A stretch of 36,766 nt of DNA from Pseudolabrys sp. (lineage in GTDB: Bacteria; Pseudomonadota; Alphaproteobacteria; Rhizobiales; Xanthobacteraceae). Shown piece after piece: positions 1 through 36,766 of the stretch (the stretch's first letter is position 1; each line of letters begins with the position of its first letter). The position numbers were made by a program, and so were the translations under genes. The notes beneath the pieces are model-generated. The model had not been told where the DNA came from. It saw only the letters and a program-made list of their open reading frames with translations, and made no database searches. The stretch spans positions 1 to 36,766 of the forward strand of contig JAUSBQ010000448.1 in NCBI GenBank assembly GCA_030651965.1, given 5' to 3'.

Positions 1-404
1 ATGCGCGCGGCGACCAGAATGGCCGGCGCCAGGATGCCGATGGAGCGGTAGTCGGGGACCAGCGCGATAGCCGCCGAGGCGCCGGCCATCAGCACGATGG
101 AAAGCTGAATGGCGCTCTTGCGGCCGTGCCGGTCGGCATAGGCCCCGAGCACGACGGCGCCCAGCGGCCGCATCACGAAGGTGACGCCGAAGGTCAGGAA
201 CGTTAGCAGCAGCGAGACGCCCGGCGTATCGGCCGGGAAAAACAGCGTCGAGATGATGCCGGCGAAATAGCCGTAGACGACGATTTCGAACCAATCGAGC
301 GCGTTGCCGATGGACACGGCGACAATGTCGCCTCGCGGCAGTGCGCCATCGCCTCGCGGCAGCGCGGCACCCTGGCGTGCCGATTTTTGAGAATGAGCAC
401 GCAT
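1..404 (-). CDS. MFS transporter, metabolite:H+ symporter (MHS) type, N-terminal part
   Basis: This is the first 134 residues of a membrane transporter; the C-terminal part lies beyond the left edge and no in-frame stop occurs before it. After a polar N-terminus of about 30 residues comes GNALDWFE followed by VVYGYFAG, the typical opening of MHS-family (ProP/citrate/shikimate-type) proton symporters. Around residues 72-95 there is the loop 2-3 signature RPLGAVVLG then DRHGRK, and further hydrophobic segments follow. The ATG at 404 has no good ribosome binding site. It lies 59 bp after the stop of the upstream small gene, so the transporter is probably the last gene seen of the GNAT-hydrolase operon and may move that pathway's substrate or product. 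The N-terminus contains a duplicated LPRGD unit encoded by a 21-bp tandem repeat. The substrate is unknown. Confidence 0.85.
   Translation of the reverse strand, partial: MRAHSQKSARQGAALPRGDGALPRGDIVAVSIGNALDWFEIVVYGYFAGIISTLFFPADTPGVSLLLTFLTFGVTFVMRPLGAVVLGAYADRHGRKSAIQLSIVLMAGASAAIALVPDYRSIGILAPAILVAAR
328..369. repeat. 21-bp tandem duplication in the MFS transporter N-terminus
   Basis: Two adjacent 21-bp units (328-348 and 349-369) both begin TCGCCTCGCGGCAG and differ at two positions near their ends. In the protein they give two consecutive copies of a seven-residue unit containing LPRGD, just before the first membrane segment. The repeat keeps the reading frame, so it lengthens the cytoplasmic N-terminus by seven residues. 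Confidence 0.85.
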
Positions 405-405
405 G

Positions 406-456
406 AAGCCCGCAAGGTCAGCGAAAGCCGGGCCGCCAGAGTGGCACGCCGGGCTT
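406..456 (-). other. Inverted repeat just upstream of the MFS start
   Basis: Perfect 7-bp arms AAGCCCG (406-412) and CGGGCTT (450-456) flank a 37-nt loop in the short gap between the 84-residue gene and the transporter. The proximal arm ends next to the transporter start codon at 404, so the pairing could limit ribosome access. There is no T-tract, so it does not look like an intrinsic terminator. The long loop makes biological relevance uncertain. Confidence 0.3.
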
Positions 457-463
457 GCGTCGA

Positions 464-718
464 TCAAGTCGACTTGCGGCGCACCATCTTCTCGAACTTC
501 GGCCGCAGCGGGATAACCTGGCCCCTGCCGCGCGTCGACACGCGGTTTTCCAGTTCATGGCAGAAGGCCGACAGCTCCGCCTCCGAGATATCGTGAACCT
601 TCATGCGTAATTCGAGTTCTGCCATTTCGAGCAGCGCGGCAGCGCTCTCGCATTTGCAGACCCGGACGACCTCGATCGCTTCACTGATCGAGCGCAGTGC
701 TTCCTCAAGTCGTTTCAC
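464..718 (-). CDS. Small conserved-looking hypothetical protein (84 aa), coupled to hydrolase
   Basis: I do not recognise this family. The start is taken as GTG at 718, because it overlaps the hydrolase stop as GTGA (715-718), the usual arrangement for translational coupling; longer in-frame extensions would sit inside the hydrolase gene. The protein is acidic and likely helical in its first 60 residues (LEEALRSISEAIEVV and a Glu/Leu-rich MAELELRMK segment) with three cysteines (two in VCKCES). It ends in a basic tail rich in Arg and Lys. No signal peptide or membrane segment is visible. Its context suggests a partner of the GNAT/hydrolase operon. Confidence 0.65.
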   Translation of the reverse strand: MKRLEEALRSISEAIEVVRVCKCESAAALLEMAELELRMKVHDISEAELSAFCHELENRVSTRGRGQVIPLRPKFEKMVRRKST

Positions 719-1326
719 GGCCTGTCCCCCAGCGTTGCTGCGTGCTTCCACCCGACGATGCGCGACGTCGTCCTGATCCAGGAGTCGGTCCGCATCACGG
801 TCCCCCAAAGTCCCATCAACTGTCCGACGAAATCATGCACCTCCGTGGCCGGCCGGTCGGCAAGGCCATGGCTGGCGGACGCATCCGCCAGATAGGTCAC
901 GCGATGTCCGCGATGAAACGCATCGATCGCCGTCGACAGGCAGGCCGCCTCGCCGGCGAAACCCGCCATGATGAAATTGCCGCTGTTGTTGGTCATGACC
1001 TCGGCGAAATGCGGGCTGGCGTAACAGGACGGCTGCCGGCGCTCGAATATCGAATCCGAGCCATGCGGTTCGAAGCCCTCGATCCAACCGGAAGAGCGCG
1101 TCGCCGGATTGAAGAAGGTCGAGCCGAGCCAGCGCGTGTAGGCGACAGGCATGCCCATCAGCCGCGCATGCTCGAGCGCGTTGCGGCAATTGGCCAAAGC
1201 ATCATTGACGTTCGGCAGCGCAAGGGCGCGCGACGTCGCAAGATACTCCGCCTGCATATCGATCAGCACGAGAGTCGGCAGACTGGCCGGGTTGGTGAAA
1301 GCTCTCAGATCGATGACCTGGTTCAC
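715..1326 (-). CDS. Isochorismatase-family (cysteine hydrolase) protein
   Basis: A 203-residue protein of the usual size for the family, which hydrolyses amides or enol ethers such as N-carbamoyl compounds, nicotinamide or isochorismate. The N-terminal strand carries the catalytic Asp in LVLIDMQ (D23), and the nucleophilic Cys lies in GFAGEAACLS (C129). The third member of the usual triad, a Lys in the middle of the protein, is not seen: the matching segment reads FERRQPS and the only Lys is near the C-terminus (about K194). The GTG start at 1326 overlaps the upstream GNAT stop as GTGA, and its own stop overlaps the next gene the same way. The substrate is unknown. With the acetyltransferase-like partner, modification or removal of an amine or amide compound is plausible. 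Confidence 0.85.
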   Translation of the reverse strand: MNQVIDLRAFTNPASLPTLVLIDMQAEYLATSRALALPNVNDALANCRNALEHARLMGMPVAYTRWLGSTFFNPATRSSGWIEGFEPHGSDSIFERRQPSCYASPHFAEVMTNNSGNFIMAGFAGEAACLSTAIDAFHRGHRVTYLADASASHGLADRPATEVHDFVGQLMGLWGTVMRTDSWIRTTSRIVGWKHAATLGDRP

Positions 1327-2678
1327 GCTTGCCTCAACGCCCCCGGCCGCGTGACATCGCGCGCCGCGGATTTCTCCAGAATTCCGGGCGTGTGCCAGCG
1401 ACCTTCGGGCCTGATGATGACGTAAGGATCGGACTCGATGGAGACCGCGTCGGGATGCGGGGCGACGTCCAGCAAGATCTCGACAAAACCGAACTCGGAG
1501 AAGGAGAGTTCACGCGCCTCGTTCGGCACGCGGAAACCGAATTGGCCGTACCAGCCGACCAGGCTCTCTTCGGACTGGCCGTAGATGCGGGTGTAGCCCT
1601 TCATGCGGCACATCTCGATGCCGGCACGGATCATCTGCTGGGCCAGCTTGTGGCCGCGAAATTCCTTTCGCACCGCGAGCCGCTCGAGCTTGGCGAAGTT
1701 GGCGAAGTAGCGGATGCGCAGACACGCCGCCGGCTCCTGGCCGACATAGCCGAGCAGATGCGTCGCCGAGAAATCGTTGCCGTCGAACTCTTCGCCGTAA
1801 GGGCAGCGCTGTTCGGCCATATAGACCGCGCTGCGCACGGCAAAGACACGCGTCAGTTCTTCCATGGTGCGCGCCACCGTGATCGACGGCGCCGCCGTTT
1901 CGTCGGCAGCGTAATCATCATAAATCGGCGCTTTGGCAACCTCCGGTTGCGACCGGGTGTACTTGTAGACGCTGTCGCTGATGATGCCGTCATAACTGGC
2001 GCCGCAGGTGAAACCGAGACCTTCCAGCGTGTACTTGCCTTCCGGAGTCGACGCGCAGGAATAGACGTCGACGTCCCGGTAGATCGGCGTGCTGATCTTT
2101 TGCAGCGTCAGCGACATGCCGCCCGACAACGCGCCCCAGGCGTGCGTGCACCAGATATAGATGCCGGCGGGCTTCTCGTGCTGCGACGCCAGCAGCGAAG
2201 TGTCAGGATCGGTTCCCTTGAAGGTGCCTGCGACAAGCTGGCGCAAGCCTTCATGGTTGAGCATCAAATAAGCCTGGAACCCTTCCGGCCGGCGTTCCTT
2301 CGAGGTGAAGTTTTCACGCTTTGCAATTGCCCAGAATGAATCCGGGTTGTGCGACACCACGCGATGAACCACTTCGTTGCCGCCCAACCCCGGCAGGTCC
2401 TGCCGCGCGCGGTCCATCAGCATGTCGATTTCGGCGCCGGTTGGCGTGAATATGACCAGCCGACGCGCCAAACGCCGCGGATCGATGTGTCCTAGCGTGT
2501 GATTGGCGTTCGGCCTTGATTTGCGTGCCGGATGTGCGGCCTGCGAGTCTTTGTCGGACAATACGTCCTTCGGTTGTGCATTTGATGTAGAACACGCGGT
2601 AACCGCTGCTGTCGAAACCCACGATCGAAGGCCTTGCGGGCCGCTGCTCGTTCCCGCTTGGGAGTCGTGCATATTCAT
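1323..2678 (-). CDS. GNAT-like acetyltransferase, about 451 aa, probably two GNAT-like domains
   Basis: The C-terminal half (about residues 275-400) is a clear GNAT N-acetyltransferase domain. It has a recruitment strand LLGYVGQEPAACLRIRYF, then LERLAVRKEFRGHKLAQQMI matching motif A (acetyl-CoA pyrophosphate loop), and ends with WYGQFGFRV. The preceding part (about 70-250) also ends with a strand-rich YTLEGLGFTCGA segment like motif B, suggesting a second, divergent GNAT fold. The first 60 residues are polar and look disordered. Start choice is uncertain: ATG at 2678 is used, with GTG 2687 and ATG 2672 as alternatives, none with a strong ribosome binding site. It heads the minus-strand operon, is divergent from the LysR gene by about 70 bp, and overlaps the hydrolase by 4 bp. 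Substrate unknown. Confidence 0.8.
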   Translation of the reverse strand: MNMHDSQAGTSSGPQGLRSWVSTAAVTACSTSNAQPKDVLSDKDSQAAHPARKSRPNANHTLGHIDPRRLARRLVIFTPTGAEIDMLMDRARQDLPGLGGNEVVHRVVSHNPDSFWAIAKRENFTSKERRPEGFQAYLMLNHEGLRQLVAGTFKGTDPDTSLLASQHEKPAGIYIWCTHAWGALSGGMSLTLQKISTPIYRDVDVYSCASTPEGKYTLEGLGFTCGASYDGIISDSVYKYTRSQPEVAKAPIYDDYAADETAAPSITVARTMEELTRVFAVRSAVYMAEQRCPYGEEFDGNDFSATHLLGYVGQEPAACLRIRYFANFAKLERLAVRKEFRGHKLAQQMIRAGIEMCRMKGYTRIYGQSEESLVGWYGQFGFRVPNEARELSFSEFGFVEILLDVAPHPDAVSIESDPYVIIRPEGRWHTPGILEKSAARDVTRPGALRQA

Positions 2679-2747
2679 CACGCGCACTCACTTGTTGTAC
2701 CCAATTGAAGACTCTGCGATTATTTATCCAGATTAGGAGACCTCGGT

Positions 2748-3854
2748 ATGCACCGTCGGGCGACGCAGGGTGAGCCACAGGGGGATCACGCCGCACCGGA
2801 CGCCTTCGGCAAGAACGCCGATTGGGAGAGCGTCAGGATTTTTCTTGAGATCGTCCGCTCGGGCAGCTTGCGCGCGGCCGCCGACCGCCTCGGCATCTCG
2901 TTCGGCGTCGTGCGCCGGCGCATCGTCGCCCTTGAACGCGACCTCGGCACGCTGCTGATGACCCGTCACACCGGCGGCATCCGCCTGACCGCCGAAGGCG
3001 AAAGAATCGCCGGCGCGGCGCGGCAGATGGAAATCGCCGCGCACGACATCGTGCGCACGAACAAGTCGATGTCGACGCAGATCTCCGGCAACGTCAAAAT
3101 CTCGACCACCGAGGGCACGGGCACATTCTGGCTGATCCCGCGGCTGGTCGAGTTGCAGCGCGCCTATCCCGGCCTGTTGATCGACTTCAACTGCACGATG
3201 AACCCGGCCGATGTATCCAACATGGAAGCCGACATTTCCGTGCAGTTGCGGCGGCCGTCGGCGCCGGATCTGAAAATCACGCGGCTCGGCCGACTGCACA
3301 CGATGCCGTTCGCCGCGCAGTCCTATATCGATCTGTTTGGCGTTCCGAAAAGCATCGAGGAGATGGGGCGGCATCGTTACGCCCTGCATGTCTCCGAACA
3401 GACGCAGGCCAAGAAACTGTTCACCGATCTGTTTCCGGGAAAGCCATGGACCGGCCTGGTGGCGATGACCACCAACACCGCGAGCGCTCATCTGTGGTCG
3501 ATCTCAAAAGGCATCGGCATCGGCTGGCTGCCGACCTACGCGCACCTGATCGGCGGCCGCATTCAACCGGTCGAGGTCGGCCCGCGCTTTCAACTCGACG
3601 TATGGCTCGCCTATCATCCCAACGTCACCAAGATCGCGCGCGTGCGCCGGGTCATCGACTGGATCAAGGAATCGTTCGACGCGAAGAAGTTTCCCTGGTT
3701 TGGCGATGAGTTCATCCACCCCTACGACCTGCCGAAGAGCTATCTCGGCGAACCATTGATCAATCTGTTCGAAGGCTTCGTACAGCACGATCCGTCGCAG
3801 CCGAATGACTTTCCAGGGTTCGCCGACTTCCCCAAGCCGTCCTTTTCAGCATAA
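2748..3854 (+). CDS. LysR-family transcriptional regulator
   Basis: A 368-residue regulator, longer than the common 300 because of N- and C-terminal extensions. A winged helix-turn-helix lies at about residues 25-85 (FLEIVRSGSLRAAADRLG, then VRRRIVALERDLG and RLTAEGE). A periplasmic-binding-protein-like effector domain follows (about 110-310). The start is supported by AGGAG at 2735-2739, eight bases before ATG 2748. It is transcribed divergently from the GNAT-hydrolase operon, which by the usual LysR layout is its likely target; the shared upstream region is about 70 bp. The C-terminal 45 residues are aromatic- and proline-rich and outside the normal fold. The ligand is unknown. Confidence 0.9.
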   Translation: MHRRATQGEPQGDHAAPDAFGKNADWESVRIFLEIVRSGSLRAAADRLGISFGVVRRRIVALERDLGTLLMTRHTGGIRLTAEGERIAGAARQMEIAAHDIVRTNKSMSTQISGNVKISTTEGTGTFWLIPRLVELQRAYPGLLIDFNCTMNPADVSNMEADISVQLRRPSAPDLKITRLGRLHTMPFAAQSYIDLFGVPKSIEEMGRHRYALHVSEQTQAKKLFTDLFPGKPWTGLVAMTTNTASAHLWSISKGIGIGWLPTYAHLIGGRIQPVEVGPRFQLDVWLAYHPNVTKIARVRRVIDWIKESFDAKKFPWFGDEFIHPYDLPKSYLGEPLINLFEGFVQHDPSQPNDFPGFADFPKPSFSA

Positions 3855-3890
3855 GCCACCCGATCCCGAAGCAGCCGAGGCCCGAACGCG

Positions 3891-4289
3891 ATGAACTCCG
3901 AACGCCGCAATCCCAGACGACTGGACCCGCTCGACGTTCTCGTCGGCAAGCGAATCCGAACCCAGCGGCTTGTCCGCAAGATGTCGCAGTCCGATCTCGG
4001 CCGGCAACTGGGCATTACGTTTCAGCAGATTCAGAAATACGAAAGCGGCGTCAATCGCGTCGGCGCCGGCCGGTTGCAGCAGATTGCTAAAATATTCGAA
4101 CTGCCGGTCAACGTCTTCTTCGGCGAAGACACCGCGACCCAGGACGCGAGCGAAGCCACCAACGAAGCGGTGCTGAATTTCCTCAACACGGCGCGGGCGG
4201 TGAAGCTGGTCAAGGATTTCGCGCGCGTCAAAGACCCGGCACTTCAACAGGCAATCGTCACGCTGGTCGAGAAGATCGCCAACGCTTAG
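3891..4289 (+). CDS. XRE-family helix-turn-helix regulator
   Basis: A 132-residue DNA-binding protein. Residues about 14-72 form the Cro/CI helix-turn-helix: VGKRIRTQRL, then MSQSDLGRQLGITFQQIQKYE and VGAGRLQQIAKIFELPVNVFF. The C-terminal part is helical and Ala/Val-rich with no ligand domain recognisable. This compact layout is common in Hyphomicrobiales. It follows the LysR gene by 36 bp on the same strand and could be co-transcribed with it. It also lies directly upstream of the glucan locus, so regulation of glgP is possible but not shown by the sequence. Confidence 0.88.
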   Translation: MNSERRNPRRLDPLDVLVGKRIRTQRLVRKMSQSDLGRQLGITFQQIQKYESGVNRVGAGRLQQIAKIFELPVNVFFGEDTATQDASEATNEAVLNFLNTARAVKLVKDFARVKDPALQQAIVTLVEKIANA

Positions 4290-4361
4290 GCTGATTGTTC
4301 CAACGGGGCCGGATCTCGCCATATTGCTGCCGATTCGTTTCAGCACGATCGCCACATTCAT

Positions 4362-4378
4362 TGCCCATGGTTTGGGCA
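4362..4378 (+). other. Short hairpin downstream of the XRE gene
   Basis: Arms TGCCCA (4362-4367) and TGGGCA (4373-4378) flank a 5-nt loop in the 176-bp gap before glgP. There is no following T-tract. It may contribute, with the stronger stem-loop at 4395-4422, to ending the XRE transcript or structuring the glgP leader. Confidence 0.3.
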
Positions 4379-4394
4379 TGATGACGGCGTTTGC

Positions 4395-4422
4395 GTCCGA
4401 TGGACCTTCGCGTCCGTCGGGC
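4395..4422 (+). other. Strong stem-loop in the glgP leader
   Basis: An 11-bp stem pairs 4395-4405 (GTCCGATGGAC) with 4412-4422 (GTCCGTCGGGC), including two G-T wobbles, closed by the 6-nt loop CTTCGC. It ends about 43 bp before the proposed glgP start. It is not followed by a run of T, so a classical rho-independent terminator is unlikely. A leader structure or a rho-assisted end of the regulator transcript fits better. The rest of the 4290-4465 gap holds no gene I can support. Confidence 0.5.
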
Positions 4423-4465
4423 CTATGTAGATAAGTTTGACCCTGTTTATTGCCGGTAAGGCAGC

Positions 4466-7012
4466 GTGTCGGCCGCGCCCCGGCAAATTTTTTTCACCCC
4501 GATGAAGCAAGCAAGCGATCAAGCAATGCACCAATTGAAAACGCAGCCATTGCCGTCAAAAGCCCGTGAGTCGCACGAGGCCGACGGCGAACTGCGCGAC
4601 GCCATTCTGGCCAAGCTGACCTACAGCCTCGGCAAAAGCGTCAACTCCGCGACCGACAATGACTGGTATCAAGCGACCGCTCTGGCGGTGCGCGACCGCG
4701 TCGTCGACGTCTGGATCCAGTCGCGCCGCGAGGCCAAGCGGTTGAAGAAGCGGCGGGTCTACTACCTGTCGATCGAATTTCTTATCGGCCGGCTGCTGTT
4801 CGACACCTTGACCAATATGCGTCTGGTGGAGCCGACGCGCCGCGCGCTGGCCGGCATGGGCGTCGATCTCGAGCGCCTGCGCAACGGCGAGCCCGACGCG
4901 GCGCTTGGCAATGGCGGCCTCGGCCGGCTGGCGGCGTGCTTCATGGACAGCATGTCGGCGCTCGGCATTCCGGCCTATGGCTACGGCATTCGCTACGAGA
5001 ACGGTCTGTTCGAGCAGCGCATCGTCGATGGCTGGCAGCACGAGGTGCCGGAGGACTGGCTCGCCAACGGCAATCCGTGGGAGTTCATCCGCGCCGACAC
5101 CAAAATCCCGATCGGCTTCGGCGGCTCGGTGGAATTTGTCGGCGACACCGAAGCGACGATGCGCGCGGTGTGGATGCCGGCGGAGATCGTGCTGGCGGTG
5201 CCCTACGATACGCCGATCGCGGGCTGGCGCGGCCGCCACGCCAACGCGCTGCGGCTGTGGTCGGCGCGCGTCGCAGACCCCATTCATCTCGCCACCTTCA
5301 ATGAAGGCGATCTGGTCGGCGCGACGGCGGCGCGAGCGCGAGCCGAGGCGATTTCGCGCGTGCTCTATCCCAATGACGGCACCGCCGTCGGCCAGGAGTT
5401 GCGGCTTCGGCAGGAGTATTTCTTCACCTCGGCGACGTTGCAGGACCTGACCAAGCGTCACTTGCAGGAATTCGACAGCCTCGAAAATCTTGCCGACCAG
5501 GCCGCGATCCAGCTCAACGACACGCATCCGGCGATCGCGGTCGCCGAATTGATGCGCATTCTGGTCGACGAGCATGAGATCGCCTGGCCGAAAGCCTGGG
5601 CCATCACGCGCGCGACTTTGAGCTACACCAATCATACGCTGCTGCCGGAAGCGCTCGAAAGCTGGCCGGTCGATCTGCTCGGCCGCCTGCTGCCGCGCCA
5701 TCTTCAGATCATCTACACGATCAACTTGATTCATCTGCAGGACATCGAGAAGCGCGGGCTCAATAGCCCGGACTTCATCGCAGCCGTGTCGCTGGTCGAC
5801 GACACCGGCGGCGAACGGCGCGTGCGCATGGCGCATCTGGCCTTTGTCGGCACCCATTGCGTCAACGGCGTCTCGGCCCTGCACACCGGCCTGTTGCGAG
5901 AGACGGTGTTTCACGACCTGGTCAGGGCGACGCCGGACAGCGCGCCGACCCGCGTCATCAACAAGACCAACGGCATCACCTTCCGGCGTTGGCTTTACGA
6001 GGCAAACCCGCCATTGACCGCGCTCCTCGTCGATGTGCTCGGCGAGCGCGTTCTCGACGATCCGGGTTGTCTCAAGGAGCTGGAGAAATACGCCAGCGAC
6101 GAGAATTTCATCGCGCGCTACGAATATGCGCGCACCGCCAACAAATCGAAACTCGCCGGCCTGTTGCAGGTGAAGACCCGCGTTCGGGTCGATCCGCATG
6201 CGATGTTCGACGTGCAGATCAAGCGCGTGCATGAATACAAGCGGCAGCTGCTGAATCTGCTGGAGACCATCGCGCTCTATCAGGACATCCGCGAGCGGCC
6301 GCAGGACGACTTCGTGCCGCGCGTGAAGATATTTGCCGGCAAGGCGGCGGCGAGCTACGAGCGCGCCAAGCTGATCATCAAGCTCGCCGGCGATATCGGC
6401 CAGACGGTCAACAACGATGCCGTCGTCGCCGGACGCCTGAAGCTGGTGTTCGTGCCCAATTACAGCGCCAGCCTTGCCGAAGCGATCATCCCGGCCGCCG
6501 ATCTGTCCGAGCAGATTTCGACCGCCGGCATGGAAGCCTCCGGCACCGGCAACATGAAACTGGCCTTGAACGGCGCCATCACTATCGGGACTTTGGACGG
6601 CGCCAATATCGAAATCTGCGACCATGTCGGCCGCGACAACGTCGTCATCTTCGGCATGACCGCCGCCGAAGTCACCGCGCGCGTGCAGGCAGGCTTTACC
6701 GGCAACGAGGCGGCGGCCGCGTCGCCGCGCCTGACACGCGTGCTGGAGAGCCTCGCGGCGGGCGAATTCTCGCCGGACGATCCCGACCGCTATGCCTCGA
6801 TCGTCGGCGCGCTGCGCGGTTTCGACCGCTTCATGGTCGCCGCCGATTTCGACAGCTATTGGGACGCGCAACGCACGGTCGACCGGCTGTGGCGCACGCC
6901 GCATGCGTGGTGGCGCGCCAGCATTCTCAATACCGCGCGCATGGGCTGGTTCTCGTCCGACCGCACGATCCGCGAATATGCCCGCGAAATCTGGAACGTG
7001 CCGGTGGCCTGA
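4466..7012 (+). CDS. glgP: Glycogen/alpha-glucan phosphorylase
   Basis: Cytoplasmic GT35 phosphorylase that releases glucose-1-phosphate from the non-reducing ends of alpha-1,4-glucans using phosphate and PLP. At 848 residues it has the family's full length. Seen motifs include GNGGLGRLAACF, NDTHPA, TNHTLLPEA, HEYKRQLLN, KIFAGKAA and the PLP-binding EASGTGNMKLALNG, with the Schiff-base Lys at about 698. The start is uncertain: GTG 4466 has a weak GGTAAGG upstream, and ATG 4502 or 4526 are alternatives in a poorly conserved N-terminus. It is the first plus-strand gene of the glucan/trehalose locus. Its stop (7010-7012) directly abuts the stop of the convergent malQ with no base between, so the two transcripts must overlap at their 3' ends. 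Confidence 0.97.
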   Translation: MSAAPRQIFFTPMKQASDQAMHQLKTQPLPSKARESHEADGELRDAILAKLTYSLGKSVNSATDNDWYQATALAVRDRVVDVWIQSRREAKRLKKRRVYYLSIEFLIGRLLFDTLTNMRLVEPTRRALAGMGVDLERLRNGEPDAALGNGGLGRLAACFMDSMSALGIPAYGYGIRYENGLFEQRIVDGWQHEVPEDWLANGNPWEFIRADTKIPIGFGGSVEFVGDTEATMRAVWMPAEIVLAVPYDTPIAGWRGRHANALRLWSARVADPIHLATFNEGDLVGATAARARAEAISRVLYPNDGTAVGQELRLRQEYFFTSATLQDLTKRHLQEFDSLENLADQAAIQLNDTHPAIAVAELMRILVDEHEIAWPKAWAITRATLSYTNHTLLPEALESWPVDLLGRLLPRHLQIIYTINLIHLQDIEKRGLNSPDFIAAVSLVDDTGGERRVRMAHLAFVGTHCVNGVSALHTGLLRETVFHDLVRATPDSAPTRVINKTNGITFRRWLYEANPPLTALLVDVLGERVLDDPGCLKELEKYASDENFIARYEYARTANKSKLAGLLQVKTRVRVDPHAMFDVQIKRVHEYKRQLLNLLETIALYQDIRERPQDDFVPRVKIFAGKAAASYERAKLIIKLAGDIGQTVNNDAVVAGRLKLVFVPNYSASLAEAIIPAADLSEQISTAGMEASGTGNMKLALNGAITIGTLDGANIEICDHVGRDNVVIFGMTAAEVTARVQAGFTGNEAAAASPRLTRVLESLAAGEFSPDDPDRYASIVGALRGFDRFMVAADFDSYWDAQRTVDRLWRTPHAWWRASILNTARMGWFSSDRTIREYAREIWNVPVA

Positions 7013-8770
7013 TTATTGGCCGCGGCCGTTTTCCGCGAAAGCCTGCGCCACCCGTTGCAGGCCGGGATGCGAGCCGAGGTCCTCGACATCGACGGGCAGC
7101 TTGCGCCGCCAGTTCGGATGCTCGTCGACGGTGCCGGGAATATTGATCTGCTCGACGACATCGAGAATATCGTCGAGGCCGACCGTGACCAGCCGCGACG
7201 GCGTTTGCGCCAGGACGGCGGCGACGGCGGCAATGTCGTCGGGTGCGTATGACGGCGCACGCTCGGTCAGTATCCAGCGCAATGTCTCCCGCGCATGCGC
7301 GCGCGCCTCCTCGGTCTCACCGGGATCGATGCCGATCGTGTGCCTGGTCGCCAAGTCGTCGCCGATAAACCAGCCGCGAAATGTCGGCAGGTCGTGGGTG
7401 TTGAAGGTGGCGAGCGCTTCGGCCGGATAGGTTTCCGGCTGGCGGAAGCGGCCATCGTGCTCGCGCTCGAACAGCATCACGCGATAGGTCCACAGGCCCC
7501 AGCGCGCCATCGTTTCGCGAAAGCCGTCCGGCACGGTGCCGAGGTCCTCGCCGATGACGATGCAGCGCGCGCGGTTGCTCTCTTCGGCAATGACGCGCAG
7601 CACCGCTTCGAACGGATAGCGGACGTAGGCGCCCTCGCGCGCGCTCAAGCCGCGCGGGATCAGATACATGCGGTTGAGGCCGAGCACGTGATCCATGCGC
7701 ACGGCGCCGGCATGGCTCATGGCCGCGCGCATCAACTGGCGCAGCGGCTCGAAGTCGTTGATGGCCAGCGTATGCGGATTGAACGGCGCCAGCCCCCAAT
7801 CCTGCCCTCCGGTGTTGAACTCATCGGGCGGCGCGCCGATCGACAGACCGGCGAGCACGGCATCCTGCCGGCTCCAGGCGTCGGCGCCGTGCGGATCGAT
7901 GCCGACGGCGAGATCGGTGTAGAGGCCGATCGACATGCCGAGTCGATGCGATTCATCCTTGCAGGCCTGCAACTGCCGCGCCGCGACCCATTGCATGAAC
8001 TCCTGAAACTCGCACTCCGCGCGATGATCGGCACGCAAGCCGAGCAGCGTCGCGCTGTCCGGCTGACGCCAGGGCTCGGGCCATTGCGGCCAGGGCAAAG
8101 GCGCGTGCCGCATGCGCAGCACTTCAAAGCAGGCTAAGCGCAACAGGCCGTCGCCCTGCTCGGCGCGGTAGGCCTCGAAATCGGCGCGCCGCGCCGGCGC
8201 CGCCGCGGAATCGAAAGCGGCATAGGCGGCGCGCAGGCCGGCGAGCTTGGCGCCCGCGACCGCGGGATAGTCGATCAGCGCGGCGGCGCGCGCGGCCGCG
8301 ATATCGCCGGCGAGCCCGGCCGCCTCGACGCCGGGAAACTCCGGAATCGCGGCGACATCAATATAAAGGACGTTGAGAAACAGCCGGCTGTTCGGCGCGT
8401 AGGGACTGGCCTGCCCGGCCCGGTCCGGAAACAGCGCATGCAACGGGTTGAGGCCGACGGCGGAGGCCCCGCGCGCCGCCGCCAGCGTCATCAGCCGGTT
8501 GAGATCGCCGAAATCGCCATGTCCCCAGTTGCGACATGACCGAAGGGCATAAAGCTGGACCGCCAGGCCCCACACCCGTCGCCCATCGCCCTGAAAGGCG
8601 CGCACCGGCGCGGCATCGACGCCCGGGGGCGCCGGCGCTGCCTGGGCGCCCGCCAGGGCCGTCATCAGCCGCCTCAAGGTTTCGGGGCTGACGGCATGCC
8701 AATGGCCGAAAACGTCATAATAGCCCGGTTCGATGCCCAATTTGTCGGCGGCGACTTCAATTTCATTCAT
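7013..8770 (-). CDS. malQ: 4-alpha-glucanotransferase (amylomaltase)
   Basis: GH77 enzyme that transfers alpha-1,4-glucan segments between chains, disproportionating malto-oligosaccharides and releasing glucose. The catalytic residues are visible: nucleophile Asp in RMDHVLGL (D360), acid/base Glu in IGEDLGTVP (E408) and the stabilising Asp in NTHDLPTFRGW (D460). SPYAPNSR near residue 120 is also typical. At 585 residues it is shorter than the E. coli enzyme, with a reduced N-terminal region. ATG 8770 is preferred; an in-frame TTG at 8791 would add seven residues. It is the only minus-strand gene in the locus, divergent from glgE (77 bp apart) and tail-to-tail with glgP. It may feed glucan chains of suitable length to GlgP, GlgE or TreY. 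Confidence 0.95.
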   Translation of the reverse strand: MNEIEVAADKLGIEPGYYDVFGHWHAVSPETLRRLMTALAGAQAAPAPPGVDAAPVRAFQGDGRRVWGLAVQLYALRSCRNWGHGDFGDLNRLMTLAAARGASAVGLNPLHALFPDRAGQASPYAPNSRLFLNVLYIDVAAIPEFPGVEAAGLAGDIAAARAAALIDYPAVAGAKLAGLRAAYAAFDSAAAPARRADFEAYRAEQGDGLLRLACFEVLRMRHAPLPWPQWPEPWRQPDSATLLGLRADHRAECEFQEFMQWVAARQLQACKDESHRLGMSIGLYTDLAVGIDPHGADAWSRQDAVLAGLSIGAPPDEFNTGGQDWGLAPFNPHTLAINDFEPLRQLMRAAMSHAGAVRMDHVLGLNRMYLIPRGLSAREGAYVRYPFEAVLRVIAEESNRARCIVIGEDLGTVPDGFRETMARWGLWTYRVMLFEREHDGRFRQPETYPAEALATFNTHDLPTFRGWFIGDDLATRHTIGIDPGETEEARAHARETLRWILTERAPSYAPDDIAAVAAVLAQTPSRLVTVGLDDILDVVEQINIPGTVDEHPNWRRKLPVDVEDLGSHPGLQRVAQAFAENGRGQ

Positions 8771-8816
8771 TTCGGCGTCGATTCCGGCCAATTCGGGAAC
8801 TTAAACATGTCGCACC

Positions 8817-8831
8817 GGTTCTATAAGAACC
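8817..8831. promoter_or_regulatory. Perfect dyad operator candidate between malQ and glgE
   Basis: GGTTCT (8817-8822), ATA, AGAACC (8826-8831) form a perfect 15-bp dyad in the 77-bp space between the divergent malQ and glgE starts. TATAAG (8822-8827), inside the dyad, matches the -10 consensus at five of six positions on the glgE strand, with only a weak -35 (TTAAAC at 8801-8806, 15-bp spacing). A protein bound here would block that promoter and could also affect malQ. The cognate regulator is not identifiable. Confidence 0.5.
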
Positions 8832-8847
8832 CGATTGCAGGAAGAAA

Positions 8848-10866
8848 ATGAAGCGGCACAATGCAATGGAAGGTGCCGCCATGACCGTGAGGCGTATTCC
8901 CCTGGATGGAACTCTCGACATTACCCCCACCGATCCGACCGGCCCCCGCTTTCGCATAGAAGACATTTTTCCTTGCGTGGATGGCGGACGATATGCGGTT
9001 AAACGCATAGCCGGCGAAATGGTCGATGTCTGGGCGGATATTTTTCGCGAGGGCCACGATGTCCTCGCGGCGGCGGTGCTGTGGCGCGCGCAGGATGCGT
9101 CAGATTCAGGCGATTGGCACCGCGAGCCGATGGTTCATGTCAACAACGACCGCTGGCATGGCAGCTTCACGCCGCCGCAGCCAGGCTGGTACCTGTTCGC
9201 CATTGAGGCCTGGACCGATCAATATGCGACCTGGCGCAAGGAGTTTCTGCTCAAGCAGGCTGCCGGCCAGAATGTTTCCCTTGAAGCGCGCGAAGGACAT
9301 GAATTGCTCACGCAGTTGATGCCGTCCGACAGCTATACGCGCGGCATCGCCGAGGCGGCGGCGCATCTGTTCGCCTCGACCGGCCAGCACGCCGCGCTGC
9401 TCGACGAGACCTTGGCCGCGACAATGGCCGCGAGCGCCGCGCGCCCCGACCTCAACCGCAGCGATGCCGTGCCGCTGGTCGCCGACCGCGAGTTGGCGCG
9501 GGCCGGCGCCTGGTACGAAATGGTGCCGCGCAGCCAGAGCAAAATCTCGGGACAGCACGGCACGTTCCAGGATTGCATCGCGCGCGTTCCGGAAGTGGCG
9601 GAGCTCGGCTTCGACGTCTTGTACCTGACGCCGATCCATCCAGTCGGCCGCACCAACCGCAAGGGCAAGAACAACGCGGTGAAGGCCGAGCCAGGCGACG
9701 TCGGCAGCTTTTACGCCGTCGGAAACATGAACGGCGGTCATGACTCGATCGAGCCCAAGCTCGGCACGCTCGACGACTTCCGCGCGCTGGTCGCGGCCTG
9801 TCACGCGCACAAGATGGAAATCGCCCTCGACTTCGCGGTGCAGTGCGCGCCCGACCATCCCTGGCTGACGGAGCACCCGCAATGGTTCCGCCAGCGTCCG
9901 GACGGCACGATCAAATACGCCGAAAACCCGCCGAAAAAATACCAGGACATCGTCAACCCGGACTTCAACTGCGACGACCGCATCGGCCTGTGGAAGGCGC
10001 TGCGCGACGTGCTGCTGTTCTGGGTCGATCAGGGCGTGCGCATTTTCCGCATCGATAATCCGCACACCAAGCCGCTGGCATTCTGGGAATGGGCGATCCG
10101 CGAAATCCAAGCGCGCGACCCCGGCGTCATCTTTCTCGCCGAAGCCTTCACCCGGCCGAAGGTGATGAAGGCGCTCGCCAAGCTCGGCTTCACGCAATCC
10201 TACACCTATTTCACTTGGCGCACTGAGAAGGCCGAAATCCAGGCTTATCTGAGCGAGCTCACCGGCTATCCGGAACGCGAATACTACCGGCCGAATTTCT
10301 TCGTCACCACGCCGGACATCCTGCCGGTGCAGTTGCAAAGCGGCGAGACCTGGATGTTCAAGTCGCGCGCCGCGCTGGCGGCGACCCTGTCGGGCAATTA
10401 CGGCATCTATAACGGCTTCGAGTTGATCGAGCACGAACCGCTGCCGGGCCGCGAGGAATACATCAACTCTGAAAAATACGAGATCAGGACGCGCGACTGG
10501 AACAAGCCCGGCAACATCAAGGACTATCTCAAGCGCATCAACACGATCCGCCGCGCCAATCCCGCGCTGTTGCAGACCGCCGAGCTGCGCTTCCTGCAAA
10601 CCAACCACGACACCGTCATCGGTTTCGTCAAGGAATCGACGACGGGCGACAACGCCATTGCGGCGGCGATCGCGCTCACCAACGGCCAGAAGGATTTCTG
10701 GCTGCACTTCGGCGATATCCAGATCGGCCCCGCCGGCGCCAAACGCCCGGTGCGGCTGATCGAAAATCTCGTGACCGGCGAACGCCATTGGCTCGAATGG
10801 AACGGCATCCGCCTGCGCATCGATCCCGCCGCCGATCCCGCCCTCCTTTTCCGTTGTCAGGTTTGA
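8848..10866 (+). CDS. glgE: Alpha-1,4-glucan:maltose-1-phosphate maltosyltransferase
   Basis: GH13_3 enzyme that extends alpha-1,4-glucan by transferring maltosyl units from maltose-1-phosphate with release of phosphate. At 672 residues it has normal length. An N-terminal beta-sandwich and helical insert (about 1-215) precede the barrel. The nucleophile is Asp 403 in RIFRIDNPHTKP and the acid/base is Glu 432 in IFLAEAFTRP. These are spaced 29 residues apart, as I recall for the Streptomyces enzyme. The GlgE-specific phosphate-site segments KYAENPPKKYQDI and RTRDWNKPGN are present. AGGA five bases before ATG 8848 supports the start; ATG 8881 also has GGAAGG upstream and is possible. Only 7 bp separate it from treS-mak, which makes its donor substrate. 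Confidence 0.97.
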   Translation: MKRHNAMEGAAMTVRRIPLDGTLDITPTDPTGPRFRIEDIFPCVDGGRYAVKRIAGEMVDVWADIFREGHDVLAAAVLWRAQDASDSGDWHREPMVHVNNDRWHGSFTPPQPGWYLFAIEAWTDQYATWRKEFLLKQAAGQNVSLEAREGHELLTQLMPSDSYTRGIAEAAAHLFASTGQHAALLDETLAATMAASAARPDLNRSDAVPLVADRELARAGAWYEMVPRSQSKISGQHGTFQDCIARVPEVAELGFDVLYLTPIHPVGRTNRKGKNNAVKAEPGDVGSFYAVGNMNGGHDSIEPKLGTLDDFRALVAACHAHKMEIALDFAVQCAPDHPWLTEHPQWFRQRPDGTIKYAENPPKKYQDIVNPDFNCDDRIGLWKALRDVLLFWVDQGVRIFRIDNPHTKPLAFWEWAIREIQARDPGVIFLAEAFTRPKVMKALAKLGFTQSYTYFTWRTEKAEIQAYLSELTGYPEREYYRPNFFVTTPDILPVQLQSGETWMFKSRAALAATLSGNYGIYNGFELIEHEPLPGREEYINSEKYEIRTRDWNKPGNIKDYLKRINTIRRANPALLQTAELRFLQTNHDTVIGFVKESTTGDNAIAAAIALTNGQKDFWLHFGDIQIGPAGAKRPVRLIENLVTGERHWLEWNGIRLRIDPAADPALLFRCQV

Positions 10867-10873
10867 AGCACTT

Positions 10874-13800
10874 ATGAACGTAAAGCCTACCATCGATCAC
10901 GGCACGCCAACCGCCACGCCGGCAGACGACGAACTGTGGTTCAAGGACGCCATCATCTATCAGCTTCACGTCAAGGCGTTTTCCGACAGCAATGGCGACG
11001 GCATCGGCGACTTCGCCGGCCTAACCGAACGGCTGGACTATCTACGCGATCTCGGCATTACGGCGATCTGGCTGCTGCCGTTCTATCCGAGTCCGGGCCG
11101 CGACGACGGCTACGACATTGCCGATTACGGCGACATCAATCCGCAATTCGGCACGATGAAAGACTTCAAGCGCTTCATGGTGGAAGCCAAGAAGCGCCGC
11201 CTGCGTGTCATCACCGAGCTTGTCGTCAACCACACGTCCGATCAGCACGACTGGTTCAAGCGCGCGCGGCGCAGCCCTGCGGGCTCCAGCGCGCGGGACT
11301 GGTATGTCTGGAGCGACACCGACCAAAAATTCCTCGAAACGCGGATCATCTTCACCGACACCGAAAAATCCAACTGGGCCTGGGATGCCGACGCGAAAGC
11401 CTATTACTGGCACCGCTTCTTCTCGCACCAGCCGGATCTCAACTTCGATAATCCGCGCGTGGTCAGCGCGGTGACGCAAGTGATGAAGCGCTGGCTCGAC
11501 ACCGGCGTCGATGGCTTCCGGCTCGATGCCGTGCCGTATCTGATCGAACGCGAAGGCACCAGCAACGAGAATTTGCCGGAAACGCACGAGATCATCAAGA
11601 AATTGCGCGCCGAGATCGAGAGCTATGCGCCCGGCAAGGTGCTGCTCGCCGAAGCCAATATGTGGCCGGAGGACGTGCAGCAATACTTCGGCGATGGCGA
11701 TGAATGCCACATGGCCTATCACTTCCCGCTGATGCCGCGCATTTACATGGCGATCGCGCAGGAAGATCGCTTTCCGATCGCCGACATCATGCGGCAGACG
11801 CCGGAAATCCCGGCCAACTGCCAGTGGGCGATGTTCCTGCGTAATCATGACGAACTGACGCTCGAAATGGTCACCGACGCGGAACGTGATTATCTGTGGT
11901 CGACCTACGCGGCCGATCCGCGTGCGCGCATCAATGTCGGCATCAGACGCCGGCTGGCGCCTTTGATGGACAATGACCGGCGCAAAATCGAGTTGATGAA
12001 CTCGATCCTGATGTCGATGCCGGGTACGCCGATCATCTATTACGGCGACGAAATCGGCATGGGCGACAACATCTACCTCGGCGATCGCAACGGCGTTCGT
12101 ACCCCGATGCAATGGACGCCCGACCGCAATGGTGGTTTCTCCCGCGCCGACCCGGCGCAGCTTTACCTGCCCTGCATCATGGATCCGGTTTACGGCTATT
12201 CCAGCCTCAATGTCGAAGCGCAGAGCCGTTCGGCATCGTCGCTGCTGAGCTGGATGAAGCGCCTCATCAGCGTGCGCAAGTCCAGCAGGGTGTTCGGCCG
12301 CGGTACACTCACTTTCGTGCGGCCGGCGAACCGCGCCGTGCTGGCCTATGTGCGCCAGATGGACGACGACGCCATTCTCTGCGTCTGCAATTTGTCCCGC
12401 ACCGCGCAGGCGGTCGAACTCGACCTGGCAACGTGGAAAGGCCGCATCCCGCAGGAAATGCTGGGGCGCGTCAATTTCCCGCGCATCGGCGACCTGCCTT
12501 ATATGGTGACCCTGCCGCCCTTCGGCTTCTTCTGGTTTCAGTTGCACAAGGAAGCCGAGGACGTCGCGCAACAGTCGCTCCCGCGCGAGGTCTCGACCCT
12601 CGTGCTCGGCCCCGACTGGGCCAAGATGGTTTCCGGCTGGACGTTGCGCACGTTCGAACTCGACGTTCTGCCCGGCTATATCGGCATCCGGCGCTGGTTT
12701 GCCGACAAGACCTCGCGCAGCCTGACCGCCAAGGTTTCGGCAGCAATCCCGTTCGAGAACGGGCCCGACCGCTTTGTCGCTGTCATCGCCGATGTCGGCG
12801 GCAATCACGGCACCAGCCGCTATTTCCTGCCGTTGACGATCCGCTGGACCCGCTACACGTCCATCGACCGCGCACCCGCTTGCGTGCTCGCCGCCGTGCG
12901 CCGCGGCCCCCGTGAAGGAACGCTGCTCGATGCCGTCGCCGAGCCGGAATTCGTCAACGCCCTGCTGACCAAAATTCACGCCAATGAAACCGTGGGCGCT
13001 GACGGCAAGTACCTCCACTTCCGTCCGACCGCGACGTTCACGTCACAGGCATTGCCCGACGTGAAGACAGTCAAGGCCATTGACGGCGAGCAGTCCAACA
13101 GCAGCGTCATCGTCGACGGTCAGTACGTCATCAAGATATTGCGCCGCATCGCGCCCGGCGTTCATTCCGAGATCGAGGTTGGCCGCTTCCTGACCGACGA
13201 AACCTCATACAAGAATGCGCCAGCCCTCCTCGGCGCAATCGAGCTGGAGGAAGGCGATGATTGCAGCGCGCTGGCCGTGGTGCATGCCTTTGTCGAAAAC
13301 CAGGGCGATGCATGGAGTCTGGTGCTGGGTTCCTTGGAACGCCTGATAGACACGCAGCAACTCAATCTCGCCGAACCGATCGAAGAGACACCTGATACTT
13401 TGGTTCTATTGCAGCGCCTGCGCCAGATCGGCCGCCGCACCGCCGAGTTGCATCAAGCTCTTGGCAGCCGCAATGATATCGAAGCCTTTGCGCCGGAGCC
13501 GATTGGCGCCGGCGACATCGCACAGTGGGCCGATACGCTCAATGCTCGCGCGAAAGAGCGTTTCGATATGCTCGCCGACCGCCTGAGCACTCTGCCGGAG
13601 CCGGCGCGCGAGTTGGCCAAGCAATTGCTCAACAATAGCGCGGCGATCACTGCGTATATCGACTCATGGCGTGACATCGTGATCGACGGCATCAAGATTC
13701 GCCACCATGGCGACTTCCATCTCGGACAGATCCTTATTTCCAAGGACGACGCCTATCTGCTCGACTTCGAAGGTGAGCCGCGCCGTTCGCTTGAGGAGCG

Positions 13801-14167
13801 CCGTCACAAGGCACCGCCAGCACGAGACGTCGCCGGCATGGTCCGCTCGATCGACTACGCCATCAGCGCGGCGATCGATCACTCGACCGATCTCAGTCCG
13901 GAAGACCTCAGCGTACTGCGGCCATTGATGCAGGCTTGGGGCGACAGGCTCACCGCCGCGTTCTGGGACAGCTACCGCGAAACCCCAGCCGACGTCGCTC
14001 TGTGGCCGGCCAAAGAGGAACAGGCGCAGCAGTTGCTCGATATCTTCCTGCTCGAGAAAGCGCTCTATGAAATCGAGTACGAACTCACCAACCGTCCGGC
14101 CTGGCTGCATATTCCGCTGGACGCGACGCTGCGCATTCTCCAACAGCGCGGAGTGATCGTCTCATGA
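10874..14167 (+). CDS. treS: Trehalose synthase-maltokinase fusion (TreS-Mak/Pep2)
   Basis: A 1097-residue bifunctional protein. The N-terminal GH13_16 domain (about 20-560) interconverts trehalose and maltose; catalytic residues are Asp 218 ([10 protein letters not shown]), Glu 260 ([11 protein letters not shown]) and Asp 326 (NHDELTLEM). The C-terminal part (about 590-1090) is a maltokinase that phosphorylates maltose with ATP to maltose-1-phosphate. It carries the kinase-like HHGDFHLGQ (Asp 947) and LLDFEGEP (Asp 964) motifs. The fusion channels trehalose to the GlgE substrate. It follows glgE by 7 bp and its stop overlaps the glgB start as ATGA (14164-14167). Separate treS and mak genes occur in mycobacteria, and fusions like this are known from several other bacteria. 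The ATG has only a weak ribosome binding site. Confidence 0.96.
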
Positions 14168-16074
14168 GCAAACTATCGGCCGAAGCCACGATGGCGGATG
14201 AACGCCCGGTCCTTTCGGACTTCGATCTCTACCTGCTGGGCGAAGGCAACCAACTGCGGCTTTACGACAAGCTCGGCGCGCATCCGATGACGCTCGATGG
14301 CGTGAGCGGCGTGGCCTTCGCGGTCTGGGCGCCAAATGCGCAACGCGTCAGCGTTGTCGGCGACTTCAACGCCTGGGACGGCGGGCGGAACGCCATGCGC
14401 GTGCGCGGCAACGGCTACTGGGAGATTTTCGTGCCCGGCGCGCAGGCAGGCGACAAGTACAAGTACCAGATCGTCTCCCAGTCTGGACATTTGCTGCCGC
14501 TGAAGTCCGATCCAGTCGCCTTTGCAGGCGAAATGCGCCCTTTGACTGCCTCTATCGTGGTCGATGCCACGACGCTACCGCAGCCATCGCGGGTGCGCGA
14601 GAATATCAATGCGCATGATCAACCGATGTCGATCTATGAAGTTCATCTCGGGTCTTGGCGTCGCAATGCCATCGAAGGGGGCCGCTGGCTGACCTATCGT
14701 GAGCTTGCCGCGGAACTGCCGGCCTATGCCGCCGATATGGGCTACACCCATGTCGAACTGCTGCCGGTGTCGGAACATCCGTTTGACGGCTCATGGGGCT
14801 ATCAGCCGACCGGAATGTTTGCGCCGACCAGCCGCTTCGGCACGCCGGAAGATTTCGTGTTCCTCGTCGATGCCCTGCACAAAGCCGGACTCGGCGTGCT
14901 GCTCGACTGGGTGCCGGGACATTTTCCCGACGATCCGCATGGGCTGGCGAATTTCGACGGCACCGGCCTGTACGAACACGCCAACCCGATGCAAGGCCGC
15001 CATCTCGACTGGGGCACGCTGATTTATAATTACGGGCGTCCGGAGGTGACCAACTTTCTGGTATCGAATGCGCTGTTCTGGCTGGAGCGCTACGGCGTCG
15101 ATGGCCTGCGCGTCGATGCCGTCGCGTCGATGCTCTATCTCGACTACAGCCGGCCATCCAATGCCTGGATTCCGAACAAGCATGGCGGCCGCGAGAACAT
15201 CGAAGCCGTCGATTTCCTGCGCCGCACCAACACAGAACTATTCAAGCAGTTTCCACACGCCACCACCGCAGCCGAGGAATCGACCTCCTGGCCGCAGGTG
15301 TCGCGGCCGGTCGACTGGGGCGGTCTCGGCTTCGGCTACAAGTGGAACATGGGGTGGATGAACGACACTTTGGACTACATGTCCAAGGACCCGATCCATC
15401 GCCGGCACCATCACGGCAAGATCCTGTTCGGCCTGCACTATGCGTTTTCGGAAAACTTCATCCTGCCGCTGTCGCATGACGAAGTGGTACACGGCAAACG
15501 CTCGATCCTCGGCCGCATGCCGGGGGATGCGTGGCAGAAGTTCGCCAACCTGCGCGCCTATTATTCATTCATGTTCGGACATCCGGGCAAGAAGCTGATG
15601 TTCATGGGCGCCGAATTCGCCCAGGACAATGAATGGAATCACGATACCAGCCTGCCTTGGCATTTGCTGGAAAAGCCCGAACACGCCGGCATCCAACGCC
15701 TGGTGCGCGACCTCAACAAACTCTACCGCGACACACCCGCGCTGCATGCGCTTGACTGCGACCCGTCGGGATTCGAGTGGCTGGTGACGGACGACGCCGA
15801 CAACAGCGTTTTCGCCTGGCTGCGCAAGGGCCGCGATGCGTCGGAGCGCTGCGTCGTCGTGGTGAATTTCACGCCGCAGGTCATTAACGGGTACCGGCTG
15901 CGCGTGCCTTACGCCGGCAAGTGGCGCGAGGCGCTCAATTCGGATTCCGCGATCTACGGCGGCAGCAATGTCGGGAACGCCGGGACGGTCTCGACCGTTG
16001 CCACGTCTGACAGTCAGGAGCTTCATATTGTTCTCCCACCGCTTGCTGCCCTCTTTTTCATTCCTGAGCTCTAA
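14164..16074 (+). CDS. glgB: 1,4-alpha-glucan branching enzyme
   Basis: GH13_9 enzyme that introduces alpha-1,6 branches into linear glucan. One N-terminal CBM48 module is visible ([20 protein letters not shown], about 45-130). The extra N1 domain of the E. coli protein is absent, explaining the 636-residue length against about 728. Catalytic residues are Asp 318 ([12 protein letters not shown]), Glu 371 (TAAEEST) and Asp 439 ([11 protein letters not shown]). The Ala/Ser/Thr-rich C-terminus includes a loose stretch before [12 protein letters not shown]. The start overlaps the treS-mak stop by 4 bp. Its 3' end overlaps glgX by 47 bp under the start chosen there. It most likely branches the GlgE product. 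Confidence 0.97.
16016..16020 (+). promoter_or_regulatory. Ribosome binding site deciding the glgX start, inside glgB
   Basis: AGGAG at 16016-16020 lies seven bases before TTG 16028, within the coding end of glgB. No ATG occurs in the glgX frame between 15968 and the conserved glycogen-debranching N-terminus ([11 protein letters not shown]). The well-spaced site makes TTG 16028 the best start and implies translation coupled to glgB. Confidence 0.6.
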
Positions 16075-18139
16075 CGGGAAGCCGACCGCCGGCTCGCCCT
16101 ATCCGCTTGGCGCGACCTGGGACGGCCGCGGCACCAATTTCGCGCTGTTCTCCGCCAATGCGACGAAGGTCGAACTGTGCCTGTTCGACAACGAGGGCAA
16201 ACGCGAGATTGAGCGCATTGCCATGCCGGAACGCACCGACGATGTCTGGCATGTGTATCTGTCGCATGTCGCCCCTGGCCAGCTTTACGGATACCGCGTC
16301 CACGGGCCGTACGAGCCGGAGGCCGGTCACCGGTTCAACCCGCACAAGCTTCTGATCGACCCGTACAGCAAGCAGCTTGGCGGCCACTTCAGTTGGAGCG
16401 ACGCGCATTTCGCCTATCGCGCCGGCGCCAAGCAGCAGGACCTCGCCTTCGACCGGCGCGACAACGCGCGCACGATGTACAAATCCGTGGTCGCCGATTT
16501 CGCCCATCCGACCAACGACCGGCGGCCGCAGGTGCGCTGGGAAGACACCATCATGTACGAAGCACATGTCAAAGGGCTGACGCACCAGCGGCAGGATTTG
16601 CCGGAGAGCGCCCGCGGCACCTACCGCGGCCTGTCGCAGCCCGGCACAATCGCGCATCTGCGCAAGCTCGGCGTCACGTCGATCGAACTGCTGCCGATCC
16701 ATGCATTTCTCGACGACCGGCATCTGCTCGACAACGGCCTGCGCAACTACTGGGGCTACAACACGCTGAGTTTCTTCGCGCCGGAAGCGCGCTACGCGCC
16801 CGGCAACGAGATCAATGCGTTGCGCTCGACGGTCGCCACGCTGCATGACGCCGGTATCGAGGTTATCCTCGACGTCGTCTATAACCACACCTGCGAAGGC
16901 AACCATCTTGGGCCAACGCTTTGCTATCGCGGCATCGACAACGCCTCCTACTACTGGCTGATGCCGGACGAGCCGCGCTATTACGACGATTTCACCGGCA
17001 CCGGCAATTCGCTCAAGCTTGCGCATCCGCGCGTGTTGCAGATGGTGATGGACTCGCTGCGGCACTGGGTCGAGGCCTATCACATCGACGGCTTCCGCTT
17101 CGATCTCGCGTCCACATTGGCGCGCGCGCCCGCCTTCGACCGCAACGCGCCGTTCCTGGCCGCGATCCGGCAGGATCCCGTGCTGGCCAACGTCAAGCTG
17201 ATCGCCGAGCCGTGGGACATCGGCGCCGGCGGCTATCAGGTCGGCGGCTTCCCCAATGGCTGGTCGGAATGGAACGACGTCTATCGCAAGACCTTGCGCC
17301 GGTTCTGGCGCGGCGAAGGCGGGCTCGCCGGCGATCTGGCGCGCGCCATGACCGCCTCGCCGATGCAGTTTCACCACGATGGGCGCGGGCCCCGCGCCAG
17401 CGTCAATCACGTCACCGTGCATGACGGCTTCACGCTGACCGATCTGGTCAGCTACGAAAACAAGCACAACGACGCGAACGGCGAGGACAATCGCGACGGG
17501 TCAGACGACAACACCAGCATCAATTGCGGTGTCGAAGGGCCGACCGACGACGAGGGTATTCTCGCCTTCAGGCGGCAGCTTCGCCGCAATCAACTCGCCT
17601 GCCTGATGCTGGCGCAGGGCGTGCCCCTGATGCTGGCCGGCGATGAGGTCAACAACTCGCAGTCTGGCAACAACAACACCTATTGCCAGGACAACGAAAC
17701 CGGCTGGGTCGACTGGTCGGCGCTCGGCTCCGAGGACGACCTGACCGCCTTTGTCGGGGAATTGACCGGCTTGCGCCGCCGCTTTCCGCAGATCGGCCAG
17801 GACCGCTGGCTGGAAGGACAGCGCGACGACGGCTCCTATGGCGTGAAGTGGCTGACCCCTGCCGGCCAGGAAATGTCGGAGGACGACTGGAATTTCCCCG
17901 ACAGCCGCTTCGTCTCCTATGTGCTGGCGGCGCCGGAGCAGAACGGCGCGCCTTTGTTCGTCATCATCAACGGCGCCGACGAAGACCTGGAGATTGTTTT
18001 TCCGGAATGGCCGGACGCGACCCATTGGCGCAATGTGCTCGACACCGCGATGGGCGAGCCGCAGGCGATATTGGGCGACACCGGATCGCCGTGGACCGTG
18101 CGGGCGCGCGCGGTGCTGGCTTTCGCAGGTGAGCCGTGA
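16028..18139 (+). CDS. glgX: Glycogen debranching enzyme (isoamylase type)
   Basis: GH13_11 enzyme that cleaves alpha-1,6 branches of glycogen, freeing malto-oligosaccharides. The sequence opens with a CBM48-like [20 protein letters not shown] segment. The catalytic residues follow: Asp 359 (GFRFDLAST), Glu 394 (LIAEPWDIG) and Asp 466 (VTVHDGFTL), numbered from TTG 16028. The [11 protein letters not shown] and [14 protein letters not shown] segments are typical of GlgX/TreX. With TTG 16028 the protein is 703 residues; ATG 15968 would add 20 residues that look unlike the family. In trehalose pathways this role is called TreX, and its position before treZ and treY fits that: it supplies the linear chains TreY needs. 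Its stop overlaps the treZ start as GTGA. Confidence 0.95.
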
Positions 18140-19890
18140 CCGCGAAGCCAAGCTTCGGCCCGCTTCTCACCAAGCGCGGCGTGACCTTCCGGCTCTGGGC
18201 GCCGGCGGCAAGCCGGGTAAGCCTGATGCTTGACGCGCCGCACGACATGCCGAAGAACGGCGACTGGTTCGAACTGCACGTACCGAAGGCAAAAGCCGGC
18301 ACGCGCTATCGCTTCAAAATAGATGACGACATCGAAATCGCCGACCCAGCCTCGCACTTCCAGCCCGACGACGTGCAAGGATCCAGCGAGGTCATCGACC
18401 ATCACTACGACTGGCAGGCCCCCGACTGGAAAGGTCTACCCTGGGAACAGGCGATCTTTCTCGAAGCCCATGCCGGCACCTTCACGCGCGAAGGCACTTT
18501 CCGCGCCATGATCGAGCGGCTCGACCACTTGGTCGCCACCGGCATCACCGCGCTCGAACTGATGCCGGTCGCCGATTTCCCCGGCCGCTGGAACTGGGGC
18601 TATGACGGCGTGCTGCTGTATGCGCCGGATTCAACCTACGGACGGCCGGAAGACCTGAAGGCGCTGATCGATGCCGCGCATAGTCGCGGGCTGATGGTCT
18701 TCCTCGACGTCGTCTACAATCACTTCGGCCCGGACGGCAATTATCTCGGCCGCATCGCGCCATCGTTTTTTTCCGATGCGCAAACGCCTTGGGGCGCCGC
18801 GATCAACTACGAAGTTGACGAGGTGCGCGCCTTCGCCATCGAAAACGCCGTGCACTGGCTGCGCGACTACCGTTTCGACGGCCTGCGCCTCGATGCCGTG
18901 CATGCCATCGCCACGCCGGGCGAGGTTCATATGCTGACAGACTTGAGCATGGCTGTCGGCGAACTGGCCACGAAGACCGACCGGTATATTCATCTGGTGC
19001 TGGAGAACGACGACAACCTTGCCGCCGTGCTTGCGCCGGAGGAAGACCCGCCAGCCGGACGCTACCGCGCCCAGTGGAACGACGACTATCACCACGCCTG
19101 GCATGTGTTTCTCACCGGCGAGACCGCCGGCTATTACAGCGACTATGCCGACGCCCAAAAACACATCACCCGCACGCTCGCGGAGGGCTTCGCTTTTCAG
19201 GGCGAAGCCTCGCCGCACCGTGGCGGCGCCTTGCGCGGCGAACCGAGCGGTTCTTTGCCGCGTACCGCCTTCGTCAACTTCCTGCAAAACCACGACCAGA
19301 TCGGCAACCGCCCGCTCGGCGAACGCCTGGCCATGCTGGCAAAGCCGGAGGCGGTGGAAGCGGCGCTGGCGGTGCTGCTGTTGCAGCCGTCGCCGCCGAT
19401 GTTGTTCATGGGCGAGGAATGGAGCGCGACGGAGCCGTTTCCGTTCTTCTGCGATTTCAGAGGCGATCTGGCGCAGGCCGTGCGCGATGGCCGCAAAAGG
19501 GAGTTCGCCGAGGCTTACGCCCAGCGTGGCGACGCAATCCCCGATCCGATCGCGCAAGAGACGCGCGACGCCGCTGTCCTCGACTGGGATGCACGCAGCC
19601 ATCCGGTTCATGCCCAACGCCTGGCCTTCACGCGCTCGCTGCTCGCCGCGCGCAAGAAGTGGATCGTGCCCTTGCTGGCCGGCATCAAAGGGAAAGGCGA
19701 GGTCGCGTTCTCGTCCAATCCGTTGACGGCGCGATGGCAAGCCGGCGACAAGACGCTGCTGCTGCTCGCCAACCTGTCGGACAATCGGCACGAACGGCCG
19801 AACGATCTGCAATGGGGCCAGCCTGTCTGGGGCGGCAGTCCGCCGCGCGACCTGCCGCCTTGGTCGGTCTATGCCGCGATCGGAGGCTGA
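18136..19890 (+). CDS. treZ: Malto-oligosyltrehalose trehalohydrolase
   Basis: GH13_10 enzyme that releases free trehalose from maltooligosyl-trehalose made by TreY. At 584 residues it has the normal size. A short N-terminal sandwich domain (FGPLLTKRGVTFRLWAPAA) precedes the barrel. Catalytic residues: Asp 253 (GLRLDAVHAI), Glu 290 (LVLENDDN) and Asp 387 (LQNHDQIGNRP). The YDGVLLYAPDSTYG and MLFMGEEWSATEPF segments are typical of TreZ. The GTG start at 18136 overlaps the glgX stop by 4 bp, and treY begins 4 bp after its stop, so glgX, treZ and treY are probably one transcriptional and translational unit. Confidence 0.96.
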   Translation: MTAKPSFGPLLTKRGVTFRLWAPAASRVSLMLDAPHDMPKNGDWFELHVPKAKAGTRYRFKIDDDIEIADPASHFQPDDVQGSSEVIDHHYDWQAPDWKGLPWEQAIFLEAHAGTFTREGTFRAMIERLDHLVATGITALELMPVADFPGRWNWGYDGVLLYAPDSTYGRPEDLKALIDAAHSRGLMVFLDVVYNHFGPDGNYLGRIAPSFFSDAQTPWGAAINYEVDEVRAFAIENAVHWLRDYRFDGLRLDAVHAIATPGEVHMLTDLSMAVGELATKTDRYIHLVLENDDNLAAVLAPEEDPPAGRYRAQWNDDYHHAWHVFLTGETAGYYSDYADAQKHITRTLAEGFAFQGEASPHRGGALRGEPSGSLPRTAFVNFLQNHDQIGNRPLGERLAMLAKPEAVEAALAVLLLQPSPPMLFMGEEWSATEPFPFFCDFRGDLAQAVRDGRKREFAEAYAQRGDAIPDPIAQETRDAAVLDWDARSHPVHAQRLAFTRSLLAARKKWIVPLLAGIKGKGEVAFSSNPLTARWQAGDKTLLLLANLSDNRHERPNDLQWGQPVWGGSPPRDLPPWSVYAAIGG

Positions 19891-19894
19891 TGCC

Positions 19895-22621
19895 ATGCCG
19901 GCCGCAGTTCCGCTCGCGACCTATCGCATTCAATTGACCAAGGACTTCACCTTCGACGACGCAGCAACGCTGGTGCCCTATCTGCGCGAACTCGGCATCA
20001 CGCATCTCTATGCTTCGCCGTTTCTCAAAGCCCGTCCCGGCAGCACCCACGGCTATGACATTGTCGATCACGACAGACTCAACCCCGAGCTTGGCGGCGA
20101 CGATGGCTTCGCCCGCCTGAGCGCCGCGCTCAAGAGCAACAGCGTCGATCTGATCCTCGATTTCGTGCCCAATCACATGGGCGTCGGCCAGTCCGATAAT
20201 AACTGGTGGCTGGATGTACTCGAATGGGGCCAGCGCAGCGCTTATGCCAACGCCTTCGATATCGACTGGGAGGCACTGCCTTATCGCCGGCTTCCCGGGG
20301 TGCTGCTGCCGATCCTCGGGCGGCCCTACGGCGATGCACTGCAAAGCGGCGAGATCGCGCTCAGATTTGACGCTGAAGCCGGCAGCTTTGCCGCATGGCA
20401 TTTCGATCACAAACTGCCCATCAACCCGCAGCGCTACGGCGAGATCATTCGCGCGCTGGTCACAGCGGCGCATGCGGAAAGCGAGCCGGCCGGGCAACAG
20501 CTCATCGCGCTGGCGCGTGAGCACCGCAACCCGCACACGCCGTCCTATCGCGACGCCGCCGCGCTGAAGCAGCGCCTGGCAGCGATCGACGGCGCGTCGG
20601 CTATCATTGAACGCGGCCTGCCGGCCTATCGTCCCGACAGCGAAGCCGGCGCCACCAGTCTGCACCGGCTGCTTGAGCGGCAGAACTATCGGCTCGCCTA
20701 TTGGCGCGTCGCGTTCGCCGCAGTGAACTATCGGCGCTTCTTCGACATCAATGACCTCGCCGGCTTGCGCGTCGAGCAGCCGGCGGTGTTTCGCGGCATT
20801 CATCCGCTGGTGCAGCGCTTGATCCGCGAGGACAAGTTGCAGGGACTGCGCCTCGATCACATTGACGGTCTGCGCGACCCGGCGCAATACGCCAAGCGGC
20901 TGCGGCGGATGATCCAGAAGGCGCGCGGCGATAGCCAACGCAGCGGGCCGTTCTATGTGGTCGTGGAAAAGATCCTCGCCGACGGCGAGGACATGCCACG
21001 CTTTACCGGCGTTGCCGGCACCACCGGCTATGAATGGCTTAACGTCATTTCCCGTGTGCTGGTCGACGGCAAGGGGATCGAGGCGCTGGAGCGGACATGG
21101 CGCGCCTTCACCGGCGAGCAGACGTCCTTTCCGGCCATGCTAGATACTGCCAAGCGCCGCGTCATCGACACGATGCTGGCGAGCGAATTCACCGTGCTCA
21201 GCCGCGCGCTGGCGCGCATCGCCGCCGGCCATTTCAGCACGCGCGACTTCACGCTCAACCGGCTGCGCGAGGCACTGCAACTCTATGTGCTCGCCTTTCC
21301 GGTCTACCGCACTTACGTGACCGCCGGCGGCGCTTCGCAAGCCGATCGCGCCACCATCGACGCCGCGATTGCCGATGCGCGCGGCCGCTGGGCCGGACCG
21401 GACCCGGAGATTTTCGATTTCCTGCGCGATACCGTCACACTCGATCTCGCCGGGCGCGACGGCTACAGCGCGGCGCGGGTGCGCAATTTTGCGCTCAAGC
21501 TGCAGCAGTTCACCGGACCGCTGATGGCCAAGGCGATGGAGGACACCGCCTTCTACCGCGACCACCGGCTGCTGGCGCTCAACGAAGTCGGCGGTCATCC
21601 CGATGCGCATGCGCTTGAGCTTGCCGAATTTCACGCGCAGCTAGGGGCCCGCGCCACCGATTGGCCGGACAGCCTCACCGCCACCGCGACGCATGACACC
21701 AAGCGCGGCGAAGACGCGCGCGCCCGCATCCTGGCGCTGTCGGAAATCCCCGATGATTGGCAAGCGGCGGTGGCCGACTGGCGCAGCCGCAACACCGCTC
21801 TGTTCCAACACGTCAATGGCAAACGCCGGCCGAGCAAGGCGCACGAGTATATGTTGTACCAAGCGCTCATCGGCGTCTGGCCGGGGGCGCCCGGCGTCGA
21901 TCTGGTCGAACGTGTTCAGGCCTATGCGCTCAAGGCGGCGCGCGAAGGCAAGCAGGAAACGAGTTGGACCAATCCGGACGAGCTTTACGAGAAGGCGCTC
22001 AACGACTATGTCGCCGCGTTGCTCGATCCTTCAGTCTCGGCGGGCTTTCTCGGTTCGATTGAGAAATTTTCCGCGCGCACGTCCCTGCTCGGCGCGCTCA
22101 ACGGGTTGTCACAACTGGCGCTGAAGGTCCTGATGCCGGGCGTGCCGGACTTCTTCCAGGGTACCGAATTCTGGGACCTGTCGCTGGTCGATCCCGACAA
22201 CCGGCGGCCGGTTGATTTCGACGCGCGCCGGCAAGCACTGACTGAGAATCGCCACGACTGGGCTTCTCTCGCCGACAACTGGCGCGATGGACGCATCAAA
22301 CTGTCGCTGATGCGCCGCCTGCTGGCGATCCGGCAGGAATTCGCCGACCTGTTTGCGCGCGGCGATTATGAGCCGGTCGCGGTCACCGGGCCGCAGGCGG
22401 CCCATGTCATTGCCTTTGCGCGGAGTTGGAAAGGCGACCGGCTTGTCATTGCCATCGGCCGCCATTTCGCCACGCTGACCGAGGGTGGCATGAGGTGGCC
22501 TTCGGCTATCGACGCCAAAATCGACTTCGCCGCCGAAGCCCAATATATCGATCTGCTCGGCAACACCGGCACGGCCAGCCTGTGCCGGCATATTCCGGTG
22601 AGCATTCTGCGCAAGGCATAG
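19895..22621 (+). CDS. treY: Malto-oligosyltrehalose synthase
   Basis: GH13_26 enzyme that converts the reducing-end alpha-1,4 bond of a malto-oligosaccharide into the alpha,alpha-1,1 bond of trehalose. At 908 residues it is in the family range. The N-terminus LATYRIQLTKDFTF and YASPFLKARPGSTHGYD are hallmarks. Catalytic residues are Asp 321 (GLRLDHIDGL), Glu 358 (VVVEKILADGE) and Asp 601 (TATHDTKRGEDAR). ATG 19895 is chosen because GGAGG lies at 19882-19886, eight bases upstream; an upstream in-frame start at 19871 would overlap treZ. It is the last gene of the glucan/trehalose run and is convergent with the RraA-like gene after 16 bp. Confidence 0.97.
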   Translation: MPAAVPLATYRIQLTKDFTFDDAATLVPYLRELGITHLYASPFLKARPGSTHGYDIVDHDRLNPELGGDDGFARLSAALKSNSVDLILDFVPNHMGVGQSDNNWWLDVLEWGQRSAYANAFDIDWEALPYRRLPGVLLPILGRPYGDALQSGEIALRFDAEAGSFAAWHFDHKLPINPQRYGEIIRALVTAAHAESEPAGQQLIALAREHRNPHTPSYRDAAALKQRLAAIDGASAIIERGLPAYRPDSEAGATSLHRLLERQNYRLAYWRVAFAAVNYRRFFDINDLAGLRVEQPAVFRGIHPLVQRLIREDKLQGLRLDHIDGLRDPAQYAKRLRRMIQKARGDSQRSGPFYVVVEKILADGEDMPRFTGVAGTTGYEWLNVISRVLVDGKGIEALERTWRAFTGEQTSFPAMLDTAKRRVIDTMLASEFTVLSRALARIAAGHFSTRDFTLNRLREALQLYVLAFPVYRTYVTAGGASQADRATIDAAIADARGRWAGPDPEIFDFLRDTVTLDLAGRDGYSAARVRNFALKLQQFTGPLMAKAMEDTAFYRDHRLLALNEVGGHPDAHALELAEFHAQLGARATDWPDSLTATATHDTKRGEDARARILALSEIPDDWQAAVADWRSRNTALFQHVNGKRRPSKAHEYMLYQALIGVWPGAPGVDLVERVQAYALKAAREGKQETSWTNPDELYEKALNDYVAALLDPSVSAGFLGSIEKFSARTSLLGALNGLSQLALKVLMPGVPDFFQGTEFWDLSLVDPDNRRPVDFDARRQALTENRHDWASLADNWRDGRIKLSLMRRLLAIRQEFADLFARGDYEPVAVTGPQAAHVIAFARSWKGDRLVIAIGRHFATLTEGGMRWPSAIDAKIDFAAEAQYIDLLGNTGTASLCRHIPVSILRKA

Positions 22622-22637
22622 CCAGTGGCGCGCCCGG

Positions 22638-23321
22638 CTAACCGCGAATGGCCGCCTTGATCTTGGCGGCATCGGCGCCCGGCGCGCGCGCCGCGTCGAT
22701 GATGCGCGCTTCGGTCTTCAACAGCTTATCGAGCGCCGCGCGCAGCGCGCCGATGGTGTCGATCGGGACGACGATTGCGCCGTGCTGGTCGAAATGAATG
22801 AGATCGCCGCTCGCGACCGGCATGCCGTGCACGGTGACGTCGCGGCCATAATCGACGACATGCACATAAGCATGGGATGGCGAAATCGACCCGGCCAGCA
22901 TCTGAAACCCCGGTGCGATCTGGGGGATGTCGCGGACCGAACCATTGGTGATCGTCCCGATGCAGCCCAGCGCCTTGTGGACGTTGGACTGCACTTCGCC
23001 CCAGAAAGCGCCGTATCCGGCCGGGTCGTCGAGATCCTGGATCACGACGACGCTCGGCTGCGGCTCGGACGCTATGTAATCGAGATAGTCCATACGTTTC
23101 GACATATACCCGGCATCGCCGAGCCCGAAGGCGTCCTTGGAGCGGATCGTCACGGTCTTGGCGTAAGCCAGCATCGGCGGCAGGTCGGGAAACGGACAAT
23201 GCAGGTGCCGCGTCGTAAAACCGTGGCCACGGCGCTCGGGCGCGACCATCTCGACGACATTACACACGGTCGGCGTATCGATCGAGCGCAGGAATTCGGC
23301 ATCGGCCTGTGAAAGCGACAT
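22638..23321 (-). CDS. RraA/HMG-aldolase-family protein
   Basis: A 227-residue protein of the RraA-like fold, which includes 4-hydroxy-4-methyl-2-oxoglutarate/4-carboxy-4-hydroxy-2-oxoadipate aldolases and oxaloacetate decarboxylases. The family core is clear: GEVQSNVHKALGCIGTITNG followed by VRDIPQ, with the substrate-binding Arg 130 and metal-linked Asp 131. The N-terminus SIDTPTVCNVVE is also typical of divalent-metal members. It is not placed beside a recognisable aromatic meta-cleavage gene, so the substrate is open. It stands alone, convergent with treY and divergent from the ABC ATPase. ATG 23321 starts the family-like N-terminus. Confidence 0.85.
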   Translation of the reverse strand: MSLSQADAEFLRSIDTPTVCNVVEMVAPERRGHGFTTRHLHCPFPDLPPMLAYAKTVTIRSKDAFGLGDAGYMSKRMDYLDYIASEPQPSVVVIQDLDDPAGYGAFWGEVQSNVHKALGCIGTITNGSVRDIPQIAPGFQMLAGSISPSHAYVHVVDYGRDVTVHGMPVASGDLIHFDQHGAIVVPIDTIGALRAALDKLLKTEARIIDAARAPGADAAKIKAAIRG

Positions 23322-23411
23322 GGCGTTCCTCTGACTATCCGGCTGTTTTTTTGATCAAAGCGGCGGGCCGCGGACGGAAGCGGCGTGAAACCTTGCGATT
23401 TATGCCGCCCT

Positions 23412-23443
23412 TGTCAATGTGGGGGCATTCGGCGTAGTTGACA
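23412..23443. promoter_or_regulatory. Dyad upstream of the ABC ATPase
   Basis: TGTCAA (23412-23417) and TTGACA (23438-23443) are inverted copies separated by 20 bp; with a one-base bulge the arms extend by CC/GG. TTGACA is also a perfect -35 hexamer pointing at the ATPase gene, but no convincing -10 follows at normal spacing. The rest of the 153-bp gap between the RraA-like gene and the ATPase shows no gene. Confidence 0.3.
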
Positions 23444-23474
23444 GGCTCAGCAAGAACTCTTCCGGTCGGAGTGT

Positions 23475-24608
23475 ATGCAAGAGGCCAAGCCAGCTATCGA
23501 CCCAAGTATCAAGCCGAGTACCAAGCCGCATATCGAGGTCCGCGATCTCGAAATCCACTACGGCAATGTGTCCGCGGTGCGCGGCGTGAGCTTCGATGTG
23601 CTGCCGGGCGAGCAATTGACGCTCCTCGGACCGTCGGGCTGCGGCAAGACGACGACTTTGCGCGCCATCGCCGGCCTGGAAAGGCCGACGGCCGGCGAAA
23701 TCCGCATCGACGGCGAGCCGGTCTTTTCGTCGGCGCGCGGCATCAATGTGCCGGCGGAAAAGCGCGGCCTGTCGATGGTTTTCCAGTCCTACGCGATCTG
23801 GCCGCATATGAGCGTGTTCGACAATGTCGCCTATGGCCTGCGCGTGCGCCACGCCAGCGCCGCCGAGATCAAGGACAAGGTCGGCTACGCGCTCGACCTG
23901 GTGCAGATGAGCGATTATGCCAGCCGCAGCGCCGCGCAATTGTCCGGCGGCCAGCAGCAGCGGGTGGCGCTGGCGCGGGCTATCGTGTTTTCGCCTTCGG
24001 TACTGCTGTTTGACGAGCCTTTGTCCAACCTCGACGCCAAGCTGCGCGGCGATATGCGCATCGAGCTGCGCGACTTGCAGCACCGGCTGGGCCTCACGTC
24101 GGTTTACGTGACGCACGACCTGGAAGAAGCGCTGGCGATGTCCGACCGCATCGTCGTGATGCGCGGCGGCATGGTCGAGCAGACCGGCACGCCGGACGAG
24201 ATCTACAGGTTGCCCGCCAGCGCCTTCGTGGCGGACTTCGTCGGCTCGTCCAACCTCATTCGCGGCCGGCACCGGGCCGACCTGTCCACCGGCGGCCTGA
24301 TCGCGCTCGAGACGGCGTCCGGTGCTATCGTCCACGGCATGGACTATGGCCGGCCTGTGAGTGCCGATCTTGAGTTTTCGGTACGCACCGTCCACCTGAA
24401 GATCGCCCTCGATCGCCCCACCGGCACAGTGAATGTCTGGCCAGCGCGCGTCGAACAAAGTGTGTTCCAGGGCGACTTCACGCAGGTTCATCTTGCCTGG
24501 GGCGGCCAGCCGTTGATCGCGCGCTGCGCGGCCATGGAGCCGATCGCTATTGGCCAGGACGTGTTCATCACGGTCGAGCCCAAGAGGGTCGTCCTGCTGG
24601 GCGCGTAG
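23475..24608 (+). CDS. ABC transporter ATP-binding protein, PotA/FbpC/UgpC type, without neighbours
   Basis: A 377-residue ATPase of the class importing polyamines, iron or sugars. It has Walker A GPSGCGKTT (52-60), a Q-loop in VFQSYAIWPHMSV, the LSGGQQQR signature and Walker B VLLFDEPLSNLDA. The switch His is in YVTHDLEEA. The C-terminal 100 residues form a TOBE-like domain (ARVEQSVFQGDFTQVHL). The N-terminus carries an unusual Lys/Pro-rich start with repeated IKPS/TKPH units. No permease or solute-binding gene is adjacent on either side, so it either works with components elsewhere or is a relic of a lost operon. In this class ATPases can serve several permeases, for example sugar uptake. 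Confidence 0.9.
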   Translation: MQEAKPAIDPSIKPSTKPHIEVRDLEIHYGNVSAVRGVSFDVLPGEQLTLLGPSGCGKTTTLRAIAGLERPTAGEIRIDGEPVFSSARGINVPAEKRGLSMVFQSYAIWPHMSVFDNVAYGLRVRHASAAEIKDKVGYALDLVQMSDYASRSAAQLSGGQQQRVALARAIVFSPSVLLFDEPLSNLDAKLRGDMRIELRDLQHRLGLTSVYVTHDLEEALAMSDRIVVMRGGMVEQTGTPDEIYRLPASAFVADFVGSSNLIRGRHRADLSTGGLIALETASGAIVHGMDYGRPVSADLEFSVRTVHLKIALDRPTGTVNVWPARVEQSVFQGDFTQVHLAWGGQPLIARCAAMEPIAIGQDVFITVEPKRVVLLGA

Positions 24609-24749
24609 CGTCCAATTGGCACCAAACGCGCACGGACGGCAGGCGAAGCGCGTCAGCGCCGATTTATCAAGCCTTCAGCGCGCGCCAGAATAAGCCCCTA
24701 AAGCGTGTATTTTGTGGTAATGTAACCAGAGGACGCAATCGGGTCTTGG

Positions 24750-24763
24750 CGAGATGCATCTCG
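24750..24763. repeat. Perfect palindrome spanning the UDP-glucuronate decarboxylase start codon
   Basis: CGAGATGCATCTCG is a perfect 14-bp palindrome that contains the ATG at 24754. In RNA it could fold into a 5-bp stem with a TGCA loop holding part of the start codon. No strong ribosome binding site is seen nearby. The 145-bp gap before it (24609-24753) holds no gene I can support. Confidence 0.4.
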
Positions 24764-25734
24764 AGCGGCGCATATTGGTGACCGGAGGCGCGGGGTTTCT
24801 GGGCTCGCATTTGTGCGACCGCCTGCTGGAAACCGGCGCTCATGTCATTTGCGCCGATAATTTCTTTACCGGCACGCATCTCAATGTCGGCCATCTGCAC
24901 GGCCATCCGCATTTCGAATTGATCCGGCACGACGTCTGCCTGCCGCTCTATATCGAGGTCGACGAGATCTACAACCTGGCCTGCCCGGCGTCGCCGATCC
25001 ATTACCAGCGCGACCCGGTGCAGACGACCAAGACCAGCGTGATCGGCGCGATCAACATGCTTGGCCTTGCCAAGCGCTGCAAAGCCAGGATCCTCCAGGC
25101 CTCGACATCGGAGGTGTACGGCGATCCGGCCGTGCATCCGCAGACGGAGGAATATTGGGGCAACGTCAACCCGATCGGCTCGCGCTCCTGCTACGACGAG
25201 GGCAAGCGCTGCGCCGAGACATTGTTCTTCGACTATCGCCGCCAGCATAATATGCCAGTCAAGGTCGCCCGCATCTTCAATACATACGGCCCGCGCATGC
25301 ACCCGAACGACGGACGCGTGGTCTCGACATTCATCGTGCAGGCGCTGACCAGGCAGGACATCACTTTGTTCGGCGACGGCTTGCAGACCCGCGCCTTCTG
25401 CTACGTCGACGACATGATCGACGGCATGATGCGGCTGATGGCAACCGGCGACGCGGTGACCGGGCCGATCAATCTGGGCAATCCCGACGAATTCACCATG
25501 GCGGAACTCGCCGGCAAGATCGTCGAGATGACGGGCTCGCCGTCGCGGATCGTCCATCGCGCGCTGCCGCAGGACGACCCCAAGCAGCGGCGGCCCGACA
25601 TTTCGCGCGCCAACGAGTTGCTCGGCTGGTCGCCGGCAGTCCGGCTGGAAGAAGGCCTTGCCAAGACCATTGGCTATTTCGAGCATCTGCTGAAAACCAA
25701 GGATGTTCAGGCGCTGATGAGCCGGGGCGGGTAA
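24754..25734 (+). CDS. UDP-glucuronate decarboxylase (UDP-xylose synthase)
   Basis: Extended SDR enzyme of 326 residues that converts UDP-glucuronate to UDP-xylose and CO2, supplying xylose for polysaccharides. The NAD-binding [11 protein letters not shown] lies at about 10-20, and [10 protein letters not shown] carries the active-site Ser/Glu. The catalytic Tyr 147 and Lys 151 lie in CYDEGKR, which with [11 protein letters not shown] and DPKQRRPDI distinguishes this family from dTDP-glucose dehydratases and GalE. It lacks the membrane anchor of eukaryotic forms. ATG 24754 is the only reasonable start, although its ribosome binding site is weak. Neighbours do not encode glycosyltransferases, so the polymer it serves is unknown. 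Confidence 0.93.
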
Positions 25735-25845
25735 CCGCTCCACGGTTCGCGCAAAATTCGGACAATCCGGGAAATCCTGTAGTAAGATTGCTCTCCCGCC
25801 CCGCCGGCCTCGCGCCGGCCCTGTCCCGATCACATCGTTGAGCGA

Positions 25846-26907
25846 ATGACGACTCGTTTGGTCTACAGCGACTTTACCGATTCAATGCTGGCTCCGCCGC
25901 TGGGCGTCCCGATCGAGGTGATGCCTGGAATCGTCTGGATCAGGCTGGCGCTGCCGTTTGCGCTCAACCACGTCAACATCTACCTGATCGACGACGGCGA
26001 GGGCTGGGCGGTTCTCGACACCGGGCTGGGCGACCAGGAGACGCAGGACGTCTGGAAGACGCTGCTGGCCGACCATATCGACCGGCCGCTGACGCGGCTG
26101 ATCGTCACGCATTTTCATCCCGATCATATCGGCATGGCGGGCTGGCTCGCCGCGCAGTTCGACCTGCCGGTTCACATGAGCGAGACCGAATATCTGCTCA
26201 GTCGCAACATCCATCTCGATCCGGGTGCGCTGGACGCCGAGCACTATCGCCGGTTTTATCTGCGCCATGGCCTCGATGCCGAGACCACCCAGCGTGTCGT
26301 TACGCAGGGCCACGCCTATCTGCGCTTCGTCACCGGGCTGCCGCCGACTTTCGAGCGGCTGGTGGACGGCGACCGGCTCACCCTCGGCGGCCGGGACTTT
26401 CAGGTCATCACCGGCGGCGGCCACTCGCCCGAGCAGGTGGTTCTCTATTGCGCGGCGGAACGAATTTTCTTTTCGGCCGATCAGGTGCTGAGCAAGATCT
26501 CGCCCAATGTCAGCGTCACCGCGACCATCCCGAACGGCAACCCGCTCAACGATTATCTGCGCTCGCTGGCCGCGCTCGGCGAGATCATTCCCGCGGATGC
26601 GCTGGTGCTGCCGGGGCACGGGCTGCCGTTCCACAACGCGCCGTCGCGCATCAAGGAATTGACGGCGCACCATCAGGCGCGCTGCGATCAGATTCTCGCG
26701 GCCTGCGTGACGGAGCCGCGTTCGGTCGCCGAACTGGTGCCGCTGCTGTTTCACCGCCCGCTCGATCCGCAGCAGACCAGCTTCGCCTTCAGCGAAATCT
26801 TGGCGCATGTGAATCTCATGTTGCGCAAGGGACAGATCGAAACGGCCGACACCGCGCCGGGCCTGGTGCGCTATGTCCCGCGCGCCGTGCCGGAGAACCG
26901 CGTCTAG
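25846..26907 (+). CDS. MBL-fold metallo-hydrolase with C-terminal winged-helix-like region
   Basis: A 353-residue metallo-beta-lactamase-fold hydrolase. The zinc motif THFHPDH gives His 89, His 91, Asp 93 and His 94. Further metal ligands are probably the His in GGGHSPEQ and the His in LPGHGLP, and FSADQVL contains the bridging Asp. The C-terminal 75 residues (SRIKELTAHHQARCDQIL, then AEILAHVNLML-like helices) resemble the winged helix found after many MBL domains of the LACTB2 type. Substrates in such proteins are thioesters, phosphodiesters or lactones; here it is unknown. It ends 134 bp before the convergent hydratase-like gene, and that gap shows no gene. Confidence 0.9.
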   Translation: MTTRLVYSDFTDSMLAPPLGVPIEVMPGIVWIRLALPFALNHVNIYLIDDGEGWAVLDTGLGDQETQDVWKTLLADHIDRPLTRLIVTHFHPDHIGMAGWLAAQFDLPVHMSETEYLLSRNIHLDPGALDAEHYRRFYLRHGLDAETTQRVVTQGHAYLRFVTGLPPTFERLVDGDRLTLGGRDFQVITGGGHSPEQVVLYCAAERIFFSADQVLSKISPNVSVTATIPNGNPLNDYLRSLAALGEIIPADALVLPGHGLPFHNAPSRIKELTAHHQARCDQILAACVTEPRSVAELVPLLFHRPLDPQQTSFAFSEILAHVNLMLRKGQIETADTAPGLVRYVPRAVPENRV

Positions 26908-27041
26908 TCCGCCGAAATCGACGGTCGTCAGGCGCAGCCGGAACCTGCCGCCGCGCGACAAGCGCCGGCTTTGCTGTGGTATTCCCCGCGCACGCACAGC
27001 ATGCGGTTCGGGCGCTTGAATTCGACGCGGCGAGCGATTTA

Positions 27042-27872
27042 TCAATCGCCCTCGAATACCGGCTTCTGCTTTGCGGCAAAGGCACGATAGGCGCGACCGT
27101 AGTCGCGCGTCTGCATGCAGATCGCCTGAGCCTGCGCCTCGGCTTCGATCGCTTGATCGACAGTCATGTGCCACTCTTGATGGAGACACATCCTGGTCAT
27201 GGCGTGCGCGAATGTGGGGCCGGCGGCGAGTTCGGTGGCCAGCGCCACCGCGTCCGACACAACGGCGTCCGGCTCGACAATCTTGTTGAAGAAACCCCAA
27301 CGCTCGCCTTCGTCCGCCGTCATTACGCGCCCGGTGTAGAGCAATTCCGAGGCACGGCCCTGGCCGATGATCCGCGGCAGGATCGCGCAGGCGCCCATGT
27401 CCGCCCCGGCAAGACCGACGCGCACAAACAAAAAGGCTGTCTTTGAGCGCGCCGTCGCGACGCGCATATCCGATGCCATGGCGAGAATAGCGCCGGCGCC
27501 GGCGCAGATCCCGTCCACCGCAGCAATGATCGGCTGCGGGCAGGCGCGCATCGCCTTAACCAGATCGCCGGTCATTCGGGTGAAAGTGAGCAAGCCATTG
27601 GTGTCGCCGGTCTCCTGCATCTTCACCAGCGGGCCGATGATTTCGTGAACATCGCCGCCGGAGCAAAACTTGCCGCCCGCGCCGGTCACGACAATCGTCT
27701 TGACGTCCTTGGCATAAACGAGGTCGCGGAAAAAATCGCGAAGCTCACTGTACGATTCAAAGGTCAGCGGGTTTTTCCGCTCAGGCCGGTTCAGCGTGAC
27801 GATGCCGACCTTGCCCTGGACCTCCCACTTGAAATGCTCTGCCTTGTAGGCGCTCGCGTTAAACTGCCGCAT
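27042..27872 (-). CDS. Enoyl-CoA hydratase/isomerase-family protein lacking both catalytic Glu
   Basis: A 276-residue crotonase-fold protein. The oxyanion-hole elements are kept ([10 protein letters not shown] and GICAGAGAI). The two glutamates of true enoyl-CoA hydratases are absent: their positions correspond to Ile 129 in [11 protein letters not shown] and Arg 151 in [13 protein letters not shown]. It is therefore unlikely to be a simple hydratase. Hydrolase, lyase or isomerase chemistry on a CoA thioester is more likely, perhaps using the Asp in AGADMG. ATG 27872 has AGGA upstream at good spacing. It is the last gene of the TetR-controlled run, 29 bp after the SDR. Confidence 0.88.
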
Positions 27873-27901
27873 GTCTTTTCCTCATTTTCGCTTTTGTTGC
27901 A

Positions 27902-28639
27902 CTAACCGACCATCGTCAGGCCACCGCTGACGCTTAGAACTTGCCCAGTAATATATCCAGCCTCACCAGAGGCAAAGAACATCACCGCGTGGGCTATTTC
28001 CGCCGGTTTTGCCAATCGCCGCATCGGAATGGCGCGGATGAACGCATCCTTGTATTTTTCTGGAACTCTGGCGAAGAGCGGCGTATCCGTTGGGCCGGGG
28101 CAGACGCAATTCACGTTGATCGAATAGCGCGCCATCTCCCTTGCCAGTCCCTTGGAAAAACCGATGATGCCGCTTTTCGCGCCAGAATAGACTGTCTCGC
28201 CGAGGGAACCGACGCGGCCCGCATCGCTGGAAACATTGACGATCGTGCCGGAACGCCGCTCCATCATGCCCGGAAGCAACGCGCGAGTCAGCTTGACCGG
28301 TCCCAGAAAATTGATGTCAACCACGCTATCCCAGAAAGCAGCGTCGTTCTCGATGAACGGCTGAACCTTGCCCCATCCTGCGACGTTGGCCAACACATGG
28401 ATCTCGCCGACCTGCTTCAACGCCTCGAGCGCGAAGACGGCAATGCTGTCGTCCTTGGATATATCGAGCGGAATGGCGATGGCGCTCTTGCCGATCCGCT
28501 TGGCCTCCTCGCGTGCCTTGTCGGCATTCAAATCAGCCAAGATGACCCGGCCGCCGGCATTCGTGAATGCCTCCGCCGTCGCAAGGCCAATGCCTGATGC
28601 AGAGCCGGTGACGACAATGTTCTTGCCAAGAAAGTTCAT
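27902..28639 (-). CDS. Short-chain dehydrogenase, BadH-like hydroxyacyl-CoA dehydrogenase
   Basis: A 245-residue classical SDR. NAD(P)-binding TGSASGIG is at 11-18, and the catalytic set is Asn 110, Ser 138 (NVSSDAG), Tyr 151 and Lys 155 (YSGAKSG). The pattern NVAGWGKVQPF, the PGPTDTPLF segment and the ending GQVLSVSGGLTM match, from memory, the 2-hydroxycyclohexanecarboxyl-CoA dehydrogenase BadH of Rhodopseudomonas. The protein probably oxidises a hydroxyacyl-CoA to a ketoacyl-CoA. ATG 28639 is chosen because GGGAG lies five bases upstream; the GTG at 28645 is too close to that site. The start is 9 bp after the upstream hydratase stop, in one operon. Confidence 0.9.
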   Translation of the reverse strand: MNFLGKNIVVTGSASGIGLATAEAFTNAGGRVILADLNADKAREEAKRIGKSAIAIPLDISKDDSIAVFALEALKQVGEIHVLANVAGWGKVQPFIENDAAFWDSVVDINFLGPVKLTRALLPGMMERRSGTIVNVSSDAGRVGSLGETVYSGAKSGIIGFSKGLAREMARYSINVNCVCPGPTDTPLFARVPEKYKDAFIRAIPMRRLAKPAEIAHAVMFFASGEAGYITGQVLSVSGGLTMVG

Positions 28640-28648
28640 CAGCACTCC

Positions 28649-29398
28649 CTATTTTTTAAGAAACGCGCCAACGCGTTGATGCGTGTCGTCCATATCGAGC
28701 AGCCGCAATGTTTCGAGCCGCTCAAGCAAAAGTCCGGTCTTGATGTCCGTTCCGCCGGCGGCAATACAGCGCTTGGACGCCACGAGCGCAGCGATTGAAA
28801 GACCGGCAATCCGCGCCACCGTCGTGTCGGCAAAACCTCTCAGTTCGGCATCCGGCACAGACCATTGCGCCAGGCCGATGCGCTCGGCGACTTGGCCATC
28901 CACCATGTCGCAACCGAGGATGATCCTCTTGGCGACGGCTTCGCCGCACAAGCGGGTCAACCGCTGAGTTCCGCCGGCTCCGGGAATGAGACCGATACGC
29001 GTTTCGGGCAAGCCAACCAATGCGCCATGCGCCACAATTCGAAGATCGCAGGACAACGCCAGTTCAAACCCACCCCCCAGCGCCGAGCCGCCAATTTCCG
29101 CAACCGTGACGCAGGACAACGCCTCGATCCTGTTGAACACGTTCTGCATGCCCGCGACGTGCTCGACCAGATTCGCGGCCGCCGCTTCGCTGCTGAAAAT
29201 TTCGCGCATCATCTTCAGGTCCGCGCCGGCGCTGAACACTTTCTGGCCGCTGCGGATGTGAAGGACTGCGGTGGTGGCGAAATCGATACCATCGAGGCAG
29301 CCGTTCCAGGCGTCGACAAAACCCTTGTCGAACGCGTTCACGGGTGGGCGCGACATCGTTATTGAGACTATATTCCCTGAGCGCTGGACATCGAGCAC
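28649..29398 (-). CDS. Enoyl-CoA hydratase with intact catalytic residues
   Basis: A 249-residue crotonase-family hydratase that would add water across an enoyl-CoA double bond. Both catalytic glutamates are present: Glu 112 in GGSALGGGFELALSCD and Glu 132 in LPETRIGLIPGAGGTQRL. The oxyanion segment FSAGADLKMM is also present. GTG 29398 gives the family-like start LDVQRSGNIVSITM. A longer in-frame TTG at 29425 would place the start inside the operator dyads and is less likely. It is the first gene of the hydratase-SDR-hydratase operon and lies directly downstream of the proposed TetR operators. It most likely supplies the hydroxyacyl-CoA oxidised by the SDR. Confidence 0.9.
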   Translation of the reverse strand: MLDVQRSGNIVSITMSRPPVNAFDKGFVDAWNGCLDGIDFATTAVLHIRSGQKVFSAGADLKMMREIFSSEAAAANLVEHVAGMQNVFNRIEALSCVTVAEIGGSALGGGFELALSCDLRIVAHGALVGLPETRIGLIPGAGGTQRLTRLCGEAVAKRIILGCDMVDGQVAERIGLAQWSVPDAELRGFADTTVARIAGLSIAALVASKRCIAAGGTDIKTGLLLERLETLRLLDMDDTHQRVGAFLKK

Positions 29399-29409
29399 GA
29401 GGCACCGTA

Positions 29410-29425
29410 TTGAATGTACATTCAA
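29410..29425. promoter_or_regulatory. TetR operator candidate, proximal dyad
   Basis: TTGAATGTACATTCAA is a perfect 16-bp palindrome of form TTGAA-N6-TTCAA, 12 bp upstream of the hydratase start. A second copy of the same architecture lies 22 bp away, two helical turns, as expected for cooperative TetR-family dimers. The gene for such a regulator is immediately upstream. Confidence 0.7.
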
Positions 29426-29431
29426 CCAATA

Positions 29432-29447
29432 TTGAACGATTATTCAA
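29432..29447. promoter_or_regulatory. TetR operator candidate, distal dyad
   Basis: TTGAACGATTATTCAA repeats the TTGAA-N6-TTCAA layout with an imperfect centre. It overlaps the candidate -10 box of the minus-strand promoter at 29439-29465, so binding here would block transcription of the hydratase-SDR operon. Confidence 0.65.
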
Positions 29448-29465
29448 CAACGGGCGACGTGTCAA
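29439..29465 (-). promoter_or_regulatory. Candidate promoter of the hydratase-SDR operon
   Basis: On the minus strand TTGACA (29465-29460) is followed after 15 bp by AATAAT (29444-29439), five of six matches to the -10 consensus. The spacing is shorter than ideal. The -10 box lies within the distal dyad. It falls in the 110-bp space between the TetR stop and the hydratase start. Confidence 0.5.
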
Positions 29466-29508
29466 GCGTGCCTTGGGCCGTGCAGATTAAAAGGACAAAG
29501 CGGGCAAC

Positions 29509-30243
29509 CTATTTCGCCGGCCGCGCCCGCGGCCCCCTGAGGCTCGCCTTGCGCTGCTGGTAGTATTTTAAGCCGCGGGGCGTCGCGAGGGCGTGGACGA
29601 AGAAATCAAAGCTCTCGTCGATGAAGGTCTCGACGTTCATCCGCGGCTTGAAATGCCAGTGCTTCAACGCCCACATGTGAATGTTCATGATAAGCTGATA
29701 GGTGGCGAAATCGACGTCCACCTCGCGGAACAGTTTAGCCTTGATACAATCGCGAACCGTCTCCGCGATGATCTCGTTGGCATCGACCTCCCCCTGCTTG
29801 ACGAGTTCCCGCTGCTCCAATGGCAGGCTCTTGGTCGACCGATAGACCAGGACGGTCGCGTCGAGATTTTTGTCAACGATCCGGCAGAACGAGGCCAGCG
29901 CGGTGCGCAGGCGCGCGAGAGGCTCGACCACGCCTTTGAGGACGGTCGGCGTCTCCGAGCGATAGGTATCGAGGACATGCAGCAGCGCCAGCAGCAGCAC
30001 GTCTTCCTTGGTTCGCGCGTAGTGGTAAATCAGGCCGGCGCTGATATTGGCGCGCTTGGCGATCTGCTGCACGGTCGTGCGATAGAACCCCTCGCGGGCG
30101 AACAGTTCCACCGCGGCGTCGACAATCTGCTTTCGACGGCGCTTGACCAGATCGACATCGCTAGCCTGGCTCCGGACCTGACTTGCATCGACGGTGATGC
30201 CTTGGGATTCTCTCGCGTCGCTCGTTCCCGATCGCTTCACCAC
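29509..30243 (-). CDS. TetR-family transcriptional regulator
   Basis: A 244-residue repressor-type regulator. The helix-turn-helix is at about residues 34-82: RKQIVDAAVELFAREGFYRTT, then IAKRANISAGLIYHYARTKEDVL. The remaining helical region is the ligand-binding domain, with VYRSTKSLP and FIDESFDFFV as in acyl-CoA-responsive TetR proteins of CoA-catabolic clusters. A basic N-terminal extension of about 30 residues and a basic C-terminal tail (QQRKASLRGPRARPAK) are unusual. GTG 30243 has GGGAG eight bases upstream. Its likely targets are the two dyads just downstream; a CoA thioester of the pathway is the likely inducer (inference). Confidence 0.92.
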   Translation of the reverse strand: MVKRSGTSDARESQGITVDASQVRSQASDVDLVKRRRKQIVDAAVELFAREGFYRTTVQQIAKRANISAGLIYHYARTKEDVLLLALLHVLDTYRSETPTVLKGVVEPLARLRTALASFCRIVDKNLDATVLVYRSTKSLPLEQRELVKQGEVDANEIIAETVRDCIKAKLFREVDVDFATYQLIMNIHMWALKHWHFKPRMNVETFIDESFDFFVHALATPRGLKYYQQRKASLRGPRARPAK

Positions 30244-30552
30244 GCGCTGGCTCCCGTTTCATCGCCGGCCGATAACAACAGCCTATCCTACCATAAACCA
30301 TTGGCTGCATGAACAAATTCGTGACCGCCCATGGTTGTTATTCCCGACAATTCCGAATCAAAAACAATCGGCGCCTCGGCCGCGATCTCCTAACCTAACC
30401 AGCGTCAAAAGCGAAGTCGCGACGGGCAGCACCAATAACCTTCGCGGGCGACCAAGGCGTCCTGAGCATGCGTTTCCGCGCCCTGGCGGCGGCGGAGCAA
30501 TCCCCGATAGCAAACAATATAGGCGTCTCAAGTTGCCTGGCGGAAGCAGAGG
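30244..30552. other. 309-bp non-coding gap upstream of the TetR gene
   Basis: No open frame here looks like a gene. The half nearest the TetR gene (about 30280-30370) is clearly more AT-rich and probably holds its promoter, but no clean -35/-10 pair was found. No TTGAA-N6-TTCAA dyad was found in it. The half nearest the oxidoreductase is GC-rich without a clear intrinsic terminator. Confidence 0.5.
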
Positions 30553-31569
30553 TCAGGCAGCCTGACCGGTCGCCTTTCCGACGTCGGTAACCAACACCAC
30601 TTTGCCCTGAACACGACGTGCCGAAATTTCCTGCAGCGCCGGCACGTAATCCTCAAATCGATAAGCACCCGAAATTGGAGGATCGAGCCGGCCCATGCTG
30701 ACGAGCGTGAACATGCGCGCCATCGCATCGTCCAAGATTTCCGGGTGGAAGTCGCGATAGTCGCTGGCGTGCAAACCGGAAACGCTGATGTGTTTGATCA
30801 GCAAATAATTGCTGCGAATCTGATTGGGTTTACCGCCGGCGAAGCCGCAGATGATCGCGCGGCCCGACCAGGCCAGCGAGCGCAGCGCCGCGTCAAAAAT
30901 GTCGCCTCCCACCGGATCGAAGACGATATCCGCGCCTCGCCCGTTGTTGAGAGCGGAGACCTCGTCGCGCAGCGCATCCTTCATGTCGCGATTATCAATG
31001 ACGATCACGCCATCCGCGCCCTGCCCGCGCACGAAATCGGCCTTCTCCTGCGTGCTTACAACGCCAATGGCCCGCCCGCCCAGCGCCTTGACGATTTGAA
31101 TCGCGGCAATACCGCAGCCGCCAGCCGCCCCGGTCACCAACACAGTTTCACCGAACCGAAACTGACCGCGATCGACAATACCGAACCAGGCGGTGATATA
31201 GGCAATTCCCATCGCCGCGGCCTTCACCATGGAAAGTCCTGGCGGCATCACGAAACTGCTTTCCTGGCGTGCCACGACCTCCTCGGCGTACCCGCCATGC
31301 TCTATCTGCACCATCACGCGGTCGCCAGGCTTGACGCGCATGACGCCTTCGCCAACGGACAGAACCTCCCCCGCGACCTCCTTGCCCGGAGAGAACGGAA
31401 GGGGTGGTAGAATTTGGTACTTGCCCGAGATTACAAGAAGATCGGGAAAGTTCAGACCGATGGCGTGAACTCCGACGCGGACCTCGCCCGCGCCCGGCTT
31501 GAGCGACGGGCCATCGGTGATGGCCATGTCTTCCAGCACGCCATGTTTGCTGACGACTATACTGCGCAT
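30553..31569 (-). CDS. NADPH:quinone oxidoreductase-family (zinc-free MDR) protein
   Basis: A 338-residue medium-chain dehydrogenase/reductase of the quinone oxidoreductase type. It has the N-terminal GroES-like domain (GLNFPDLLVISGKYQ, PGKEVAGEV) and a Rossmann domain with LVTGAAGGCG at about 144-153. GRGADIVFDPVGGD and the ending VQGKVVLV are typical. No structural zinc cysteine cluster is visible. In CoA-catabolic clusters such enzymes often act as enoyl-CoA or enone reductases, which would fit here. ATG 31569 gives the family start MRSIVVSKHG, 4 bp after the ligase stop; ATG 31587 is an alternative that would overlap the ligase by 14 bp. Confidence 0.9.
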   Translation of the reverse strand: MRSIVVSKHGVLEDMAITDGPSLKPGAGEVRVGVHAIGLNFPDLLVISGKYQILPPLPFSPGKEVAGEVLSVGEGVMRVKPGDRVMVQIEHGGYAEEVVARQESSFVMPPGLSMVKAAAMGIAYITAWFGIVDRGQFRFGETVLVTGAAGGCGIAAIQIVKALGGRAIGVVSTQEKADFVRGQGADGVIVIDNRDMKDALRDEVSALNNGRGADIVFDPVGGDIFDAALRSLAWSGRAIICGFAGGKPNQIRSNYLLIKHISVSGLHASDYRDFHPEILDDAMARMFTLVSMGRLDPPISGAYRFEDYVPALQEISARRVQGKVVLVTDVGKATGQAA

Positions 31570-31573
31570 CGGA

Positions 31574-33220
31574 TCAGCGATCCGCATTCAGCGACTTGGC
31601 GATCTCGCGAAGCCGGAACTTTTGGACCTTGCCGCTCGGTGTCTTGGGCAGCTCAGCGACAACTTCCAGCCGCTCCGGTAAGTAGGTCTTTGAAATATTC
31701 CGCCCGAGCAGGAAGTTCGAGATATCATCCAGCGACAAAGCGCCGGACGAATTCGGTTTGGCGACAACGAAGGCGCAGGCGCGCTCGCCCATCCGTTCGT
31801 CAGGCATCCCCACGATCGCAACTTCGGCCACCGATGGGTGCTGGTAGACCAGTCCCTCGATCTCGACCACCGGAATATTCTCGCCGCCACGGATGATGAT
31901 GTCCTTGGCCCGGCCGGTGATGCGCACATAGCCTTCGCTATCCATGCGAGCGAGATCGCCGGTTTCGAACCAGCCATCTTCGTCGGTCGCATTCCACTGC
32001 GGGCGCTTCAAGTAGCCAACGAAATTAGAGCATCCACGCACTTGCAAGCGGCCTTCCTGGCCTGGCGCAACCGGACGGTCATCGCCACCGATAACGCGCG
32101 TTTCCATGCCGCGCAGACATACGCCGTCCGTTTCGAAGACCTTTTCCGGCGGATCTTCAGGGCGGGTCACCGTCACGGCGCCATTTTCCGTCATGCCCCA
32201 TGCCGACACGATCTTGGCGCCAAGATGCTCGCTGGCGCGCCGCGCCAGCGCCCGCGGGATCGGCGCACCCGCCGCAACGAATATCTTCAGCGACTTGAAT
32301 GCCGCCGGCTTCTTCTCCGCAATGTTGGTCAAATCGGTCAGGAACGGCGTCGACGCCATGGTGAAAGTGACGCCTTCGCTCTCGATAATCTCCGCTGCTT
32401 TGTCGGGCACCCAGACATCCTGCAAGACGCCCGTGCAATTCAGCGAGATCGGCATCATCAGCCCATACATGAAGCCGGTCTGATGCGCCATCGGCGAGGC
32501 CATCAGCACCACATCGTCCTTGCCCAAGCCAAGCCGCTCGGCATAGGGATCGAGATTGCTGATAATCGTGTTGGAGGTGTGCATGACACCTTTCGGCTCG
32601 CCCGTCGTGCCGGACGTGTAAAGAATCTCGATCACATCGTCGGGTCCGGCGCGTCCGGCTTGAGCGTCAGCCGGCAGCGGCTTGCCGGCGAATGGAGACA
32701 CCATGGTGTCGAACCCGTTTGATCCCGCCCCGTCGATGACAATGACCTGTTCGACGGTCGGCAGATCAGCCGCCATTCCCGCGAACATCTCTTCATAGTC
32801 AAAGCCGCGATAGACCTTGGGAATAAAGACTACCTTGGCTTCGCCGTGGTTCAGCATGAACTTGAGTTCGCGCTGCCGGAAGATCGGCATTATCGGATTG
32901 GTAATCGCGCCAATTCGCAAGGCCGCGAGGTGAATCACCACGAATTGCCACCAATTCGGCAACTGGTAAGCGACGACGTCGCCTTTGCAGACCCCGAGCG
33001 AAACCAGAAGCGACGCGATAGCGTTCACGCGTTCGTCAAGCTCGCGGCTCGTCAAGGCGACACGCGTACCGAGCGTGGCATTGTGGCCGATAAACGCCGT
33101 CCTGTCGGGACTGTTGACAAGATTCCGATCGAGGTCGTCGAGGACGGTACGGCCCTTCCAGAAGCCCAAACGCTTCATGTTGTCGAGACGCGGTCTTAGC
33201 AATGCGGGTTCTATGATCAT
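31574..33220 (-). CDS. Acyl-CoA ligase (AMP-forming), AliA/cyclohexanecarboxylate-CoA ligase-like
   Basis: A 548-residue ANL-superfamily ligase that activates a carboxylic acid to its CoA thioester through an acyl-AMP. The P-loop YTSGTTGEPKG is at 201-211; SAWGMTENGA, DGWFETGDLARMD and GRAKDIIIRGGENI are the usual adenylation motifs. The C-terminal catalytic Lys 531 lies in PSGKVQKF. The N-terminal LGFWKGRTVLDDLDR resembles, from memory, the cyclohexanecarboxylate-CoA ligase group (AliA), but medium-chain substrates are equally possible. It lies 36 bp after the crotonase-like gene and 4 bp before the oxidoreductase, so it should be the entry step for the acid imported by the Liv transporter. 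Confidence 0.93.
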   Translation of the reverse strand: MIIEPALLRPRLDNMKRLGFWKGRTVLDDLDRNLVNSPDRTAFIGHNATLGTRVALTSRELDERVNAIASLLVSLGVCKGDVVAYQLPNWWQFVVIHLAALRIGAITNPIMPIFRQRELKFMLNHGEAKVVFIPKVYRGFDYEEMFAGMAADLPTVEQVIVIDGAGSNGFDTMVSPFAGKPLPADAQAGRAGPDDVIEILYTSGTTGEPKGVMHTSNTIISNLDPYAERLGLGKDDVVLMASPMAHQTGFMYGLMMPISLNCTGVLQDVWVPDKAAEIIESEGVTFTMASTPFLTDLTNIAEKKPAAFKSLKIFVAAGAPIPRALARRASEHLGAKIVSAWGMTENGAVTVTRPEDPPEKVFETDGVCLRGMETRVIGGDDRPVAPGQEGRLQVRGCSNFVGYLKRPQWNATDEDGWFETGDLARMDSEGYVRITGRAKDIIIRGGENIPVVEIEGLVYQHPSVAEVAIVGMPDERMGERACAFVVAKPNSSGALSLDDISNFLLGRNISKTYLPERLEVVAELPKTPSGKVQKFRLREIAKSLNADR

Positions 33221-33256
33221 GATCTCTTCACGGCATGAATGTCAGGGCGACGAAAA

Positions 33257-34066
33257 TCAGAGCGGCGAATTCTGGTCGAATTTCGGCTTGCGTTTCTCGA
33301 CATGCGAGCCCAGGCCTTCCGCCACATCAGGCCCGGAGAAGCCCATGAACTCGAGCGCCAGCGAGGCATCGAAGGTCGGCCCCGCCATACGCAACCAGTT
33401 GTTCAACGCATATTTGGTCCACCTGATAGCGTTCGGCGCGCCGCCCGCCAGCTTGGTCGCGACCTCCAGCGCCTTGGCGTCGAGATCGGCATCGTCCACG
33501 GTCAATGACACGAGGCCGATGCGTTCTGCCTCCTCGCCCGATAGCGCGTCGCAGGTAAGAAGATAATACTTCGCCTTTGCCATGCCGCAGAGCAACGGCC
33601 ATACGATCGCGGCATGATCGCCCGCCGCGACTCCGAGACGGGTGTGGCCGTCGATGATGCGGGCATCCTTGGCGGCGATCGAGACATCGGCGAGCAGGCC
33701 GCACACCAGCCCTGCCCCAACTGCCGGTCCGCGAATAGCGCTGACCACCGGTTTGGAGCAGTTGATGATGTTGTAAACAATATCGCGCGCTTCCTTCCAG
33801 TTGCGTGCGCGCGTCTCGAAATCGTCAATGATCTTCCTGATCATCTTGAAATCGCCGCCTGCCGAAAACGCTTTGCCGTATCCCGTGAGGATTACGGAAC
33901 TGACGGAGCGATCCTCGTCGATATCGCGCCAGATTCTGGCAAGCTCGCCATGCATCGTTTCGTCGGCCGCGTTGAGCCGGTCGGGGTTATAAAGCGTAAC
34001 GCGCAGCACGCCTTCAGCCGGGCGGTCGAATTGCAGGCGCTGGTAGCGAGAATAGGAGTCGGCCAT
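33257..34066 (-). CDS. Enoyl-CoA hydratase/isomerase-family protein, non-canonical active site
   Basis: A 269-residue crotonase-fold protein. The oxyanion-hole regions are seen ([10 protein letters not shown] and [11 protein letters not shown]). The hydratase glutamates are replaced by Val 121 and His 141 (IIDGHTRLG). An Asp in VAAGDHAA (about Asp 150) may act instead, as in some isomerases or hydrolases of this superfamily. A true enoyl-CoA hydratase role is therefore doubtful. ATG 34066 has AGGA at suitable spacing and lies 13 bp after the livF stop; a TTG at 34090 would overlap livF. It is co-transcribed with the Liv genes and the ligase. Confidence 0.88.
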
Positions 34067-34079
34067 CGGTGTTTCCTCG

Positions 34080-34775
34080 TTAAACGGCAACGTGTTTCTT
34101 CAGGCTCTCTATGCTCAGGCCAGCCATGGTGCCTTCTTCGATAACCATTCCCTTGGAAAGCACGTAGTAGCGCTCGGCCACTTTGTGAACCAAACCGAAA
34201 TTCTGCTCGATCAGCAGAATACTGGTCCCTTGGTTGCCGAGATTGATGCAGAGATCGCCCAGCTCATCGACAATAACCGGCGCCAGCCCCTCACTGGGTT
34301 CATCAAGCACCAGAAGATCAGGATTGGACATCAACGCGCGGCCGATAGCCAACATCTGCTGCTGACCGCCGCTCATCGAAGTGCCTAGTTGCGATCGGCG
34401 TTCGCGCAGGATCGGGAATAGATCGAAGACCATTTCGACGTTCCAGGGACCCTTGCGGTCGACCGCCGCGCCGAGTTCAAGGTTTTCCAGAACCGTCAGA
34501 GTTGGGACAATCCGGCGGCCCTGTGGGACCACTGCGATGCCCGCTTTGGCCGCGGAGAAATGCCGGATGTGCGCCGGCCGCTGGCCATTCAAATCGATCA
34601 TTCCATTGCGTATGCGGGCGATGCCGAGGAACGAATTGACGACAGTGGTCTTGCCAACGCCGTTGCGGCCGAGAATGGCGACGCGCTCGCCCTTTGCGAC
34701 CGAAAGGCTGACGCCATGCAGCACATGCGCCTTGCCGTAGAATGAATCGACGTCTTTCAGGGTGAGCAGATTCAT
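34080..34775 (-). CDS. livF: Branched-chain amino acid-type ABC transporter ATP-binding protein LivF
   Basis: A 231-residue ATPase, the second of the Liv pair. Walker [10 protein letters not shown] is at 36-44; [12 protein letters not shown], the signature MSGGQQQML and Walker [12 protein letters not shown] follow. The EGLAP after the Walker B is characteristic of LivF. Such transporters often import carboxylic or aromatic acids rather than amino acids when embedded in CoA-catabolic clusters, as here. Its start overlaps the livG stop by 4 bp (ATGA, 34772-34775). Confidence 0.95.
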
Positions 34776-35479
34776 TTTGCTGCGCTGCCCAGATAAGCGC
34801 GAACGACCTCTTCGTTCGCCTGAATCTCCTTGGCCGCCCCTTCGGCCAGAATTTTTCCAAGGTGCATCACGGTGATGCGATCGCAGATCGCGAAGATCAC
34901 ATCCATGTCGTGGTCAACGATCAGAACCGTCACGCCCCACCGTTTGGTCAATTCTTTCAAGTGGCGCGACAGGATCAGCGATTCCTTGATCGACAGCCCG
35001 GCCGCCGGCTCGTCCAGCAACACCACGGGAGGGCGGCCGATCAACGCCAGCGCCAGATCGAGACGCCGCTGGTCGCCGTAGGAAATGTCGCCGGCGAACC
35101 GTTCGGCGAGATGGCCCAGTTCCAGCTCCTGCATCACTTCTTCGTCGGCGCCGCTCGCCGGGCTCGCCAGCGCGAGTTGTTCGGAAACCGTCAACTCCGG
35201 GAAGATGTTGGTTTTCTGAAACGACCGGCCAAGTCCGATCTTGCGGCGGTGCCGCGCGGCCATTCCATCAATCTGGCGGCCCAGGAGCGAGACGGCGCCG
35301 GCGGAGTATCCACCACCCCGGCCACAAATCAGGTCCATGAAGGTCGATTTGCCAGCCCCGTTCGGACCGATCAGCCCGCGGATCTCGCCCTTTTCCAATT
35401 CGATGGACACGTCGTCGACCGCGGTGAAGCCACCGTAGCGCCGCGTCATTCCTTGTGCGGACAGAACGATCTCGCTCAT
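34772..35479 (-). CDS. livG: Branched-chain amino acid-type ABC transporter ATP-binding protein LivG
   Basis: A 235-residue ATPase. Walker [10 protein letters not shown] is at 38-46, Q-loop around RSFQKTNIF, and the signature reads ISYGDQRRL, the LivG variant of LSGGQ. Walker [12 protein letters not shown] is followed by [11 protein letters not shown] with the switch His. Both ends overlap neighbours by 4 bp, with livM upstream (35476-35479) and livF downstream, showing one translational unit. It should pair with LivF in powering the LivHM channel. Confidence 0.95.
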
Positions 35480-36495
35480 GGCGCGCTTCCTTTCCGCAAG
35501 AGGCGGAATCCGCGCACCATCGAGCCTGCCAACCCGTTGGGCATCACGATGGTAACGACCATCAGAAGAATGCCGATAATCGCGGGCCAGTGTTCGGTGT
35601 AGTCGCCCGCGATATCCTTGAGTAGGAAGAATATCGCCGCGCCCACCATCGGTCCCCAGAGCACTTTCGGGCCGCCGATGAAGGCCATGATCAACGCTTC
35701 GCCGGACAAGCTCCAGTGCAATATTCCTGGCGTGACAAAGCCATTATAGAGCGAGAATAAAACGCCGGCGAGAGCCGCTATCTGCGCTGCGATGGCGTAG
35801 ATAATGGCACGCGGCACCAGCGTTTCGTATCCGATGAACCGTGCCCGCTCCTCGTTGTCGCGGATGCCCCGCGTGAGCAGGCCGAAGCGGCTGCGCGCAA
35901 CCAGCGCAAGCCCCACCATGACCAGGACCATCGCCACCCAGATTACCACCACCATTGTGCGCGGCTGCTGAAAAATCAGGATATCGATGCCGAACAGTTT
36001 ATTCGGAAACTTCACCTCGAGTCCGTCGTCGCCATTCGCCACGTCGCGCCATTTGATGAAGACTTCATGCACCGCCTGCGCGATCGCCAGCGTCAACATC
36101 GAAAATGCAAGGTGCGGCAGCCGCACGATCAGCATGCCAAAAAGGAACGCCAGCATTGGCGGAATGATGAGTGCCAGCACAATCGACGCCTCGGCGCTGA
36201 CGAACCCGAAGCGGCTGTTCACAGCGACGATGTATGCGGCAAGTCCGAAATATCCCGCTTGGCCGAAACTGGTCAGGCCGTTCTGCCGGAACAGAAAGCC
36301 AACGCTAGTGGCAAGCATTGCATTGACTGTCGCCTGCATAAGGAGTGTCAGAACGAGGGTCGAAGCAATAACGAATGGCAGCGAGAAGCCAACCGCGATG
36401 GCCGCGGCTCCGAGGGCGAAGATCATCGTGACGCCCTTGAGCGATTGCCCAGGCTTGGCGACCAAAACGGATTGATTGAACGAGGTGTCGGCCAC
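35476..36495 (-). CDS. livM: Branched-chain amino acid-type ABC transporter permease LivM
   Basis: A 339-residue inner-membrane permease with about eight or nine hydrophobic segments. Typical LivM features are QNGLTSFGQAGYFGLAAY, RSRFGLLTRGIRDNEERA (the coupling loop to the ATPase) and EALIMAFIGGPKVLWGPMVGA. The GTG start at 36495 follows the livH stop by one base, with GGGAGC upstream. It forms the membrane channel with LivH. Confidence 0.95.
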   Translation of the reverse strand: MADTSFNQSVLVAKPGQSLKGVTMIFALGAAAIAVGFSLPFVIASTLVLTLLMQATVNAMLATSVGFLFRQNGLTSFGQAGYFGLAAYIVAVNSRFGFVSAEASIVLALIIPPMLAFLFGMLIVRLPHLAFSMLTLAIAQAVHEVFIKWRDVANGDDGLEVKFPNKLFGIDILIFQQPRTMVVVIWVAMVLVMVGLALVARSRFGLLTRGIRDNEERARFIGYETLVPRAIIYAIAAQIAALAGVLFSLYNGFVTPGILHWSLSGEALIMAFIGGPKVLWGPMVGAAIFFLLKDIAGDYTEHWPAIIGILLMVVTIVMPNGLAGSMVRGFRLLRKGSAP

Positions 36496-36496
36496 G

Positions 36497-36766
36497 TCAG
36501 CTCCCCGCCTTCACGAGACCCTCGGGCCGGAAGATGAGAACCACAACCATGATCAGGAGCGGAATGAGCGAGGCAACCTCGGGAAAATAGGCAACGCCGA
36601 GATTGTGCGACTGACCGATCAACATCGCCGCGATGAACGCACCGGTGAAGCTGGTCAGCCCACCTGTCACGACGACAATGAAGCAATCAATCAGAATGTA
36701 GCTGCCCATCGACGGTGACAATGCCAGCAGCGGCGCCGACACCACGCCGGCGAGACCCGCCAGGCC
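36497..36766 (-). CDS. livH: Branched-chain amino acid-type ABC transporter permease LivH, C-terminal part
   Basis: The last 89 residues of a LivH permease; the N-terminal part lies beyond the right edge. It shows ALSPSMGSYILIDCFIVVVTGG, the GSFTGA-like LTSFTGAFIAAMLIG and the ending LIFRPEGLVK, all characteristic of LivH C-termini. The frame is open to the edge. The solute-binding LivK, if present, would be outside the window. Confidence 0.9.
   Translation of the reverse strand, partial: GLAGLAGVVSAPLLALSPSMGSYILIDCFIVVVTGGLTSFTGAFIAAMLIGQSHNLGVAYFPEVASLIPLLIMVVVLIFRPEGLVKAGS

Follow-up and report, generated by a model that had tools for sequence, protein, structure and literature searches.

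A Pseudolabrys gene cluster encoding both directions of conversion between trehalose and branched alpha-glucan, probably under one stress-response promoter

Introduction

Why would a bacterium encode, side by side, the enzymes that build branched alpha-glucan from trehalose and those that turn glucan back into trehalose? Such a locus lies in the window analysed here, a stretch of 36,766 nucleotides (contig JAUSBQ010000448.1, assembly GCA_030651965.1) from Pseudolabrys sp., a soil bacterium of the Xanthobacteraceae in the order Rhizobiales. A preliminary description, made from the sequence alone, had proposed that the two halves are probably made together, that they form a closed cycle, and that their union in one unit is unusual. 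The two-way conversion as such is already in print (PMC11046441), and so is possible futile cycling (PMC8084333); these and the other papers named below are cited for the portions of their text available to us.

Results

Gene content and packing of the locus

The locus consists of glgP on the plus strand, malQ on the minus strand and then six plus-strand genes, glgE-treS/mak-glgB-glgX-treZ-treY, which occupy 13.8 kb (8848-22621). NCBIfam assignments are matches exceeding the curated cut-off, and GlgE was assigned by Pfam and phmmer. The glycogen/alpha-glucan phosphorylase gene glgP (4466..7012, plus strand; TIGR02093, 1059 bits; PF00343) encodes the PLP-lysine of the SGTGNMK motif. Its start is likelier to be ATG 4502 than GTG 4466 of the raw ORF list, and a terminator-like hairpin with a T run lies at 4467-4485, over that upstream GTG. 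The 4-alpha-glucanotransferase gene malQ (7013..8791, minus strand; TIGR00217, 395 bits; PF02446) is divergent from glgE and probably starts at ATG 8770, not TTG 8791.

All genes of the six-gene stretch lie on the plus strand. The alpha-maltose-1-phosphate maltosyltransferase gene glgE (8848..10866) matched PF11896 with 183 bits (cut-off 25) and solved GlgE structures in phmmer (best E 3.4e-161). It is followed by a fusion of trehalose synthase and maltokinase, treS/mak (10874..14167; TIGR02456, 917 bits; TIGR02457, 499 bits), the branching enzyme gene glgB (14164..16074; TIGR01515, 921 bits) and the debranching enzyme gene glgX (16028..18139; TIGR02100, 1011 bits). The glgX frame itself opens at ATG 15968, and the gene probably starts at TTG 16028, with an AGGAG ribosome-binding site just 5'. 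The last two genes encode maltooligosyltrehalose trehalohydrolase (treZ, 18136..19890; TIGR02402, 671 bits) and maltooligosyltrehalose synthase (treY, 19871..22621; TIGR02401, 998 bits), the latter probably starting at ATG 19895 behind GGAGG.

As the preliminary description had observed, the genes from glgE through treY overlap or nearly touch. There is a gap of 7 nt between glgE and treS/mak, an overlap of 4 nt both between treS/mak and glgB and between glgX and treZ, an overlap of the glgB and glgX frames, and an overlap of 20 nt between treZ and treY, which becomes a gap of 4 nt if TreY begins at ATG 19895. As neighbouring genes overlap or are no more than 7 nt apart at every junction, the packing suggests co-transcription of a single operon from glgE to treY. 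The genes glgP and malQ are indeed adjacent, as had been stated, but malQ sits between on the opposite strand and glgP therefore falls outside the six-gene unit. Neither glgA nor glgC was found among the identified genes of the window, in agreement with the earlier account.

Both enzyme halves are intact

Catalytic residues were located by motif in the window proteins and then checked by column in alignments with relatives, using GH13 positions that we take to be the catalytic ones; for GlgE and Mak the positions are also given in PMC5076824 and PMC4306142, respectively. They are identical in all aligned sequences of GlgB (45/45), GlgX (41/41), TreZ (32/32), TreY (33/33) and MalQ (36/36); the PLP-lysine of GlgP is kept in 21/21 sequences and the catalytic residues of Mak in 47/47. 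Those of TreS are identical in 44 of 47 sequences, the other three being gaps (two kinases that have no TreS part and a gene truncated by its contig). In GlgE the nucleophile and the third Asp are identical in 49/49 sequences and the acid/base Glu in 46/49. The window GlgE has an intact active site, D403, E432 and D490, the last being the third conserved Asp, whose role we presume. In S. coelicolor GlgE the nucleophile is Asp-394 and the acid/base residue Glu-423 (PMC5076824).

The window thus encodes TreS, maltokinase and GlgB alongside an intact GlgE, and all of GlgX, TreY and TreZ, the set leading from alpha-glucan to trehalose, with catalytic residues present; profile matches and active sites together bear out the claim that enzyme sets for both directions share one locus. 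Across all eight genes dN/dS ranged from 0.09 to 0.20 when the window was compared with genome G211, and from 0.14 to 0.33 in the comparison with G202. With residues intact and purifying selection on the genes, neither half appears to be decaying in this lineage, and a broken half in the window is ruled out. As a side observation, dN against G211 was about twice as high for treZ, treY, malQ and glgP as for glgE, treS/mak, glgB and glgX, with a smaller difference against G202.

How common is the arrangement?

The preliminary description had regarded both halves in one unit as the unusual part and had suggested a synteny survey. In our sample of 199 genomes of the order, GlgE was found above cut-off in 41, TreY in 50 and both in 38; the GlgE count leaves out a weak match in G144 and a weak additional match in G158, and takes two pieces in G194 as one. 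The neighbourhoods of all 41 glgE genomes were read as far as the contigs reach. Of the 38 genomes with both genes, 24, belonging to eight families, carry them on one strand and at most 25 kb apart. The window order with divergent malQ was seen in four of these 24 (G000, G143, G035 and G112), malQ is inserted ahead of treY in 14, treZ and a long treY frame lie 5' of glgE in three from one family, and three have other arrangements (G017, G109, G129). In the remaining 14 genomes with both genes, glgE and treY are apart or unlinkable, at least G157 and G183 being cut by contig ends.

Among 24 genomes of the genus searched, our own included, glgE occurs in ten, treY in ten and both in nine, and eight of these nine have the two genes clustered on the same strand. 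The treZ-treY pair of G201 sits at another place of its contig in reverse direction; contig ends truncate the loci of G207 and G199. The GlgE of Pseudolabrys sp. Root1462 is 79% identical to that of the window. Bradyrhizobium genomes with a canonical GlgE show the window order in 31 of 34 cases read, truncation by contig ends accounting for the remaining three. The enzymes themselves are unremarkable, and their arrangement is widespread among the glgE genomes sampled from the order, so that the view of the joined halves as unusual is not supported. With the order recurring in 24/41 sampled glgE genomes of Rhizobiales and 31/34 such Bradyrhizobium genomes, chance co-location of the genes is ruled out.

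Trehalose input and the missing GlgA

Searches of the whole genome for glgA and otsA had also been suggested. The genome is a draft of 468 contigs and about 90% complete. It gave 0 matches to glgA (PF08323), so that a classical GlgA route of glycogen synthesis was not found in the draft. Because of its draft state this absence is weak from the one genome, and the pattern of the genus carries it: glgA was found in 0/10 glgE-bearing genomes of the genus (our own included), and the single match among all 24 is in G204, which is without glgE. With the single-contig genomes G202 and G209 among the ten, it is unlikely that glgA was missed through draft incompleteness. In the order sample 12 of the 41 glgE genomes were without a strong glgA match, weak matches being left uncounted (e.g. 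G004 and G064, 22-24 bits).

In contrast to glgA, otsA is present in our genome, as two pieces at contig edges. All ten glgE genomes of the genus have it, as do 60 of the 64 searched genomes overall. In four of the ten genus genomes with a readable stretch behind treY (G213, G220, G209, G199) otsA comes next after treY in the same orientation, 40-88 nt away when measured to the open frame and at most 148 nt when measured to the start estimated by alignment. In G196, from another family, otsA stands in front of glgX-treZ-treY-glgE. Since otsA gives trehalose its own input, the cycle is not closed, and the earlier proposal is corrected in this point.

An EcfG-type promoter motif before glgE

The intergenic stretch between malQ (from 8770) and glgE is 77 nt long and holds the EcfG-type promoter motif GGAAC-N17-GTT (8796..8820, plus strand), 52 nt before glgE. 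It agrees with the published EcfG motif GGAAC-N17-20-GTT (PMC6599016). Within the window alone such motifs occur at chance level (3 found versus 2.94 expected), and the evidence is therefore the fixed place in relatives: the motif stands 48-102 nt before the estimated glgE start in all ten glgE-bearing genomes of the genus, with a box spacing of 17 nt in nine and 16 nt in one and with little conserved flanking bases. Because the window itself suggested the motif, the independent test amounts to nine of nine genomes. Random 110-nt stretches from the same neighbourhoods matched in 147 of 50,000 cases, and other matches in those neighbourhoods numbered 18 per 731,694 strand-bases. A sigma-70 promoter scan returned one match versus 3.4 expected. 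Only 1 of 40 genomes from outside the genus had the strict motif at most 110 nt from glgE.

The genome has its own phyR-nepR-ecfG locus, where the motif precedes both nepR and phyR. The motif also lies 54-86 nt upstream of the operonic otsA in four of four genus genomes, two of which are near-identical. Among 14 non-operonic otsA loci read it matched at three, two of these at most 110 nt from otsA, and it was not found close upstream of our genome's own otsA, which rules out the motif as a general property of otsA. Nor was it found near the separate treZ-treY of G201.

In Sphingomonas melonis, glgX, treZ and malQ are among the top EcfG-dependent genes, but the site before glgX scores 5.11, below that paper's cut-off of 10, so that the effect on glgX may be indirect (PMC6599016). 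For B. diazoefficiens, membership of treS (blr6767) in the EcfG regulon has been reported (PMC8092242). Our literature search found no paper joining EcfG with glgE and none combining Pseudolabrys, trehalose and glycogen. The conserved motif makes joint expression of the six genes likely, and EcfG would transcribe the unit from 8796-8820. The expectation that both directions are made together is thus strengthened by one directon and a conserved motif, from which co-transcription is what we infer.

An altered GlgE in one Bradyrhizobium clade

The three GlgE sequences that differ from all others at the acid/base residue come from G143, G035 and G112, the first three aligned Bradyrhizobium genomes with the operon. 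Mutation of Glu-423 in S. coelicolor GlgE abolished activity, which supports its acid/base role (PMC5076824). In a wider search of 195 Bradyrhizobium genomes a GlgE match was found in at least 155, and 74 GlgE were read, namely the top 30 matches, 40 chosen across the lower range of identity, and those of G143, G112, G171 and G194. Altered GlgE made up 38 of the 74, with DNHD[TS]AP in place of DNPHTK and Lys in place of the acid/base Glu in 38/38; the other 36 are canonical. Identity to the GlgE of G035 was at least 76% for all 38 altered proteins and at most 72% for the 34 canonical ones picked from the list. Among the matches listed at least 97 reach 76%, 59 of these outside the 74 read, and the counts are not population frequencies.

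In a quick tree of 79 rows the altered proteins group as a single clade (SH-aLRT 100). They retain the nucleophile Asp, and selection on them is purifying, with omega of 0.16 and 0.18 in two altered sets versus 0.125 in canonical GlgE. In nine altered genomes with the whole operon, TreS, GlgB, GlgX, TreZ and TreY keep the checked residues. Both Mak Asp residues are kept as well, but the His of HGDFHLGQ is Arg in 9/9, a change private to the altered group (His in 36/37 canonical), and DFEGEP is changed in 9/9. The latter is also changed in 9/37 genomes with a canonical GlgE, and the Mak changes alone are therefore weak evidence. A mycobacterial maltokinase structure places that His and Glu residues in the active-site region (PMC4306142).

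At least two PF08323 (glgA-type) matches were present in 38/38 altered genomes, while among canonical ones (n = 34) 30 had at least one and 15 at least two. The strict EcfG motif was found in 0/74 Bradyrhizobium genomes. A relaxed motif, GGAAC-N-CTT, matched in 37/38 altered and 27/36 canonical genomes (control, 1611 of 31,600 290-nt stretches), a result that is only suggestive, as the motif was chosen after looking and the genomes are related.

With GlgE rewritten, Mak changed and the rest kept, the halves look separable, and the maltose 1-phosphate arm can apparently be remodelled or lost with the remainder of the operon in place. It is conceivable, at somewhat less than even chances, that the operon of this clade is one-way or repurposed: GlgE would be maintained as a non-maltosyltransferase (RVDNPHTK to A[IVL]DNHD[TS]A; Glu to Lys), the Mak pocket would have changed together with it, and the altered GlgE would act as a regulatory or newly catalytic subunit. 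In the titles and abstract beginnings covered by our literature search, no paper on the altered Bradyrhizobium GlgE was found.

Discussion

We consider it probable, with fair confidence, that the general stress response controls a single transcription unit of the six genes at 8848-22621, by which trehalose and branched alpha-glucan are interconverted. The unit may be understood as a stress-controlled trehalose store, on the presumption that established pathway steps run as follows in this organism. OtsA, with a presumed phosphatase, would supply trehalose, which TreS would turn into maltose; Mak would spend one ATP per maltose to yield maltose 1-phosphate, GlgE would polymerise it, and GlgB would branch the product. 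On demand, GlgP would trim the outer chains, GlgX would debranch, and TreY and TreZ would release trehalose. What sets the direction would be the enzymes, through substrate pools and the need for GlgP to trim before GlgX can act, and not opposing transcription of the two halves. As no GlgA was found, the glucan is most likely made by GlgE and would then be an osmotically inert store of trehalose. A point against this reading is that stress trehalose in B. diazoefficiens came from OtsAB and not from TreYZ or TreS (PMC8092242), so that the return flux may be minor.

The nearest known parallels are found in three systems. The mycobacterial OtsAB/TreXYZ/TreS-Mak-GlgE-GlgB network likewise makes glucan via GlgE and returns it via TreXYZ, with OtsA as the dominant trehalose route, but according to the review it also has a GlgM input (PMC11046441). 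Pseudomonas aeruginosa has the same enzymes for both directions, a TreS/Mak fusion and glgP apart (PMC8084333). There, however, the genes form two predicted operons, glgE-treS/pep2-glgB and glgA-treZ-malQ-treY-glgX, in place of the one directon here, and GlgA feeds a system that lacks otsAB, whereas here otsA is present and no glgA was found (PMC8084333). The third is Bradyrhizobium, whose genomes, as read here, have a divergent malQ and glgE-treS/mak-glgB-glgX-treZ-treY as in the window wherever the contig is long enough, with the exceptions of G171 and G194, where glgE lies at another locus. A paper on Bradyrhizobium treats TreS (treS, blr6767) and TreYZ as trehalose routes (PMC8092242), and the word glgE occurs 0 times in it.

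That rhizobial paper, which lists TreS and TreYZ as synthesis routes, and the reversibility of TreS would fit a locus that only makes trehalose, TreS converting maltose to trehalose and TreYZ feeding the same pool (PMC8092242). We regard this as improbable, given that GlgE, Mak and GlgB share the unit with intact sites. A treS mutant of B. diazoefficiens cited in the same paper has raised trehalose and lowered maltose (PMC8092242), a sign that TreS uses up trehalose in that species, and in P. aeruginosa the trehalose content rose from 0.13% of dry weight to 0.89% on deletion of treS/pep2 (PMC8084333). A true futile cycle, with both arms running simultaneously and ATP burnt at steady state, is the reading to which we give the least credence. 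All enzymes for it are encoded together, and a potential cycle has already been discussed for P. aeruginosa (PMC8084333), but trehalose has an independent input via otsA, and GlgX needs branches trimmed by GlgP, a brake named in both PMC8084333 and the review of the two-way conversion (PMC11046441).

The two halves might also have their own promoters, with glgX-treZ-treY transcribed also or mainly from within the end of glgB and open to uncoupling from glgE. A candidate EcfG-type motif, GGAAC-N18-GTT, lies at 15974..15999 on the plus strand, inside the 3' end of glgB and before glgX. It is found at the same place in nine of the ten genus genomes with a readable glgB-glgX junction, and in those nine the Val codon at the motif is GTT, a codon that makes up 9.5% of Val codons in these genes. 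Its spacing falls inside the published N17-20 range, and the Sphingomonas paper adds glgX-treZ-malQ as EcfG-dependent (PMC6599016). Lying within coding sequence of related species, however, the motif has a confounded conservation and an uncertain function, and it could serve as a second promoter or reflect constraint on the coding sequence. N18 also departs from the N16-17 spacing seen before glgE and otsA, and genes of both halves still overlap. We hold separate promoters to be unlikely, if less so than the two readings above; were both to answer to EcfG, the halves would still be made together.

Taken as a single stress-controlled unit, the locus offers a compact natural case in which glycogen is apparently fed by trehalose, no GlgA was found, and both directions follow a single probable stress promoter. 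A comparison for the purpose of each half is provided by those Bradyrhizobium variants whose active sites changed in the maltose 1-phosphate enzymes only. Worth following are the stress promoter that both halves probably share, the failure to find glgA where otsA is present, and the clade with the altered GlgE.

Sequence features within and around the operon

Upstream of glgE, a perfect 6-3-6 palindrome (GGTTCTATAAGAACC, 8817-8831) overlaps the downstream box of the EcfG-type promoter motif, and a near match to it was found, as judged by eye, only in genome G211. In the organism's own genome a single stretch (L104) holds phyR, nepR and ecfG together with a Ku gene, and EcfG-type motifs oriented in both directions lie between phyR and nepR. 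In the window, T-ending codons (CTT, GCT, GTT, ATT, CCT) are frequent at the 3′ end of glgB (15950-16074), and several of these are kept across the genus. This stretch overlaps both the glgX start and the GGAAC-N18-GTT match; GTT accounts for 9.5% of the valine codons in the genes of the locus.

The called start of glgP is covered by a hairpin (4467-4485) that resembles a terminator and carries seven consecutive T; this hairpin is either the terminator of the gene upstream or a leader element. A gene for a LysR-type regulator (2748-3854) is also located upstream of glgP. Two enoyl-CoA hydratase-like genes and one short-chain dehydrogenase gene, encoded on the minus strand (27042-29425), probably represent a separate acyl-CoA pathway.

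Variant loci in other genomes

In the genomes G117 (L044, L096), G174 (L050, L102) and G196 (L047, L099), glgE is preceded by treY open frames of 1635-1934 residues, a length that would accommodate a fusion of MalQ with TreY such as NCBIfam NF011077 describes. A different type of glgE locus occurs in G171 and G194 (L013, L051), where the gene after glgE encodes a maltokinase of 540 residues that lacks TreS, and glgX is encoded on the opposite strand. In one group of Bradyrhizobium (genomes G143 and G112; loci L131-L160 and L161-L166) the GlgE active site is rewritten in a fixed form, with Lys for Glu at the acid/base position and DNHD[TS]AP replacing DNPHTK. This altered glgE is the first gene of an operon of the same kind as that described here, and its product is under purifying selection.
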